From assembly GCA_018645325.1 (NCBI GenBank), contig JABGOU010000020.1, positions 1-63,013 of the forward strand: a DNA stretch of 63,013 nucleotides, in the 5' to 3' direction. This document shows positions 1 to 63,013 of the stretch, in pieces (position 1 is the first letter of the stretch; every line of letters starts with the position of its first letter). The notes beneath the pieces are model-generated. The model was not told where the DNA came from. It made no database searches and saw only the letters and a program-made list of their open reading frames with translations. The translations under genes and the position numbers were made by a program. The DNA is from Desulfobacula sp. GTDB taxonomy: Bacteria > Desulfobacterota > Desulfobacteria > Desulfobacterales > Desulfobacteraceae.

Positions 1-1
1 C

Positions 2-382
2 CCCGATGGTGGAAATAAATATTGCCTGGAGTTTATCACCCCGCCCCATCACTTCTTTCTCAACTCAGCATTTAACGAGATAGACGCACTAAGGGAAAAA
101 GTCGGTCAGGCCCGGGTGATGATCCATCCTGAAACCGCCGGGACCCGGGGTATAGCTGATGGCGATCCCGTCAGAGTGTTCAATGACAGAGGAGAAGCTA
201 GCTTTCTGGCCCATGTAACCTATGATACTCAAATTGGACTTTTAGTGGCTGAAGGCCTTCACTGGCCAAGCCTTTCACCAGGCAGCGGGGTTAACCAACT
301 GACAAGTCAGCGCCTTACTGATATGGGAAAAACCTGTGCTTTCCATTGCAACCTGGTTGAAGTTCAACCACAGGCTAATTAA
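2..382 (+). CDS. Molybdopterin oxidoreductase, C-terminal fragment (5' truncated)
   Basis: The reading frame is open from base 2 to the TAA at 380-382, so the gene starts outside the window and about 126 residues are visible. The segment 'ITPPHHFFLNS' followed by 'MIHPETAGTRGIADGDPVRVFNDRGE' type text matches the molydopterin-dinucleotide-binding domain at the C-terminus of the DMSO-reductase superfamily (His/Pro-rich entry, then the G-[IL]-x-[DE]-G-D-x-V-x-[VL] barrel motif). Such enzymes carry bis-MGD molybdenum or tungsten and reduce or oxidise small substrates. The substrate cannot be read from this tail, which continues through 'GLHWPSL' and ends 'AFHCNLVEVQPQAN'. Identification as this domain is secure; enzyme subtype is unknown. 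Confidence 0.85.
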   Translation, partial: PDGGNKYCLEFITPPHHFFLNSAFNEIDALREKVGQARVMIHPETAGTRGIADGDPVRVFNDRGEASFLAHVTYDTQIGLLVAEGLHWPSLSPGSGVNQLTSQRLTDMGKTCAFHCNLVEVQPQAN

Positions 383-438
383 AAATACTGGTAATCTTAT
401 AAAATTTGAGCAGTGACAATTTTGGTGAAAAAGCATGA

Positions 439-3400
439 TCAGGTTAAATCCATCTGTTCCGACCCCAGGAAGAACTCTCTGGTTTTGCTGTAACCGCTTG
501 CCAGTTTAAGTTTAGAGTTTTCAATCAAAGCATAGAGTGTGGGAACAACAACCAACGTCAGGATAGTTGCAATCATGAGTCCGAAAATAACCACAATTGC
601 CATGGTTCTCCAATATTGGCTGGATTCACTGGACAAAGAGAGTGCCATGACATGAAAATCATAGCTAATACCCGTGACCATGGGTAAAAGTCCTAAAATG
701 GTGGTAACGGCTGTTAAGATAACCGGCCTTAACCGGGTAGCACCGGCAGCAACAACAGCCTCCCGGATGCCCATGCCATTATTCCGAAGTTTATTGGTAT
801 AATCGATTAGAACTATGGCATTGTTCACAACAACACCTGCAAGAGAAATGATACCGACTCCCGTCATAATGACACCAAAGGGTGAGTTAATCACAGCAAG
901 TCCCAGAAAAGCACCGCCTAAAGATAGAACAACGGATGTAAGAATAATGACTGGCTGTATAATGGAATTAAACAGGGTTACAAGAATTAGAAAAATCAAG
1001 AATACAGCAATTAAAAACGCTCTGGACAAAAATTCTTCAGATTCTTTCTGACTTTCATCCTCACCTGTAAATTTGTATTTATAGCCTGCTGGAAGCTTCA
1101 TCTCCTTGAGCAGTTCCTGGGCCTGCATTCTGGCAATGGGCCCTGTGGTTTTTGATTCATCTACATTTGCTTTTACAGTGACAACACGTTCGTGGTTTTT
1201 TCGAACAATATTTCCTATGGTTCCGGCATATTCGATACTGGCCAGAGTGGTCAAAGGAACCATTTCTCCCTTGGGGGTTGGGATTAAGAGTTTATGAAGG
1301 ACATCTGCCACCTGCCTGTCGGATTCAGCCAGTTTTACTACGATGTCATAATCTTCATCGCCTTCATAATAGGTAGAAACATCAAGCCCGTTATAGGCTG
1401 TTTTTAATGCATTTCCAATGGCGCTTGTGGTCAGGCCGAAAAGAGCGGTCTTCTGGCGGTCAATTTTAACCTGTACACTGGGCAGTCCCCCCTGGTAATC
1501 ATTTCTTACATCTTTTACATGGGGGATATTTTCAACTATTTTCCCCAATTTTTCTGCGATCTTACCTAACACTTCAAAATTAGTCCCTGAAATCTCAATA
1601 TTAACAGGAGGGCCTGTGGGAGGACCTTCCTGCTGCTGATCCACCGTAATTTTCACACCGGCAATATTTTTAACCCGATTCCTTAATTCTTCCAGATCAT
1701 CTTTGGTGGGAGATTTTCTGTTTTCAAAAGCAATAAACTGGATACCGATATGATTGGGCAAATTAGAGTCAAAAACAGATCCGCTGGAATTTTGAACCAC
1801 CCGGGTGTAAATATGTTCAATATTATTAATATTGCTTGGGGCCAGAAATTTTGTACCGTCGGAATTTTCATGCTCCTGGGGTTTCAACGCAGTTTTATAA
1901 TCAAGCGTTTGATTCCCTGTTATGGCAATCTCAACTTTTTTTACGATTCTGTCAATATAGTTAAGATCAGCTCCTTCCGGAGGATCAATATTAACATAGA
2001 CGGATATTGGGTCAATGGAGGGGAAAAATTCAAGTGGTTTTTCAATCCCTATTTTTAAAAACCAGATCTGGATAAGAAGGATCAATACCACAAAAGAACC
2101 GGTCAACACTGTAATTTTATGATTAAGGGCACTGTTTAACAGTTTTGTATAAAGTTTTAAAACGATGCCCTTTATTTCAATGGGCTTTTCTCCCTGGTCT
2201 TCTATTTCTTTCGCAGTAAGTGTATCTCTATTGATTTTTGTTTTTACCTTCATAAAAAATGCACACAGGGCAGGGTTTATAATCATTGCAACAAACAGAG
2301 ATGAACAAAGAGTGACAATGAGGGTGATGGGAAGATATTTCATGAACTCGCCCATAATACCCGGCCAGAAAATCATTGGGAAAAAGGCGGCAAGCGTTGT
2401 AAGAGTTGAACCGATCACAGGCCAGGCCACTTCACTTGTGGCTTTCATGGCAGCTTCCACCCTTGGAACTCCCTGCTGCATATAGCGATAGGTGTTTTCA
2501 ATAATTACAATAGCATTGTCCACCAGCATCCCCAGTGCCAGGGTTAAAGAGAACAGGACAATCATATTCAGTGTATACCCCATGGCCTGAAGTATGGTAA
2601 AAGACAAAAACATTGAAAAAGGTATGGCAGCCCCTACCAATAGGGCATTTCTAAATCCCAATGCAACAAACAATACAGCCACCACAAGGATAAGCCCTGA
2701 AATAATATTATTTTCAAGGTCGGCAACCATCATCCGGATATCTTTTGATTTATTCATCAACTTGGTGATACTTGTATTTTTCGGGAAGGTCTTTTCTGCC
2801 TCGGCGATGATTAAGTCAACTTTGTCGGAAATAAAGATGATATTTTCGCCAACTCTTTTCTTTACCGATATATTAACAGCGTCCACCCCATTTAAACGGG
2901 ATCTTGACGATTCTTCCTTTATGCCGTCAACAACGGTTGCAACATCCTTTAAATAAATAGGATTGCCGCTATGGGTGGCAACAACAAGGGCGAGTATTTC
3001 TTCAGGCGTTTCAAATTCCCCTGGAACTTTTAGCTGATACCTGCCATCCCCAAGGGTGATGGCACCGCCGGATGTGTTCTGATTTTCGCTTACAACTGCC
3101 TGTTGCAGGGATGTAATGGGTATCCTGTAATAGGCCAGCTTATCAGGATCAACCTCTATTCTGATTTCCCTTTCCTGGCCTCCTGTTACATCAACTTCCA
3201 GAACGCCAGGAACCGCTTCAATATCATCTTTTAAATCATCTGCGATTTCTTTGAGAACTCTGGGGCCGGATGTACCTGCCAGAGAATAGACAACAATGGG
3301 CATTTCCGAAATATTGACCTCAAATACTGAAGGATCATTTTCAAGATCAGACGGCAAGTCGTTCTTTGCCTCATCCACCTTATCCTTAACCTTGGTTAAT

Positions 3401-3711
3401 ACCTCATCAATATCAGTACCGGGTAAAAACTCGATGTTGATCTGGGACAGTCCCTGGGAACTCACGGAACTGATATTTTTAACCTTATCCAGACCTTTGA
3501 GTTTTTTTTCGATTTTTATGGTGATACTGGTTTCAATATCAGTGGCAGAAACTCCTCGATAATCAGTTGATACAAATACAAAAGGAATGGTAATATCGGG
3601 TTCACTCTCCCTTGGCAGCGCCTTGTAGGAATAAATACCAATTCCCAGGATGATTAGGGCCAGTACCAAAACGCTGGTTCTGTTTTTTATGGCCATGTCA
3701 GAGATAATCAT
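439..3711 (-). CDS. RND family efflux transporter, inner-membrane permease
   Basis: A 1090-residue resistance-nodulation-division permease of AcrB/MexB architecture: TM1 near residue 15, a large periplasmic porter loop, a TM2-TM6 bundle from about residue 340 ('SGLILVVAVLFVALGFRNALLVG'-type segment), a second loop and TM8-TM12 up to about residue 1070. The TM4 proton-relay motif reads GMLVDNAIVIIEN, so the first Asp of the AcrB Asp-Asp pair is kept and the second is Asn, as in many non-HAE1 RND pumps. The start overlaps the stop of the upstream adaptor gene by 4 bases (ATGA), indicating translational coupling. No outer-membrane TolC-like gene is adjacent, so the outer channel must be encoded elsewhere. 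It probably exports hydrophobic or toxic compounds by proton antiport; the substrate is unknown. Confidence 0.95.
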   Translation of the reverse strand: MIISDMAIKNRTSVLVLALIILGIGIYSYKALPRESEPDITIPFVFVSTDYRGVSATDIETSITIKIEKKLKGLDKVKNISSVSSQGLSQINIEFLPGTDIDEVLTKVKDKVDEAKNDLPSDLENDPSVFEVNISEMPIVVYSLAGTSGPRVLKEIADDLKDDIEAVPGVLEVDVTGGQEREIRIEVDPDKLAYYRIPITSLQQAVVSENQNTSGGAITLGDGRYQLKVPGEFETPEEILALVVATHSGNPIYLKDVATVVDGIKEESSRSRLNGVDAVNISVKKRVGENIIFISDKVDLIIAEAEKTFPKNTSITKLMNKSKDIRMMVADLENNIISGLILVVAVLFVALGFRNALLVGAAIPFSMFLSFTILQAMGYTLNMIVLFSLTLALGMLVDNAIVIIENTYRYMQQGVPRVEAAMKATSEVAWPVIGSTLTTLAAFFPMIFWPGIMGEFMKYLPITLIVTLCSSLFVAMIINPALCAFFMKVKTKINRDTLTAKEIEDQGEKPIEIKGIVLKLYTKLLNSALNHKITVLTGSFVVLILLIQIWFLKIGIEKPLEFFPSIDPISVYVNIDPPEGADLNYIDRIVKKVEIAITGNQTLDYKTALKPQEHENSDGTKFLAPSNINNIEHIYTRVVQNSSGSVFDSNLPNHIGIQFIAFENRKSPTKDDLEELRNRVKNIAGVKITVDQQQEGPPTGPPVNIEISGTNFEVLGKIAEKLGKIVENIPHVKDVRNDYQGGLPSVQVKIDRQKTALFGLTTSAIGNALKTAYNGLDVSTYYEGDEDYDIVVKLAESDRQVADVLHKLLIPTPKGEMVPLTTLASIEYAGTIGNIVRKNHERVVTVKANVDESKTTGPIARMQAQELLKEMKLPAGYKYKFTGEDESQKESEEFLSRAFLIAVFLIFLILVTLFNSIIQPVIILTSVVLSLGGAFLGLAVINSPFGVIMTGVGIISLAGVVVNNAIVLIDYTNKLRNNGMGIREAVVAAGATRLRPVILTAVTTILGLLPMVTGISYDFHVMALSLSSESSQYWRTMAIVVIFGLMIATILTLVVVPTLYALIENSKLKLASGYSKTREFFLGSEQMDLT

Positions 3712-4862
3712 TGGGTGATTTCCTCCATATCCCGGATGGTTTTGGTGACATTCACCTTTTCTCCATCTTCAATAATACGGTGACCCACAACAACAATATT
3801 TTCGCCCGGGTCAAGTCCTTTAGGGATTTGAGTTTTCCAGCCGTCCTGAAATCCTGTCTTTAATGGTCTGAACCTGACAATTCCTTCCTTTTCAACATAG
3901 ACACCAACATCTTTATCATGATTTACAAGGGAATACATTGGGACGGAAATCCCTTTGGGGTCCTGGTTTTTGATAATTTTTACCCGGGCAAACATATCAG
4001 GCAGAATCTGACCGTCAGTATTTTCCACCTTGATTTCAAGGTTGTACAAACGGGCCATGGAATCCGTGGTTTTATAAAGATAATGATATTCACCCGTATA
4101 GATTTTTCCATCCAGAGCATCAATGGTTATGTCAAAGGTTTTTAACTTTCGAACGGCATCAACATCAGATTCCGGGATACCGACTTCTATTTTCAGTTTA
4201 TCAATTTGAAGAATTTGAGCCACAGGGTCTCCAGGATTTAGAAAAGTACCGTTTTCAATATGGACACGGTCAACAATCCCTTTCATGGGAGAAAGGATTG
4301 TACAGCGGTTTAAATTTAGTTTGGCATTATCCAGTCCTGCTTTGCTGGTTTTTACCCTGGCAACGGCATCATCCAGTTGGGACTTTGTGACAAAATTCTT
4401 TTTAACCAGCGCTTTTAATCTTTTTTGGGTGGCCATTGCTGAATCATAGGATGCAAGGGCAGAATCATAGGAATTTTGATAATCACTTTTATCAATAATT
4501 GCCAGAACATCTCCTTTTTTTACCTGCCGTCCCGCTGTTATTTTTTTGTTGATAACTTTTCCACGGGTTTCAGATACCACTTCCAAAGACACCCATGGTT
4601 TTGCCACACCGGGCAGACTTAGCTTTTCCATGACCATGGCAGGTATAAGTTCCATGGTAATCACATTGGTCAAAGATTTTGCAATAGCCGTTTCATTGGA
4701 TTGTTTTTGGGCAAGTGCTAATTTTTTTTCTGAGATTTTTTTACCCAGAGGCAATATAATCAAGCCGATTACAAGCAAGACCATGACAAAAGGAATTGTT
4801 TTCCAGATAAGCCTTAATATTTTTCTGCCAATTTTTTTTTTGGAGTTAGGTTTGGTTTCCAT
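3708..4862 (-). CDS. RND efflux periplasmic adaptor (HlyD/MFP family)
   Basis: A 384-residue membrane-fusion protein. An N-terminal hydrophobic segment (about residues 18-42) anchors or exports it. A barrel-sandwich biotinyl-lipoyl-like half (about 80-115) leads into a coiled-coil hairpin (about 125-175, 'YDSALASYDSAMATQKRLKAL'-like heptads) and the returning lipoyl half ('CTILSPMKGIVDRVHIENGT'), followed by a beta-barrel and a membrane-proximal domain. It links the downstream permease to an outer-membrane channel. Its 3' end overlaps the permease start (3708-3711), and it sits 91 bases downstream of the MarR gene, so the three genes probably form one operon. Confidence 0.93.
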   Translation of the reverse strand: METKPNSKKKIGRKILRLIWKTIPFVMVLLVIGLIILPLGKKISEKKLALAQKQSNETAIAKSLTNVITMELIPAMVMEKLSLPGVAKPWVSLEVVSETRGKVINKKITAGRQVKKGDVLAIIDKSDYQNSYDSALASYDSAMATQKRLKALVKKNFVTKSQLDDAVARVKTSKAGLDNAKLNLNRCTILSPMKGIVDRVHIENGTFLNPGDPVAQILQIDKLKIEVGIPESDVDAVRKLKTFDITIDALDGKIYTGEYHYLYKTTDSMARLYNLEIKVENTDGQILPDMFARVKIIKNQDPKGISVPMYSLVNHDKDVGVYVEKEGIVRFRPLKTGFQDGWKTQIPKGLDPGENIVVVGHRIIEDGEKVNVTKTIRDMEEITQ

Positions 4863-4953
4863 AAACAGGTCCTTATTTTTTTAAAAATTACTGCTCAAAC
4901 TAATCAATTTTATTGTTTTCAAGGAATGCATTTAAATTTCGGTTCCTTATAAA

Positions 4954-5370
4954 TTATTGAACTTTTTTAAGTACTTTTCCCAGTAGAGTTTCCAATGTTG
5001 TCAGTTCCTTTATATCTAACACCTTCTTAAAAACAGCTGCATAGCTTTTATGAATCCTATCATGTACTTTTGCCAATTTATTTCCTTTTGATGTCAAACG
5101 AATACTAAAAAAACGACGATCTTCCTTGGATTGGGTTTTTATAACATATCCTTGCTTTTCCATTTTGTTGATAGCAAAGGTAACCGTTGGTTTACTGACG
5201 TTTAAATATAATGCTAACTCACTTAACTTTGGATTTTTTAATTGAAAAATTGCATCCAGGTAAAAGATTTGAGTAGAAGTAAGATCCGACAACGAACTGT
5301 TTTTAAAGGTTTGTGTTTCAAACCTTTCCATACTCTGGGATAATTTTTCAATTAATTTTTCTATTTTCAT
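4954..5370 (-). CDS. MarR family transcriptional regulator
   Basis: The frame is open upstream to 5502, but the better start is the ATG at 5370, preceded by AAAGGATTTAAT. That gives a 138-residue protein beginning MKIEKLIEKLSQSME. It has the MarR winged helix-turn-helix (recognition helix around 'LNVSKPTVTFAINKMEKQGYV', wing 'QSKEDRRFFSIRLTSKG') flanked by N- and C-terminal dimerisation helices. MarR proteins bind palindromes near their own promoter and are released by phenolic or other ligands. It is the first gene of the marR-hlyD-RND operon and presumably represses it. An AATTAG-N10-CTAATT palindrome lies just upstream of the start. Confidence 0.9.
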   Translation of the reverse strand: MKIEKLIEKLSQSMERFETQTFKNSSLSDLTSTQIFYLDAIFQLKNPKLSELALYLNVSKPTVTFAINKMEKQGYVIKTQSKEDRRFFSIRLTSKGNKLAKVHDRIHKSYAAVFKKVLDIKELTTLETLLGKVLKKVQ

Positions 5371-5382
5371 ATTAAATCCTTT

Positions 5383-5404
5383 AATTAGCTCAATGAAACT
5401 AATT
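5383..5404. promoter_or_regulatory. Candidate MarR operator (inverted repeat)
   Basis: The perfect inverted repeat AATTAG-N10-CTAATT begins 12 bases upstream of the MarR start codon, extending to 7 of 8 matches as TTAATTAG/CTAATTAT. Size and placement fit an autoregulatory MarR operator. Binding is inferred, not shown. Confidence 0.45.
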
Positions 5405-5498
5405 ATATTTATTGATTTAATATTGTCAATTACAATTATTGTGATTTTTTTATTTTTTTTAAGGAAGATGAAATTTTGCTGATTATCAAAGTCAAAGG

Positions 5499-6047
5499 TC
5501 AAAGATTAAATTCTTCTATCCAGACTGAAAATCTTCTTGCATGATCTTTATTTATTTTCCCAAGCTCATCGATAATTTGAGTTGTGGTTATCTTCTTGCC
5601 TGCATGTTTCGGGTTTTTTGAGTGATATTTATCTGCAGCACAGATAATTTTTTCTTCAAGACTTTTGGGAACCATATCTCTTTTAGGCAAAGGAAGATTA
5701 TTAGAAAAAATATTTTCTTTTGTTATCCCCGCTCCCGTGTGACGTTCACAGACAAGGCCGTACTTGACAGGCAGTTTTTGTTCATCTAAGAGCTTTTTAC
5801 CAAGGTATCCGTGACAGATATAAGGATTTTTCCCAGTACAGCCGATGGATTGGGCCCGGGTCAGAAATATACCGATATCATGCAGCATGGCGGCCTCTTC
5901 AATAAATTCAAGATCCGGCTCCAAATGAATTAGGCTTTCAGCGATTTCAAGACTCTTTTCAGTGACAATCAGGCTATGCTCAATTAGAACCTGGTAAAGT
6001 TTTGTACCAGGCGTATAAAAATTTTCAATAATTGCAAGCGGATCCAT
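5499..6047 (-). CDS. HD domain phosphohydrolase
   Basis: A 182-residue HD-domain protein. The metal-binding signature is visible: an H near residue 24 (LIEHS), 'AAMLHDIG' (the HD dyad, about residues 52-59), 'CHGYLG' and a later 'CAADKYHSKNP' Asp. It resembles small HD hydrolases related to YedJ/UPF0252-type or tRNA/nucleotide phosphohydrolases. The start ATG at 6047 is 4 bases after the prfB stop, so it is cotranscribed with lnt and prfB. The exact substrate is not deducible. The C-terminus ends 'HARRFSVWIEEFNL'. Confidence 0.88.
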   Translation of the reverse strand: MDPLAIIENFYTPGTKLYQVLIEHSLIVTEKSLEIAESLIHLEPDLEFIEEAAMLHDIGIFLTRAQSIGCTGKNPYICHGYLGKKLLDEQKLPVKYGLVCERHTGAGITKENIFSNNLPLPKRDMVPKSLEEKIICAADKYHSKNPKHAGKKITTTQIIDELGKINKDHARRFSVWIEEFNL

Positions 6048-6051
6048 TTTT

Positions 6052-7141
6052 TTATGAAAGTAAAACTCCTTCTATAAATGGATCAAGATCCCCATTAAGA
6101 ACTCTGTCAACATCACCCATTTCAAAATCTGTTCGATGATCTTTTACCATCCGGTATGGATGAAGGACATAGGACCTTATCTGGCTTCCCCAGGCAATAT
6201 CATCTTTACCGTCATGAAGGTTCTGCATTTTTTCATCCCGGCTTTTCTTTTCAAGCTGATAAAGTCTTGACTTTAAAACCTTAAAGGCAATCTCTTTATT
6301 TCGATGCTGGGAAGGTTCCTGCTGGCACTGGACAACCACACCTGTTGGAAGATGGGTGATCCTGACAGCACTGCTGGTCTTGTTCACATGCTGTCCACCG
6401 GCTCCGCTGGCCCTGTACACATCTATTCTCAGATCTGACTCATCAATATCTATTTTAATTTCATCTTTTATTTCAGGATAGACAAATACGGATGCAAATG
6501 ATGTATGCCTTTTCCCACTTGCGTTATAGGGTGAAATCCTTACAAGGCGATGGACTCCTGATTCAACCTTCATAAATCCGTAACAATTAACACCTGAAAC
6601 ACGAATAGTTGCCCCTTTAATGCCGGCTTCATCCCCTGATTGATAATCAATAATCTGAAATTTATATCCTTTTTTATCAATCCATCGGGTGTACATACGG
6701 AAGAGCATCTCCGCCCAGTCCTGTGAATCTGTCCCGCCGGCGCCTGCATTTATGGAAACAAGCGCATCCCTTGCATCATCTTCATCATCAAGGGTGATCT
6801 GGATTGAAAATTTTTTTATTTTTTTCTCAAGTACTGATATAAGGGAAGCCACTTCATTTTCACTCTCCTTATCAGACTCTTCAAGGGCAAGCTCCAAAAG
6901 GGTTTCTGCATCTTCAATGTCTTTATAAATTTCTTCCCAGGTTAAAAGGAGATTTGAAAGAAAAGTTCGTTCTTTTAAAAGGCTGGTTGCTTTGTCAGCA
7001 TTGGTCCAGAAATCTTCCCTTGAAATAATTAACTCAAGTTCACGAAAGCGCTTTTGCTTTACAGGCAGGTCAAAGATACTCCTTGAGTTGGTCGGCTTTG
7101 GTATATATGGCTTGGATATTTTGTTTTAATTCTATACTCAT
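6052..7141 (-). CDS. prfB: Peptide chain release factor 2, with programmed +1 frameshift
   Basis: The uninterrupted part (281 codons from 6897) lacks the normal N-terminus. The true start is ATG at 7141, reading MSIELKQNIQAIYTKADQL, then an in-frame TGA at codon 24 (7072-7070). Slipping +1 at CTT-T continues as DLPVKQKRFRELELII and runs into the long frame, giving the usual RF2 length of about 362 residues. The GGQ peptidyl-hydrolysis loop is present as SGAGGQHVNKTSSAVR. The stop-codon recognition tripeptide is SPY rather than the usual SPF, in 'VRISPYNASGKRHTSFASVF'. RF2 terminates at UGA/UAA, and low RF2 favours the shift, so the gene is autoregulated. It lies 11 bases downstream of lnt. 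Confidence 0.95.
7069..7084 (-). promoter_or_regulatory. prfB +1 programmed frameshift site
   Basis: On the minus strand the sequence AAGGAGTATCTTTGAC contains an internal Shine-Dalgarno-like AGGAG, a three-base spacer, the slippery CTT-T and the in-frame TGA followed by C. This is the arrangement of the characterised E. coli RF2 autoregulatory frameshift signal. Confidence 0.95.
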
Positions 7142-7152
7142 TTTGATTTCTC

Positions 7153-8778
7153 CTAAACTGTTTTCCAAAACTTTTTTCTTGCACCTTTTACCATAAACAC
7201 CATGCAGATTGCAACTATTGAACCAATGGCAAAAATATCTCCGTATTTTGTATAAAAGCTTATCCGGGTCAGGGCAGGAACCTTTTGAGTAACAGATCTG
7301 TCAGTGAACAGAGCCGTTGTTTCATAAATTTTCCCCACTGGATCAATAAAACCTGAAATTCCGGTATTTGCAGCTCTTGCTATTGTTCTGCGAGTCTCAA
7401 CCGCTCTGAATACGGCAATGGAAAAATGCTGCAAAGCTGCCGATGTATTTCCAAACCAGGCATCATTGGTAATAGTGGTCAGGATATCAGCACCGTTTTT
7501 TACAAACCTTGCAGCAATGGATGGAAACAAAATTTCAAAACAAATGAGTACTCCTGTTTTATGCGTGACCTTCAGGTTATGCGTGACCTTCAGGTTATGG
7601 CTATCAAATTTAAGGGGGACAAATGTTTTATCGCCACTGGAGAAATTGCCGGCCTGGGCTGTCAGTTTCCCTAGAAATGTCAGATAATCTCCAAAAGGAA
7701 CATATTCTCCAAATGGCACAAGATGATTCTTGTCATAGGTGCCTGTAACAATTGAAGCATAATTTAACATGTAAGCACGATTATAAAATTTTGTCTGATT
7801 TCCATTTGTTGTAAATGCAGGACTTCCAATTAAAAAATTTGTTTTTAATTGCCTTACACATTTATCCACCCTGTTTGACCGATTCTTATCAAATCCATAA
7901 TAAAACGCCAGAGCTGTTTCCGGCCATATAACAAGGTCAGGCTTTTTTTGTGATCCTGCTTCATTAAATTCACCATGGGAAAGCTGGATATATTTTTCCA
8001 GGGTCTGATCCTTAAACTCATCACTCCATTTTATATCCTGCCTGATATTTCCCTGAACAACTCTAAGGGTAGGTTTTGGTGCATTTTCAATTTGAGAATT
8101 CAGGATAGTAATTTTTTGACTACCATAAAAAATAACAGCTGCACACAGGATGGCCGTATACATGATAGGGAAAAAATGTTTTTTATACTGTCCTTTGTTA
8201 AAGGACAATCCCAGAGTGGATAAAAGATAATTTATAAGAACAATAATAAATGAAACCCCGTAAACCCCTGAAAAATCGGAAATCTGGATTAATAATATAT
8301 TCGAATACTGGCTGTAGCCCAAAGCTCCCCAGGAAAATCCTGTGAATGCATAGGTCCTGATATATTCAAGCCCGGTCCAAATACAGGCGGCAGCTATGGG
8401 TGCAATTAAAAAATTTGCATCCATTCGTTTTAAAATATAGGCAAAAATCCCAGGATACATTGAAAGATAAAGGCAGAGGAGTATTAGTGTTGAAACAGCA
8501 AGTACGGGGTGAAGTCCCCCATATTCATGTAAAGTCGGGACAATCCAGTAAATAAGAGTAATAAAATGAAAAATTCCTGCTATAAAACCACTGTAAAAAG
8601 ACTCTTTTGAAGTCATTGACTGCATGGACACAAACCAGGGAACCATGGCGAAAAAAGCCAGGTATGAAAAATTTGCATCGGGAAAACTCAAGGTCAAAGC
8701 CAGACCGCTGATCAAGGCAGGAACATATTTAGCTTGAAAATATTTCAACAAAACTATATTTTTATTTGATTTTATCAT
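7153..8778 (-). CDS. lnt: Apolipoprotein N-acyltransferase
   Basis: An integral membrane enzyme of about 541 residues that N-acylates the diacylglyceryl-cysteine of outer-membrane lipoproteins. Several N-terminal transmembrane helices precede a periplasmic nitrilase-fold domain (about residues 240-500). The catalytic triad is recognisable: Glu in 'VIWPETALAFYYG', Lys in 'YDKNHLVPFGEYVPFG' and Cys in 'TGVLICFEILFP'. The frame is open to a TTG at 8826, but ATG 8778 (MIKSNKNIVLLKYF) is the more natural start. An 18-bp exact tandem duplication inserts a second copy of HNLKVT just before the catalytic Cys strand. It heads the lnt-prfB-HD operon and is divergent from the histidine kinase. Confidence 0.93.
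   Translation of the reverse strand: MIKSNKNIVLLKYFQAKYVPALISGLALTLSFPDANFSYLAFFAMVPWFVSMQSMTSKESFYSGFIAGIFHFITLIYWIVPTLHEYGGLHPVLAVSTLILLCLYLSMYPGIFAYILKRMDANFLIAPIAAACIWTGLEYIRTYAFTGFSWGALGYSQYSNILLIQISDFSGVYGVSFIIVLINYLLSTLGLSFNKGQYKKHFFPIMYTAILCAAVIFYGSQKITILNSQIENAPKPTLRVVQGNIRQDIKWSDEFKDQTLEKYIQLSHGEFNEAGSQKKPDLVIWPETALAFYYGFDKNRSNRVDKCVRQLKTNFLIGSPAFTTNGNQTKFYNRAYMLNYASIVTGTYDKNHLVPFGEYVPFGDYLTFLGKLTAQAGNFSSGDKTFVPLKFDSHNLKVTHNLKVTHKTGVLICFEILFPSIAARFVKNGADILTTITNDAWFGNTSAALQHFSIAVFRAVETRRTIARAANTGISGFIDPVGKIYETTALFTDRSVTQKVPALTRISFYTKYGDIFAIGSIVAICMVFMVKGARKKFWKTV
7561..7596. repeat. 18-bp tandem duplication inside lnt
   Basis: Two exact copies of atgcgtgaccttcaggtt sit head to tail within the lnt coding region. 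The reading frame is preserved and six residues (HNLKVT, in the protein) are duplicated. Confidence 0.95.
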
Positions 8779-8874
8779 TAATTTCTTATCTAATATTATT
8801 AAAAATAAGTCTGCTATACTTAACAACTAGTCGATAGGCAGTCAAATAATACAATAGTTAAATGGTAATTTTTT

Positions 8875-10467
8875 ATGAAACTTGAGCAGAACAGCGTTAA
8901 GAAATCTTCCAAAGACCATTCAATTTGCAAAGAGCCTTTCAGTGAGCCTGAATTGACCTTCCAGGAAATGAAAGCAGTACTGGAATCTTCTCCGTCAGGG
9001 ATTGGAATCATAAAGGACAGGGTTCTTGGCTGGACCAATGATGTTTTCTGTTCAATGCTTGGGTATGAAAGAAATTCTCTAAAAGAGGTAAGTACAAGAT
9101 GTCTTTATGCTGATCAAAAAGAATATGACAGGGTCGGACTTGAATTGTATTCAAAATTGGATAAACAAGGCAAAGGAATTGTTGAAACAACACTGGTAAA
9201 AAAAAATGGCAATTTAATTGACTGCATGATCAAAGTTTCAAGACTTAACACTCAGGACCCTTCAAAAGACTTTATCTTTGTTATTAATGATATATCAGGG
9301 CTTAAGCAGCTTCAGGTTCAGGCTCACCAGGCCGAAAAAATGGAAGCCATAGGTTTGCTGGCAGGCGGGGTATCTCATGATTTCAACAATATTCTAATGG
9401 GTATACAGGGGCACTTATCCTTACTTTTGCTTGATTTATCTGCCAAACAGAAAATAACGACCCATGCCAAACATATTAGCAGGCTTGTAGAAACTGCATC
9501 TGAACTTACTAAGAGGTTGCTTGGATTTGCAAGGGGCGGAAAATATCAAATTTCAACATTGAATTTAAATCAATTGTCTGCATCTAATCTGGATATTTTT
9601 AAGCCTACTAGAAAAGATATTATCATTCATGAAAGCTATGATGAAAATCTGCTCCCAGTGGATGCAGATCCCTTCCAGCTTGAACAGGTCTTCTTAAACC
9701 TTCTGGCCAATGCCTCACATGCCATAACTGAATCAGGCGATATTTTCGTGACAACACAAAATATTATTATTAACGAGGACCATGATTATCCTTTTGAGGT
9801 AAAACCGGGACCCTATGTTAAGTTGACCATCAAAGACACAGGCACAGGTATGGATCTGGGAACCCAGAAAAAAATTTTTGACCCCTTCTTTTCAACAAAA
9901 GAGATTGGTAATAACAAGGGAAGAGGACTTGGGCTGTCTACCGTTTATGGTATAATAAAAAATCATGCAGGTTTTATTCTGGTTGACAGTGAAAAAGGCA
10001 AGGGAGCAAGTTTTCATATCTGTCTACCGGCATCCAGGAACACCTTTACAAAATCAATAAAAAAAGAATCCCAATCCTTTGAACATATGCAGGAAGGATC
10101 TGAAACAGTGCTGCTGGTGGATGATAATGAAAGTGCTATCAACATAGGTAAAAAATTTTTGGAAACCCTTGGCTATAAACCCATAATTGCAAAAAATGGT
10201 TTAGAGGCAGTAGAAATATTCCGGAGCTGCAAAGACGAGATTTCTTTGGTTGTCCTTGACCTTATCATGCCGATAATGGATGGAAAACAAGCTTTTTCAG
10301 AAATAAAAAATATCCGGAGCGATGCAAAAATATTAATATCAACTGGCCGGGCAGTTGATGAAAATATAGAAGGTTTCTTAAACCAGGGATGCCACGGATT
10401 TATTCAAAAACCATTTTCCCTGAAAACATTTGCAAAAACCCTGCGAAAAATACTGGATAAAGAATAA
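8875..10467 (+). CDS. Hybrid sensor histidine kinase / response regulator with PAS domain
   Basis: A 530-residue cytoplasmic two-component hybrid with no transmembrane segments. An N-terminal PAS domain (about residues 30-142, 'MKAVLESSPSGIGIIKD') is followed by a HisKA-type H box 'GLLAGGVSHDFNNIL' with His168, a HATPase_c domain with N box 'NLLANASHAI', G1 'DTGTGMD' and G2 'GRGLGLSTVYGI', and a C-terminal receiver domain ('VLLVDDNESAI', phosphoacceptor Asp in 'VVLDLIMPIMDG', Lys in 'FIQKPFS'). The NNIL-type H box is common in orphan deltaproteobacterial kinases. No separate output regulator is adjacent, so the phosphorelay partner is unknown. It ends next to the palindromic repeat at 10481. 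Confidence 0.93.
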   Translation: MKLEQNSVKKSSKDHSICKEPFSEPELTFQEMKAVLESSPSGIGIIKDRVLGWTNDVFCSMLGYERNSLKEVSTRCLYADQKEYDRVGLELYSKLDKQGKGIVETTLVKKNGNLIDCMIKVSRLNTQDPSKDFIFVINDISGLKQLQVQAHQAEKMEAIGLLAGGVSHDFNNILMGIQGHLSLLLLDLSAKQKITTHAKHISRLVETASELTKRLLGFARGGKYQISTLNLNQLSASNLDIFKPTRKDIIIHESYDENLLPVDADPFQLEQVFLNLLANASHAITESGDIFVTTQNIIINEDHDYPFEVKPGPYVKLTIKDTGTGMDLGTQKKIFDPFFSTKEIGNNKGRGLGLSTVYGIIKNHAGFILVDSEKGKGASFHICLPASRNTFTKSIKKESQSFEHMQEGSETVLLVDDNESAINIGKKFLETLGYKPIIAKNGLEAVEIFRSCKDEISLVVLDLIMPIMDGKQAFSEIKNIRSDAKILISTGRAVDENIEGFLNQGCHGFIQKPFSLKTFAKTLRKILDKE

Positions 10468-10480
10468 AAAATTAGTAAGT

Positions 10481-10604
10481 GTTCAGCCCGTTAAAAAAAG
10501 TTATCCCAAAAGCCCTGTCTGATGGATATTTGCAGGAGGTTAAGCGTTTAGCATCGAAAAAAAATATCCATCAGACAGGGCGGTTTCAAGCGTAAGGGCT
10601 GAAT
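10481..10604. repeat. Nested palindromic repeat, copy 1
   Basis: A perfect 19-bp inner inverted repeat, CCCTGTCTGATGGATATTT (10513-10531) with its complement at 10562-10580, encloses a 30-base loop. Outer arms TTCAGCCC (10482-10489) and GGGCTGAA (10596-10603) bracket the whole. A near-identical copy lies at 59648-59770. Both copies sit between convergent genes, here the histidine kinase and fabG, so it may act as a two-way terminator or be a small mobile palindrome. It encodes no evident protein. Confidence 0.9.
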
Positions 10605-10615
10605 CATTACAAAAA

Positions 10616-11362
10616 TTAAATCATTCCGCCATTTACGCCTATAACCTGACCATTAATATAAGCGGCTTTTTTTGAACATAAAAAGGCTGCAGCATGTGCT
10701 ACCTCTTCCGGTTTGCCAAGCCTTTTGGCCGGTATGCCGTCAATGATTGCATCTAAATTCATTCCATCAAGCATCTGGGTTTCAATAAAGCCGGGAGACA
10801 CTGCATTGACTGTAATATTTCTGTTTCCTATCTCTCTTGCCAATGCTTTTGTAGCCCCGATAAGACCGGCTTTTGATGCAGAATAATTCACCTGCCCCGC
10901 ATTCCCCATCTGCCCTGCGGCTGATACCACATTGACAATCCTGCCAAACCGATTTTTCAACATATTCTTTACCACGGGCTTTGTTACATTATAAAAACCC
11001 GTCAGGTTGGCATCAATTACATTTTGCCAGGCATCCTTTTTCATCATAGCCAGCAATGTATCGTTCCTGATACCTGCATTATTAATCAGGATATCAATCG
11101 CCGGGCTTTTTTTAAGAATGGTTTTCACGGCATTTAGGGATTCTTCAGTGCTTGTAACATCAAAGGGTAATAATGCTGCCTGTCCGTTGTTGCGAATTAT
11201 ATTTTCAAGCGTCTCTTGGGCAGCTTTGTTATTGGATAGATAATTTATATAGACAAATATGTGGTGCTTTGCCAGTTCAATGGCAATGGCCTTTCCAATT
11301 CCTCTTCCTGCACCTGTAATAAGAGCAACCTGATTTAACCCTTCAGTCATGGAGTCTCCCAA
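10616..11362 (-). CDS. fabG: 3-oxoacyl-ACP reductase (SDR family)
   Basis: A 248-residue short-chain dehydrogenase. The NAD(P)-binding TGxxxGIG motif appears as ITGAGRGIGKA, NNAG as 'LINNAGI', the catalytic Ser in 'VVSAAGQMGNAGQ' and the catalytic Tyr-x-x-x-Lys as YSASK. The C-terminal 'INGQVIGVNGGMI' is typical of FabG. FabG performs the first reduction of fatty-acid elongation (beta-ketoacyl-ACP to beta-hydroxyacyl-ACP, NADPH-dependent). It stands alone rather than in a fab cluster, so a dedicated role such as polyhydroxyalkanoate or secondary lipid metabolism is also possible. The start may be the internal Met 5 rather than Met 1. Confidence 0.88.
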   Translation of the reverse strand: MGDSMTEGLNQVALITGAGRGIGKAIAIELAKHHIFVYINYLSNNKAAQETLENIIRNNGQAALLPFDVTSTEESLNAVKTILKKSPAIDILINNAGIRNDTLLAMMKKDAWQNVIDANLTGFYNVTKPVVKNMLKNRFGRIVNVVSAAGQMGNAGQVNYSASKAGLIGATKALAREIGNRNITVNAVSPGFIETQMLDGMNLDAIIDGIPAKRLGKPEEVAHAAAFLCSKKAAYINGQVIGVNGGMI

Positions 11363-11566
11363 ATGCTTTGGTTTACTATTAAAATAAATTATAATAAAGA
11401 AAATGCATTGACCATTAACAAGGATGCGTTTCCATATATTTTATAATAATCCACACAATTTTTTATGGAACAGTATTTTGTAATACAGCTTTACAATATC
11501 TGAGTCAAATGGTATTTTAGAAAGATTAGCGGATGATTGATTTACAGGCATCATCAGGAGTTTAAT

Positions 11567-12019
11567 ATGAAGCATATAGAAATACGGTTTGGAAATAATA
11601 TTGAAACACAACTCAATGAAGAGAAATCTTTTGAGGGTTTGTTTCAACCGGTCAATCCCATGTTCTGTTATTCAGAGCGAATCTGGAAACCTCAGATGGA
11701 TATACTTGAAACAAGAAATCAAATAATTATCCAGGCTGAAATTTCAGGTGTAAGGAAACAGGATATTGTTATTGAAGTGAACAACAAAGCCATCAAAATT
11801 TCCGGGACAAGGAAAAGTAATCAGCCTGACCCGACTGCCACATACCGACTTGCTGAAATACAATTCGGACAATTTGAGCGTGTTTTGTACCTGCCAAGTA
11901 TTATTGATGTTGAAAAAATATCCGCCTCCTTTTCCAATGGTTTTTTAGAACTTACTTTAGAAAAACTTTTCAAAAAAAATATTAAGAGTAAGCAAGATGT
12001 TTCCATAGATTTCATTTAA
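11567..12019 (+). CDS. Hsp20/alpha-crystallin family small heat-shock protein
   Basis: The start is ATG 11567 with AGGAG seven bases upstream, giving 150 residues; the longer frame from 11537 has no ribosome site. The alpha-crystallin domain runs from about residue 45 to 135 ('WKPQMDILETRNQIIIQAEISG' entry, 'IKISGTR', then 'LYLPSIIDVEKISASFSNGFLELTLEK'). The usual C-terminal I-x-I anchor is not obvious. These proteins are ATP-independent holdases. It lies 30 bases upstream of lon, which suggests a joint proteostasis operon. Confidence 0.9.
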   Translation: MKHIEIRFGNNIETQLNEEKSFEGLFQPVNPMFCYSERIWKPQMDILETRNQIIIQAEISGVRKQDIVIEVNNKAIKISGTRKSNQPDPTATYRLAEIQFGQFERVLYLPSIIDVEKISASFSNGFLELTLEKLFKKNIKSKQDVSIDFI

Positions 12020-12049
12020 GAAATAGATTCCAAAAGGAACCCTACAATA

Positions 12050-14404
12050 ATGGATGATCTCAATACCCCATCACCCAATATTACTTCAGATAAAATTCCC
12101 GGCATTATTCCTATCCTTCCCATAGTTGACACGAATCTTTTTCCTAAAATGGTGCTGCCCCTGGTATTGATGCAAAATGAAGCAGTCGAACTCATTGATG
12201 AGGCCATGTCAGGGAACAGGATACTGGGACTTCTTTTGTCCAAAAGATCTGAGACTGATTCCAGGCACACTTCAAATGATCTCCACGTTATCGGTACAAT
12301 CGCCATTATTTTAAAAATGTCCAAAATGGAAGATGATAAAGCCCAGCTTCTAATACAGGGTTTAGACCGTTTCAGGGTAAAAAAATTTATCCATGGCAAA
12401 AAATATATGCAGGCCCAAATTGATGTCTTGGACAGCAAAAATACCGGCAGGAACAAAGAAAACAGGGCCCTGATGGCCAATATTGTTGAACAATATGAAA
12501 AGGTTGTAGCACTGTCCCCGGGACTTCCATCAGAAATGGCCCATTTGATAAAATCATTGCAGGATCCCAATGTTCTTGCAGATATGGTTGCCTCCACCAT
12601 TAATGCACCTGTCTTGGAAAAACAAAAAATTATTGAACTTCTGGATGTTAATAAACGCTTAAAAAAAGTGACCCGGCTGATCAATGATCAATTGGAAATT
12701 CTTGAAATGGGCTCCAAGATCCAGACCCAGGTAAAAGAAGATATGGACAAGCGGCAGCGGGAATATTACCTGCGTCAACAGATGAAAGCCATTAAAGAAG
12801 AACTGGGGGAAACAGAAGACGACAGTGTTGAAATAAAAGAATATTTGCTTAAGGTCGAAGAAAAAGGATTATCCCGGGAAGCACAAAAAGAGGGCAAAAG
12901 GGAGCTTGCACGCTTGTCAAAAATGCATACATCCTCTGCTGAATATGTTGTGGCATCAACCTATCTTGACTGGCTGACATCATTGCCATGGGATGTGCGG
13001 TCTAAGGATAAACTCGATATTAAAGAAGCAAGAACAATACTGAACAATGATCATTCCGGTCTTGAAAAGCCCAAAAAAAGAATTCTTGAATATTTGGCCG
13101 TTCGTAAATTAAAAAACGATTCCAAAGGACCGATTCTATGTTTTACAGGCCCTCCGGGGACAGGAAAGACATCCCTTGGCAGGTCTATTGCAAGGGCTTT
13201 GGACAGGAAATTTGTCAGGATTGCATTGGGAGGTGTTCGGGATGAAGCTGAAATAAGGGGCCATAGAAGAACCTATGTAGGAGCACTTCCTGGAAGAATT
13301 ATCCAATGCCTGAGAAAAGCTGGCACAAAAAACCCGGTGTTCATGCTGGATGAAATTGACAAAGTAAGCTCCTCCTATCATGGAGACCCTTCTTCAGCAC
13401 TTTTAGAAGTCCTGGACCCGGAACAGAATTTTTCTTTTTCAGATCATTATCTGGATGTACCCTTTGATCTTTCCGATGTTATTTTTTTAACTACGGCAAA
13501 TGTGCTGCATACTATTCCGGCACCCCTGCTGGACAGGATGGAAATTCTTGAATTAAACGGTTATACGGAAGAAGAAAAATTGAAAATTGCTACAAGGTAT
13601 CTGGTTCCCAGGCAAAGGGATGCCAATGGTCTTAAATCAAACCAGATCAAACTTACACGGGGTGCGATTAAAACTATAATTTCCGGATATACAAGAGAGT
13701 CTGGTCTGCGAAACCTGGAACAAAAAATTGGATCCGTATGCCGGGGTATTGCAAGCAAGATTGCCGAAGGCAAAGCCAAAGACCTTGTTGTGGGAAAAAA
13801 ATGCCTGCATGAATACCTGGGACCTGCGCCCAATATGCCGGAACTGGCCTTGAAAATAAAAACCCCAGGTGTTGTTGTGGGGCTTGCCTGGACTCCATTT
13901 GGTGGCGAGATACTGTTTATAGAGGCTGTGGCCATGAAAGGCGGCAAAGGTCTTGAATTAACAGGACAACTTGGAGATGTCATGAAGGAATCCGCCAGCA
14001 CTGCCTTAAGTTTTATCCGGGCCAATGCAGAAAAATTAAATGTGGATGAAACCTTTTTCAACAATCATGATATTCATATCCATGTGCCAGAAGGGTCAAT
14101 ACCAAAGGATGGTCCTTCAGCCGGTGTTGCCATGCTGACCTGCTTGATGTCAGTTATGACAGGGCGCCTTGTTAAAGAACGACTTGCCATGAGCGGTGAA
14201 ATCACCCTCAGAGGAGAGGTCCTTCCCGTGGGCGGGATCAAGGAAAAAGTCATAGCCGCACATAGGGCGGGAATCAAAAAAATAATTCTTCCCTTATGGA
14301 ATAAAAAAGATATGGAAGATGTGCCTGGGAATATAAAAAATTCCATTGAATTTCACTTTGTTGATAAAATGGAAGATGTTTTAAAACTAGCGCTTGAATT
14401 ATAA
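12050..14404 (+). CDS. lon: ATP-dependent Lon protease
   Basis: A 784-residue LonA. It has an N-terminal substrate-binding LON domain (about residues 20-215), a coiled-coil region, an AAA+ module with Walker A 'GPPGTGKTSLG' and Walker B 'VFMLDEIDKV', sensor-2 arginine in 'RESGLRNLEQKIG', and a C-terminal S16 peptidase. The catalytic dyad is Ser690 in 'KDGPSAGVAML' and Lys733 in 'GGIKEKVIAA', 43 residues apart as in E. coli Lon. It degrades misfolded and regulatory proteins in the cytoplasm. It is preceded by hsp20 and followed 23 bases later by rlpA. Confidence 0.97.
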   Translation: MDDLNTPSPNITSDKIPGIIPILPIVDTNLFPKMVLPLVLMQNEAVELIDEAMSGNRILGLLLSKRSETDSRHTSNDLHVIGTIAIILKMSKMEDDKAQLLIQGLDRFRVKKFIHGKKYMQAQIDVLDSKNTGRNKENRALMANIVEQYEKVVALSPGLPSEMAHLIKSLQDPNVLADMVASTINAPVLEKQKIIELLDVNKRLKKVTRLINDQLEILEMGSKIQTQVKEDMDKRQREYYLRQQMKAIKEELGETEDDSVEIKEYLLKVEEKGLSREAQKEGKRELARLSKMHTSSAEYVVASTYLDWLTSLPWDVRSKDKLDIKEARTILNNDHSGLEKPKKRILEYLAVRKLKNDSKGPILCFTGPPGTGKTSLGRSIARALDRKFVRIALGGVRDEAEIRGHRRTYVGALPGRIIQCLRKAGTKNPVFMLDEIDKVSSSYHGDPSSALLEVLDPEQNFSFSDHYLDVPFDLSDVIFLTTANVLHTIPAPLLDRMEILELNGYTEEEKLKIATRYLVPRQRDANGLKSNQIKLTRGAIKTIISGYTRESGLRNLEQKIGSVCRGIASKIAEGKAKDLVVGKKCLHEYLGPAPNMPELALKIKTPGVVVGLAWTPFGGEILFIEAVAMKGGKGLELTGQLGDVMKESASTALSFIRANAEKLNVDETFFNNHDIHIHVPEGSIPKDGPSAGVAMLTCLMSVMTGRLVKERLAMSGEITLRGEVLPVGGIKEKVIAAHRAGIKKIILPLWNKKDMEDVPGNIKNSIEFHFVDKMEDVLKLALEL

Positions 14405-14427
14405 TGCTATAGATTACGGAGTATTTT

Positions 14428-15219
14428 TTGAAGTTCATATCCCAGATCCTGATGTTGTTTTCATTGACTTTTTTCGGATGTTCAACCCCCTATGATCAAG
14501 TCCACATTCCCCAGCCTGAACCATCAATATATAAACCCGGCACTTTACCACCATCAGGCAAAAAAAAGCCTGCAACCCAGAATCCCTATAAAATAAAGGG
14601 AATTCAATATACCCCAATTGCAAGCTCCAAAGGCTTTGTACAAACAGGAATTGCCTCCTGGTACGGCAAAAAATTTCATGGAAGAAAAACATCCAATGGT
14701 GAAATTTACAGCATGTATGCCATGACCGCTGCCCACAAAACATTGCCAATGAATACCTGGGTAAGAGTTCATAACCTTAAAAACAAGCGGGAAATTGTTG
14801 TGAGAATTAATGATCGCGGCCCTTTTATCACAGGCAGGATCATTGACTTGTCCCATACGGGGGCAAGCCGCATCGGGATAATTGGAGCTGGAACAGGAAA
14901 AGTCAGGGTTACCGCACTTGGCAGGGCTGTATCCTATTCCAAGAAAACAAAAACCCCCACTGACTTTATACCCGTTGATTATTGGAAAGGAAATTTTACT
15001 GTACAGATAGGAGCATTCCAGGTCAAAGCCAATGCCAAAGAATACCGGTATAAATTATCAAAACACTATCAAAACGCTCATATTGCTGTTTTTACTGATT
15101 CCCGCGGGACTTTTTACCGCGTTAGAATAGGTCAATTCACCAATTTAAAAGATGCTGTAAGGTATAGTGAAAAACTGATTGCACAAGGCATTAGCACTGC
15201 CTTTGCAGTTGCGGAATAA
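14428..15219 (+). CDS. rlpA: RlpA-like septal lytic transglycosylase lipoprotein with SPOR domain
   Basis: A 263-residue lipoprotein. The start is a TTG at 14428 with GGAG six bases upstream. The signal peptide ends in a lipobox (TFFGC, Cys about residue 18). A double-psi beta-barrel domain (about 75-165) shows the RlpA signature 'GIASWYGKKFHGRKTSNGE', 'AAHKTLPMNTWVRVHN' and 'VRINDRGPF', including the catalytic Asp. A C-terminal SPOR domain (about 190-263, 'NFTVQIGAFQVKANA') binds denuded septal peptidoglycan. It acts at the outer membrane/septum during cell separation and is in line with lon and gmhB. Confidence 0.93.
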   Translation: MKFISQILMLFSLTFFGCSTPYDQVHIPQPEPSIYKPGTLPPSGKKKPATQNPYKIKGIQYTPIASSKGFVQTGIASWYGKKFHGRKTSNGEIYSMYAMTAAHKTLPMNTWVRVHNLKNKREIVVRINDRGPFITGRIIDLSHTGASRIGIIGAGTGKVRVTALGRAVSYSKKTKTPTDFIPVDYWKGNFTVQIGAFQVKANAKEYRYKLSKHYQNAHIAVFTDSRGTFYRVRIGQFTNLKDAVRYSEKLIAQGISTAFAVAE

Positions 15220-15229
15220 AGAAAAAGCC

Positions 15230-15790
15230 ATGAGACAGTTTATTTTTTTAGACCGGGACGGGGTTATAAATGTGGACTCTTCCAAATATATCAAAAATGA
15301 ATCAGAGTTTAAATTCATCCCCAAAAGCCCTGAAGCCATTGCCCTTCTCAGCCAAAATGGTTTTGACATCATTGTGATCACCAACCAGTCTTTAATAGGC
15401 AGAAAAATGGCCAGTCAAAAAACATTGGATGCTATTTTTAAAAAAATGAAGGACGGTATTAACAAAACAGGCGGAGAAATCAAGGATATCTTTTTTTGCC
15501 CCCATACTCCAGAGGACAATTGTTATTGTAGAAAGCCTGAGCCCGGACTTATTCTTGAGGCAAAAAAAAAATACAGCATTGATCTTAATCAATCTTTTAT
15601 GGTGGGGGACAGTGCCAAAGATATTGAATGCGCACGCAATGCCGGGTGTTCAAAAATGCTGTTGGTAAAAACTGGAAATGGAATAAAGGCGCAACAGCAG
15701 CTTTTTCAAAAAGGCATCATACCTGACTTTATTGGTAAAAATCTCTATGAAGCCGCCCTGTGGATTATCAATAGCGTGAACCCTAAATGA
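15230..15790 (+). CDS. gmhB: D-glycero-beta-D-manno-heptose-1,7-bisphosphate 7-phosphatase (HAD)
   Basis: The start is ATG 15230 (MRQFIFLDRDGVINVDS), 186 residues; the frame is open farther upstream inside rlpA. HAD motifs: I 'FLDRDGVI', II 'IVITNQS', III/IV 'CRKPEPG' and 'MVGDSAKDIECA'. The zinc-binding Cys/His set of GmhB appears as 'FFCPHTPEDNCYCRKP'. The enzyme removes the 7-phosphate in the synthesis of ADP-heptose for lipopolysaccharide inner core, consistent with an outer-membrane organism. The closely related histidinol-phosphatase HisB-N cannot be fully excluded, but there are no his genes nearby. Its stop overlaps the recD2 start by four bases. Confidence 0.88.
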   Translation: MRQFIFLDRDGVINVDSSKYIKNESEFKFIPKSPEAIALLSQNGFDIIVITNQSLIGRKMASQKTLDAIFKKMKDGINKTGGEIKDIFFCPHTPEDNCYCRKPEPGLILEAKKKYSIDLNQSFMVGDSAKDIECARNAGCSKMLLVKTGNGIKAQQQLFQKGIIPDFIGKNLYEAALWIINSVNPK

Positions 15791-17937
15791 TCACTATCAA
15801 AGGTATTTTAGAACGGCTCACCTATCAAAACCAGGATAACCATTATACTGTAGCCAAACTCAGGATTGCAAAAATCAATGACCCCGTCACCATTGTTGGA
15901 CATCTTGCCGGGGTGTTTGAAGGTGAAAGCCTTGAGATTTCAGGAAATTGGATATCCCATCCCAAATATGGAGACCAGTTTAAAACAGAAGTTTATAAAG
16001 TTATGTTACCTGCAAGTGTTTCAGGCATCAGAAAATATCTTGGTTCAGGAATAATTAAAGGCATTGGTAAATCCCTGGCCGATAAAATAGTTGATAATTT
16101 TGAAGAACAAACTCTTGATATCATTGAAAATGAGCCGGATAAGCTAAAGAATATCCATGGAATAGGAGAGGGCAAAAAAAAACTCATTGAACAGGCCTGG
16201 AACAAACATCACGCAGTAAGAAAGGTCATGCAATTTCTCCAGGAGAACGATGTGGGAGTGTATCATGCCGCCACAATTCTTAAAATTTATGGCTCCCGGG
16301 CACTGGATGTTTTACAGCAAAATCCCTATGCCATTGCAAAGGATCTTCCCGGGATCGGGTTTGCCCTGGCAGATAAGATTGCCATGAAAGCCGGTGTAAA
16401 AAAAGACGATGAAAACCGCCTTAAGGCATGCCTGCTCCATTGCCTCTTGTATTTTGAACAGGAGGGGCATGTCTATGGATTAAAAAAAACATTGTTTAAA
16501 GCAGGTTCAAGAACATCAGGTGTGGACCCGGATAAGTTTAATCAGGCTTTAGAGCTATTAATAGATGACAATGAAGTTACAACAGAAACTGATGAAGATG
16601 ATACAAAAGTCTATCTTTCAAGGCTTTACAGGGCTGAGTCAGGCATTGCCTCAAGGATGAAAGCCATTTTATCCATGCCAGTCATATCAAATCAAATCAG
16701 CAAAGACAAAATCCTTGAAGAAATTCTGACAAAACTGGCTATAAAATTATCTTCAGAGCAATTAAGTGTTGTCAATAATGTACTGCTTGAAAAAATAGTA
16801 GTCATCACAGGGGGACCTGGAACCGGTAAAACAACCCTGATACGGGCATTGTGTAAAGTTTTTAAACTGCAAAGGCTAAAAGTGGTGTTAAGCGCCCCCA
16901 CTGGAAGAGCAGCCAGACGTCTTTCCGAGGTAACCGGGGAAAAGGCCTTTACCCTGCATAAGCTTTTGGGGTTTGACTATGAAAACCAGACCTTTGAAAG
17001 AAATTTTGCCAATCCCCTTGAGCTGGACGTATTTATAGTGGATGAAGCCTCCATGGTTGATACTCTTCTCATGTACAGGCTCATTGAAGCCATGCCGGCA
17101 AGTGCAAGCCTGATGCTCGTGGGAGATACATTCCAGCTTCCTTCTGTGGGGCCCGGCAATATATTATCTGATATCATTGAATCTGGTCGCGTAAAGGTCT
17201 TTTCTTTAACAACTATATTCCGGCAGGCCCGCCAAAGCCCTATTATCATGTATGCCCACAGTATCCGGAAGGGAGAGATGCCTGATTTTCAAAGAACCGC
17301 ATCCCAAGAATTGTCAGAATTTTATTTTATTGAAAACCAGACATCCCAAAAAGTCGTTGAAACCATCCTCGATCTGTGTTCAAAAAGGATACCCAAAGCG
17401 TTTCCCCACATTGACGAAATACAGGTCTTGACACCCATGCATCGTGGAGAGGCCGGTACCATAAATTTAAACCTCCAGCTTCAAAAAGCATTAAATCGGT
17501 CTAAAGGCGGAATAGCCTCCCGGGACATCCTGTTTAAACCTAATGACAAGGTTATGCATCTGAAAAATAATTATGAAAAAGAGGTGTTTAACGGGGATAT
17601 CGGTATAGTGCATGAGGTGATGAAATCTGAAAACAAAGTTCTGGTAAATTATGATGGTCGAATTGTAGAATATGATGTTCTGGGACTGGATGAGCTTACC
17701 CTGGCATATACCATATCCGTCCACAAATCACAGGGCAGTGAATATGGCGCAGTCATCATCGCACTGACCACGGCCCACTTTCCCCTTTTGCAAAGAAACC
17801 TGCTATATACGGCCATGACCCGGGGCAAACATCTGGTAATCATTGTGGGGTCATCAAAAGCCCTTAAAATGGCTTTAAACAATAATAAGACAGCTTTACG
17901 CCTTTCCGGTCTTAAGCAAAAATTGATGATGCCCTGA
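15787..17937 (+). CDS. recD2: ATP-dependent RecD2-like DNA helicase
   Basis: A 716-residue superfamily 1B helicase of the RecD2 type (acting without RecBC). An N-terminal OB-like region and helix-hairpin-helix repeats (about residues 60-210, 'SGIIKGIGKSLADKIVDNF', 'IHGIGEGKKKL', 'LPGIGFALADKIA') precede motor motifs: Walker A 'VITGGPGTGKTTLIRAL', motif II 'VFIVDEASMVDT', motif III 'LVGDTFQLPSVGPG', motif IV 'TTIFRQA' and motif VI 'AYTISVHKSQGSEY'. It unwinds 5' to 3'. The start overlaps gmhB (ATGA), so it is translationally coupled to it. It ends the hsp20-lon-rlpA-gmhB-recD2 run. Confidence 0.93.
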   Translation: MITIKGILERLTYQNQDNHYTVAKLRIAKINDPVTIVGHLAGVFEGESLEISGNWISHPKYGDQFKTEVYKVMLPASVSGIRKYLGSGIIKGIGKSLADKIVDNFEEQTLDIIENEPDKLKNIHGIGEGKKKLIEQAWNKHHAVRKVMQFLQENDVGVYHAATILKIYGSRALDVLQQNPYAIAKDLPGIGFALADKIAMKAGVKKDDENRLKACLLHCLLYFEQEGHVYGLKKTLFKAGSRTSGVDPDKFNQALELLIDDNEVTTETDEDDTKVYLSRLYRAESGIASRMKAILSMPVISNQISKDKILEEILTKLAIKLSSEQLSVVNNVLLEKIVVITGGPGTGKTTLIRALCKVFKLQRLKVVLSAPTGRAARRLSEVTGEKAFTLHKLLGFDYENQTFERNFANPLELDVFIVDEASMVDTLLMYRLIEAMPASASLMLVGDTFQLPSVGPGNILSDIIESGRVKVFSLTTIFRQARQSPIIMYAHSIRKGEMPDFQRTASQELSEFYFIENQTSQKVVETILDLCSKRIPKAFPHIDEIQVLTPMHRGEAGTINLNLQLQKALNRSKGGIASRDILFKPNDKVMHLKNNYEKEVFNGDIGIVHEVMKSENKVLVNYDGRIVEYDVLGLDELTLAYTISVHKSQGSEYGAVIIALTTAHFPLLQRNLLYTAMTRGKHLVIIVGSSKALKMALNNNKTALRLSGLKQKLMMP

Positions 17938-18005
17938 TAACAATCAATTAATTCAGATTGGTGTCCAAATTATATTCATTTACAAAAACATAAAGATTTT
18001 GCTTA

Positions 18006-18920
18006 TCAGCTGTTCAGTACTTCCAGGATCTCCTTTATAACCTCTTCCGACTTTTTAACGGGTACCTGACAGGTTCCCACTCTTTGATGACCGCCACCCC
18101 CGTATTTTAACATCAGTGATCCCACATCCACTATGGCAGTTTTGTTAATGATGCTGTAGCCACAGGTGATCACGATATTCTGACGCTGAAACCCCCACAT
18201 GATTGTCATGGAAATATTCTGCTCGGGAAAAAGGCTGTAAAGTAAAAACCGATTCCCTGTATAGATTTCTTCTTGATCAAGCAGGTTAAGCAGCACAACT
18301 GAATCGTGAACCATGCTGTTCTCCATCACCATCTTACGAAACAGTTTGTCCTGTTCAAAATAGCGAATGGTCCGCTCTTTGACGTCTGGAAGTTCGAGAA
18401 TCTCTTTGTCCGTCATTTCACGGCAATAGTCAATCATGTCCATCATAAGGGCATAGTTGCTGATCCTGTAGTCCTTGTACCTGCCCAGACCGGTCCTTGG
18501 GTCCATGACAAATGACAGCAGCACCCATCCATCAGGATCAAGTATCTCCTCTTTGGTGAACAATGCTGAATCAGACTTATCCACTGCACTGACAAACTCG
18601 TCCAGGCGGTCGTTTTTAAGCCCGTCATATCCCCCATAATAATTATAAATCACCCGTGCAGCACTGGAAGCTTTGGTATCACACTTACCTTTAAATTCAC
18701 CAAAGATCTTTCGTTCTTCTTCGCTTGAGTGATGATCAAACCAGAGACCGCAACCCTTTACATAGGGCACATTGGCAAGTATATCATTGGATGTAACTTC
18801 TATGATGCCGTCCTGAACATCTTTGGGATGAACAAACTTGATGTCATCAATCTGACTGACTTCTTTTAGAATAGCTGCGCAACCAAGGCCGTCAAAGTCT
18901 GATCTGGTAATCAATCGCAT
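18006..18920 (-). CDS. DHH family phosphoesterase (exopolyphosphatase-like)
   Basis: A 304-residue DHH/DHHA1 protein. The N-terminal DHH domain has 'RSDFDGLGCAAIL' (motif I) and 'LWFDHHSSEE' (motif III, the DHH triad). The C-terminal DHHA1 RNA/substrate-binding domain ends with the hallmark 'GGGGHQRVGTCQVP'. Relatives hydrolyse nanoRNA, cyclic dinucleotides or polyphosphate using Mn ions; which applies here is not readable. A ribosome site (AGGAGGAGAAAGGT on the minus strand) supports the start at 18920. It is transcribed convergently to recD2. Confidence 0.87.
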   Translation of the reverse strand: MRLITRSDFDGLGCAAILKEVSQIDDIKFVHPKDVQDGIIEVTSNDILANVPYVKGCGLWFDHHSSEEERKIFGEFKGKCDTKASSAARVIYNYYGGYDGLKNDRLDEFVSAVDKSDSALFTKEEILDPDGWVLLSFVMDPRTGLGRYKDYRISNYALMMDMIDYCREMTDKEILELPDVKERTIRYFEQDKLFRKMVMENSMVHDSVVLLNLLDQEEIYTGNRFLLYSLFPEQNISMTIMWGFQRQNIVITCGYSIINKTAIVDVGSLMLKYGGGGHQRVGTCQVPVKKSEEVIKEILEVLNS

Positions 18921-19065
18921 ACCTTTCTCCTCCTATATGAATTCCAGGGTTTAAGAAACTTTAGCATAAAGACTCTTGAAATAACAGTGTAATTTCAAAT
19001 CAAACTTATCAATTAAATTCAGACAATCCTGGTATTCCCCCGCTAACAGCAAGTTATCAATATAT

Positions 19066-19304
19066 GTGGGGATTGATCAAAAGACAATTCATTATCATTT
19101 AGGGAAAATGGCGACACTGCCAAATTCCCTAAATGGTGATTTACGTGTGCCCTTCAGGTTATCCCAAGGTTTCACTATTGCCCAGGTGGCGCAAAAACAT
19201 GGCTGGACTGACCCGGTTGTCCGGAAAAACCTGACTTTGTCATCTTTGATCCGCCCTACTTTGACAAAAAAGCGGATAGCTGTTGCAACTTTGATCTGGC
19301 TTGA
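19066..19304 (+). pseudogene. Remnant of ParB-domain DNA methyltransferase (C-terminal part, internally deleted)
   Basis: From GTG 19066 the text reads GIDQKTIHYHLGKM, NSLNGDLRVPFRLSQG and IAQVAQKHGWTDPVV, which resembles the middle of mobile ParB-nuclease/DNA-methylase proteins. At about 19219-19230 it breaks, and in another frame from 19230 the amino-methyltransferase motif appears as PDFVIFDPPYFDKKADSC, stopping at 19302-19304. The two pieces are normally well over 100 residues apart, so a large internal deletion is inferred. The apparent 97-residue ORF through this stretch is therefore not a functional gene. A complementary N-terminal remnant lies at 29759-30321. Confidence 0.6.
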
Positions 19305-19332
19305 AGTTTTAACGGATGATTTGTATTTTAAG

Positions 19333-20277
19333 TTAACGGGGAAACGGCTGATCATCTAAGAATGAAAGATAGGATCTTAAATTGACTTTCTTATGGGTCA
19401 GTTTGAGTTTGAAACGAATATTTTTCCTGTGGAAATCAATACTTGCCGTAGAAATTTGAAAAAACTGTGCAATATCCTTGGTTGTTTTTCCCATCTTAAC
19501 CAAGGCTGTCACCTGAATTTCCCTGGGGGTAAGTCCATACTGTTTTATATTGGACAGATAGGCAAATTCGTTAAATGAATTATTCATATCTGATTCAATT
19601 TTATCCAGGTTGTCTGATAGACCCTCATTCAAATCCTGTTTTTTCAAGTGCTCCATAAATGGCTCGGCGATCTGCTTCATATTGACCGCAATTTTCTGCT
19701 CCGCAAGTATCGTGTTTTCATGATTGAGATTCATCAGCGTTTTGATGGTGGTTTTCAGTTCTTTGATCTCATCATTCTGATTGCAGAGCTGGATGGCCAT
19801 GGTAGCCGATTCAGTTATATCCACACAGGAAAGCAGCAGTCCTTTAATCTGGTTGCGGCTGTCTTTAACCGGAATCAGTTTCGCATCCCAGAAGGTTTCA
19901 TCCATGCCAACCCTGTTATCCAGCGGCACAGGATATTCGTAGAAGCTGTGCTGCTGGCGGCAGTCCCGAACGGATTTGAATATATCTACGATGGGAGAGT
20001 TTCTTCCGGCAAAATAATCAAAGTACTCCATTCCAATGATTTCTGTAGATGAACAATGGGAATAAGTATCAATGTATGCCTGATACAGCTTATTGCATTT
20101 ACGCAATACAAAGTTGGTGTCAAGCAGGGCAATACCCACCGGCAGAAAATCTGCCACCTTGTTTGACAGCAACTGTTCCCACAATCCATTCTGCTCAGGA
20201 AACCGATGAGTGAAATTCCGACTCTTCATTTCTTTTGCTTTTCGAACAAGATGATCAATGGTCAGCTGGGTTCTCAT
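19333..20277 (-). CDS. PAS domain LuxR family transcriptional regulator
   Basis: A 314-residue regulator. A PAS-like sensing domain (about residues 45-165, 'FLPVGIALLDTNFVLRKCNKLYQAYI', closing with 'LLLSCVDITESA') is followed by a coiled-coil linker and a C-terminal LuxR/GerE helix-turn-helix (about 250-310, 'LTPREIQVTALVKMGKTTKDIA', 'ISTASIDFHRKNIRFKL'). It is divergent from the ABC transporter/dimethylformamidase operon with a 355-bp shared upstream region, so it most likely controls that operon in response to substrate or redox state. No phosphoacceptor receiver domain is present. Confidence 0.88.
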   Translation of the reverse strand: MRTQLTIDHLVRKAKEMKSRNFTHRFPEQNGLWEQLLSNKVADFLPVGIALLDTNFVLRKCNKLYQAYIDTYSHCSSTEIIGMEYFDYFAGRNSPIVDIFKSVRDCRQQHSFYEYPVPLDNRVGMDETFWDAKLIPVKDSRNQIKGLLLSCVDITESATMAIQLCNQNDEIKELKTTIKTLMNLNHENTILAEQKIAVNMKQIAEPFMEHLKKQDLNEGLSDNLDKIESDMNNSFNEFAYLSNIKQYGLTPREIQVTALVKMGKTTKDIAQFFQISTASIDFHRKNIRFKLKLTHKKVNLRSYLSFLDDQPFPR

Positions 20278-20632
20278 AGATTCTCTTTTAAGCTTTGTTG
20301 ATCCACAAGGTCGGAGATTACTAAGGTACCGTAATTGATTAAAAAAATGTTAAAAACCAATAAAATCAATCAGCTGAATATACAATAATCATGAATAAAA
20401 ATTAAAATCAATAGTTAAATCAAAAAAATGATAGGGTCTCCTACTATTTTCCCCCTGATTTTTTCCCATTGCCAAAAGAGATATTTCCTTATTAACTGTG
20501 TCTTAAATAGTTTTTCTCTATTCTTCAAATAACTGCCAACAGAAAGGGGAATGCCAAACACAATTTGAACTTTCCGGAAAAGTGTAATAACCCAATAGTC
20601 AAAAAACCAAGATTCAAATCAGGAGGGAAAAA
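20278..20632. promoter_or_regulatory. Divergent promoter region between regulator and amide operon
   Basis: A 355-bp AT-rich gap without an ORF. An imperfect palindrome ATAGGGTCTCCTACTAT (20431-20447) is a possible binding site for the divergent LuxR protein. A strong ribosome site, CAGGAGGGA, precedes the ATG at 20633. I see no clear sigma-54 element. Confidence 0.45.
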
Positions 20633-21940
20633 ATGAAACAGTATTTCACATCAAAGCATGCGTCTAAAAAAACAATAATTTTAGGAGTGATTGTTGTTAT
20701 TTTCATTTTATGTGGTTTGATGTCATCTGTCAGTCTGGCAGGTTCGGCATCAAAACCCTCAGGAGATTCCATTGTAATCGGTCTACCTTTGGTTCAAAGC
20801 GGTCCTGTGGGTGTAGCAGACCACAATGACTGGCTGAACGGCACCAAACTGGCCATCAAGGAGATCAATGCTGCCGGCGGTGTGTTGGGCAGGCCCCTTA
20901 AAGCCAAAGTGGTGGATACCGATATCCTTACCCCTGAAGGAACCATGGCAGGTTTCCAGGCCCTGGCAGATGCCAAAGTGCACGCCATCTCTTCACCTTT
21001 TGTTCTGATTCCGCAGCCAGCCATGGATGCCATGGCAGCCTCTAAAGCACCATATGTACATGGAAACACCCAGGAGGCGACCTTGAGTCTTTTCAGGTCA
21101 AATACAACAAAATACAGCAATGCATTTCAGCTGGACCCCTCAGAAATTTGGTATGGCAGCGGTTTTATCACATTTCTGGATAACCTGAAAGCATCCGGTA
21201 AATGGAAACCCAAGAACGAAAAAATCCATATTGTTCAAGGACAGATTGCGTATACCCAGTTGATTTCTAAAGAGACACAAAAAGCCATTGAAAAATCAGA
21301 TTTCTGGAAACTTGCCAAAGTGACTAATGTCCAGTCTCCGGTGCAGGATTGGGGGCCGGTACTCCATGAAATAAGACGGGCAAAAGCAGGTGTGATCATG
21401 ATCGACCACTGGGTAGCGGCAGAACTGGCGGCATTTGCCCGGCAGTTTTCAATGAATCCATTAAAAGATGCTCTGGTTTATCTTCAGTATGGTCCTTCCC
21501 AGCCAGAATTTTTAGATATTGCCGGGGCTGCAGCTGAAGGGTTTATCTGGTCTACTGTTTACGGTGTGTACAACGACGATCGTGGCAGCAAATTCCGGGC
21601 AGATTACACAAAAGAATTTCCGGGCACCATGGGGTTGGCCTATACAGGCGGCGGCTATGATGCCACCTATATCCTGGCCAATGCGTGGAAAGCGGTTGGC
21701 GATGTAAGCAAATTCAAGGAAGTGTGTGACCATATCAGGAAAACCACTTATCGAGGGGTAAACGGTATGTATACCCTTGACAATGTTAGCCAGGCAGGTG
21801 TTCCCTATCCTGACAGCATCAAAGATCCTGAAAAAGGAATCGCACATCTTTACTTCCAGGTCCAGGGCGGTGCTCATAAAATCATTGAACCTGCACCGTT
21901 TAATGAAACAGAATTTATACCGGCACCCTGGATGAAATAG
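20633..21940 (+). CDS. ABC transporter periplasmic substrate-binding protein (amide/urea/branched-chain type)
   Basis: A 435-residue type I periplasmic binding protein. A basic N-terminus and hydrophobic core (about residues 15-37, ending 'SLAGSASKPSG') form a signal peptide. The mature start 'IVIGLPLVQSGPVGVADHNDWLNGTKLAIKEINAAGG' is typical of the Peripla_BP_6/LivK-AmiC-UrtA group. It captures a small substrate for the importer encoded by the next four genes. Because the same operon ends in N,N-dimethylformamidase subunits, an amide or formamide is the likely ligand; this is inferred from context only. Confidence 0.9.
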   Translation: MKQYFTSKHASKKTIILGVIVVIFILCGLMSSVSLAGSASKPSGDSIVIGLPLVQSGPVGVADHNDWLNGTKLAIKEINAAGGVLGRPLKAKVVDTDILTPEGTMAGFQALADAKVHAISSPFVLIPQPAMDAMAASKAPYVHGNTQEATLSLFRSNTTKYSNAFQLDPSEIWYGSGFITFLDNLKASGKWKPKNEKIHIVQGQIAYTQLISKETQKAIEKSDFWKLAKVTNVQSPVQDWGPVLHEIRRAKAGVIMIDHWVAAELAAFARQFSMNPLKDALVYLQYGPSQPEFLDIAGAAAEGFIWSTVYGVYNDDRGSKFRADYTKEFPGTMGLAYTGGGYDATYILANAWKAVGDVSKFKEVCDHIRKTTYRGVNGMYTLDNVSQAGVPYPDSIKDPEKGIAHLYFQVQGGAHKIIEPAPFNETEFIPAPWMK

Positions 21941-21945
21941 AGTTA

Positions 21946-22680
21946 ATGGATAATTCTCCACAGATGGAAAAACAGGCGGTTCTTGCATGTTCCGGGATAA
22001 CCCTTCAGTTCGGGGGACGGGCGATCCTTGAAGAAGTTGACTGTCACGTGTCTAAAAACGAAGTGCTGGGAATTATAGGTCCCAACGGGGCCGGTAAAAC
22101 CAGTTTTCTGGAAGTGTTGTCCGGACGTTATACCCCCGTGAGAGGACACGTATTCTTAAACGGACATGATGTGAGCAGCCGCCCCATCCACAAACGGGCA
22201 ATGTTAGGGCTTGCGCGTACCTTTCAGACACCGGTGGTACCCTATGCACAGACAGTATACGATGTGCTGAAATCTGCCCGAAAAGCATTCAAGCCGTATT
22301 TAAGCCAGTATATGGCCGAATGGGCGTGCGATCTGGTGGGGTTAAAAGTACCTAAAGAAATGCTGGCAGGTGCATTGGATACCCTTGACCGCAGGAAACT
22401 TCTGCTGGCCTGTCTTCTGATGCGCCGTCCCTGTGTACTGCTGCTGGATGAGCCCGCTTCAGGGCTAATCAATGTGGAAATAGATGAGATTGATCTCATC
22501 ATCCGCCTGATTTCAAAGGAACTGGGGTGTGGCATCATCGTTGTGGAACACCGGCTGGAACTGCTGGCAGCCATTGCCGAGCGGGTGATGGTGCTAAATC
22601 TGGGAAAAAAAATAGCTGAAGGACCGCCTCAAGATGTATTTAATGACCCAACCGTTCAGTCTGCCTATTTTGAGGCGTAA
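21946..22680 (+). CDS. ABC transporter ATP-binding protein (LivG/UrtD type)
   Basis: A 244-residue ATPase. Walker A is 'GIIGPNGAGKTSFLEVLSG' and Walker B 'CVLLLDEPASGLI', with H-loop 'IIVVEHRLELL'. The signature region reads 'LDTLDRRKLLLACLLMRRP', where LivG proteins usually have L-S-x-G-x-x-R-R-L-E-I-A-R; the central Ser-x-Gly is missing. Activity may still be supported by the canonical signature of the partner ATPase in a heterodimer. It begins 5 bases after the binding-protein stop and 6 bases before the next gene. Confidence 0.9.
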   Translation: MDNSPQMEKQAVLACSGITLQFGGRAILEEVDCHVSKNEVLGIIGPNGAGKTSFLEVLSGRYTPVRGHVFLNGHDVSSRPIHKRAMLGLARTFQTPVVPYAQTVYDVLKSARKAFKPYLSQYMAEWACDLVGLKVPKEMLAGALDTLDRRKLLLACLLMRRPCVLLLDEPASGLINVEIDEIDLIIRLISKELGCGIIVVEHRLELLAAIAERVMVLNLGKKIAEGPPQDVFNDPTVQSAYFEA

Positions 22681-22686
22681 ACACTT

Positions 22687-23400
22687 ATGAAAGAGATATT
22701 GAAAATTAATGCATTATCTGCCGGTTACGGGCCTTTAAGGGTAATACATGACCTGGATCTTGAAGTGAAAGCCGGTGAAAAAGTTGGCCTTATCGGCCTG
22801 AACGGACATGGCAAATCCTCACTCATGCGAGCCATTGCCGGTTTGACAGACTGGCAGGACGGATCCATCATGTTTATGGGAAAGGAGATCGGCGGCCGGC
22901 GAATGCATGGTGCCGGCAGGCGAACCCATCGCATTGTCCGCCAGGGCCTTGCACTCGTGCCCCAGGGAGATGCGCTTTTCCCCGGTCTGACCGTCCGCGA
23001 GCATCTCGATTCAGGGGCATATACTGCAAAAACCTGGAAAACAAGAAAACAACGTCAGGAACGGGTTCTGGAAATTTTTCCAGCACTGAAACCCCGACTG
23101 AATGACCTGGCCGGAAAACTCTCCGGCGGAGAGCGGCGCATGGTCTCCCTTGGCAGGGGCTTTATGGCGGATGTACATTTATATTTGATTGATGAACCCT
23201 CGCTGGGACTGGCACCCATTGTCAGCAAAGCCGTCATAGATGCGCTTATGAAAATCGATATTGAAAACGGTGCCATGGTAATTGCAGAACAGATTGTATC
23301 CCTGCTCAAGGGCCGGGTGGACCGGATTTTAGGCATGCATGATGGTAAAATCAAAGCAGGAGAAGTGGATATGAACATTGGAAAACCGGTGCTGGTGTAA
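22687..23400 (+). CDS. ABC transporter ATP-binding protein (LivF/UrtE type)
   Basis: A 237-residue ATPase with full motifs: Walker A 'GLIGLNGHGKSSLMRAIAG' (His replaces the usual Ala), Q-loop region 'LALVPQGDALFPGLTV', signature 'KLSGGERRMVSLGRG', Walker B 'LYLIDEPSLGLAP' and H-loop residue replaced in 'MVIAEQIV' (Gln where His is common in LivF-like proteins). It pairs with the preceding ATPase. Tight spacing supports one operon. Confidence 0.9.
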   Translation: MKEILKINALSAGYGPLRVIHDLDLEVKAGEKVGLIGLNGHGKSSLMRAIAGLTDWQDGSIMFMGKEIGGRRMHGAGRRTHRIVRQGLALVPQGDALFPGLTVREHLDSGAYTAKTWKTRKQRQERVLEIFPALKPRLNDLAGKLSGGERRMVSLGRGFMADVHLYLIDEPSLGLAPIVSKAVIDALMKIDIENGAMVIAEQIVSLLKGRVDRILGMHDGKIKAGEVDMNIGKPVLV

Positions 23401-23402
23401 GT

Positions 23403-24278
23403 ATGGACTGGTTCATCGTTATCACTACATTAAATCTGGCAGCCATTTACGGGCTGTTGGCCATCGGCATCTCCATTATCTGGTCCAGCCTGAATATGGT
23501 GAATATGGCCCACGGGTTAACCTTTGCCGTATCCGGCTATTGTGCCTGGCTGGCTGCCACATATATTTCACCCCATCCGGCAATGGTATTGGTCGCCGGA
23601 ATTGCAGGCGGTGCAGTCATGGGGGCGATTATCTGTTCCATTGCCTTTCTGCCCCTTCATGACCGGCCCAATTTCACGGTTCGAAGTCTGATCACTACCC
23701 TTGCCATCAATCTGATCGGCATCCAGCTGCTGCTGCAGATATTCGGCCCCAGAATGAAACCGTTACCGAGAATTTTCGGTACCTGGTCTGTTTCATTCGG
23801 CGATACGTTTTTGACCGGAGATAAACTGGGTACTATTTTAACGTCCACCATTATTCTGACTCTCATCCTCGTATGGATTGTTAAAAGCCGTTACGGGCTT
23901 CAGATCCGGGCTATGATGCAGAATCCGGAAGGTGCGGCACTGGTTGGAATCGACGTACGGTTTACCGCCATGCGGGTCATGATAATTACAGGGGCTTTGG
24001 CTGGCCTTGCCAGTGTACTGCTGTCCCAGACATTTTTCGTCAATCCCAACGCTGGTCTGCAGCCGTTGATCAAAGGGCTGATTATTGCACTGGTCGGAGG
24101 GCTGGGCAGCATGACAGGTGCGGTCGTAGCCGCGTTTATCATGGCATTGATTGAAGCCGTCACAGCCACATACCTGAGCGGTCAATACGTATTAATCGGA
24201 CAATTTCTTTTTATCATCATCGTTCTGCTGATCCGTCCCCGGGGTATAGGCGGTATGCTGGATGAATTTCGTGAGTAA
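23403..24278 (+). CDS. ABC transporter permease (LivH/UrtB type)
   Basis: A 291-residue membrane protein with about eight hydrophobic segments, beginning with the family-typical 'LNLAAIYGLLAIGISIIWSSLNMVNMAHG' pattern and including the cytoplasmic coupling motif region 'MMQNPEGAALVGIDVRFTAMRVMIITGALAGLA'. It ends 'LLIRPRGIGGM', the classic LivH tail. It forms half of the translocation channel together with the next gene product. It starts 2 bases after the preceding stop. Confidence 0.92.
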   Translation: MDWFIVITTLNLAAIYGLLAIGISIIWSSLNMVNMAHGLTFAVSGYCAWLAATYISPHPAMVLVAGIAGGAVMGAIICSIAFLPLHDRPNFTVRSLITTLAINLIGIQLLLQIFGPRMKPLPRIFGTWSVSFGDTFLTGDKLGTILTSTIILTLILVWIVKSRYGLQIRAMMQNPEGAALVGIDVRFTAMRVMIITGALAGLASVLLSQTFFVNPNAGLQPLIKGLIIALVGGLGSMTGAVVAAFIMALIEAVTATYLSGQYVLIGQFLFIIIVLLIRPRGIGGMLDEFRE

Positions 24279-24283
24279 AGCCT

Positions 24284-25816
24284 ATGACAGATGACACCAA
24301 ACAGACACCCAAAATGAATCTGGTCGGCCGCCGCAGATTCATACCCAGACCCAAAATCGACGGGGCAAAAACTTTTACCCGAAAACGGCTGCCGTTTTCC
24401 AAAAAACCGATCCTTAAATGGTATGCCGTCACAAACCCGAAAACACTGGGCCGGGAAAGAAAAATCAGGGACAAACGGCCGCTGTGGTGGGCATTATGCC
24501 TGCCGCTGGTGTTGATCCTACCCATTGTGTTCGGGAACAATACAGTTATTATAGCGGCAACCATATTTGCCATCTATGCCTCCATCAACCTGATGTGGAA
24601 CCTGATTATCGGAACAGCCGGCATCTTTTCACTGGCCACCATGGCAGTGGTGGGGATTGCCGCATATACCGCATCCTATTTTTCCATCAATTTTGGACTT
24701 ACCTGGCCGGCCATGCTCTTTGTGGGCACATTGGTGGGATTGGTATTCGGGGTGGTCATTGGCATTCCTTCCATACGTATTGAGAACCTGTACTACGCAC
24801 TGTTGACTTTAGGACTGGTAGAGCTCTGCCGTGTGTATGTGGTCCAGTCACGGACCTTAGGTTCTGCCACTGGCGGGCTTTACGGTGCCGACAGTTTTAT
24901 TCCGGAACAATTTGCACTCCAGCGGCCCGGAGTGATTATCGGTTTTATAGCAGCCTTTGTGCTGCTGTTACTCATGCTGTTTGTTTACAGATTGGTGAAT
25001 GAAAAAAGACTGGGGATGCTATTACGGACGGCAAGGGAGGATGAAGCGGCAGCAGAAGCCATGGGGATCGATTATGTCAAGATCCGAATACAGGTATTTA
25101 TCATATCATCCGCTGCATTAGGGTTCATCGGTGGATTTTATGCCGCCTATTTTAAAGGTGTATCACCATCGGTCTTCTCTATCCAGACCATGCTGCTCAT
25201 GTTTGCCATGATAGTTATCGGCGGTATGGACACAGCAGAAGGGGCAGTGGCCGGTACGGGTCTCGTGGTATTTATTGATAAAATACTGGTGCATATGGGC
25301 CCAAACAGAATCATCCTGATTGGTTTGATTATGCTGTTTGTCACCCTTTTTACCCAGGGGGGGCTATTGGGGATTAAAGCGCAGTTTAAAGCGTTCAGGA
25401 AAAAAAAGAAAAGCCAGCGGCGTGCGGCAAGAACACAAAAAGGGGGTGAAGTCATGTCTGAAGAAGCCACTGAAATTGAGGACAAACAATATATCTATTA
25501 CCGGCGGTTTGATAAAAAATGGAGGGATCACCTGAAAACACTAGTCACTGAAGAGCTGATTGAAGAGCATCGAAAAAAACCGCTGGGACAACACAGTGAT
25601 GCCCTGCAGCGCCTGATCAACTATTTTCGATGTCAGCCGCTTCCGGATAAGTATGCCATTTATGAAATAAAAGCGCTGAGAGAATACCAACTGGTGGCCC
25701 TGACTGGCGTTCGGGGAATGCCGCCCAGGGTGGTGGACGATAAAATATATACATCGCTTGATAAGGCATATCATGCTATTTTTCTGCGTCGGATGAATGA
25801 TCTACTGGAATCATAA
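24284..25816 (+). CDS. ABC transporter permease (LivM type) fused in frame to dimethylformamidase small subunit
   Basis: An uninterrupted 510-codon frame. Residues about 60-370 are a LivM/UrtC permease ('AAYTASYFSINFGL', 'GLVELCRVYVVQSRTLGSATGG', 'EDEAAAEAMGIDYVKIRIQVFI', 'IVIGGMDTAEGAVAGTG'), preceded by a long basic N-terminal tail. After the basic linker 'FRKKKKSQRRAARTQKGG', residues 391-510 match the small (alpha) subunit of N,N-dimethylformamidase: 'LQRLINYFRCQP', 'KYAIYEIKALREYQLVALT' and 'HAIFLRRMNDLLES'. No stop separates the parts. A ribosome site GGGGGTGA precedes an internal ATG at 25454, so the small subunit may also be made separately. A permease-tethered enzyme subunit would put hydrolysis at the membrane. 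Confidence 0.88.
   Translation: MTDDTKQTPKMNLVGRRRFIPRPKIDGAKTFTRKRLPFSKKPILKWYAVTNPKTLGRERKIRDKRPLWWALCLPLVLILPIVFGNNTVIIAATIFAIYASINLMWNLIIGTAGIFSLATMAVVGIAAYTASYFSINFGLTWPAMLFVGTLVGLVFGVVIGIPSIRIENLYYALLTLGLVELCRVYVVQSRTLGSATGGLYGADSFIPEQFALQRPGVIIGFIAAFVLLLLMLFVYRLVNEKRLGMLLRTAREDEAAAEAMGIDYVKIRIQVFIISSAALGFIGGFYAAYFKGVSPSVFSIQTMLLMFAMIVIGGMDTAEGAVAGTGLVVFIDKILVHMGPNRIILIGLIMLFVTLFTQGGLLGIKAQFKAFRKKKKSQRRAARTQKGGEVMSEEATEIEDKQYIYYRRFDKKWRDHLKTLVTEELIEEHRKKPLGQHSDALQRLINYFRCQPLPDKYAIYEIKALREYQLVALTGVRGMPPRVVDDKIYTSLDKAYHAIFLRRMNDLLES
25454..25816 (+). CDS. N,N-dimethylformamidase small subunit, nested reinitiation product
   Basis: ATG 25454 is in frame with the permease and has AAGGGGGTGA starting 14 bases upstream, giving a 120-residue protein (MSEEATEIEDKQYIYYRRFD at its start). 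Known DMFase small subunits are about 130 residues and share the pattern LQR-x(2)-NYFR-x-QP, a YAIY segment and C-terminal HA-[IV]-FLRR. The subunit caps the catalytic large chain in the heteromer. Whether the cell makes the fusion, the free form or both cannot be told from sequence; the strong internal ribosome site favours at least some free form. Confidence 0.6.
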   Translation: MSEEATEIEDKQYIYYRRFDKKWRDHLKTLVTEELIEEHRKKPLGQHSDALQRLINYFRCQPLPDKYAIYEIKALREYQLVALTGVRGMPPRVVDDKIYTSLDKAYHAIFLRRMNDLLES

Positions 25817-25834
25817 TTTAGGAAAGGGAATCAT

Positions 25835-28141
25835 ATGGCTGAAATTAAAATTACCGGATATGCCGATCAAATCAGTGTGAAACAGGGTGATACCATCTCA
25901 TTTATGACAAGCGTTGAAGGTACTGCTTCTGTCCAGGCCGATTTTGTCCGGCTCATTCATGGGGACGAACATCCGGACGGTCCCGGATTCATTGAAAGAG
26001 AGATGGCATGTGATGCAAATAAAAAATATCGTGTTAAAAAACAGTATGTTCAGACAGGATCGTTTTTAACTATAGAAGATAACAATCAAATACTTGATCT
26101 GTCTGGAAGTTTTACCCTTTATGCATTTATCTTCCCTACGGCACCCCATCTGCACCGCCAGGGAATTCTCATGCGGTGGTCCATCCAGGATCAAAAGGGA
26201 TATGCATTGGGCATCAATGACGAAGGAAAACTGGAATTCTGGACAGGCAATGGTAAAAAAACAGACAAGGTGTATGCTGAAGCGCCATTGTCCCATCTAA
26301 TGTGGTATTTTGTGGCCGTCAGCTATGACAGGGCAACAGGAGAAGCCGTCCTGTTCCAGGAACCAGTCGTCAACAGCTATAACAGCCTTTTAAGTCCCAT
26401 GCTCCCACTGGATTATGCCTGTCACGTAAGGGAGAAATTGAGAGTTGAACCTGTTGGCGGCGATATCCCCTTTCTCATTGCCGGATCCAACGACTATAAT
26501 GAAGGACGCGGTCCATTTGTGTCACAGGTGTATAACGGAAAAATTGATCGCTGTGGCATTCAAGACAGAGCCCTCTCCCGGGATGAACTGGCACAGATAT
26601 GCAACGGTGAAAAGCCTTTTCAAGACAGCCTGATCACCCACTGGGACACCACCATTGGGTATACGGATCAGGGTATTGGTGATGAAGTTATGGATACAGG
26701 TCCCCACCAACTGCACGGTCAGGGCATTAACCGTCCCATCCGCTGTATGACCGGTTACAACTGGAACGGTAAGGATGACAGTTTCCGCATTGCACCCGAG
26801 CAGTACGGGGGTGTCCATTTTCACGATGATGCCCTGATTGACTGCAAATGGGAACCCATGTTAACCACCACGATTCCGGACAGCTTTAAGAGTGGATGTT
26901 ATGCCCTGCGTGTCAGGGCCGGGGATGCTGAAGATCACATTCCGTTTGTTGTCCGGGCAGCCAAACCCAAAGCCAAAATCGCAATGCTCATGCCCACAGC
27001 ATCTTACCTGGCCTATGCCAATGAGCGGCTGGCCTTTGAATTTCATACAGCCCAGTCTATTACTGCTCATACTCCGGTATTGACCAAATACGATGTAGAG
27101 CTTTACAAAAAAGACGATTACGGTCTTTCCACCTATGATTATTTCAATGATGGTATGGGATGCTGTTACAGCAGCTACCGCCGTCCTATATTCAATCTTC
27201 GGCCCAAGCATCGAACCGCACCCATAGCCATTCCATGGGGATTCCCTGCCGATCTGTCCATTGTCGGCTGGCTGGAGCATTCAGAGTATGACTTTGAAGT
27301 GATCACGGATGAGGATCTGCACCGTGACGGACTTGCAGCCATTGAACCGTATAATGTGATCATCAACGGCGCCCACCCGGAATACTACTCTGAAAAAATG
27401 CTGGATGCTGTGGAGAGTTACCTCGCTACTGGCGGGCGCCTGATGTATATTGGCGGCAACGGGTACTACTGGGTGACTTCTTTCAGGGATGACGAACCGT
27501 GGTGTATGGAAGTGCGCAAAGGAGAGTCTGGTTCCCGCGCCTGGCAGGCCAGACCCGGCGAATATTATCATGCGACCTCGGGTGAACGAGGCGGTTTATG
27601 GAAAAACAGGGGCCGGCCACCGCAAAAATTGACAGGTGTGGGATTTACCTCTGAAGGAATGGATAAGTCCATGCCGTATCTGCGCATGCCGGACAGTTAT
27701 CACAAAAACGCATCATGGATTTTTGACGGCATCAGCGATGAAGAACCCATTGGCGACTTCGGACTGGCATTGGGCGGCGCCGCTGGTATTGAAACAGACC
27801 GTTATGAACTCATGCTGGGCACACCGCCGCATACCAAAATACTGGCATCGTCAGAAATGTTTTCAGACTACTGGATGCACGTACAGGAGGAGATACTCTA
27901 CAACTATCCCGGATTAAGGGGATCTGAAGACTACCAGATAAGGGCGGACATGATCTATTTTACCACCCGAAACAATGGCGCAGTGTTCTGTTCCGGGTCC
28001 ATTGCTTTTGGCCATGCACTTCCCTATAACAATTTCGACAATAACATCTCCACCCTGATGGCCAATGTGGTCAATGCCTTTGAAAAAGACGGCGAACTTC
28101 CGGGGATGCAGTATATTGCCAAAGAAAAGCACTGGGAATAG
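25835..28141 (+). CDS. N,N-dimethylformamidase large (catalytic) subunit
   Basis: A 768-residue protein matching DMFase beta subunits. The N-terminal half holds a concanavalin/LamG-like beta domain (about residues 85-260, 'SGSFTLYAFIFP', 'LMWYFVAVSYDRATGEAVLF'). The C-terminal half is the glutamine-amidotransferase-like catalytic region ('PTASYLAYANERL', 'SEYDFEVITDEDLHRDGL', 'GGRLMYIGGNGYYWVTSF', 'ARPGEYYHATSGERGGLW'). The characterised Paracoccus enzyme uses a mononuclear iron held by two Tyr and one Glu; conserved Tyr and Glu are plentiful here, but ligands cannot be assigned without an alignment. The reaction is DMF + water to dimethylamine + formate. It starts 18 bases after the permease/small-subunit gene with GGAAAGGGA upstream. 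Confidence 0.88.
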   Translation: MAEIKITGYADQISVKQGDTISFMTSVEGTASVQADFVRLIHGDEHPDGPGFIEREMACDANKKYRVKKQYVQTGSFLTIEDNNQILDLSGSFTLYAFIFPTAPHLHRQGILMRWSIQDQKGYALGINDEGKLEFWTGNGKKTDKVYAEAPLSHLMWYFVAVSYDRATGEAVLFQEPVVNSYNSLLSPMLPLDYACHVREKLRVEPVGGDIPFLIAGSNDYNEGRGPFVSQVYNGKIDRCGIQDRALSRDELAQICNGEKPFQDSLITHWDTTIGYTDQGIGDEVMDTGPHQLHGQGINRPIRCMTGYNWNGKDDSFRIAPEQYGGVHFHDDALIDCKWEPMLTTTIPDSFKSGCYALRVRAGDAEDHIPFVVRAAKPKAKIAMLMPTASYLAYANERLAFEFHTAQSITAHTPVLTKYDVELYKKDDYGLSTYDYFNDGMGCCYSSYRRPIFNLRPKHRTAPIAIPWGFPADLSIVGWLEHSEYDFEVITDEDLHRDGLAAIEPYNVIINGAHPEYYSEKMLDAVESYLATGGRLMYIGGNGYYWVTSFRDDEPWCMEVRKGESGSRAWQARPGEYYHATSGERGGLWKNRGRPPQKLTGVGFTSEGMDKSMPYLRMPDSYHKNASWIFDGISDEEPIGDFGLALGGAAGIETDRYELMLGTPPHTKILASSEMFSDYWMHVQEEILYNYPGLRGSEDYQIRADMIYFTTRNNGAVFCSGSIAFGHALPYNNFDNNISTLMANVVNAFEKDGELPGMQYIAKEKHWE

Positions 28142-28165
28142 TGAAAATGGTTTGTCCGGCTCAAA

Positions 28166-29434
28166 ATGGAAACATGCCACATGGATTCATATGAAATAAC
28201 CCTTGACAAACCCGGCGCTGACCGGTTTGTCAAGGAAAGTTATCCCATCCGGTACGGCCGGTTTTCAGAAATCAGAACACCGGAATATCTTTTCCAGTTC
28301 GATCTGAACGGTGAGATCCGGTTCATCCGCGGATTTTCCAAAAACTGGCCCCATCCATCCGAGTGGCTGAAAAGAACCGACGCCAATGACTGGGTGTATT
28401 ATTCCGTAGGTGGATACAACGGTATGTTTTATATCTTAGGAGAGTATTACCTGCCTTGCCTCTCTTATAAAAGCAATTCCATCTGGCAATACCATCCCGT
28501 TACCAAGTCTGGTGTTCAAGAAGCATTTACTGCATGGGACCGGCTGCAATCAGATATAACCACACCAACTGCTAATGAGGCATCTGAAAAAATCAAGCAA
28601 TTTTTAACAAAAGTGTCACATAATAGCAGTGCTGCCCTCGCCAATAGAGCGCAAAGGCTTCACAAGATTATCGGCACCCGAATATCTGTACTGCCGCCGG
28701 ATACCCGTCATGTGGATTACAATGTCATCCCCCTGATGATTGCCGATGGATGCCTCTATCACTGTGACTTCTGCTGTATCAAAACCAAAAATAAATTCCA
28801 GCCGCGATCCGAGGACAACATCCTGCAGCAGATAAGACAGCTCAAAGCATTTTACACAGAAAACCTGAGCAACTATAATGCCCTGTTTTTAGGAAACCAC
28901 GATGCCCTTGCTGCCGGAGGCGAACTGATACAACTGGCAGCCAGGAAAGCCTATGCATCATTTAATCTGGAAAAATCACATATTAAAAACCCGATTCTTT
29001 TTTTATTTGGGAGTGTGGATTCCCTTTTGTCAGGCAAAGATAAATTAATGGCGGCAATGAATGAACTGCCATATTATACGTATATTAACATCGGCTTTGA
29101 ATCAGCAGATGCCGCCACCTTAAACCACTTAAAAAAACCACTGGACCCTGCCAAAATAAGAGAGGCGTTCCAGATGATGATCCATGTGAACAATCAGTTT
29201 GATAAGGTTGAAATCACGGGTAATTTTATCTTAGGTGAAACACTTTCCCACAACCATACCCGATCGCTCATTGATCTTATGAACAGCTGTCTTGACCGGT
29301 ATTCCGGCAAAGGGGCACTCTATTTATCTCCTTTAAACACCAGCAAAAAACAACGCGAAATGCTCTCTCAATTTGTGGCCATTAAAAACTTAAGCCGGCT
29401 TCCGATGTATCTATACCTGATTCAACGATTGTAA
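28166..29434 (+). CDS. Radical SAM protein of the dimethylformamidase operon
   Basis: A 422-residue protein with a CX3CX2C cluster-binding motif (Cys196, Cys200, Cys203 in 'GCLYHCDFCCIKT') at the start of a radical SAM barrel (about residues 185-400). Downstream elements fit a B12-independent radical SAM core ('ALFLGNHDAL', 'YTYINIGFESADAATLNHLKKP', 'VEITGNFILGE'). The roughly 180-residue N-terminal part ('YLFQFDLNGEIRFIRGF') is not recognised. It lies 25 bases after the DMFase large subunit, so it may mature or modify the enzyme or process its product. The start could also be Met 6 (28181). Confidence 0.82.
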   Translation: METCHMDSYEITLDKPGADRFVKESYPIRYGRFSEIRTPEYLFQFDLNGEIRFIRGFSKNWPHPSEWLKRTDANDWVYYSVGGYNGMFYILGEYYLPCLSYKSNSIWQYHPVTKSGVQEAFTAWDRLQSDITTPTANEASEKIKQFLTKVSHNSSAALANRAQRLHKIIGTRISVLPPDTRHVDYNVIPLMIADGCLYHCDFCCIKTKNKFQPRSEDNILQQIRQLKAFYTENLSNYNALFLGNHDALAAGGELIQLAARKAYASFNLEKSHIKNPILFLFGSVDSLLSGKDKLMAAMNELPYYTYINIGFESADAATLNHLKKPLDPAKIREAFQMMIHVNNQFDKVEITGNFILGETLSHNHTRSLIDLMNSCLDRYSGKGALYLSPLNTSKKQREMLSQFVAIKNLSRLPMYLYLIQRL

Positions 29435-29461
29435 AATTAAAATAAGAGGTAAAAAAAAGCT

Positions 29462-29648
29462 ATGAATACACAAAGCCCGTTAAAAGATAAAATGATACTT
29501 GTGGTTGAAATTTTTTAACAGGTTCAGTACCTACTTTAACAAACACTTCGGCCCTGACTGGAAGGAAAAGGACCAGTTTTTCAAAGAGTTTGAAGAATCT
29601 GTTAAAAAAGAGCTGGGTTTTAAGTCCGGAAACAATCAGCGGGAATAA
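29462..29648 (+). pseudogene. Small operon-terminal ORF (61 codons) broken at a T6 run
   Basis: ATG 29462 with AGAGGT upstream reads MNTQSPLKDKMILVVEIF and then hits TAA. Removing one T from the TTTTTT run near 29513-29518 joins it seamlessly to NRFSTYFNKHFGPDWKEKD and onward to the TAA at 29646-29648, a 61-residue protein rich in Phe, Lys and Glu. It follows the radical SAM gene by 27 bases in the same direction. The function is not recognised. The homopolymer indel may be a sequencing error, a mutation or a phase-variable switch. Confidence 0.45.
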
Positions 29649-29758
29649 TGTTAAAAATTTCTGACAGTCATCATATGCGCCATTAAAAAAACGTTCCTGC
29701 TCAGTGGTCCAGTTCCGATAAATTGGAGACATCGTTAAACTCCATTTTGAAAAAAATC

Positions 29759-30321
29759 ATGACTCAAAAGACAAGTAAAATTCCCATTTCTTCAATTGTC
29801 CTTGATGAAGAAATTTTCCAAGAAAGGGAATTGATCACAGGCGTGTTGGTATATTTGCCGAAAACATCAGGGATGGGTTCAGGTTTGACCCCATTGAGGT
29901 GGAATCGGTTCCTGACAAAATTGACTTATACCGACTTCTGGATGGGGCTCACAGATGGAGTGCTAATAAGTCAACGGGAGTGGCGGAAGTAGAAGCAGTT
30001 ATAAAAGATCTGGATGGGAATGACCCCCTGCTGTATGCTGCAAAAAAAGCCATCGGCCCAAGACAATTAGCGGAAGATGAGGCAAGGGATACTGCCCGGA
30101 GGGCATATACAGGAAACCCAGGCCTCAACTCTGAAGATATCGGGAAAGCTATTGGCCGGGCAAGACGAACTGTGGATTCCTACATAGCCGATCTTAGGGC
30201 TGCAAAGCAGATGGGCAGAGATATCAAGATCTTTCGCATGAACCGCCTTGGCATCCCCCAGAACAGGATGGCAAAGAGGTTGGGGATGAAAAGATTGCGG
30301 ACACCACATATTGTATTCTGA
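29759..30321 (+). pseudogene. Remnant of ParB-like nuclease/methyltransferase gene (N-terminal part, frameshifted)
   Basis: ATG 29759 starts MTQKTSKIPISSIVLDEEIF. A one-base deletion around 29820-29830 moves the match to another frame, 'GIFAENIRDGFRFDPIEVES' then 'YRLLDGAHRWSANKSTG', the ParB N-terminal nuclease/CTPase fold with its G-A-H-R-W motif. A helix-turn-helix follows ('LNSEDIGKAIGRARRTVDSYI'; 'GIPQNRMAKRLGM'). The text is lost after about 30300, just where the remnant at 19066 picks up ('GIDQKTIHYHLGKM'). Full-length relatives carry a C-terminal amino-methyltransferase. Non-functional as it stands. Confidence 0.65.
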
Positions 30322-30740
30322 GAAATGATAAAAAAGTAAATCTTACACGTTGCACTCGAAAAATTACTCCTTGAAAATCTTAATGATACCGTTTGAATTA
30401 TTGAGCATTGGAAGAGTCAAGATTTGTTGCAAGAATGTTTGACTTTTAATATATTTGAAACAAAATTGAACGGCTAATTTTTCTATTTTTTTCTTTCCTT
30501 TCATTTGTTAAAAGTAATGGGCCATCTAAAATATTATATGTGTTTATGTTGGTCATTCTGACGGGAAGGCCTATATGGCTGCATTTTCAGATAAGAAAAC
30601 AGTGTTTGATCAGGAATGACCCAAATTCATATAAATTTACTATATTTTATTGATTTCACAGCGATTAAACGATATTGAAATGATGGTACTGTGTGTAAAT
30701 AACTAGAAAGACTGGAAATAATTGTTCAGGATCGATTGAA
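30322..30740. other. Intergenic gap at the left edge of the defence island
   Basis: About 420 bp of AT-rich DNA with no convincing ORF, repeat or strong hairpin. It probably holds the promoter of the PIN-GNAT gene; no confident -35/-10 pair is visible. Confidence 0.5.
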
Positions 30741-30848
30741 ATGGATACAGCCATAAAAAACAATACAAAGAAATCTCCAAACTTTTCGTTTCTGTCTGAT
30801 AACAGAACATCTCTTATTCTTTTCATGGCGTTTGAATACCTTGTATGA
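30741..30848 (+). CDS. Possible 35-residue leader ORF coupled to the PIN-GNAT gene
   Basis: ATG 30741 (AGGA about ten bases upstream) reads MDTAIKNNTKKSPNFSFLSD and ends ILFMAFEYLV, with its TGA overlapping the next start as ATGA (30845-30848). This overlap suggests translational coupling. The sequence is not recognised. It could be a leader peptide, a small antitoxin-like partner or chance. Confidence 0.35.
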   Translation: MDTAIKNNTKKSPNFSFLSDNRTSLILFMAFEYLV

Positions 30849-32323
30849 ATATCTTAATTGATACGAATATAATCATTCCATTGGAACCTGGTTCCTTAAC
30901 TGACTTTGAAATTAATACGGAGTTAGCATTACAGTTTCATAGTTTGGTACAGAAATCTGGGAATGTTATTTATATTCATCCAGCGGTCGAACATGATCTC
31001 AACAGGGATAAAGATGTAAGCCGAAAGAATCTCAGAAAAACACTTATAAAACGGTATAATATTATCGATTCACCACCACTTCTTACTGTTTTGGATGCAA
31101 CACATATTGGATTGCCTGAATTTGGTTCAAATGATTATGTGGACAACTGCTTTTTGGCATCTCTAAAAGGTGATGCAGTTGATTATCTTGTCACAGAAGA
31201 TAAAGGCATTCATAAAAAGGCAAAAAAGACGGGCCTGCAATCACGGGTGCTTTATCTGCGAGATGCAATTGCATTATTAAAAGATTTTTTTGATGAAACG
31301 CCGCCGCCACCGCCATCAGTTGAAACCAAAAAAGTCTATGCAATTGATGAAACAGATCCGATTTTTTCTTCCCTCCGGGAAGATTATCCAGGGTTTGATG
31401 ATTGGTTGAAAAAATGTAAGCTGGATCATCGAGAAGCATATATAATATCAGACAAAGGGAATTCGTGTCTTGCTGGTATTTGTATCCTTAAAAAAGAAGA
31501 GAGGTTAGAGACAGGCGAGTCAGGAAAGACATTAAAGCTTTGCACATTCAAAGTTTCTGATAATCAGCATGGTAACCGATATGGAGAACTTCTTTTAAAA
31601 ACTGTTTTTGATTTTGCTGATAAAAATAACTATCGATATCTGTATTTTACGACATTTCCAAAGCGTGATGACCTTATAGAGTTTGCAAAATCGTTTGGAT
31701 TTGAATGCGTTAAAATAGAGGGTAAAGATGAAATTTTTATGCATAAATCTTTAGTATTTTCACAGGAAGATATCTTAAAATACAGTCCACTTGATTTTCA
31801 CATAAAGTTTGGGCCACGCGTTACTCAATTCGGAAAGAATTCAACTTTTATTGTCCCAATAAAACCAGAGTTTCATGATATCCTTTTTCCTGAAATGCGT
31901 GAGGAGCTTTCATTATTTCCAGATCAAAAGCCATGCGGGAACAGTATTAAAAAAGCTTACCTGAGTAATTCAGCAACAAACTTATTAAGGCGTGGAGACA
32001 ACCTGTTATTTTACAGGTCCCAGCATAAACCTTCCATTAATACAGTGGGAATAGTTGAAGGGTTTATGCGTTCAGCTAATGCAAATCAAATTGCAAGGTA
32101 TGTTGGCTCGCGAACGGTTTATAGATACAGCGATATTGCAGATATGTGTTTAAGATCCAAAAGAGATACATTGGCAATAAAATTTCGATATGTTAAACAA
32201 CTTGAATCAAGTATTGGGGTTAAGGAATTAAAGGAGAATTTTGTTTTAAATGGAACACCGCAATCGATTACAAAAGTTAAACCAGAAGGGGTTAAATGGA
32301 TAAAGCAAAAACTTCAGATGTGA
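30845..32323 (+). CDS. PIN domain - GNAT acetyltransferase - PUA/EVE-like fusion protein
   Basis: A 492-residue multidomain protein. Residues 1-150 are a PIN ribonuclease fold ('MNILIDTNIIIP', 'HPAVEHDLNRD', 'SNDYVDNCFLA', 'LVTEDKGIHKKA', giving the acidic metal-site residues). Residues about 190-300 are a GNAT N-acetyltransferase ('SDNQHGNRYGELLLKTVFDFA' contains the acetyl-CoA loop, then 'FAKSFGFECVK'). Residues about 360-470 look like a PUA/EVE-type nucleic-acid reader ('LLRRGDNLLFYRSQ', 'INTVGIVEGFMRS'). A proline run (PPPPP) separates PIN from GNAT. The 3' end overlaps the ASCH gene by 28 bases. A role in RNA-targeting defence or addiction is inferred from domains and position. Confidence 0.75.
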   Translation: MNILIDTNIIIPLEPGSLTDFEINTELALQFHSLVQKSGNVIYIHPAVEHDLNRDKDVSRKNLRKTLIKRYNIIDSPPLLTVLDATHIGLPEFGSNDYVDNCFLASLKGDAVDYLVTEDKGIHKKAKKTGLQSRVLYLRDAIALLKDFFDETPPPPPSVETKKVYAIDETDPIFSSLREDYPGFDDWLKKCKLDHREAYIISDKGNSCLAGICILKKEERLETGESGKTLKLCTFKVSDNQHGNRYGELLLKTVFDFADKNNYRYLYFTTFPKRDDLIEFAKSFGFECVKIEGKDEIFMHKSLVFSQEDILKYSPLDFHIKFGPRVTQFGKNSTFIVPIKPEFHDILFPEMREELSLFPDQKPCGNSIKKAYLSNSATNLLRRGDNLLFYRSQHKPSINTVGIVEGFMRSANANQIARYVGSRTVYRYSDIADMCLRSKRDTLAIKFRYVKQLESSIGVKELKENFVLNGTPQSITKVKPEGVKWIKQKLQM

Positions 32324-32745
32324 TTGCATTGTCGATAAAGCCAGTGTATGCCGACGCCATCCTTTCTGGTGATAAAACGGTAGAATTCAGAAAAAATGGT
32401 ATCCCGGAAGATATTAAGTCGATTGTTCTTTACGCCACTCAGCCGGTACAACAAATTGTCGGGTATTTTGATGTTAAAAGCTGTGAAGTGGATGATCCCT
32501 CAAAATTGTGGGAAAATTATGGCGGCTGTGGTCACATCACTTTCGATGATTTCAATTCTTATTACAAAGGAAAAAAAATTGGGAAGTGTTTTCTCATAGA
32601 AAACGCATATCGATTTGAAAAACCGATTCCTTTAGATAAATGTAAATCGTTTTCAAAGTCTCCACAGTCATTTGCTTATCTTTTAAAAACAGAATGGAAG
32701 AATATAAAAAGGAAAAAATTGGCAATCCATATTCAACAGCCATGA
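32296..32745 (+). CDS. ASCH/PUA-like domain protein
   Basis: A 149-residue protein with the ASCH signature: 'LSIKPVYADAILSGDKTVEFRK', 'IVLYATQPVQQIVGYF', the strand-rich core and 'KCFLIENAYRFEKPIPL'. ASCH folds are PUA-related RNA-binding or RNA-processing domains. The gene overlaps the PIN-GNAT gene by 28 bases, so the two are almost certainly co-translated, and it ends 10 bases before hsdR. GTG- or ATG-type starts are not in doubt: ATG 32296 is used, within 'GGGGTTAA ATG'. Confidence 0.8.
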   Translation: MDKAKTSDVIALSIKPVYADAILSGDKTVEFRKNGIPEDIKSIVLYATQPVQQIVGYFDVKSCEVDDPSKLWENYGGCGHITFDDFNSYYKGKKIGKCFLIENAYRFEKPIPLDKCKSFSKSPQSFAYLLKTEWKNIKRKKLAIHIQQP

Positions 32746-32755
32746 TAATTGTGTA

Positions 32756-35554
32756 ATGAATACTGAACAGCAAACAAGAGCAGAACTGATTGATAAACAG
32801 CTTGCAAAAGCAGGCTGGAACGTCAATGATCCCACACAAGTCGTTCAAGAGTACGATATCCTTGTAGATCTTCCCGAAGGTGTTGCAGAAGCCCAAACCC
32901 CGTATCAGGGCCATCAGTTCAGCGACTATGTATTGCTGGGGAAAAATGGTAAGCCTGTTGCCGTAGTAGAGGCAAAGAAAACCAGTAAAGACCCGGCAAT
33001 AGGCAGAGAACAGGCAAAACAATATTGTTTTAATATCCAAAAGAATTCAAGTGGATCTCTTCCGTTCTGTTTTTATACCAATGGGCTTGAGACATTTTTT
33101 TGGGATTTGGACAATTATCCGCCGCGTAAAATTATCGGTTTCCCGACATTAGAGGATTTGGAACGGTTTCAATATATCCGGAAAAATCGGAAATCTCTGA
33201 CCCATGAATTGATAAACACAGATATTGCCGGACGTGATTATCAGATTCGGGCGATTCGTTCTGTCTTAGAAGGCATTGAACAAAAAAAAAGATCTTTCCT
33301 GCTGGTCATGGCAACCGGCACCGGAAAGACGCGAACAAGTATTGCTTTGGTTGATGCACTCATGAGAGCAGGCCACATGGAACGGGTTCTTTTCCTTGTT
33401 GACCGGATTGCATTGAGAGAACAGGCCTTAAACGCCTTTAAAGAATACTTGCCGGATGAACCCCGATGGCCAAATGTAGGCGAGAAATTACTAAGCAAGG
33501 ATCGGAGGATCTATATCTCAACTTATCCAACCATGCTGAATATTATTCGGGATGAATCCGGATATTTGTCACCGCATTTTTTTGATTTCATTCTAATCGA
33601 TGAAAGCCATCGGTCAATTTATAACACCTATGGGGAAATACTTGATTACTTTAAAGCAATAACCCTGGGGTTAACCGCAACGCCAACCAACATGATCGAC
33701 CACAACACATTTAATTTGTTTGAATGCGAGGAAGGACTGCCAACATTTGCCTATACATTTGAAGAAGCGGTCAACAATGAACCGCCCTTTCTTTCAAATT
33801 TCCAGGTCATGAAAATTCAGACCAAATTTCAAATGGATGGTATCAGTAAACGAACCATTACCCTGAACGATCAGAAGAAGTTGATCATGGAGGGTATAGA
33901 TGTTGAGGAAATCAATTTTGAAGGGTCTCAACTTGAAAAACAAGTAATCAATAAAGGCACAAATACATTGATTGTTAAAGAATTTATGGAAGAGTGCATA
34001 AAGGATTTTAATGGCGTGTTGCCGGGGAAAACCATCTTTTTTTGTGCGTCAAAAGCACATGCCCGCAGACTGGAAGAAGTCTTTGATATGCTTTTTCCTC
34101 AATACAAAGGAGATCTTGCCAAGGTAATCGTATCGGATGATCCAAGAGTTTATGGAAAAGGCGGACTTCTGGATCAATTCACCAACAATGATATGCCCCG
34201 CGTTGCCATCAGCGTTGATATGCTTGATACCGGAATCGATGTCAGAGAAATTGTAAACCTGGTGTTTGCAAAACCGGTCTATTCCTATACCAAATTCTGG
34301 CAGATGATCGGACGGGGCACCCGTCTTTTGGAACCCGCCAAAAGCAAGCCCTGGTGCATTGAAAAAGAGGTCTTCTTAATCATGGATTGCTGGGATAATT
34401 TTGAATATTTCAAACTCCAGCCCGAAGGCAAACAAACAAATTCCCAGCTCCCACTACCGGTGCGACTCTTTGGTATCCGTTTGGACAAGATTGAAAAAGC
34501 ATTGAACATTAAGAATGTGGCCATTTTTACAAAAGAAATCGAGACGCTTAGAAAACAGATCAATGGGCTTCCTGCTTCTTCCGTTATTATCAAGGAAGCC
34601 GCACAAATCCTTCATCAAGTAAAAGAAGATAATTTTTGGAATCATCTGGATACTGAAAAATTTGATTTTCTGAGAACCCAGGTCAAACCCTTATTTCGAA
34701 CCGTATCAGAAGCGGATTTCAAAGCGATGCGATTTGAAAAAGATGTACTTGACGTTTCCCTGGCATTGATGTCCCATGAAAAAGAAAGATTTGAAAATCT
34801 AAAAAACGGCATTGTTACTCAAATTAGTGAACTCCCCTTGTCTGTAAATATTGTGAAACGCGAAAAGGAGTTGATAAAATTTTCCCAGCAGAATAATTAT
34901 TGGTCAACCGCCATAGATGAAACATTTGATATCCTGGTTGAAAAATTAGCCCCTTTGATGAAATTTAGAGAAAAAGACACGGGTGGATCAGGACCTGTTC
35001 TACTTGACCTGAAAGATAAAGTAAAAAATAAAGAATTTGTTGAATTTGGGCCTCAAAACGAGGCGGTCAGCATCACCCGTTACAAAGAGATGGTGGAAGA
35101 ACAGATTATGGCACTGACAAAAAGCAGCCCCATCCTTTTAAAGATTAAGAGGGGTGAGCCGCTCTCTTCCGAGGAAACCCAAGAACTGACCCAAACGCTT
35201 TATGACAGTCATCCCCATATTACTGAAAATTTATTGCAAGCTGTCTATCAGAACAGAAAAGCAAGATTTGTCCAATTTATCCGCCATATTCTGGGGATTG
35301 AAATTTTAACGAGCTTTCCTGTTACCGTTGCAAAGGCGTTTGATCAGTTCATTAAAGAACATACAGACCTTAACAGCCGGCAGTTGGAGTTTTTAAGGTT
35401 GTTGAAAGCGTTTATTATCGAGCGCGAGAAAGTTGAAAAACGCGATTTGATCCAGTCCCCTTTTACGGTGTTGCACCCCCAGAGGATTCGGGGCATTTTC
35501 AGTCCTGCTCTGATCAATGACATCCTGGCGCTGACTGAGGAGCTGGCAGCATGA
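32756..35554 (+). CDS. hsdR: Type I restriction enzyme, R (motor/nuclease) subunit
   Basis: A 932-residue HsdR. The N-terminal PD-(D/E)xK nuclease is visible as 'DYVLLGKNGKPVAVVEAKKTSKDP' with Q-rich 'GREQAKQY'. The superfamily 2 translocase has Walker A 'VMATGTGKTRTSIAL', motif II 'ILIDESHRSI' (DESH), motif III 'GLTATP' and motif VI 'QMIGRGTRLL'. The C-terminal helical region binds the methylase core. It restricts unmodified DNA after translocation. The length is typical of the EcoR124/KpnI-type clades. It overlaps the next gene by four bases (ATGA). Confidence 0.95.
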   Translation: MNTEQQTRAELIDKQLAKAGWNVNDPTQVVQEYDILVDLPEGVAEAQTPYQGHQFSDYVLLGKNGKPVAVVEAKKTSKDPAIGREQAKQYCFNIQKNSSGSLPFCFYTNGLETFFWDLDNYPPRKIIGFPTLEDLERFQYIRKNRKSLTHELINTDIAGRDYQIRAIRSVLEGIEQKKRSFLLVMATGTGKTRTSIALVDALMRAGHMERVLFLVDRIALREQALNAFKEYLPDEPRWPNVGEKLLSKDRRIYISTYPTMLNIIRDESGYLSPHFFDFILIDESHRSIYNTYGEILDYFKAITLGLTATPTNMIDHNTFNLFECEEGLPTFAYTFEEAVNNEPPFLSNFQVMKIQTKFQMDGISKRTITLNDQKKLIMEGIDVEEINFEGSQLEKQVINKGTNTLIVKEFMEECIKDFNGVLPGKTIFFCASKAHARRLEEVFDMLFPQYKGDLAKVIVSDDPRVYGKGGLLDQFTNNDMPRVAISVDMLDTGIDVREIVNLVFAKPVYSYTKFWQMIGRGTRLLEPAKSKPWCIEKEVFLIMDCWDNFEYFKLQPEGKQTNSQLPLPVRLFGIRLDKIEKALNIKNVAIFTKEIETLRKQINGLPASSVIIKEAAQILHQVKEDNFWNHLDTEKFDFLRTQVKPLFRTVSEADFKAMRFEKDVLDVSLALMSHEKERFENLKNGIVTQISELPLSVNIVKREKELIKFSQQNNYWSTAIDETFDILVEKLAPLMKFREKDTGGSGPVLLDLKDKVKNKEFVEFGPQNEAVSITRYKEMVEEQIMALTKSSPILLKIKRGEPLSSEETQELTQTLYDSHPHITENLLQAVYQNRKARFVQFIRHILGIEILTSFPVTVAKAFDQFIKEHTDLNSRQLEFLRLLKAFIIEREKVEKRDLIQSPFTVLHPQRIRGIFSPALINDILALTEELAA

Positions 35555-36954
35555 TTCATCGAAAAACAACATCACAAGAACTGGCCCTTATCCTGGAAGA
35601 GGGGGAAGGCTATACCCTGGAGTTCAAGCAGAATATCAACACTGACCTTTCAAAGGAGCTGGTTGCCTTTGCCAATGCCTCCGGCGGCAGAATTTTTATC
35701 GGTGTGAACGACCAAAACCAGGTTGTCGGGTGCGATTTTTCCAATTCTCTATTTTCTAAAATTGAAACCATGGCCGCTGCCTGTGATCCGCCTGTGGCCA
35801 TATTCATCGAAAAGCTGACGGACAAAAAACTCGTTGTCGTTCATGTGCCCGAAGGAGCAAATCGTCCCCATCGGTGCAGCAAGGGATTTTATTTAAGAAA
35901 CGGGGCCAGCTCCCAAAAAATGAATACCCATGACATCACTGCGTTTATCCAGTCCGAAGGCAGGGTGAGGTTTGATCAGCAGCTTCGGATGGACCTTGAC
36001 TGGGAAACGGTTCTGGATGACGCCCGGCTGGCACATTTCCTGTCTCTGGCCGGAATTTCCCAAAAAAGTGACCCTCAAAATCTTCTGCTGAATCTGGGGG
36101 CCGGTGATGTCAAAGACGACCGGTTTTATCTGAACCAGACCGGTGTGCTTTTTTTTACCAGAGATCCAGGGCTCAGACAGCCGTTTGTTAATGTGGTTTG
36201 TGCTCTTTTTAAAGGGACAACAAAAGCCTATATTCTGGATCGAAAGGAATTAACCGGCAATATCCTTGAAAATGTTGAAGAGGCGTTGCTGTTTTTAAAA
36301 AAGCATTTGCAGCTGCGCTGGGAGATCACAAAGGACAGCGCCCGCCGCAATGAAATCCTGGAATTGCCGGAAGTGGCCTTGCGCGAAGCGGTGATCAATG
36401 CCATCTGTCACCGCGATTACTTCGAGCAGGGCGCCCAGGTCATGGTGGAAGTCTTTGACGACCGTGTGGAAATTTACAATCCGGGCGGATTGCCCAAAGG
36501 ATTGCCTGAAAAGGATTTTGGCAAAAGAAGTGTCTGCCGAAATCCCAATATTGCCGCATTGTTGCTACGATGTGACTACATCGAGAAAATGGGTTCCGGT
36601 ATTGAGCGGATATATGAAGCCCTGAAAAAAGAAAATTGTCCCAATGTAAAAATTGATTACACCACCTTGTTTTCTCTTGAGTTTTCAAGACCAAGCTATA
36701 AAACAGTCTCTGAAACTGAAGAACCTAGGGAGAAACCTAGGGAGAAAACTAGGGAGAAAACTAGGGAGAAAACTAGGGAGAAAATCTTTGAACTGATTCG
36801 TAACAACCCGGATATTACAACAGCTCAATTGGCTGAATTAACCGGACTAACCCCCAAGGGGATCGAATGGCAGATCGCACAACTTAAGAAAAACGGCAGT
36901 CTCAAACGCATCGGCCCGGATAAGGGCGGTCACTGGAAAATAAAAGATGATTAA
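35551..36954 (+). CDS. AlbA_2 (Schlafen-like) ATP-binding regulator in the type I RM operon
   Basis: A 467-residue protein. The N-terminal AlbA_2/Schlafen domain spans about residues 10-125 ('YTLEFKQNINTDLSKELVAFANASGG', 'IFIGVNDQNQVVGC'). A GHKL-like ATP-binding region follows (about 260-380, 'LPEVALREAVINAICHRDYFEQG', 'EIYNPGGLPKGL'). The tail is a winged helix ('NPDITTAQLAELTGLTPKGIEWQIAQLKKNGSLKRIG'). Between them is a charged linker made by five 12-bp repeats (REKP/REKT). Such proteins are common inserts in type I operons and may regulate them or act in defence. It lies between hsdR and hsdM with overlap on the left and a 9-base gap on the right. Confidence 0.85.
   Translation: MIHRKTTSQELALILEEGEGYTLEFKQNINTDLSKELVAFANASGGRIFIGVNDQNQVVGCDFSNSLFSKIETMAAACDPPVAIFIEKLTDKKLVVVHVPEGANRPHRCSKGFYLRNGASSQKMNTHDITAFIQSEGRVRFDQQLRMDLDWETVLDDARLAHFLSLAGISQKSDPQNLLLNLGAGDVKDDRFYLNQTGVLFFTRDPGLRQPFVNVVCALFKGTTKAYILDRKELTGNILENVEEALLFLKKHLQLRWEITKDSARRNEILELPEVALREAVINAICHRDYFEQGAQVMVEVFDDRVEIYNPGGLPKGLPEKDFGKRSVCRNPNIAALLLRCDYIEKMGSGIERIYEALKKENCPNVKIDYTTLFSLEFSRPSYKTVSETEEPREKPREKTREKTREKTREKIFELIRNNPDITTAQLAELTGLTPKGIEWQIAQLKKNGSLKRIGPDKGGHWKIKDD
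36724..36783 (+). repeat. Five-unit 12-bp tandem repeat coding for REK(P/T) linker
   Basis: Five consecutive units of (c/a)ctagggagaaa, two with cc and three with ac at the start, encode repeats of Arg-Glu-Lys-Pro/Thr. Copy changes keep frame and would alter linker length only. Confidence 0.95.
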
Positions 36955-36963
36955 GGAAAAAAA

Positions 36964-38634
36964 ATGCTTCAACATAATCCTGAATTAAAATCACAGATCG
37001 ACCAGCTCTGGGACAAGTTCTGGGCAGGGGGGATATCCAATCCCCTTACTGCCATTGAACAGATCACCTATCTCTTGTTCATGAAACGGCTGGATGAGTT
37101 GGATTTAAACCTGCAGTCTGATGCCGAGTTTACAAAAGAATCCTATACATCCAAATTTGAAGGAACCTAGGTACCGCCCGAACACCGGGATAAAGAAAAA
37201 AAGGATCAAAAACCCTTTGAGGTGGATAAAAGCACGCTGCGCTGGAGCGATTTCAAGCACATGGCAGCTGAAGCAATGCTGATCCATGTGCAAAGCAAAG
37301 TATTTCCTTATCTCAAAGATATGAACGGTGCAGAATCCGGGTTTACCCATCACATGAAAAATGCCGTGTTCATTATCCCCAAGCCCTCATTGCTGGTGGA
37401 AGCGGTTAAAACCATTGATGAGATTTTCCATATCATGGAAACCGATTCTTCTGAAAAAGGCCAGGCATTCCAGGATATCCAGGGAGATGTCTATGAATAC
37501 CTGCTCTCTGAAATTGCTTCAGCCGGGAAAAACGGCCAGTTCAGAACCCCCCGCCATATTATCAAATTGATTGCTGAACTGGTCAAACCCCAGCTTGGAC
37601 ATCGGATTGGAGATTCTGCCTGTGGTACGGCCGGCTTTCTTCTGGGCGCCTATCAATACATTGTCACGGATCTGGCCAGAAAATCCGGGAATCAGGATAT
37701 CAAACAGGATGAAGACGGATTCTATCGGACATCGGTCAGTGCCGGATTGACCCAGAATGCAAAGGATATCCTCAACAAAAGCCTGCAAGGCTATGATATC
37801 GACAGCACCATGGTGCGATTGGGCATGATGAACCTGATGATGCACGGCATTGACGAGCCCTTGCTGGATTATAAAGACACCTTGAGCAAAAGTTTTAACG
37901 AACCCAATCAATACAATATCATCATGGCCAACCCGCCCTTTACCGGCTCCATTGATAAGGGAGACATCAACGAAGATTTAAGCCTGTCCACCACCAAAAC
38001 CGAACTGCTCTTTGTGGAAAGCATGGTTCGAATGCTTAAAAAAGGGGGGACTGCTGGAATTATCGTTCCCCAGGGGGTGCTGTTTGGGTCGGGCAATGCC
38101 TTTGTGGCAGCCAGGAAAATATTGTTGGATCGGTGCGATTTAAAGGCTGTGGTCACCATGCCAAGCGGTGTGTTCAAACCCTATGCCGGTGTCAGCACTG
38201 CCATTATAGTCTTGACCAAGGTATATGACAAAGAAGATAAAATATCAGAACCGGCCACGGAAAACGTCTGGTTCTATGAAATGGAATCCGATGGGTATTC
38301 TTTGGACGATAAGCGAAACAAAATTGATACCCATGGTGACCTCCAGGATATCGTGGAAAGCTTTAACAACCGAGACCCTCAAAAGGAAACTGACCGGAAA
38401 AATCCCAAAGGCTTTTTTGTCCCTTACCAGGAGATTGTGGATGAAAAATATGATCTGTCTCCCAACCGATACAAAGAGATGGTATTTGAAGAGATCGAGT
38501 ATGAAAAACCGTCTGTGATCCTGGACCGGTTGATTGCCAATGAAGTCGGGGAGATGGATGAGAAGGATCTCACACAGATCAAAAGTGGGATTATCCGGGA
38601 GTTGCTGGAGTTGAGGGGGATGGTGGGATTATGA
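36964..38634 (+). pseudogene. hsdM: Type I DNA methyltransferase M subunit, interrupted by an in-frame TAG
   Basis: The frame from ATG 36964 encodes the HsdM N-terminal helical domain ('[29 protein letters not shown]') and meets TAG at codon 69 (37168-37170). The very same frame then continues VPPEHRDKEKKDQKPF and the complete methylase: SAM-binding motif I 'DSACGTAGFLLGAYQ' and catalytic motif IV 'MANPPFTGS'. Total length without the stop is 556 codons, as expected for HsdM. A fragment starting at GTG 37222 would lack the N-terminal domain needed for the complex. Without readthrough or reinitiation the host would lose modification while hsdR stays intact. The 3' end overlaps hsdS by four bases. 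Confidence 0.9.
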
Positions 38635-40178
38635 TTCGCATTGAGGAGGTTGCAGAAGTTTTTAATGGGAAAACACCTTCCAAGAACGAGCAAAGAGTTA
38701 AAGGATTTCCCATATTAAAAATTCGAGATATTGATGAGGATGGTAAGTTTAATGGGAGCTTTGGATCTTTTGTAGATGAGAAGTTTTATAAAAAGTATTC
38801 AAAGAAAAGATTGAAGCCTGGTGATACTATCATATTAAATGCAGCTCATAATGCAAACTATGTTGGTAATAAAAATACTATTGTTGGTGAAGATTTAGAT
38901 GGCATTATTGCAACAGGTGAATGGCTAATCGTAAGACCAATAGAAATAGATCCGTTTTTCCTTAATTCTTATTTGAAATCTTTTAAAGGCAAACAGAAAA
39001 TCAAAAACGAAGTTAAAGGTATCCATTTATATCCAAGAGATGTGCAAAGAATTAAAATACCCTTTCCTTCTCCCGATGACCAGCGCCGAATCGCCACCCT
39101 ACTATCCAAAGCCGAATCCCTGATCGCCAAACGTAAAAAGAGCATAACGGATTTGGATGAACTGTTGAAAAGCACTTTTCTGGAGATGTTTGGTGATCCT
39201 GTGCGGAATGAAAAAGGATGGGAAGAGAAAAAATTAGGAGATTTATTTAAAATAAAACATGGTTATGCTTTCAAGAGTAAATTTTTTAAAGAAAGTGGAG
39301 ACTATGTTTTGCTCACGCCTGGAAACTTTTACGAAAAGGGTGGTTATAGGGATCGTGGTGATAAACAAAAGTATTATGTAGGAGAAATATTGGAGGAGTA
39401 TGTCCTTAAAAAGGGAGAGATGCTTGTGGCTATGACAGAACAAGCTTCTGGCTTGTTAGGCAGTCCTATAATTGTTCCTGAATCGAATAGTTTTTTACAC
39501 AATCAACGACTTGGTAAAATTGTTCCTCAAACTAATGGTCTTCAATTCTCGTTTTTATTCGAAATGTTTAATTCTCAAGGTGTAAGGGCATCAATTGATT
39601 TTAACGCTGCTGGATTGAAAGTAAGGCATACCTCCCCGACAAAAATTGAAAAGATTGTTATTGGCTATCCTCCTCCCAAGTTCCAAACTCAATTCGCCGC
39701 AATCGTCGAAAAGGCAGAGTCCATCAAAGAAAAGTACCAGGACAGCCTCAATGACCTTGAAATTCTGTATGGCGCATTGAGCCAGAAAGCATTCAAGGGC
39801 GAGCTGGATTTAAGTCGGATTCCATTGGTTCATGAACTGAAAGCAAACGATATAACCACTGGTGTGCCTCAACCTGGCAAACCCTCTCTGACTGTTCAGG
39901 ATGATCCAAAAAAAGAACCGCTCAGCCGGGAGCAGACCCTGCACCAGTTATTCCAATTATATATTGCTGATCTTAACAACGACTGCTTTTCCCTGGACGA
40001 TTTCTGGATAAAAGCAGAAGAAAAATTCATGGAGACCATGGATGAGGAAGATCCCCCATTGGGCATGAAGGAGTATGACCAGGTAAAAAAATGGCTCTTT
40101 GAATTGCTGGCCTCAGGAAAGGCGTTACAGGTATTTAATGAGATCGAAAACCGCATGGAGATCCGTATGGCCTCATGA
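38631..40178 (+). CDS. hsdS: Type I restriction specificity subunit with C-terminal extension
   Basis: A 515-residue HsdS with two target-recognition domains (about residues 1-150 and 195-345), each followed by a conserved helical spacer ('SPDDQRRIATLLSKAESLIAKRKKSITDLDELLKSTFLEMFGD' region and 'QFAAIVEKAESIKEKYQDSLNDLEILYGALSQKAFKG' region). HsdS normally ends about here. This one carries about 115 further residues ('TLHQLFQLYIADLNNDCFSLDDF', 'KFMETMDEEDPPLGM', 'WLFELLASGKALQVF') that I do not recognise. The TRDs look AT-richer than the spacers, as expected from TRD exchange. It overlaps both hsdM and the ATPase gene by ATGA. Confidence 0.92.
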   Translation: MIRIEEVAEVFNGKTPSKNEQRVKGFPILKIRDIDEDGKFNGSFGSFVDEKFYKKYSKKRLKPGDTIILNAAHNANYVGNKNTIVGEDLDGIIATGEWLIVRPIEIDPFFLNSYLKSFKGKQKIKNEVKGIHLYPRDVQRIKIPFPSPDDQRRIATLLSKAESLIAKRKKSITDLDELLKSTFLEMFGDPVRNEKGWEEKKLGDLFKIKHGYAFKSKFFKESGDYVLLTPGNFYEKGGYRDRGDKQKYYVGEILEEYVLKKGEMLVAMTEQASGLLGSPIIVPESNSFLHNQRLGKIVPQTNGLQFSFLFEMFNSQGVRASIDFNAAGLKVRHTSPTKIEKIVIGYPPPKFQTQFAAIVEKAESIKEKYQDSLNDLEILYGALSQKAFKGELDLSRIPLVHELKANDITTGVPQPGKPSLTVQDDPKKEPLSREQTLHQLFQLYIADLNNDCFSLDDFWIKAEEKFMETMDEEDPPLGMKEYDQVKKWLFELLASGKALQVFNEIENRMEIRMAS

Positions 40179-41899
40179 TATTGCTGCGGCTGAAAATAAA
40201 CGAACCATTCCGCTGCCTGCAAAAAGGATTTGAACTTCATTTCCAGCGGGAATGGGACCGGGGCTCTCATAACGGATTTGCACCCTATGTGCTGGCAGGG
40301 CCGAACGGCAGTGGAAAGTCCAATGTTCTGGAAGTGCTGGCCGCGATCTTTTACCATCTGGAGTGTCAATACCTTACCAAACGCCCGGACGAATTTGATT
40401 ATGATGAAGAAGAAAATACCGGCGGATTCCAGGATGAAGTAGCTGTTCCCAATGCCTTTGAACTGGAATATCTGATTTTCCCACCAGCCACCCCTGAATA
40501 TGGCGACCAAAAGGTGCTGGCCCATATCAAGATTGTCAAAGAGGTGGGCAGCAGCGCCAAGGTGTATCTGTTAAATCATCCGGATGTAAACGAAAACAAG
40601 CCTTTGCCCCGGATGGAAGCTTGGGAAATGCTGCCCGAGTATGTATTGGCCTATTCATCCGGGGAAAATGAAATTTTAAGCCTGCCTTTTTTTAAAATGC
40701 GGTTCATTAATTTTGATGCATACCTCTACCATCTCACCCGGCAGTCGGATTATCCCGGGCCCGAGGGCCACATGACCTTTCTGGATGCTGAGATGAACCA
40801 GGCCATACTGATCTGCAATTTTCTGTTTCAGGATGAAAAGATACTTGAACCATTTAAGCAGGATGTGGGGATCGAAGGCTTAAAACAGTTCAGGATTATT
40901 ATCCGTCAACATAGACAGGTGGAATATGACGCGGAATTACTCGATGAGTTTAGAAGATCAAGCACGGAATTCGGATTCGAAACTGACGTTGAATTAACAT
41001 CTGCCTTTAAAAAAAATGATCAAAGAGAAGATGGATCTGTTCGAAGAATCGGGGTCATTGACCGACTGGTGCAGTGTGCGACCTGTTCATTTTTTGATGA
41101 TGAAACCGATTCTCTGGTATTGGACTATTGGGTAACCCCGGAAACAAAAAAAGCATTTAAGAATCATTTCTCAAGTATCTTGGATTTGTTTCACAGTTTT
41201 CAGATGTTGCTGACTTTAAATCTGTAATCGGTCAGTGAAACACTTAAAAAAGATCTGTATCAGTCGACAAGCCTTTATGTGAATGAAACCATACCGGTGC
41301 TGCCGTCTGACGAGCGGATCATTCGGTTTAAAGATCTGGTTCTCGTGAAAACCGGTGTTAAAGATGATGTGTATGCAAAATCCCTGTCCGACGGAGAACA
41401 CCAATTCCTTCACAGTCTGGGATTGTGCCTCTTGTATAAAAACACCAGCAGCCTGTTTTTGCTGGATGAACCGGAAACCCATTTCAACCCGGACTGGCGA
41501 TCAAAATTTATTTCACGGCTTCAAGATTGCTTTGGGCATTCATATCGAAAAACCATACGGGAAATGCTGATCACCACCCATACCCCGTTTTTAATTTCTG
41601 ACAGCAAACCTGAGAAGGTTCTGGTATTCAAAAAAGAGAAAGAAAGCGTGGCCGTCACAAGACCGGATTATAATACCCTTGGCGCCTCCATCAATCAGAT
41701 CACCTTGAAAACCTTTGACAAAAAAGAAACCATCGGCGGGTATGCACAAAGCATCATTGATGAACTTAGAACACGGTTTCAATCGGGCGAAGATAAGAAA
41801 AAAATCCTTAAGGAACTGGACCAACGACTTGGGGATTCAGTGGAAAAAGTTTTGTTCTCAAAAACAATTATAGACAGTATGGAAAAGACAGAGGACTAA
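40175..41899 (+). pseudogene. AAA ATPase (restriction-associated / PtuA-like), interrupted by an in-frame TAA
   Basis: An SMC/ABC-like ATPase of about 574 codons. Walker A 'VLAGPNGSGKSNVLEVLAAIF' is near residue 35; the ABC signature-like 'SLSDGEHQFLHSLGL', Walker B 'SSLFLLDEPETHFNPDW' and H-loop 'MLITTHTPFLISDS' follow the break. TAA at codon 351 (41225-41227) splits it, yet the frame is unchanged and continues SVSETLKKDLYQSTSLYVNE without another stop. The upstream product alone lacks Walker B; the downstream part from about 41279 lacks Walker A. It overlaps hsdS and, by TAATG, the HNH gene. The ATPase plus HNH pair resembles Septu PtuA/PtuB. Confidence 0.85.
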
Positions 41900-42987
41900 T
41901 GCTTTTCCCCTACGTCTACATCCCACACCCCATGGAAATAATGAAACATTTTCTGGATTTTATTTTTTATGAGGTCTGGTGTAAAGCGCCTGAGTCCGGC
42001 CCATACGATCTTGCTCTATTTGATGATATGCCGGAACTAAAAGAGTTAATGGAATCCTTTCATTATTCTGATGCAAAGGGAGCTGATTTTTTCAATGGGC
42101 ATATTGAACGTATTTATCAAATTTTTTCAACGCTGTCCGCACACCAGATATCACAACTTATTTCCTGGTATGAGGCCAATAATAATCTGGAGAAGATTTG
42201 CTGTAATGATCCATCTATCGCTATTGTTCGATACAAAGACCTGGAAGCATTCCATACCGGGCTTGCAAGGCAGCTGACTGCTTTTTTCAAAGGGCTCTAT
42301 TCACAAGATCTTTTAAACCTGTCCGCATTAAGGGAAAAAATAAGTCAGATAGAGGATCATTATAAAAAATTTATAATGAAAAACAATAGCGGCAAATGCC
42401 CGTTTTGTGGGATCATGGACATCAAAGGCATCTATCATAGCAAAAGAGAAGCATACGATCATTATTTGCCCAAAAGCATATATCCGTTTAATTCAATCAA
42501 TTTTAAAAACCTGGTCCCAGCATGTCATGAATGCAACAGCACCTATAAACTATCCAAAGACCCGGTATTTAAACCCAAAGATCCATTATTGTCAGCAACC
42601 AAAGGGATTCGGAAAGCCTTCTATCCGTATGCGGACAGATCTTATCAAATTAAATTGCAGCTTGATCTGAAATGCAAGGATTGGAGTGATATCACACCAG
42701 AAGACATTGAGTTTTCTGCCGGTCCGGATGAATTGAAAGAAGAAATTTCCACCTGGAATGATGTCTATGGGATTGAAGAACGGTATAAAGCAAAATGCTG
42801 TGGAGAAAACGATGGAAAGGGTTGGATAAGAGAAGTCGTTGATGAATCACAAAATTATGGACTGAGTCCTCTTGAATATTTGGATGGAAAGTTAAAAACA
42901 GCTGAAAATGACCCTTGGGTAGATGACAATTTCCTTAAAAAACCTTTCCTTCAAGCCTGCCAAAAGGCAGGACTTTTTGGAAAATGA
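41899..42987 (+). CDS. HNH endonuclease (PtuB-like) partner of the AAA ATPase
   Basis: A 362-residue protein whose first half is helical and unrecognised. Residues about 165-220 form an HNH/zinc-finger nuclease: 'KCPFCGIMDI', 'YDHYLPKSIYPFNSINFKNLVP' (the catalytic His in DHYLPKS) and 'ACHECNSTYK', giving two CxxC knuckles. The start ATG shares its A with the TAA of the ATPase gene. ATPase plus HNH nuclease in one operon is the layout of Septu anti-phage systems and of restriction-associated ATPases. It is the last gene of the RM operon; an IS200 element begins about 45 bases later. Confidence 0.82.
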   Translation: MLFPYVYIPHPMEIMKHFLDFIFYEVWCKAPESGPYDLALFDDMPELKELMESFHYSDAKGADFFNGHIERIYQIFSTLSAHQISQLISWYEANNNLEKICCNDPSIAIVRYKDLEAFHTGLARQLTAFFKGLYSQDLLNLSALREKISQIEDHYKKFIMKNNSGKCPFCGIMDIKGIYHSKREAYDHYLPKSIYPFNSINFKNLVPACHECNSTYKLSKDPVFKPKDPLLSATKGIRKAFYPYADRSYQIKLQLDLKCKDWSDITPEDIEFSAGPDELKEEISTWNDVYGIEERYKAKCCGENDGKGWIREVVDESQNYGLSPLEYLDGKLKTAENDPWVDDNFLKKPFLQACQKAGLFGK

Positions 42988-43086
42988 AAATGATCTGTCT
43001 TTTGCAACAACGAAATCCTAATTAAAAAGGGTAAACCTCCGGCTTTGCCGGAGAGACTCCCAGAGTTTGACAATTTCGGGAATATA

Positions 43087-43140
43087 CGAAAGTCTCCAAT
43101 AGTGTGAACCGCTCAAAGATCACAAAATAGGAGACTTTCG
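43087..43140 (+). promoter_or_regulatory. tnpA leader inverted repeat sequestering the ribosome site
   Basis: A perfect 11-bp inverted repeat, CGAAAGTCTCC (43087-43097) and GGAGACTTTCG (43130-43140), ends exactly at the tnpA ATG (43141). The right arm contains the only Shine-Dalgarno sequence (GGAG), so folding would hide it, as in the translational control described for IS200. Confidence 0.75.
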
Positions 43141-43569
43141 ATGAACAATTATAATAAATTAAAGCATACGACTTGGGAATTCAAGTATCATTTGGTCTGG
43201 ATTCCAAAATATCGGAAAAAGATGATCTATGGCCAATTGAGAAAATATCTTGGTGAAATTTTGAAAGAATTGGCATTACAAAGAGAATCGAAAATAATAG
43301 AAGGGCATCTTATGGGCGATCATGTTCATGTTCTGATATCGATTCCACCAAAATATTCTGTATCTCAGGTTGTAGGATATATTAAAGGGAAAAGTGCAAT
43401 CCACATAGCAAGGACATATGCAGGGAGACGTCACAATTTTGTTGGTCAGAGTTTTTGGGCCAGAGGATATTTTGTTTCAACTGTTGGTCGGAATGAAGAA
43501 ATTGTAAAGCAATATATAAAAAAGCAAGAAGAAGCTGATCGAAAAATTGATCAGTTGGAATTATTTTGA
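43141..43569 (+). CDS. tnpA: IS200/IS605 family Y1 HUH transposase
   Basis: A 142-residue single-domain transposase. HUH motif His61-Val-His63 ('GDHVHVLIS') and nucleophile Tyr125 in 'EEIVKQYIKKQ' are intact, together with the family start 'HTTWEFKYHLVWIPKYRKK'. It cuts and joins single-stranded DNA hairpin ends. The length equals that of functional IS200 TnpA proteins, so it is likely active. It sits between the RM operon and a small zinc-ribbon gene. Confidence 0.95.
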   Translation: MNNYNKLKHTTWEFKYHLVWIPKYRKKMIYGQLRKYLGEILKELALQRESKIIEGHLMGDHVHVLISIPPKYSVSQVVGYIKGKSAIHIARTYAGRRHNFVGQSFWARGYFVSTVGRNEEIVKQYIKKQEEADRKIDQLELF

Positions 43570-43642
43570 CCACCTTTAGGTGGTTCATGGTTTTTTGACC
43601 GCTTTGAGCGGTTCACAATCAAGCCTCCGGGTTTGCCGGAGG

Positions 43643-43854
43643 TCATTGACTGCGCAAAGCAAAAACTTTGAGCGGACCGGACCCCGGTTTCCGGCGGGTG
43701 AGGGCGTGGTCCTAAAAGGCAAAAAAAATGAGATTGCCTCCGTTAATGAAAGTCAAGTATCATTATCACTGTCCGAATTTTGGGAATTTTAAGGCGTAAG
43801 TTAATTGAGAATTGCACTCAAAAAGGATTGGACTACAATTAGGAGATATTTCAG
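43643..43854. other. Spacer right of IS200 with a possible gene tail
   Basis: A plus-strand frame here reads 'RFPAGEGVVLKGKKNEIASV' and 'SLSLSEFWEF' before a stop at 43790-43792. It looks protein-like and may be the 3' end of a gene disrupted by IS200, but the family is not recognised. Confidence 0.3.
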
Positions 43855-44103
43855 ATGTCCCAGAAACAAAAAATCGTTGAAGTCTTGTTAAAAAGTGGAA
43901 AAACATCAAAAGCCATAGCCACTGGGAATAATGCTGCATGGATATGCGTGTGTGGAAGAAACGACCCTCTATTGGGAAGATCTAGTCTGGTAGATCGTTT
44001 AGCAGCTGGATTTCGTGTTGATTGCCCTGATTGTAGTTGTTGTTATTATGTTATTCCAGATGGGAAGGATCAGGGGGCGGTTTTGAACGTAATTGAAGTT
44101 TAA
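43855..44103 (+). CDS. Small zinc-ribbon-like protein
   Basis: An 82-residue protein with a good ribosome site (TAGGAGATATTTCAG before ATG). Two Cys pairs, CVC in 'WICVCGRNDPLLGRSS' and CPDC in 'RVDCPDCSCCYYVIPDG', suggest a metal-binding ribbon. A basic N-terminal helix precedes it. The family is not recognised by name. It is followed by a hairpin terminator and lies in the defence island, but a function in defence is not shown. Confidence 0.65.
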   Translation: MSQKQKIVEVLLKSGKTSKAIATGNNAAWICVCGRNDPLLGRSSLVDRLAAGFRVDCPDCSCCYYVIPDGKDQGAVLNVIEV

Positions 44104-44242
44104 TTTTTTGTTGATTCGGAAAATAGCAAACTCCACTTATGTTCACTCAACAATTATTATCCCTGTTGTGAGTATTCAAAGACGGGAATTCTTATGGATA
44201 CCAACACAAATCTTGATTTTGAAATATGATTATTGAAATGCC

Positions 44243-44268
44243 GGGCCGATTCCATAGCGGATCGGCCC
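44243..44268. terminator. Hairpin terminator
   Basis: GGGCCGAT (44243-44250) pairs with ATCGGCCC (44261-44268) across a 10-base loop and is followed by AATCTTTTG. It lies about 140 bases after the zinc-ribbon gene stop and fits an intrinsic terminator, though the T tract is weak. Confidence 0.6.
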
Positions 44269-44551
44269 AATCTTTTGATTCATCATCCATGAAGGTTGTC
44301 GATCTATCGAATTGCCTCTGAGTCACTTATTTTTCCAAGATACCTTTGTGTGGTGAGCTAGTGTTCATATTGCACCTCTTTTTTATTTGAGTGATCATTT
44401 TTTAAAAAAAACATATATATTCAAAATGTTATGCCCTTTTCTTCATAAGCGGTGAGTTGACACCGGGGTGCTCGTAAATGTAGCTCCCATTCACATTTAT
44501 ATCTTGTTCTAATATTCATTTGTCGATATAGTTGAACCAGATTATACTTTA
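44269..44551. other. Spacer before the zeta-like gene
   Basis: AT-rich spacer (with the preceding 44104-44242 making about 450 bp without a gene). A tiny ORF at 44194-44229 opens MDTNTNLDFEI and resembles the one at 48949. Nothing else is evident. Confidence 0.4.
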
Positions 44552-44590
44552 TTGATGTTGATAATTTTTAAGGGACCACCTTGGCAGAAA

Positions 44591-45097
44591 ATGAAATGCT
44601 ACATTATCGCAGGGCCTAATGGGGCCGGAAAAACAACATTTGCTGAAAACTTTCTCCCTGTTGAAGCCGAGTGTCTGAATTTTATAAACGCTGATTTAAT
44701 TGCTAAAGGTATAGCGCCCTTCAATCCGGAAAGTGTTAATTTGGAAGCCGGAAAATTATTTTTAAAAAGAATGGATGCTCTCGTTTCTAATAAAGAATCC
44801 TTTGCATTTGAAACAACATTAAGCGGGCTGAATTATATTGACCACATCAGAAAATGGAAAAAAATCGGCTACGATATAATTTTGTATTTTTTGTATCTCC
44901 CAAATGAAGAAATGGCAATTAAACGTGTTCAGCTAAGGGTTGCTGAAGGCGGGCATAATGTCCCTGAAGACGTAATCATTCGAAGATACCACAGAGGATG
45001 GGAAAATTTTAACAAACAGTATAAATATCTGGTGGATGACTGGATAGTTTTTGACAACTCCGGTGATATCCCTTTGATTATGGAGAAAAAAATTTGA
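44591..45097 (+). CDS. Zeta-toxin-like P-loop kinase
   Basis: About 168 residues from ATG 44591 (MKCYIIAGPNGAGKTTFAEN); the frame is open to TTG 44552, and no strong ribosome site decides the start. Walker A is GPNGAGKTT. The zeta/AAA_33-type lid and base-binding features are seen in 'ECLNFINADLIAKGIAPFNPE', 'SFAFETTLSG' and 'YLPNEEMAIKRVQLRVAEGGHNVPEDVIIRRYHRG'. Zeta relatives phosphorylate UDP-sugars and poison cell-wall synthesis. The TGA stop overlaps the TTG start of a small gene, so the two form a pair. Confidence 0.85.
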   Translation: MKCYIIAGPNGAGKTTFAENFLPVEAECLNFINADLIAKGIAPFNPESVNLEAGKLFLKRMDALVSNKESFAFETTLSGLNYIDHIRKWKKIGYDIILYFLYLPNEEMAIKRVQLRVAEGGHNVPEDVIIRRYHRGWENFNKQYKYLVDDWIVFDNSGDIPLIMEKKI

Positions 45098-45261
45098 AAA
45101 AAGAGTCAAATGCAAATCTGGCGCTAAATGCAATGCACCGGGCATCCAAAAAAGCAATAGAAAAGGCGGCCAATCTGGATTTAAAAATCCCTGTATGGAA
45201 AGAGGGCAAAATAATTTTTGTAAATGCTAAGGAAAAACTTAAAGAACTCAGTTACTCCTGA
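45094..45261 (+). CDS. Small partner protein of the zeta-like kinase
   Basis: A 55-residue ORF with TTG start at 45094, overlapping the kinase stop (TTGA) and preceded by GGAG eight bases upstream. It contains 'LALNAMHRASKKAIEKAA', a basic helix, then 'IPVWKEGKIIFVNA'. Short proteins of this kind ('A-x-x-A-x-x-R-A-x(4)-A' helix plus 'W-x-[ND]-G-K') commonly accompany AAA/zeta-like kinases and are candidate antitoxins. It was missed by ATG-only ORF calling. Confidence 0.65.
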   Translation: MKKESNANLALNAMHRASKKAIEKAANLDLKIPVWKEGKIIFVNAKEKLKELSYS

Positions 45262-45671
45262 CTATTAGACTGGATATCCAGCGCTTTGAATCCTCAAAAA
45301 CACCGATACAAACCTTAAATGGCCCTTAGATTTTTCAAATCTGGTTCGATAGAATTTTTATAATCAAAAAATTGGTTTATGCATCCGCTTTTACGGTTTT
45401 TATATCAAAATTAAAAATTGATCGAAGTTACGACTAAATTATCCTAATCAAAATTTTATACGGGATAATTTTGTAAACGATATCTGCAGTATCCTTGATA
45501 TTTCTTGAGAAGGAAAAAATGAATATTCAGTAAATTATTGTAGCAAATATAAGCCCCATAATGTGTCTATCTACAGTCGCTGTGAGCCCCTAATCAAAAG
45601 GCGTTTACTTCTTTCACCAGTCCTTCCTGTTTCCTATACATCGTTGGTGATCAAGTATAGCCTCCCGACAG
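45262..45671. other. Intergenic gap
   Basis: About 410 bp of AT-rich DNA between the zeta pair and the convergent YkgJ-type gene. I see no gene, strong hairpin or repeat. Confidence 0.4.
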
Positions 45672-46418
45672 TTAAGATTCAGGTAGTGCGGTATTGTTAA
45701 ATGCATATTTTGTGTGAAATCCTTTGCAACCATTTTCTAACGCGTGCCGTTTAGATTTTGGGAAATTTAGACAATGTTTTGGTTTAGTCTCGTGAATTTT
45801 GCAGATGTATTTATCCTTTTTCGGGAGTTTCCTTAACCAGGGGCAGCGGTTAACTGATTCGCCGGTCTTCGGATTGACCCATATATCATTCAAGCCTGCA
45901 AATGAATCCACCCATTCCAAGATGTCATATCGGTTTTCGCATTCCCAGCGTATAACATCAAAATCCGGAACGGACGTCTGATAAGCGTCTGATAGATCAA
46001 GGCAGCAATGCCCGCATTGCACGCATTTGAATTTTTCCATTTCAGTTTTAATTAAAAGCCCATTTGCGCCGGTTTTCTGGTGTTTTGCAACGTTTGCACT
46101 GACCCACTCAATCTTTGAGTATACTTTTCCGATTGCTTCAGACGGTTTAGAATTCAGCAGATCCAGAAAGAATTCCACCAGTTCAATACCGTAATAGAAT
46201 TTTTTGTTATCATCTGATTCTATCCATAGCCCATGCCTTTCTATCAAATCCGATGGATGCGCCTTTAATAAGTCTTTTCGGATCTCAAACTCTTCAAAAC
46301 TTTCTATTATCAGTCCAATCTCTTTTTGCTTTTGCACTTCGGATTGCATCATCAGGGTGTTTTTGAGCTCTTCTAAGGCCTCAGAAATAGAAACGAATTT
46401 TAGACACTTTTTGCCCAT
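45672..46418 (-). CDS. YkgJ family cysteine-cluster protein
   Basis: A 248-residue protein. The C-terminal half carries the Fe/Zn-type cluster motif 'KCVQCGHCCLDLSD', then 'CPWLRK', 'YICKIHETKPKHCLNFPKSK' and a final Cys in 'GCKGFH', matching the YkgJ/CxxCxxCC family. The N-terminal half is helical and may be family-specific. The function of the family is not known. The ATG at 46418 is used. It is divergent from the deaminase gene, leaving 471 bp between them. Confidence 0.82.
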   Translation of the reverse strand: MGKKCLKFVSISEALEELKNTLMMQSEVQKQKEIGLIIESFEEFEIRKDLLKAHPSDLIERHGLWIESDDNKKFYYGIELVEFFLDLLNSKPSEAIGKVYSKIEWVSANVAKHQKTGANGLLIKTEMEKFKCVQCGHCCLDLSDAYQTSVPDFDVIRWECENRYDILEWVDSFAGLNDIWVNPKTGESVNRCPWLRKLPKKDKYICKIHETKPKHCLNFPKSKRHALENGCKGFHTKYAFNNTALPES

Positions 46419-46889
46419 GGCTAATTAGTCCTTTTCAAGGGTGTTAATATTTAAACCTCCGAACAAATTCACTATCAAAAGATACATGATTCAATCGTAG
46501 AACGCAATAAATCGGTAGTGTACCTGTAGTTTCATATTCTCATGGTGTTGGCTGACAGGGATAGTGTGCGGGTTTTTTGCGCTGGCGGAAAGGGGGCTTA
46601 ATAGCCAGAAGTAAACGCTTAAAATTTCGTCAAGATTTGATCTGATGTCGTTGATAATCTGAGTGCTTTATGGAAGCAATCTCCATAGGATAATTATTCT
46701 TTAGTATTGAAATTGACGTCCGCTAAATATTCCGTCTTATTCTTCTGTCACCAAAATTATAACAGTTAAATATTGTAATTGGATGACGATACCGATATAT
46801 TGCTTTAAAAATACCTATTGAGTGATCAACCGATACAAGTAAGCTTCCAATCTACAACAATAAGTCATGTAAAAAGGAGGTGATTAGAT
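46419..46889. other. Leader region upstream of avcD-like gene; possible ncRNA
   Basis: A 471-bp non-coding gap. In Vibrio the homologous deaminase is held inactive by an upstream small RNA (AvcI). A homologous RNA could be encoded here, but no specific structure is recognised. The last bases contain a perfect ribosome site, AAGGAGGTGA, nine bases before the ATG. Confidence 0.3.
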
Positions 46890-48425
46890 ATGTCTGAAAA
46901 GATATCAAAAAATAATTATTCGGAATTTGAGCATGATTGGATCAGTAACACATCTACTGACTCAGAAATTATAATAGGGCTTGTTGGGGCCGTTGGTACT
47001 GATTTAAAAAAAGTATCAGAAATAATTAGAGAACGATTAATACAATATGATTACCAGTCTAAAGAAATACGAGTCTCAAAACAAATCATCAAAGAACTGA
47101 GCAATATCGAAGAAGGTTCAAATGCCTATGAAGTAATTGATTCTTATATGACAGCAGGAAATCAACTTAGAAAAAAAACTGGCGATTATTCAATCCTTGC
47201 ATTAGCCTCTGCTGCAAAAATAAATCAATTAAGATGCGAAATACAGTCTACTTGTGGTGAAGAAAACAGACCCTTAAAAAGATTTGCATTCATAATAAAT
47301 TCTTTAAAAATTCCTGATGAAGTTAAAAGATTAAGGAATATTTATCCTGATGGTTTCTTTCTAATCGGAGTCCATACAGACGAAGAGAGGCGGAAAACAT
47401 ATTTAATAAAGAGAAGAGGAATATCAGACACAAATGCAAAAAAACTGATTGAAAGAGATGAAGATGAAAGTGTTGATTATGGTCAGCATACAAGAGATAC
47501 TTTCCAGCACTCAGATTTTTTTATAAATTTTGATGGAAATGAAGATAGATTTTGTAATGATATTTGGAGGATTTTAAGTCTAATTTTCGGAAAACCTTTT
47601 GTGACCCCTACATTTGATGAATTTGCAATGTTTATGGCATTTTCAGCTTCATTAAGATCAGCAGACCTTTCGCGACAAGTTGGGGCAGTATTATCCAAAA
47701 ATAAAAATATTGTATCAACAGGAGCTAATGATGTCCCATGTTTTGGGGGAGGTTTATATTGGCCGGAGTATAATCATACATTGAAAGAAATTGCTGATAC
47801 CAATGATGGCAGAGATTATATGCGCCGACATGACTCTAATGCTATTGAAAAAAATTGAATTATCAATGAAATCATTGAAAAACTACCAGAAGACCAAAAA
47901 ACAAAAATGGAAGAATATCTACTCAATAAAAGCAGCATTAAAGATATCACAGAATATGGAAGGATAGTACATGCTGAAATGGAAGCAATTTTAGCATGTT
48001 CACGAACGGGTATTGGAACTGAAGGAGCCGAATTATATTGCACAACTTTTCCTTGTCATAATTGTGCAAAACATATAATCGGTGCCGGGATAAAAAGGGT
48101 TGTTTATATTGAGCCTTATCCAAAAAGTAAGGCTTTTCAGTTCCATTCTGACTCAATTTCAACTGAACTGGCTTCTAAAGATAAGGTTATTTTTGAACCA
48201 TTTGTTGGGGTTGGACCACGAAACTTTTTTAATTTATTTTCAATGAAATTTGGTAGCGGATACCCATTGAAAAGAAAGAATAAAGATGGTACAGTTTCAG
48301 AGTGGAATAAAAAGAACGGGAGATTGAGGATGCAAATGCTACCTTGCTCTTATTTAGAAAGAGAGGATTTGGCAGCAAACTTACTTTCCCATTATTTGGA
48401 GGAAATAGATGAAAACTCACAGTAG
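46890..48425 (+). pseudogene. AvcD/DCD-type antiphage deoxycytidylate deaminase, interrupted by an in-frame TGA
   Basis: A 511-codon frame. The N-terminal half resembles a P-loop nucleotide kinase ('IIIGLVGAVGTDLKKVSEII'). The C-terminal half is a zinc deaminase: His361-Ala-Glu363 in 'GRIVHAEMEAI', and Cys389/Cys392 in 'CTTFPCHNCAKH'. Homologues deplete dCTP/dCMP pools during phage infection. A TGA at codon 323 (47856-47858) lies in the linker between 'RHDSNAIEKN' and 'IINEIIEKLPEDQ'; the same frame continues without further stops. Both halves look otherwise intact. A small gene overlaps its 3' end. Confidence 0.85.
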
Positions 48426-48585
48426 TCTTCGTGATCATATTAAAAGTTCCAGAGAAAAAGTATCAACTTGGCCTTCATGGAAAAAGGATGTCATGGGTGT
48501 TGTGAGTAGAAATTCACGCTCTGGTCAATTTGCTTTTGATAGAGATACTGGGTCTTCGGCAAAAAACAAATCAACCAATAAATAA
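48409..48585 (+). CDS. Small WPxW-motif protein coupled to the deaminase
   Basis: A 58-residue ORF: ATG 48409 with a strong GGAGG seven bases upstream, overlapping the deaminase stop by 17 bases. Sequence features are 'SLRDHIKSSREKVSTWPSWKK' in two overlapping parts: a charged helix then the WPSW motif, followed by a Ser/Asn-rich, probably unstructured tail. Short proteins with a charged helix and W-P-x-W are frequent next to stress and addiction genes; the exact role is not known. It is a candidate cofactor or antitoxin. Confidence 0.65.
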   Translation: MKTHSSLRDHIKSSREKVSTWPSWKKDVMGVVSRNSRSGQFAFDRDTGSSAKNKSTNK

Positions 48586-49107
48586 TCTATTGAAATTTTA
48601 CCTATAAAGATCTTATAGCCTTCTCTTTTTTCATAGTAGGCTTTTGTTTTCTAAAAAAATTTTCTTTTTTATCCTTTTTGAACCTCAACCATCCTTGCAT
48701 CATCCTATATTCAATTTTTAACGAAAAACTGTTTTGAATTATATCGTTATCTTAAATATTTCAACTGCGGACTATGTCTATTTGTGTTGCGTGTAAATGC
48801 TGGGTCGAAGGGGAGTAGACTATTATTAAGAAGTCCGGGGATTATTAAACTGTAGCCAAGGCATTTTACGGTTGGTGAGAATTTCATACATCGATGCCGG
48901 TCAAGAATAAATTATCCTATTCTGGAGAATCCAGCACCAAAAATCTTTATGGATACCGACACAAACCTGAAATTACTCTTGAAATACCTGAAAAACAATC
49001 CCATAGATTTTTATTTGCCGGGTTTTGTATATAATTTTTGACTCGTGGGGAATTATCAAGTATCATTTTAGATATTATATATAAATGAATTGTTGAGGAC
49101 AAAAACA
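48586..49107. other. Intergenic gap between deaminase module and RelB/ParE-type pair
   Basis: About 520 bp of AT-rich DNA. A 31-codon ORF at 48949-49044 begins MDTDTNLKLLLKYLKNNPID and resembles the aborted MDTNTNL ORF at 44194, so it may be a vestige of a repeated gene start. No other feature is seen. Confidence 0.35.
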
Positions 49108-49311
49108 ATGACACAGAATCTATTGGATGAAGCCTTGAAAATGCCGCCAAATGAAAGGATTGAATTCGCTCAATTAATAATGGCCAGCATAGATTGCGAA
49201 GAAGATAAAATCCGGAAGTTATGGCTGGATGAAGTCGAGGACCGGAGGCAAGCTGTTAAAGATGGGCGATCGAAATTAATCGATTTTGATAGCTTATACA
49301 ATGAAGATTAG
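49108..49311 (+). CDS. Addiction-module antitoxin component (RelB/TIGR02574 type)
   Basis: A 67-residue protein from ATG 49108 (MTQNLLDEALKMPPNERIEFA), with TTGAGGAC upstream. Pattern 'L-x-x-A-L-x-L-P-x-x-E-R-x-x-[LF]-A' and 'WLDEVEDRRQAVKDGRSKLID' match the small 'putative addiction module' antitoxins that precede ParE/RelE toxins. It overlaps the toxin start by 11 bases. Confidence 0.85.
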   Translation: MTQNLLDEALKMPPNERIEFAQLIMASIDCEEDKIRKLWLDEVEDRRQAVKDGRSKLIDFDSLYNED

Positions 49312-49600
49312 AATTCATGAATTGGCAGCAAAAGAATTTGATGACGCAATCATGTGGTATGATCAGCAGTCTGAAGGTTTGGGAAAACGATTTAAAAAAA
49401 CAGTTAAAAATAGTATTGAAAAAATAAGAAATAATCCTGAATGGTACCTGAAAGAATCAATTGATCTATATAAGACCTACATACCCAAATTCCCATATAA
49501 AGTTCTTTTCACAGTTGAAAAACACGAAATTATAATTGCACAAGTGCCGATAACAGCATTACCATTTAAGGCTCGACTGGGGATCATCAATGTGATTTAA
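49301..49600 (+). CDS. RelE/ParE family toxin
   Basis: A 99-residue toxin from ATG 49301 (MKIRIHELAAKEFDDAIMWYDQQ). The ParE/RelE fold signature is clear: 'LAAKEFDDAIMWYDQQSEGLGKRF', 'NPEWYLKE' and 'YKTYIPKFPYKVLFTVEKHEIIIAQV'. ParE members target gyrase and RelE members cleave ribosome-bound mRNA; this subgroup (paired with TIGR02574-type antitoxins) is not resolved. The gene is complete and overlaps its antitoxin. Confidence 0.88.
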   Translation: MKIRIHELAAKEFDDAIMWYDQQSEGLGKRFKKTVKNSIEKIRNNPEWYLKESIDLYKTYIPKFPYKVLFTVEKHEIIIAQVPITALPFKARLGIINVI

Positions 49601-49713
49601 ATCAGCAGGTTCAAAAGTTTCAATCTATTCCAGATGGATTTTTTCTCCAATGTTGAAAATCATTATGACGCTGAAACTTAACCTGCCTCCATAAGTAGAA
49701 GAGGAGTTATGAA

Positions 49714-51138
49714 ATGAGATCACACAAATTTTTAGTTTTGATTATTATAGGGATACTGTGCTTCCCTTTTACAGGGCAAACACTGGAAGCTCCGTTACTA
49801 CAAGTATCTATCAACGGAAGCCAGGTGGATATAAGTTGGAATAAAGTCAGCAATGCCTTAGGACATAAACTTTATTATGCTGCATTTCCTTATACGGGGT
49901 CAGGTTCGATCCAAAGTTTTGATCTTGCCGATTCCAATAGCCTGTCTGTTCAACTGTCCACCGGTGCAGCTTTTTATATTACGATTGTAAGTTATGACAA
50001 TACGGGTGAGAGTGCATATTCCAATATAGAGCTTGTGCAGATTAATAGCTCATCTAAGGATTTGCCCTCTGGTATAATAATGAAATCCGTTACCGGAGGC
50101 ACGTTTGCTATGGGGAACAACTCATTGCTGGGGCCCCAGTCAAAAGATGCCACAGAACATCAGGTGACCCTCAGCGATTTTGAACTAAGTGAAACGGAAA
50201 TTACCAATTCTCAATACATTGAATTTTTAAACGCAGCGTTTTCAGATGGTTTGATTGAAGTTCAAACCGGAAGCTCTGGACCTGATTTGGGTAAATCACT
50301 CGTTGTCGGAACCAGTACTTCAGGTTATGCAGGCCTTGTGCTCTATGAACTCAGCGGTACACGCGTAATGAAAGATCACGATGATGCAGACGGGGACAAT
50401 GATCCTTTTACAGGAAAAATCGAACCAGAGAATCCTTTAAATATAGCCTTTATTGGTTTTGACTCAGCCCAACAACTATTTTCCCTCAAGGATCCACATA
50501 ATGCTGCGGATTTCAACTGGCAGGAACTGACCAATTACTACGACTACGGCACAACATCCCATGTTAAAGATACAAATCAGCAATTTAATGATTTTAGTAG
50601 CTGGGACGAGTTAAAGGGATGGACTGAAAGCGATCCATCGGCTGCGACAGGGTTGCCAGCCAAAAATCAAGTTACGGATTATCCCGTGACATTTATTAGA
50701 TGGTGGGGGGCTAAAGCCTTTGCCTTGTATTACGATGTGAAGTTACCGACAGAGGCCCAGTGGGAATATGCTGCAAAAGCAGGGAGTCAGAATTATTTTT
50801 ATGCTGTGTATGACGGTATAAGTGTGGATGATGCCAATTGGAATAACCTGAAGCTGAATCCTGCCATACACCATGTCAGAGCCGCTAAAAGCGGCCAGCC
50901 TAATCCCTTTGGGCTCTATAATCTGGCGGGCAATGTCTGGGAATGGATGGCTGATAATTACCAGGCTTTCACCTCAGACCCGGCAGTTGATCCTTTAGTT
51001 GAAGTCAGTGGTTCTACGACCCGATCCTGGCGCGGCGGATCGTGGAATTACCATCAGGCCACTTTGGAAAGCAGCGCTCGCTATTACGATGATGAGGATA
51101 AAGGAAATGATCATTTTGGATTTAGAATAGCCAAATAA
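49714..51138 (+). CDS. Secreted formylglycine-generating-enzyme-like (SUMF1) protein
   Basis: A 474-residue protein with a signal peptide (residues 1-25, 'FLVLIIIGILCFPFTGQTL'), a fibronectin-III-like segment (about 28-110, 'VDISWNKVSNALGHKLYYA') and an FGE-sulfatase domain (about 125-474: 'MKSVTGGTFAMGNNS', 'SETEITNSQYIEFLNAA', 'LPTEAQWEYAAKAGS', 'YNLAGNVWEWMADNY', 'RGGSWNYHQ', 'HFGFRIAK'). The usual catalytic Cys pair of true FGE is not apparent, so a non-catalytic or other C-type lectin-like role is likely. It is probably periplasmic or extracellular. The start ATG follows GAGGAGTTATGAA-type text. Confidence 0.85.
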   Translation: MRSHKFLVLIIIGILCFPFTGQTLEAPLLQVSINGSQVDISWNKVSNALGHKLYYAAFPYTGSGSIQSFDLADSNSLSVQLSTGAAFYITIVSYDNTGESAYSNIELVQINSSSKDLPSGIIMKSVTGGTFAMGNNSLLGPQSKDATEHQVTLSDFELSETEITNSQYIEFLNAAFSDGLIEVQTGSSGPDLGKSLVVGTSTSGYAGLVLYELSGTRVMKDHDDADGDNDPFTGKIEPENPLNIAFIGFDSAQQLFSLKDPHNAADFNWQELTNYYDYGTTSHVKDTNQQFNDFSSWDELKGWTESDPSAATGLPAKNQVTDYPVTFIRWWGAKAFALYYDVKLPTEAQWEYAAKAGSQNYFYAVYDGISVDDANWNNLKLNPAIHHVRAAKSGQPNPFGLYNLAGNVWEWMADNYQAFTSDPAVDPLVEVSGSTTRSWRGGSWNYHQATLESSARYYDDEDKGNDHFGFRIAK

Positions 51139-51282
51139 AGTGTACTATCTTGCCTGTTTAATATTTTTTTTAAAATAAGTTGAATTTTTATTACATTTTA
51201 GTTGACAAAAACCAGGCTCTTGTCCTAAAAACCCTGGCAAGAAAAATTCATCTAATTCTAAGATGCTAAAGGAAATATTATT

Positions 51283-52062
51283 GTGACCATTGATTTTTTC
51301 TGTGACCTCCACATGCATTCAAACTATTCAGACGGCAAAAGCAATATTGAAGATCTGGCAAGATCAGCAATTGAAAAAGGATTGACAACCATCGCCATTA
51401 CAGACCATATGCCGCTTCCCTTTAATCCTTGGTATAGCGTGGACATGGATAAAATCGGATCCTACAGGGATGAAATCCACAGGGTACAAAAAACTTACAG
51501 GCACAAGTTGATTATTCTTAAAGGTCTTGAAATTGAATATGTGCCCCAGCTCTCAGACTGGATAAAGTCCATTGTTGATCTGGGCTGGGATTATCTGATA
51601 GCATCGGTCCACGCCATTATTCTTGACAATACACCATACCTGATCAATGAAAATGAAGAAGAATTCAATAAAACCCTGAACATCGTCTTTAAAGGGGATA
51701 TCAGGGCCTTTTGCCGCCAATACTATCATTTAGTTCAGCAGGCAGCAAGTACAGGCTGGTGTAATAGTGTCGGTCACCTGGACGTGATAAAAAAATATAA
51801 TTATTCCAGCCGGTATTTTGATGAACAAAGCCTCTGGTATGAGGAACTGATTTACGAAACCCTGGATGTAATCAAAGCCCATAAGTTAAAAATGGAAATA
51901 AATACGGCAGGATTTATTCATCCTGTGGGCGAAGCATATCCAAGTCCCTGGATTATAAAGGCTGCCATAAAAAGAGGTATCCCCATTGTCATGGGGTCTG
52001 ACTCCCATTCGCCTGAAACCCTGGGTCAGTATTTTGAACAGGGGCGGGCTCTGGTTTATTAA
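51283..52062 (+). CDS. PHP domain phosphoesterase (histidinol-phosphatase-like)
   Basis: A 259-residue PHP-fold protein. Metal-binding residues appear in 'DLHMHSNYSDGK' (HxH), 'IAITDHMPLP', 'GLEIEYVP', 'LIASVHAI', 'SVGHLDVIKKY' and 'VMGSDSHSPETLGQ'. It likely hydrolyses a phosphate monoester; the YcdX/HisK subfamily cannot be fixed. The start is GTG 51283, with GGAAATATT shortly upstream. Its 3' end overlaps the convergent aminotransferase stop by 4 bases. Confidence 0.87.
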   Translation: MTIDFFCDLHMHSNYSDGKSNIEDLARSAIEKGLTTIAITDHMPLPFNPWYSVDMDKIGSYRDEIHRVQKTYRHKLIILKGLEIEYVPQLSDWIKSIVDLGWDYLIASVHAIILDNTPYLINENEEEFNKTLNIVFKGDIRAFCRQYYHLVQQAASTGWCNSVGHLDVIKKYNYSSRYFDEQSLWYEELIYETLDVIKAHKLKMEINTAGFIHPVGEAYPSPWIIKAAIKRGIPIVMGSDSHSPETLGQYFEQGRALVY

Positions 52063-53252
52063 ATCACGGTTGCAATACTTTTAGCAAGGTATGAAATTTT
52101 ATTTTTACTAAGCCCGGCTATATTAATGCGCCCATCATCAAGGCCATATACGGCATAGTCTTTTCGCAGTATTTCCATTTGGCGAGGTGTTCCGGGCAAG
52201 ATTGAAAACAGACCTGAATTTTTTGCAATAAAATCATATTTTTTTGTTTGAGTTTCATTTTGAAGCGCCAAAGCCAGTTTCTGTCTTAACCCGGCAATGC
52301 GTTTTTTCATGGCAGACAACTCTTCCAGCCACATGATTTTTAATTGGGGTGTCAGCATTATGTGCCTGACAATTTCAGACCCGTTTTGAGGTGCTACCCA
52401 GTGACAGGGTCTGGCCAGGGCAGCCAATTGAGTTTGTGCAATGTTTATCTCTTGTTCATTGGTACCCATTAGGAATGCACAACCCACACGATCATTATAT
52501 AATCCAAAATTTTTTGAACAACTAAAACTGACTGCCAGATGATTGACTTTTTCTGCCATAATAATTAACCCTTTGGCATCTTCTTTGATGCCGCTCCCAA
52601 GGCCCTGATAGGCAGTATCAATAATGGGGAAAAAACCTCTTTTTTGAGCAATATCAGCAATTTTACGCCAATCAGCTTCATAAAGGCTTAACCCTGTGGG
52701 ATTGTGGCAGCTGCCATGAAGTAAAACAGCATCTTTCGGTCCTAAGGAATCAAGCGCCGACATTAGAGAATCGGTTTTTAATTTGTTTGTTTCCCGGTTT
52801 AAAAAGGGGTATTCTTTTAGTTTTAATCCAATAGACTTAATAGTTGGTCCATGGTTTGCATAAGTGGGATCACTTACCCAGATAGTCATATGAGGTTGTG
52901 CTTTTTTAATAAGATTTAAAATCAGGCTTAAGGCACTGCTGCCTCCAGGAGTTTGAATGCCTCGAATAAATTTGCTTTTAATTTTTTTTTGAAATGCAAA
53001 TTCTTGAATAAGTCCTACAAATGTTGGATCACCTAAAGGCCCTACATAGCTTTTAGTCGTCCGATTAACAGCTAAATATTTCTCTGCCTCCCGCACGGCT
53101 CTCATTATTGGAGTATGTCCTGAATCATCACGATATACCCCCACTGTCAAATCAACTTTTTCAGCTCGGTGGTCTTCTGATGCCTGGATCATTAAAGGTA
53201 CAATTTCATCCGGCTGTGGTAAAGGTAAGTTAGCAAACATGTTCTGCCTCAA
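52059..53252 (-). CDS. Aspartate/aromatic amino acid aminotransferase (class I)
   Basis: A 397-residue PLP enzyme of the AspC/TyrB type ('LPLPQPDEIVPLMIQASED', 'KVDLTVGVYRDDSGHTPIM', 'LHGSCHNPTGLSL', PLP lysine in 'VSFSCSKNFGLYNDRVGCAF', and C-terminal 'DDGRINIAGLSKNKISY'). Residue patterns are more divergent than those of E. coli AspC, so substrate range is uncertain. Met 5 (MFANLPLP) at 53240 is an alternative start. It is convergent with the PHP gene and in line with the upstream alpha/beta hydrolase. Confidence 0.92.
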   Translation of the reverse strand: MRQNMFANLPLPQPDEIVPLMIQASEDHRAEKVDLTVGVYRDDSGHTPIMRAVREAEKYLAVNRTTKSYVGPLGDPTFVGLIQEFAFQKKIKSKFIRGIQTPGGSSALSLILNLIKKAQPHMTIWVSDPTYANHGPTIKSIGLKLKEYPFLNRETNKLKTDSLMSALDSLGPKDAVLLHGSCHNPTGLSLYEADWRKIADIAQKRGFFPIIDTAYQGLGSGIKEDAKGLIIMAEKVNHLAVSFSCSKNFGLYNDRVGCAFLMGTNEQEINIAQTQLAALARPCHWVAPQNGSEIVRHIMLTPQLKIMWLEELSAMKKRIAGLRQKLALALQNETQTKKYDFIAKNSGLFSILPGTPRQMEILRKDYAVYGLDDGRINIAGLSKNKISYLAKSIATVI

Positions 53253-53300
53253 TCGCTGTTTTGGTTTAAATTTTATGGCAATATTTATGTTTCAATATTA

Positions 53301-54134
53301 TCAGATCTGTTTTTTGGGGTTATTATGTTTCATTAAAAAATCAAAAACAATAGTATTAAATTCGTCTGGATTGTCCCTGTGCATTCCATGGGAAGCTTTT
53401 GATATGATTATTTTTTTAAAATTACAAAGCCTGCTTTCAAGTGCAGTATGCATCATACCGTAAAGACAAGGACTTTTTTCCCCTGTTAAAAGCAGTACGG
53501 GCATGTCGATATTCATGGCATCTTTTACAGTAAAAAGGGCTTTTCCATCTAAAATAAGGCTTTTCAAAGATAATGCATTTTCCCTACGAATCTGCTTGCC
53601 TATTTCAGGAAGTTTTTTCCAAGTGTCTTTATTGCTGACAGCATCTGTGAAAAGTTCCAACCCTTTATCCAAATCACCTTTTTCTATATGGTCAACAGCC
53701 TCAATAATAAAGGTGTTTCGTTTTTTTAATTCCACAAGAACCTTTGACAATTTTGGAAGTAAAGCATCCAAAGGAGCGGGATCAGCAAGAACAACAGATT
53801 GAAAAAGATCAGGATGCCCGGCAGCCAGGATGAGTGCAAGGGCACCACCACGCGAATGCCCGACCAGGTGAACAGGACCTTTTTTTAAATCTTTTATAAA
53901 GCTTAAAAGATCATCAGCATGTTGCAAAATAACTGCTAAATTCTTTTCTCTTTCTAAAGGTTTGGGATACATATTAGGCAGGCTTACGGCAATCGTTTGA
54001 AAGTTTTTGCTGAAACTTTGAATTTGTAAAGCCCAGGAACGATAGTCACTTAAAGATCCGTGAATGAATACCAAAGGCGTTCCCTTTCCACGTTCTATAA
54101 ACTCTATTTTATTGCTGTTTGCCGACATATTCAT
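53301..54134 (-). CDS. Alpha/beta hydrolase
   Basis: A 277-residue alpha/beta-fold hydrolase. The oxyanion segment 'TPLVFIHGSLSDYRSWALQ', nucleophile elbow 'LVGHSRGGALALILA' (Ser), Asp in 'LLTGEKSPC'-adjacent region, and catalytic His in 'KASHGMHRDNPDEF' are seen. No signal peptide is seen. The substrate is unknown. It lies 48 bases upstream of the aminotransferase gene on the same strand. Confidence 0.9.
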   Translation of the reverse strand: MNMSANSNKIEFIERGKGTPLVFIHGSLSDYRSWALQIQSFSKNFQTIAVSLPNMYPKPLEREKNLAVILQHADDLLSFIKDLKKGPVHLVGHSRGGALALILAAGHPDLFQSVVLADPAPLDALLPKLSKVLVELKKRNTFIIEAVDHIEKGDLDKGLELFTDAVSNKDTWKKLPEIGKQIRRENALSLKSLILDGKALFTVKDAMNIDMPVLLLTGEKSPCLYGMMHTALESRLCNFKKIIISKASHGMHRDNPDEFNTIVFDFLMKHNNPKKQI

Positions 54135-54293
54135 CCGTTAACATGAAAAAATCTATTTTGGACACAATGATGCTGTTTATTACCTATTCTCAAGGCCATT
54201 GCCTCCATTCCCGAAAATTTGAGGCAATAATGAAAAAATGCTCCGGAATTATATAAAAGGTTTTTAATAAAAGCAATCCGGAAAAATATGGTT

Positions 54294-54395
54294 TTATGCA
54301 AACTTGTGCCGGGTTTCCTGCCTGATTAAATATAATCCGCTGCTGATAATAAATAAAATACCGATAAGGGTTGCGGGGGTTTTATCGAACACTTC
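54294..54395 (-). pseudogene. C-terminal fragment of an EamA/DMT transporter
   Basis: The minus strand reads 'KTPATLIGILFIISSGLYLI' followed by 'RQETRHKFA' and stop, the typical last helix and basic tail of EamA transporters. Everything upstream of about 54395 is replaced by another fragment. The N-terminal half of a similar protein is at 60911. Confidence 0.5.
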
Positions 54396-54547
54396 CAGGC
54401 ATTGCAGGAGGTTCTTTTGCCTGGGCACTGTTTGGCACCAAAGTGTATCAATGGATGATAAAATGGCAATTAACAAACATTCAGAACAAGGTCACGGCCG
54501 GCATCCTCTTTTTTGCCGGGGAAATACTTGCTATCAGTAAAAAATAA
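54395..54547 (+). pseudogene. C-terminal fragment of a LysE-type translocator
   Basis: In the plus-strand frame from about 54395 the text reads 'GIAGGSFAWALFGTKVYQWM', then 'VTAGILFFAGEILAISKK' and TAA, like the last two helices of RhtB/LysE exporters. There is no start or upstream part, and it abuts the reversed DMT fragment. Confidence 0.45.
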
Positions 54548-54581
54548 ATTCTTAGATAATAAAAATTGAAATGATTTAATT

Positions 54582-54881
54582 TTACATTTTTAAAATCATA
54601 AACACATATTCACCATCATTAAAATCAATGGTCAGGTTTGCCCCCCTGCCCTCTGCATATCTTATCCAGAAAGGTTTTTTGTTTTGCCCACACTCATAAT
54701 CAGGATAAGACTCTCCTGTCTTTCCCTTTTTCCAGGAAAGAATCATTGGGTTATCACATTTTTCAAGGGCCGTGTCTTTTGCAATTTGTCTGGCCTGCAA
54801 AAAATCAAAATCCGGGCTATCTATATTTAAATTTACGAGTTCTTCTTTCTGATTTTTAGTTATCGTAAATATTTGTCCCAT
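54582..54881 (-). CDS. AF1514-like small conserved protein
   Basis: A 99-residue protein. The C-terminal pattern 'WIRYAEGRGANLTIDFNDGEYVFMIL' resembles the AF_1514/DUF5619 family ('Y-A-x-x-x-G-G-x-L-x-[IV]-D-[VF]-N-D-G-x-Y-V-F'). The N-terminal half contains 'QIAKDTALEKC' and 'MILSWKKGK'. The function of the family is unknown. A ribosome site (AGGAGGTTAACCC on the minus strand) precedes the ATG at 54881. Confidence 0.75.
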   Translation of the reverse strand: MGQIFTITKNQKEELVNLNIDSPDFDFLQARQIAKDTALEKCDNPMILSWKKGKTGESYPDYECGQNKKPFWIRYAEGRGANLTIDFNDGEYVFMILKM

Positions 54882-55126
54882 GGGTTAACCTCCTTTATTT
54901 ATCATCAATAAGGGTATGCTTAAATTATAAGGCCTGATTTGTAATTGACAATAATCTGCTATTTTATTTGAATAGTTTATACCAAATGTGATAAATATGT
55001 TCTGTTCAAACTATATTGAGATATCTCATACCGTTTGACTTAAGCCTTCAAATTTATGAATTATTTTTTGGCGATTGCCATACGGAATATGGAAAAAAAA
55101 TTGCTGACTTAGTTTAAGGTGAAAAC

Positions 55127-55573
55127 ATGAAGAATGAAAGTTTGATTTTATCCTGTTCAAAGTGCAATGCAAAAAACAGAATTCCCGTGTCAAGGTTGGA
55201 TGAGGCTCCAAAATGCGGTAAATGTGCAAGCCTGCTGCCTGTTGAAAGTTTAAGCCGGCCTGTAAATGTGAGTGATCAAACCTTTGATGGAGAGGTGCTT
55301 AAATCAACACTTCCCGTTTTAGTGGATTGCTGGGCGCCATGGTGTGGTCCCTGCCGAGCTGTTGGACCGATTTTAGATCAGCTTGCTAAAAAATACAGAG
55401 CCAGACTGAAAATTGCAAAACTCAATCTGGATGAGAATCCCCTAATCGGATCAAGATATTCCATTACAAGTGTTCCTACCATGTTTTTAGTTAAAAAAGG
55501 TAAGATTTTAGATACGATTGTTGGTGCACTTGGCAGGGAAGAATTGGAATACCGGATCAAAGGGATGCTTTAG
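55127..55573 (+). CDS. trxC: Thioredoxin with N-terminal zinc ribbon (Trx2/TrxC type)
   Basis: A 148-residue protein. The N-terminal ribbon uses two CxxC pairs ('LSCSKCNAKNRIP', 'PKCGKCASLLP'). The thioredoxin fold has the WCGPC active site in 'DCWAPWCGPCRAVGP' and cis-Pro in 'SITSVPTMFLV'. This layout is that of E. coli Trx2. It reduces disulfides in the cytoplasm and is often linked to oxidative stress. The start ATG 55127 follows TAAGGTGAAAAC. Confidence 0.93.
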   Translation: MKNESLILSCSKCNAKNRIPVSRLDEAPKCGKCASLLPVESLSRPVNVSDQTFDGEVLKSTLPVLVDCWAPWCGPCRAVGPILDQLAKKYRARLKIAKLNLDENPLIGSRYSITSVPTMFLVKKGKILDTIVGALGREELEYRIKGML

Positions 55574-55952
55574 AATAAAAAAACAATCTTTAAATTCACC
55601 GGGATAATAAAAATCGCCCAAATTATCAGAAAGTTTTTCTTCTATTTCAAGTGTCTTTGCTTTTTCTTTTGCCTTTTTTACAAGATAACTCTCAAGGGCT
55701 TCTCGACTCTGTTCTTTTGATATTTGATAATTGGAAATGATATCACCTCAATATATGATTGATTATATATTAACATTGTTATAGTTTCGCCATCTTGCTT
55801 TCAGATCTAACAAACCAGAACAAGTGCGTCAATAGGTAATAGTACCTATAATTTATTGAAAAAATAGGGGTTTTTACCTATTTACACCAATGGTTTTTTA
55901 TGATTTTAGCCCGCCGGAACTGACTGGATCAATCTGTCAATTAGGCGACTTA
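55574..55952. other. Intergenic gap with a possible minus-strand ORF lacking ATG
   Basis: On the minus strand an ORF from ATT 55738 (after GAGGTGA seven bases upstream) reads ISNYQISKEQSREALESYLV, continues Lys/Glu-rich, and runs to 55508, overlapping trxC antisense. It may be a small gene with a rare start or a gene remnant. The rest is AT-rich and featureless. Confidence 0.3.
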
Positions 55953-56939
55953 TTAAAATATGTAAGTCGTCCCCACACTGTTCAATATGAAATTTTCAGG
56001 CATTTCCTGGGCAAATCGATTTATAGCATTCCATCCGGTACAGTGCATGGGTATAATATAATCGGGGTCAACTTCTTTCATTTCACTGATTGTGGGTTCT
56101 ATAAGTTTTTCGTTTTTCCCTGAAAGATGAAAACCACCCATAACTGCATGAACATCGTTGATTCCAGATACCTTTTGGAGATGTTTGACTGTGTTAATGA
56201 TCCCAGCATGGGAGCACCCTCCGATAACCACCAGTCCTTTTCCTTTTATATTTACGGCGATCCCTTGATCGTCATGAAAGGGATCAGGTATCCAGCTATC
56301 ATCAATTTTTGCCTCAGCACCAGGCATACCTTTTTCAAAATCGGTTTGTCTCTCCACATTACCTGACAGCAGTATAAGATCAGATGCAATGCTTGTAGGA
56401 CCATCGATTCTTTGCAATTCAGCACCAGCCTTTATCACAGCTTCTTCGTCCATAGCAGGAAGGTCAACTTTGAACTCAGGCATGACTTCAAAACGGCGGG
56501 GAACAAATGCACCATCATGCAGGAATACGGGGAGATCTTTTTTAGCTTCATCAAAAAATTCCAGCAAACCACCGCAATGGTCAAAATGTCCATGACTTAG
56601 AATGACGGCTTCTATATCCTCAAATTTTGCACTTACCTCTCCCATCAATACAGCCTTGCTGGATGCAAAAGTTTTAGCGTTATGGAGGAGACAAGATCCA
56701 GAAATACCTGTGTCAAAAAGCAATGTATGGGTATCCGAACCGGAATGAACTTTAAGGAGGTATGATAATCCTGGCTCTGACATGGGCGCACCTGGTGGCA
56801 GGATTTTGAGCCGTTTAACCATATCAGTATCAGAAAGGAAAAGATCGGAATAATTATCAACAAGCACTATGATTTCGGCTTTATCAACTTCTCTTAATAT
56901 CATTTTTCCCAAATTATCCCCCTTTGAATAGTTGGGCAT
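55953..56939 (-). CDS. MBL-fold metallo-hydrolase
   Basis: A 328-residue metallo-beta-lactamase-fold protein. The metal motif HxHxDH is visible as 'VILSHGHFDHCGGL'; further ligands lie in 'GGCSHAGIINTV' and 'IPMHCTGWNAI'. The family resembles the archaeal/bacterial 7,8-dihydropterin-6-methyl-aminobenzene-phosphate synthase-like (MptB/RFA-P-related) MBL proteins, though that activity is not certain. The ATG at 56939 (MPNYSKGDNL) may be preceded by the true start; an internal ATG at 56903 is possible. Confidence 0.85.
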   Translation of the reverse strand: MPNYSKGDNLGKMILREVDKAEIIVLVDNYSDLFLSDTDMVKRLKILPPGAPMSEPGLSYLLKVHSGSDTHTLLFDTGISGSCLLHNAKTFASSKAVLMGEVSAKFEDIEAVILSHGHFDHCGGLLEFFDEAKKDLPVFLHDGAFVPRRFEVMPEFKVDLPAMDEEAVIKAGAELQRIDGPTSIASDLILLSGNVERQTDFEKGMPGAEAKIDDSWIPDPFHDDQGIAVNIKGKGLVVIGGCSHAGIINTVKHLQKVSGINDVHAVMGGFHLSGKNEKLIEPTISEMKEVDPDYIIPMHCTGWNAINRFAQEMPENFILNSVGTTYIF

Positions 56940-57187
56940 AGATTGAAAGATGTTTTGTTATACAAAGGTTATTTTGAAAATACAATATACTTGTTTTATA
57001 ACTTAAAAAGACCCCTTTTTTCTTTATTGCTTAGGATAAATCAAAATACACAATGCTATTCATTTATCAAGTCTTAATCATAAAAAAAAAATAGTTAATA
57101 TCTTGATAATATAGTATTTATAGTATAGTAAGAAAAATTATTTGCTATTCAGTATGTTAGTTGTTGTATCAATTTGGAGACTGTTAT

Positions 57188-57914
57188 ATGCCGTTATCTA
57201 TTAAAGAGTATTTGGAAAGAGGCCCCGCAACATCCGAAATTAACGGCTTTTAGTCGCAATAGTTCATCTCATGTAATAGTTAAGTTTTCTCCTATAGGAG
57301 ATAATGCAATTGCTATACGATGGCGTGATGTCCTAATAACTGAATATCATGCTACCAAAGCTATTCATGCTAAAAATTATCCTGCTGCCGAAACCAGACT
57401 TTTTGAAATGGATGGTAGACTCTTTTTGGAAGCTCAACGGTTTGATAGATCTGGCGAATATGGAAGAATGTCTATGATTTCCCTTCAATCTATTGATGCA
57501 GAGTTTACAGGGACAGGAAGTGGTTGGCCAATAGTTTTGGATGCATTCTTGGAAAAAGGATTGGTTAGCTGGCAGCATGTTTTCGATGCAGAAATCTTAT
57601 GGTGTTTTGGCCTTCTGATTAATAATACGGACATGCATTTAGGTAATTTGAATTTGGCCATAGAAAAGAATGTATTCAGGTTGCTACCGTTATATGATAT
57701 GTGTTCCATGGGTTTTGCACCAAAGAGCGGAGGAGAAATTTCTCCTTATAAGTTTGTTCCCTTCGAACCTAAAAGAGTCAATATTAGAGGAGACATGATT
57801 GAACTAATAAAAGAAATGGCTCATGATTTTTGGGATAGAGTTGTAAAAGATGAAAGAATTTCAGATGAATTCAAAAGTTATTTAGAACGTGGCAACCCTA
57901 TTGATTTGATGTAA
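57188..57914 (+). pseudogene. HipA-like kinase gene with N-terminal deletion
   Basis: ATG 57188 opens MPLSIKEYLERGPATS, like the N-terminal HTH of HTH-HipA fusions ('x-L-L-x-R-G-P-A-T-S'). Within about 15 bases the match switches frame to HipA kinase text, 'PKLTAFSRNSSSHVIVKFSP', 'EYHATKAIHAKNYPAAETRL', 'FLEAQRFDRSGEYGRMSMI', 'LINNTDMHLGNLNL' (catalytic HxxN-like segment) and 'LPLYDMCSMGFAP'. The kinase domain's first third, including part of the ATP-binding loop, is missing. Probably inactive; no hipB-like antitoxin is adjacent. Confidence 0.7.
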
Positions 57915-58152
57915 ATAAAGGATGTATTGCTTTTAAAACCAAATCATAATCATTCGAGAACAATTGGATGATACTTTAAGCCGCTTTTCAAGTAATGAAC
58001 AGGCTTATGCACACTATGAATTTGGAAGCTCAGGGACTTTCATCTAAAAATACTAAAAAGCATTTAATAATATGCTGGAAGAAACAATCGATTCACCTTC
58101 TATGTTGTGGGAGAAGGACAAATAAAAATTAAAAAATAGTGATAAGATTACA
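57915..58152. other. Spacer between HipA remnant and MFS gene
   Basis: About 240 bp. Short protein-like debris is possible ('SNEQAYAHYEFGSS'-like frame), but there is no intact gene or structured element. Confidence 0.3.
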
Positions 58153-59343
58153 ATGACATCATCCAAAATAAAAAGTAAAGAAACGATAAACCGATTTCAG
58201 ATATTGGTTCTGTTTTTTTTAACTGGTATCTTTTTTATTAATTTTACCATTCGGATTATTGTTTCCCCATTATTGCCGACCATATCGCTGGACATGGGGT
58301 TAACTCATGATCAGGGAGGTTCTCTTTTTTTAATATCTGCCTCAGGTTATTTTATTGCATTATTATGCTCAGGGTTTGTTTCGTCTAAAATCGGTCATAA
58401 AAAGACCATTGCATTTTCAGCAATAGCTGCAGGAATCGCTTTTATTCTTACAGGGTTGAGCCAGGGACTGATAGGCATGAGGACCGGGCTGTTCTGTGTG
58501 GGAATGGCATCTGCCTTATACCTGCCGTCAGGCATGGCCATGCTGACATCATCCATTGATCAGGGCAATTGGGGGAAAGCCATTGGCATTCATGAACTGG
58601 CCCCGAACCTGAGCTTTTTATTATCTCCTTTGATCTGTGAAGTCTTTTTGCTGACGCTTCCCTGGAGAGGTGTCTTTTTTATAATCGGTGGAGTTTCAAT
58701 CGTCCTGGGGTTCTCTTTTTTCAGGTTTTCCAGTGTAAATGATTTTTTTGGAGAATCGCCCACCTTAACCGCATTTTTACCCCTCGCGGGTAAGCGATCT
58801 TTCTGGATTATGGTGGTTTTGTTCACCCTTGGAGTTGGCGGAACTTTGGGCGTGTATTCCATGCTGCCCTTGTTTCTTGTTGATATACACGGCATCCCCC
58901 AGGCCCAGGCCAATTCTTTGATTACAATGTCCAGAATTTTAACTTTACCCATGCCGCTTTTTATCGGGTGGGTGTCCGACCGGGTCGGCCTGAAACCAAC
59001 CCTGTCTGCTGTTCTTTTTTTAACCGGGCTTACAACACTGCTGGTTGGGGTCATGGAAGGGCAATTGATCAAGATGGCAATTTTTTGTCAGCCATTGATG
59101 GCCGTTTGCTTTTTCACTCCTGCATTTGCAGCATTGTCTCAAATCGGATCAAAGAAAATACAGAATATTGCGATTTCTTTCACCATTCCGATTGCCTTTT
59201 TTCTTGGAGGCGGAGTTGTTCCGAATTTGATTGGAATTATGGGGGACCATGGTTTTTTCTCTATGGGATTCATTATTTTCGGAAGCCTGAGTTGTCTGGG
59301 ATCTTTTATCCCTTTATTTCTCAAGTTTCATCAAGACAATTGA
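58153..59343 (+). CDS. Major facilitator superfamily transporter
   Basis: A 396-residue membrane protein with 12 predicted helices and the MFS loop signature after TM2 ('GFVSSKIGHKKTIAFSAI') and after TM8 ('GWVSDRVGLKPTLSAVLF'). The N-terminal start 'FLTGIFFINFTIRIIVSPLLP' resembles nitrate/oxalate and nucleoside-type carriers as well as drug exporters; the substrate is not assignable. It is followed by a small conserved ORF 59 bases later. Confidence 0.92.
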   Translation: MTSSKIKSKETINRFQILVLFFLTGIFFINFTIRIIVSPLLPTISLDMGLTHDQGGSLFLISASGYFIALLCSGFVSSKIGHKKTIAFSAIAAGIAFILTGLSQGLIGMRTGLFCVGMASALYLPSGMAMLTSSIDQGNWGKAIGIHELAPNLSFLLSPLICEVFLLTLPWRGVFFIIGGVSIVLGFSFFRFSSVNDFFGESPTLTAFLPLAGKRSFWIMVVLFTLGVGGTLGVYSMLPLFLVDIHGIPQAQANSLITMSRILTLPMPLFIGWVSDRVGLKPTLSAVLFLTGLTTLLVGVMEGQLIKMAIFCQPLMAVCFFTPAFAALSQIGSKKIQNIAISFTIPIAFFLGGGVVPNLIGIMGDHGFFSMGFIIFGSLSCLGSFIPLFLKFHQDN

Positions 59344-59402
59344 GCCTTTTGTTCATGGTTAAAAATTATATCCCTTTTGACTTTTTTTAGAGGCATTAAC
59401 CT

Positions 59403-59636
59403 ATGGCTATTTTTGACAAAACCGGATTTATCAGGAAACAAGAAGTTGCTTTAGCCAAAAAACTGCTTGTCTGGAAATATGAAAAATCCGGCACTATTTT
59501 ACCCGATGAAAAAATATTATCGACACATGCTGAAAAAATTGTGAATGGCGCTCATATTATTGCACAAGAAAGCGGAAACAATATATTGGACATTATTAAA
59601 GAAAATGTAAAAAATATAAAAAACTTAATGAAATAA
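59403..59636 (+). CDS. Small conserved hypothetical protein
   Basis: A 77-residue, Lys/Glu/Ile-rich mainly helical protein: 'MAIFDKTGFIRKQEVALAKK', 'LLVWKYEKSGTILPDEKIL' and 'AEKIVNGAHIIAQESGNNIL'. The ribosome site is weak (TTAGAGGCATT before CTATGG). No domain is recognised. It sits between the MFS gene and repeat copy 2. Confidence 0.65.
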   Translation: MAIFDKTGFIRKQEVALAKKLLVWKYEKSGTILPDEKILSTHAEKIVNGAHIIAQESGNNILDIIKENVKNIKNLMK

Positions 59637-59647
59637 TATTTGTAATT

Positions 59648-59770
59648 GTTCAGCACTTTAAAAAAAATTATCCCCAAAGCCCTGTCTGATGGATATTTGC
59701 AGGAGATTAAGCGTTAAGCATCGAAACAAATATCCATCAGACAGGGTGAGTTCAAGCGCAAGAGCTGAAC
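59648..59770. repeat. Nested palindromic repeat, copy 2
   Basis: A copy of the element at 10481-10604. Inner arms CCCTGTCTGATGGATATTT (59680-59698) and complement (59728-59746) are identical to copy 1; outer arms GTTCAGC (59648-59654) and GCTGAAC (59764-59770) are perfect here. The loop keeps GCAGGAG(A/G)TTAAGCGTT. It again lies between convergent genes (small ORF and glycosyltransferase). Confidence 0.9.
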
Positions 59771-59819
59771 AATTAATAATATTTTTCTTAAAATAGTAAT
59801 TTAAAATCTCAATAATTTT

Positions 59820-60707
59820 TTAGCGGTAAAGTTTAATAAATCTGCCAAAAGTGATTTCATCACTCCATTCACGCCTTACATATTCATAGGCGTTCATATT
59901 CAACTTATTTTCTCTGACAAGCTTTTTAAGAGCCTGAACGGCTTCTTCATTATTTTGGACAAATATAGTATGAGACCACTGCATATTACGAATGACATAT
60001 CTTCCCTGGGCCATGGCTTCCAATGCCATTTTACCTGTGGCATCATGATCCGTTAATCTTAAATAAACCTTGCTTTCCTTAATGAGCCGGGTGATGGTAT
60101 GCTTGTCCACGCGGCCCAGGTATTGCAGATTGTGAACAGGCTTACGCCCTTTGCCGTCATGGCCAACAATTTTAAATTCCCATCCAGGGGAAGCTTGAGC
60201 AATAAATTCTACATCATCAATATGGTAAAAGTTTTCATTGACTTGGTTTACATAAGCAAGAACCCTGTTTTGCACAGGAAAAGGCTGTAAATCAAATATT
60301 AAATTAGGTACAGGATTTGGCAGCACTTTTGCTTTTATCCCCATATCAGCGAGTTCCGTTTGCAGATTTGGAGAATCGCAGAATGTTTTATTTGCCAGCT
60401 TTGAACACCACCAGGGTTTTATGCCAAATTTTTTGGCTCGCAGTACATCACTTCCCATATAGTGAATATAAGCTTTTTTAAATCGCAGAAGGATATAAAG
60501 GAATTCTTTTTGATCATAATGACCCCACATGTAATGTACAATATCATGCTGATCAATGAGCCTCATTTTTTCCTTCATCGACATTTTCCACCAATCATAA
60601 TAGTCAATAGTAGTGAAATGATATTCTTTGATACGCCCGGCAATCAGGTGTATCCAAAAATTGAGACCGACAAGTAGGATTTGTTTATTTTTATTTGAAA
60701 AAAACAA
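59820..60707 (-). CDS. Glycosyltransferase, GT-B fold (group 1-like)
   Basis: A 295-residue protein. The C-terminal Rossmann half has the group-1 pattern: 'WEFKIVGHDGKGRKPVHNL', 'YLGRVDKHTITRLIKESKVYL' and 'DATGKMALEAMAQGRYVIRN' (E-A-M-A-x-G with the EX7E region). The N-terminal half contains 'HDIVHYMWGHYDQKEFL' and 'YIHYMGSDVLRAKKFGIKPW'. It probably transfers a sugar in surface polysaccharide synthesis. It lies alone and its C-terminus is near the repeat. Confidence 0.82.
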   Translation of the reverse strand: MFFSNKNKQILLVGLNFWIHLIAGRIKEYHFTTIDYYDWWKMSMKEKMRLIDQHDIVHYMWGHYDQKEFLYILLRFKKAYIHYMGSDVLRAKKFGIKPWWCSKLANKTFCDSPNLQTELADMGIKAKVLPNPVPNLIFDLQPFPVQNRVLAYVNQVNENFYHIDDVEFIAQASPGWEFKIVGHDGKGRKPVHNLQYLGRVDKHTITRLIKESKVYLRLTDHDATGKMALEAMAQGRYVIRNMQWSHTIFVQNNEEAVQALKKLVRENKLNMNAYEYVRREWSDEITFGRFIKLYR

Positions 60708-60910
60708 ATTAGTTTACCTGAAATATTTTTTTTTGTTTAAGTGGAAATCTTTGTATACAGTTTTAGTCTGCACTTCTGTCCAAAGTTTCCTCTTAACATG
60801 ACTGTTCAATAAAGTATAGCCAAAAGGGATATAAAAAACTTATGAAATAGTGTTTTGCTTGACATATTAAATAGAAACTTGAGATTAATACTTGAAAATA
60901 ATAAACCTGT

Positions 60911-61273
60911 ATGCAGGTTAGCCAAAAAGATCAAATGGACAAGCAGGATGCAAAAAACAAGGAAATTATGAACAATAAATTAAAGGCTCGCGTTATTACA
61001 AAACCTGACCGCACACATACTTTCAAAGGTATTGTAATTCTGCTTTTTTCCGGATTAGGTTTTACCATAAGCATGTTAATTGCCAGCAGGGCTCTTAAGG
61101 ATGAAATTGACCTGAATACTTCCAATGCAATACGCCACGGTGTGGCAACAATTATTATGATTATTTATCAAAAAGCTTGTTCCAAAAAAATAGGCTTACT
61201 TCCCAGGGAACGTTATATCAGTCTTGCACTCGGTGTTAATCACCGCGATAAAATAAACAGAAAAGGGGTATAA
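60911..61273 (+). pseudogene. N-terminal fragment of an EamA/DMT transporter
   Basis: A 120-residue ORF. After a charged N-terminus, 'FKGIVILLFSGLGFTISMLI', 'NTSNAIRHGVATIIMIIYQK' and 'LPRERYISLALGV' match the first two to three helices of an EamA transporter. It then ends in 'NHRDKINRKGV', unrelated to the family, so the gene is truncated by rearrangement. The real C-terminus may be the fragment at 54294-54395. Met 21 (60971) is an alternative start. Confidence 0.55.
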
Positions 61274-61353
61274 TTTTCAAAATCTATTGACTAAAAGTAT
61301 CAAAATGTCAGATTAAATGGGCTTTCAGTTGGCAGCCTTTTTTTATTGATGAC

Positions 61354-61387
61354 AAGGCGGGGAGAGTTGCAGCTCTCATCCCGCCTT
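61354..61387. terminator. Strong hairpin upstream of the transposase genes
   Basis: AAGGCGGG with GAGAG (61354-61366) pairs with CTCTC and CCCGCCTT (61373-61387) around a short loop with two unpaired bases. It could insulate the insertion element from upstream transcription or be a host terminator. Confidence 0.5.
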
Positions 61388-61424
61388 AAATAACCGGGGC
61401 AATAGCCCTAATACCAGTTAGCTA

Positions 61425-61871
61425 ATGATACTTTTTGTGGATGTAATACTCAAGCAAATTTTTAACATGGGGCGAGATTTTCCATGGAGCCGACCGAAGA
61501 AGTGCCCCTGTTGTGGGAACTGGAAAGTATGGGGTCATGGCTTTGCCAGTACAATTTTTCAAGGATTTGACGATCCTTTGTTGTTGAAGCGTTACCGGTG
61601 TCCGAGTTGCGGATGTATTATTAAATTGCGCCCTTTAAGTCATTTTTCCAGATTTCAATCATCTAAACATACCATTCGATCTGCACTCGTATATCGGATC
61701 ACGAAAGACAGATGGCCACCTGGTTCAGCCGGATCACGCCAGCGTCACTGGCTTTGTAATCTTAAACGCCAAGTAAAAGCTCATTTAACTGAAGAATGGA
61801 GAGATGGGTTGGCTGCAGCCTTTGATTATCTTATGAGCCTGGGACGAATCCCTGTCAGCCGATCAATATAA
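61425..61871 (+). CDS. Zinc-finger accessory ORF of an insertion element
   Basis: A 148-residue protein (ATG 61425; Met 61470, MGRDFPWSRPKKCPCCGN, is also plausible). Two CxxC pairs ('KCPCCGNWKVWGHGF' and 'RYRCPSCGCIIKLRP') form a zinc ribbon, then 'HFSRFQSSKHTIRSALVYR', 'GSRQRHWLCNLKRQV'. It resembles the DUF6431-type protein that precedes IS481-like transposases in three-gene elements. It probably helps bind element DNA. It lies 103 bases upstream of the transposase. Confidence 0.7.
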   Translation: MILFVDVILKQIFNMGRDFPWSRPKKCPCCGNWKVWGHGFASTIFQGFDDPLLLKRYRCPSCGCIIKLRPLSHFSRFQSSKHTIRSALVYRITKDRWPPGSAGSRQRHWLCNLKRQVKAHLTEEWRDGLAAAFDYLMSLGRIPVSRSI

Positions 61872-61974
61872 ACCTGACCAAAATCAATTTTTTAAACACC
61901 CTACCGAAGGCTTCTGGCGACATCCTTTTTTACCTGATGTAAAGAAGAGAAAACCTTAAAACAGGAGGGCGTTT

Positions 61975-63013
61975 ATGGAAGAAAAACACAAAATTGACAT
62001 AGCACTCTTTCGATACAGCGTAATCCATGATTTTGTAAGCGGAATAAAGCTGGATCATGGAGAAAAAGAAAGGCTGCTAAAGGAAAAGTGCGACCGAAAA
62101 TGGCTTATACCCCATTCGGACAAAACCAGTGTCAGCAGAGGGACGATACAACGATGGATAAAGCTTTATCAAAAAACTGGAAATAATCTTGAGTCACTTT
62201 ATCCCAGGACCCGCAAAGACCTTGGCAAACACAGATCCCTGGATGAAGAAACCTGCCTTGGACTCATCCGTTTGAGAGAAGAGATGCCGGATGTCAGTGT
62301 TCCTTTTATTATAGAAGCAATAAAAAAACGTGATGTTGTTCCACAGAACACTTATCTGCCCCTTTCGACAGTTTATCGATTTTTTCATCAACATAACCTT
62401 ATGAGAAAGCACACAATGGTTAAAGACAGGAGAAAATTCGAAGCAGAAATGCCCAATGACATATGGCAGAGTGATGTCATGCATGGCCCAAAGCTTATTG
62501 CTGGAGATAAAACCCGCAAAACATACCTGATAGCCTTTATTGATGATCATTCCAGGTTGATACCCTATGGTCAGTTTTATACATCGGAAAATGTCCTGTC
62601 ATTTATGCATGCCTTTGAGCAAGCATTACTGAGACGAGGACTACCCCGCAAGCTGTATGTGGATAACGGTAGTGCTTATCGATCTCGACAACTGATGCAT
62701 ACAGCGGCTTGCCTTGGTATTGCCCTAATCCGAGCTAAGCCATACAGCCCAGAGGGGAAAGGAAAAATTGAGAGGGTTTTTAAAACAATCCGGTCTCAGT
62801 TTATACCGGGGTTTACCGGTAAAAGTTTGGAGGATATAAATCAAGCCTTTGAAAGATGGCTTACTGATGAGTACCATGCCAGGAAACATTCATCTACAGG
62901 TCAATCTCCTATCAGCCGGTTTATTGATAATATTGAATGTATAAGATCGACACCACAAAACCTAAGGGATCACTTTAGGAAAGTTGCCAGACGCAGGGTC
63001 AATAAAGACAGAT
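61975..63013 (+). CDS. DDE transposase (IS481/Mu-integrase-like), 3' truncated by window end
   Basis: The frame is open from ATG 61975 (AGGAGG upstream) through 346 codons to the last base. An N-terminal helix-turn-helix region ('SVSRGTIQRWIKLYQK') precedes an rve integrase core with the catalytic triad: Asp in 'IWQSDVMHGPKL', Asp in 'LYVDNGSAYR' and Glu in 'EGKGKIERVFKTI'. The Asp-to-Glu spacing is about 35 residues (D-35-E type). The element probably continues to the right with an ATPase gene, as in related elements. Confidence 0.93.
   Translation, partial: MEEKHKIDIALFRYSVIHDFVSGIKLDHGEKERLLKEKCDRKWLIPHSDKTSVSRGTIQRWIKLYQKTGNNLESLYPRTRKDLGKHRSLDEETCLGLIRLREEMPDVSVPFIIEAIKKRDVVPQNTYLPLSTVYRFFHQHNLMRKHTMVKDRRKFEAEMPNDIWQSDVMHGPKLIAGDKTRKTYLIAFIDDHSRLIPYGQFYTSENVLSFMHAFEQALLRRGLPRKLYVDNGSAYRSRQLMHTAACLGIALIRAKPYSPEGKGKIERVFKTIRSQFIPGFTGKSLEDINQAFERWLTDEYHARKHSSTGQSPISRFIDNIECIRSTPQNLRDHFRKVARRRVNKDR

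Follow-up and report, generated by a model that had tools for sequence, protein, structure and literature searches.

A single open reading frame in Desulfobacula sp. encodes a LivM-type ABC permease joined in frame to the small subunit of dimethylformamidase (DMFase), and carries at the border of its two domains a ribosome site and start codon from which a free copy of the small subunit could also be made. The frame lies on a 63,013-nt stretch of DNA (contig JABGOU010000020.1), the whole of which is called the window here. It is stop-free across the joint and spans 510 aa (57.4 kDa), and a start at the internal ATG (25454-25456) would yield a free product of 120 aa, with a computed mass of 14.5 kDa (Table 1). 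The original prediction had left open whether such a gene produces a membrane-tethered subunit, a free subunit or both. The comparative evidence, namely the conservation of the frame in 24 fused rows (fused loci, the window included), signals at synonymous sites of the joint and a clade that carries a free gene, favours both, and the gene is thus probably dual-product.

Table 1. Positions of the fused gene, its parts and its operon neighbours in the window.
Feature	Position	Strand	Basis or remark
PAS + LuxR-type regulator, divergent	19333..20277	-	Pfam GerE, E 3e-11; PAS_4, E 8e-7
Periplasmic substrate-binding protein	20633..21940	+	Pfam Peripla_BP_6, E 4.1e-30
ABC ATPase (LivG/UrtD-like)	21946..22680	+	Profile match
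ABC ATPase (LivF/UrtE-like)	22687..23400	+	Profile match
LivH-type permease; presumably pairs with the fused LivM	23403..24278	+	Pfam BPD_transp_2, E 6.5e-37
Fused gene, LivM-type ABC permease + DMFase small subunit	24284..25816	+	One open frame; also fused in 23 other rows
LivM permease part, residues 1-390	24284..25453	+	Pfam BPD_transp_2
Internal Shine-Dalgarno AAAGGGGGTGA	25439..25449	+	Sits in codons for K-G-G-E
DMFase small-subunit domain, residues 391-510	25454..25816	+	PDB 6lvb_B match
DMFase large (catalytic) subunit, 768 aa	25835..28141	+	6lvb_A, E 5.9e-189; Pfam DMFA2_C

Both domains named in the original prediction were matched. Residues 91-353 of the permease part match Pfam BPD_transp_2 (E = 2.7e-31), and the small-subunit part matches chain B of the DMFase structure 6lvb (E = 4e-12), with query residues 8-117 aligned to chain residues 15-127. 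For the small-subunit part no Pfam or NCBIfam model was found at E 0.001, no solved structure was matched by the sequence of LivM, and AlphaFold prediction of the fusion (three sequences) gave no usable model (pLDDT 37, pTM 0.22). The genome itself holds one match to the small subunit, which is encoded only within the LivM frame. The permease part begins with a basic extension (21 K/R and 5 D/E in residues 1-65) and ends, ahead of the joint, in a basic tail (11 K/R and 1 D/E in residues 362-390). By the positive-inside rule, basic segments of this kind face the cytoplasm, and the tail that leads into the joint is therefore expected to be cytoplasmic. Within the N-terminal extension (24284-24478), V14, G15, G27, R33, R35, N51 and D63 are invariant among nine rows, in an alignment where the L082 row is 17 residues short at its start, which affects that list of columns only; the extension could provide a further point of contact with the enzyme.

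The operon holds a complete importer set of the LivHMGF/Urt type, with a substrate-binding protein, two ATPases and two BPD_transp_2 permeases, and none of these subunits reaches the curated NCBIfam cut-offs for Liv or Urt proteins (LivM, for example, scores 92.1 vs 366 bits). In the large subunit, Y394, Y434, E516 and H514 align with Y399, Y440, E521 and H519 of 6lvb_A, the iron ligands and catalytic His, such that the 2-Tyr-1-Glu iron site and the catalytic His of the two-subunit DMFase are present. Because the enzyme family and the iron site suggest a formamide-type amide, the substrate is probably a small amide, either N,N-dimethylformamide (DMF), N-methylformamide or a relative of these. 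The DMFase genes are described, in the accessible text of an earlier study, as activated by the LuxR-family protein DmfR (PMC4543880), and the divergent PAS/LuxR-type regulator next to the operon is by analogy a possible counterpart of it. A radical SAM gene (28166-29434) occurs directly downstream of the large subunit.

The setting of the operon makes its horizontal gain by this bacterium likely, because its GC content is higher than that of the surroundings (0.48-0.49 in the operon core vs 0.35-0.45), because relatives in the order and phylum appear to lack it, and because it starts just past the end of a colinear region. The contig is colinear with a genome of the same genus (G014), at ~84% DNA identity over most of 6110-18972; the colinearity ends at 18972 and the operon begins just beyond. 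Among 290 further genomes from the same order and 394 others from the phylum, none gave a small-subunit match in single-sequence searches, which could miss distant copies. In the tree the window falls nearest to L083/L085, with support of 86/88, which is below the starred threshold. Just downstream of the operon occur type I restriction-modification genes (R, M and S; 32756-40178), as in a variable region. Elsewhere in the same genome, a dimethylamine methyltransferase-like gene (L150; G000 contig C90:756-2114) matches PF09505 (E = 5.1e-199) and contains one in-frame TAG, a candidate pyrrolysine codon; when 14 control genomes were searched with PF09505, only Methanosarcina acetivorans matched. 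With such a gene in its genome, which fits, indirectly, a hydrolysis of DMF to dimethylamine and formate, this host could make use of the dimethylamine.

The original prediction had proposed a search for other genomes in which LivM and the small subunit share one frame. Using the small subunit as query, we found the fusion in 23 other rows, with both parts in one frame in every case (24/24 including the window). Its carriers include Methylopila (L022 and L023, the latter being the methylotroph Methylopila capsulata), plasmids of Rhizobium, Agrobacterium, Aminobacter and Ensifer, and further genomes from the order and class to which Methylopila belongs, the operon recurring in Hyphomicrobiales and their plasmids. 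Among the genomes drawn from the order, 53/397 had a small-subunit match and at least 15 carried a fused copy (L022, L023, L087, L075-L086); the class draw gave matches in 33/385 genomes, two of them seen fused (G694, G1091), and the phylum draw in 7/398, three of them seen fused (G694, G930, G1757). Matches were also detected in 42 plasmid records, 26 of the matches being full-length (55.8-59.2% identity); six of these 26 were examined, and all six, each on a complete plasmid, were fused. The gene order substrate-binding protein, ATPase, ATPase, LivH, LivM::small subunit, large subunit is kept in the 20 rows that reach both ends of the operon, with extra genes in some, the remaining rows (L081, L085, L086, L125) being ended by contig ends.

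These relatives leave a negligible chance that the fusion is a product of sequencing or assembly error or of contamination of the draft. The joint does adjoin homopolymer runs (A8 and G5), and the draft to which the window belongs is split into 157 contigs, but other assemblies and all six of the complete plasmids carry the fusion too, which rules out a homopolymer or assembly slip at the joint for the family. Contamination is likewise not supported, as the contig is colinear with the same-genus genome over most of the operon's left flank (6110-18972).

Small subunits without a fused LivM occur in Paracoccus (dmfA1), Methylobacterium DM1, Caballeronia, Rhodococcus, Mycobacterium, Halalkalicoccus and further genomes. 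In a distant operon type (L136, L137), a distant LivM is encoded directly ahead of the small subunit, but separately and in a different frame, and this gene order is plausibly the ancestral arrangement, from which the fusion would have arisen through a small mutation. Such an origin, together with the strong internal ribosome site seen in most fused rows, could mean that neighbouring genes were merged by a small mutation and that only the free subunit matters, the LivM tail being a tolerated passenger. We consider this reading improbable and give it little weight: a stop codon occurs at the joint in 0/24 fused rows, which span three deep clades, and a close relative of this LivM was found directly before an unfused small gene at 0/30 loci scanned (some with short upstream flanks). 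The constraint on the fused domain in genomes that also carry a separate free gene, described below, speaks against it as well. Long open frames around some unfused small subunits (L127-L133) were considered as fusions and rejected, as no LivM match was found in them; the upstream part in L127, considered as a gene, reads as a chance open frame in GC-rich DNA.

At the joint, the residues K-G-G-E are invariant in 24/24 fused rows and are followed by [MVAP]-[LM]-[PS]-E-E-A. The ribosome site that had been proposed ahead of ATG 25454 is present in the window, with AAGGGGGTGA at 25440-25449, upstream of the ATG. A start codon occurs at the joint in all 21 rows outside a clade of three genomes discussed below (ATG in 19, TTG in 2), and can be either of the two codons that follow K-G-G-E. 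Since the start position varies over two codons, what is kept is a start codon and not a Met at one fixed position. Overall, the in-frame ribosome site and start at the domain border are conserved, and were lost or weakened in one clade, which has a separate free gene.

The pairing of the joint with the anti-Shine-Dalgarno (anti-SD) sequence, its codon choice and the openness of its mRNA were tested in 13 start-bearing representatives, after leaving out, before counting, eight near relatives (L023, L025, L034, L035, L077, L085, L086, L087), among them the bias-opposing L025, L085 and L086. The predicted pairing averaged -13.7 kcal/mol, with 12/13 joints at or below -10, far stronger than that of 182 other in-frame Met codons (mean -2.2 kcal/mol, 0 at or below -10). 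Two anti-SD tails were tried, a short one and then a longer one; with the short tail some rows were stronger and some weaker. The longer tail, which we take to be that of alphaproteobacteria, was found in 2/16 genomes searched.

Much of this pairing is explained by the peptide alone, as synonymous recodings of the joint already average -10.5 to -13.8 kcal/mol. It could thus be argued that only the fused protein matters, and that the joint is a conserved linker in which the purine-rich codons of E-K-G-G-E mimic a ribosome site by accident; at the protein level the linker is in fact maintained in L027 and L080 as well, where the joint has no start codon. The synonymous sites, however, make this explanation unlikely. 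The joint pairs more strongly than recodings generated according to the codon use of each locus (Fisher 0.0078, Stouffer 0.0012), with a mean mid-p of 0.51 at the 182 control Met codons. The window alone is not significant in this test (mid-p 0.40, or p 0.13 with the short anti-SD tail), because its own codon use favours AAA. The joint Lys is encoded by AAA in 12/13 representatives vs 3.9 expected (P = 4.5e-7) and the first Gly by GGC in 1/13 vs 7.6 expected (P = 1.3e-4), P values that presuppose independent genes, which related ones are not. To obtain a control with a shared history, we ranked all the conserved Lys and Gly columns of the operon: the joint Lys heads the 19 Lys columns (z 5.6, the next being 2.9), and the joint Gly shares the top place among the 160 Gly columns with one column of LivH. 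In all 21 start-bearing rows, which are related, AAA occurs in 18 and GGC in 2, the exceptions being L084 (AAG-GGC), L025 (GGC at the first Gly) and L085 and L086 (AAG). One further row, L126, has kept the ATG with weak pairing (-9.3, mid-p 0.59), and no second copy is found in its stretch. The LivH column concerned, at alignment position 180, is a conserved Gly in which GGC is just as rare as at the joint (1/13).

The mRNA at the joint is also predicted to be unusually open: compared with 172 internal Met codons, it reaches the 92nd percentile or higher in 9/13 representatives and falls lower in L083, L082, L022 and L084. Taken with the retention of the start codon at either of two adjacent positions and with the absence of the codon bias in the clade with a free gene, the initiation signals at the joint appear to be under selection at synonymous sites. 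The same signals bear on a further possibility, in which the fusion is made and a protease then cuts the joint, making the internal ribosome site unneeded for the free form. The conserved charged linker could serve as the cleavage site, but a protease cut would leave the synonymous-site bias, the retained start codon and the open joint mRNA unexplained, and we regard this possibility as very remote.

In the three genomes that depart from this pattern, Ensifer M8 (L027), G745 (L080) and G809 (L081), the fusion and the large-subunit gene are separated by a free small-subunit gene. Their joints read GCA-CTG, GCG-CTC and GCT-TTG, respectively, offering a start codon (TTG) in L081 and none in the other two. 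The first Gly is GGC in 3/3, the synonymous mid-p values are 0.94, 0.59 and 0.86, and joint openness falls at the 5th, 4th and 65th percentile. As the three form one clade (support 100/100), they amount to one evolutionary contrast and not three. The fused domain of this clade nevertheless keeps all of the 34 sites at which 20 fused rows from outside it are invariant (L086, which runs into a contig end, was left out of the 20-row set). The clade's own free copies keep 15, 21 and 22 of the 34, and the other unfused small subunits scored keep 18-26 (the four best 23-26), so that a low score, being general among unfused copies, is by itself no sign of relaxed selection on the free copies. Between L027 and L080, the fused domains differ with dN 0.058 and dS 1.97, and the free copies with dN 0.34 and dS 1.43, the dS values being near saturation.

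Because its 34 sites are intact despite the presence of a separate free gene, the fused domain seems to be needed as a fusion. The free subunit seems to be needed too, and in this clade the free gene may have taken over the role of the internal start. The second small and second large genes found in the same cluster of G928 (L084), whose AAG-GGC joint has an ATG, fit the free-gene pattern as one case. Additional, weaker small-subunit genes are present elsewhere in eight of the genomes with a retained joint site (G694, G695, G837, G806, G839, G941, G946, G1082), and the statement that a genome has no free gene therefore holds only for the operon.

From these comparisons of sequence we think it likely that the operon encodes an amide importer together with an iron amidohydrolase, in which LivM::small tethers the large subunit and the joint ATG additionally supplies free small subunit. 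In the Paracoccus DMFase, according to the accessible text of its description, the large subunit has no activity by itself, and the active-site entrance is formed by both subunits (PMC7686228). In the mechanism that we propose, the binding protein, the two ATPases, LivH and LivM would import the small amide, and full-length LivM::small in the membrane would recruit the large subunit to the importer's cytoplasmic side, where the iron amidohydrolase would split the substrate. Some ribosomes would start at the in-frame joint ATG and release free small subunits, allowing for more enzyme than importers, or for mixed enzymes with one tether, and tethering may be advantageous, for instance by letting imported substrate be captured locally. 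More tentatively, and in our estimate with the odds somewhat against it, the importer would covalently carry an obligatory subunit of its cargo's enzyme and hold the active-site entrance at its cytoplasmic mouth, such that uptake and hydrolysis occur in one membrane machine, with the internal start or, in one clade, the extra gene setting the ratio of tethered to free enzyme.

If true, this would be a natural transport-plus-catalysis machine, in which an importer is covalently joined to the enzyme of its cargo and the ratio of tethered to free enzyme is written into one gene. It would also provide a simple system in which to ask whether direct passing of substrate from importer to enzyme is advantageous, with a natural comparison available between an internal start and a separate free gene, and it bears on the biodegradation of solvents.

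The original prediction had further stated that substrate import coupled to hydrolysis at the membrane would be new for this enzyme. The fused arrangement is not peculiar to this genome, and among the matches listed from open-licence PMC papers, a scope outside which most subscription journals fall, we found no description of the LivM::small fusion. Open-licence PMC papers likewise yielded no LivM/amidohydrolase fusion and no fusion of a permease domain with channeling. The architecture is probably a new variant built from known parts. The subunits of the Paracoccus DMFase (DmfA1/DmfA2; PDB 6LVB) are both homologous to those found here and share the iron-site residues and catalytic His, as far as the accessible text describes them (PMC7686228). 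The two systems are also alike in having an adjacent LuxR-type regulator; the small subunit is a separate gene in Paracoccus, whereas here it forms the C-terminus of LivM. With the LivFGHM and UrtABCDE importers the operon shares its set of subunits and Pfam families, and differs from them in a LivM that carries an enzyme subunit and in scores below the curated Liv/Urt cut-offs.

A precedent for encoding an amide hydrolase together with a binding-protein-dependent importer is fmdCABDEF of Methylophilus methylotrophus, which comprises a porin, a formamidase and an amide/urea importer (PMC10781810). In contrast to the operon described here, its hydrolase belongs to the FmdA-AmdA family, and the accessible part of that paper mentions no fusion. 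For the production of two proteins from one frame, a good precedent is SctQ/YscQ of type III secretion, for which the accessible text describes the full-length protein and, through an internal start, its C-terminal domain as a separate product (PMC4295842). The flagellar homologues of SctQ, FliM and FliN, are according to the same text separate proteins, in parallel with the three-gene clade. The proteins of the two systems are unrelated, and the SctQ parts are described as belonging to one structure, whereas here a transporter and an enzyme subunit are joined.

The enzyme part of the fusion is overlooked in current annotation: the fused protein is named branched-chain amino acid ABC transporter permease in 5/6 of the plasmid records, that is, in each of the five examined that are annotated, the sixth (L027) having no annotation there. 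Variation on the operon can be seen in individual rows: in L126, an outer-membrane porin-like frame, named by reading alone, occurs between LivM::small and the large-subunit gene (~7862-9088), as a porin is also encoded in fmdCABDEF, and in the Aminobacter plasmid (L026), two large-subunit genes lie in tandem behind the fusion (7437-12180).
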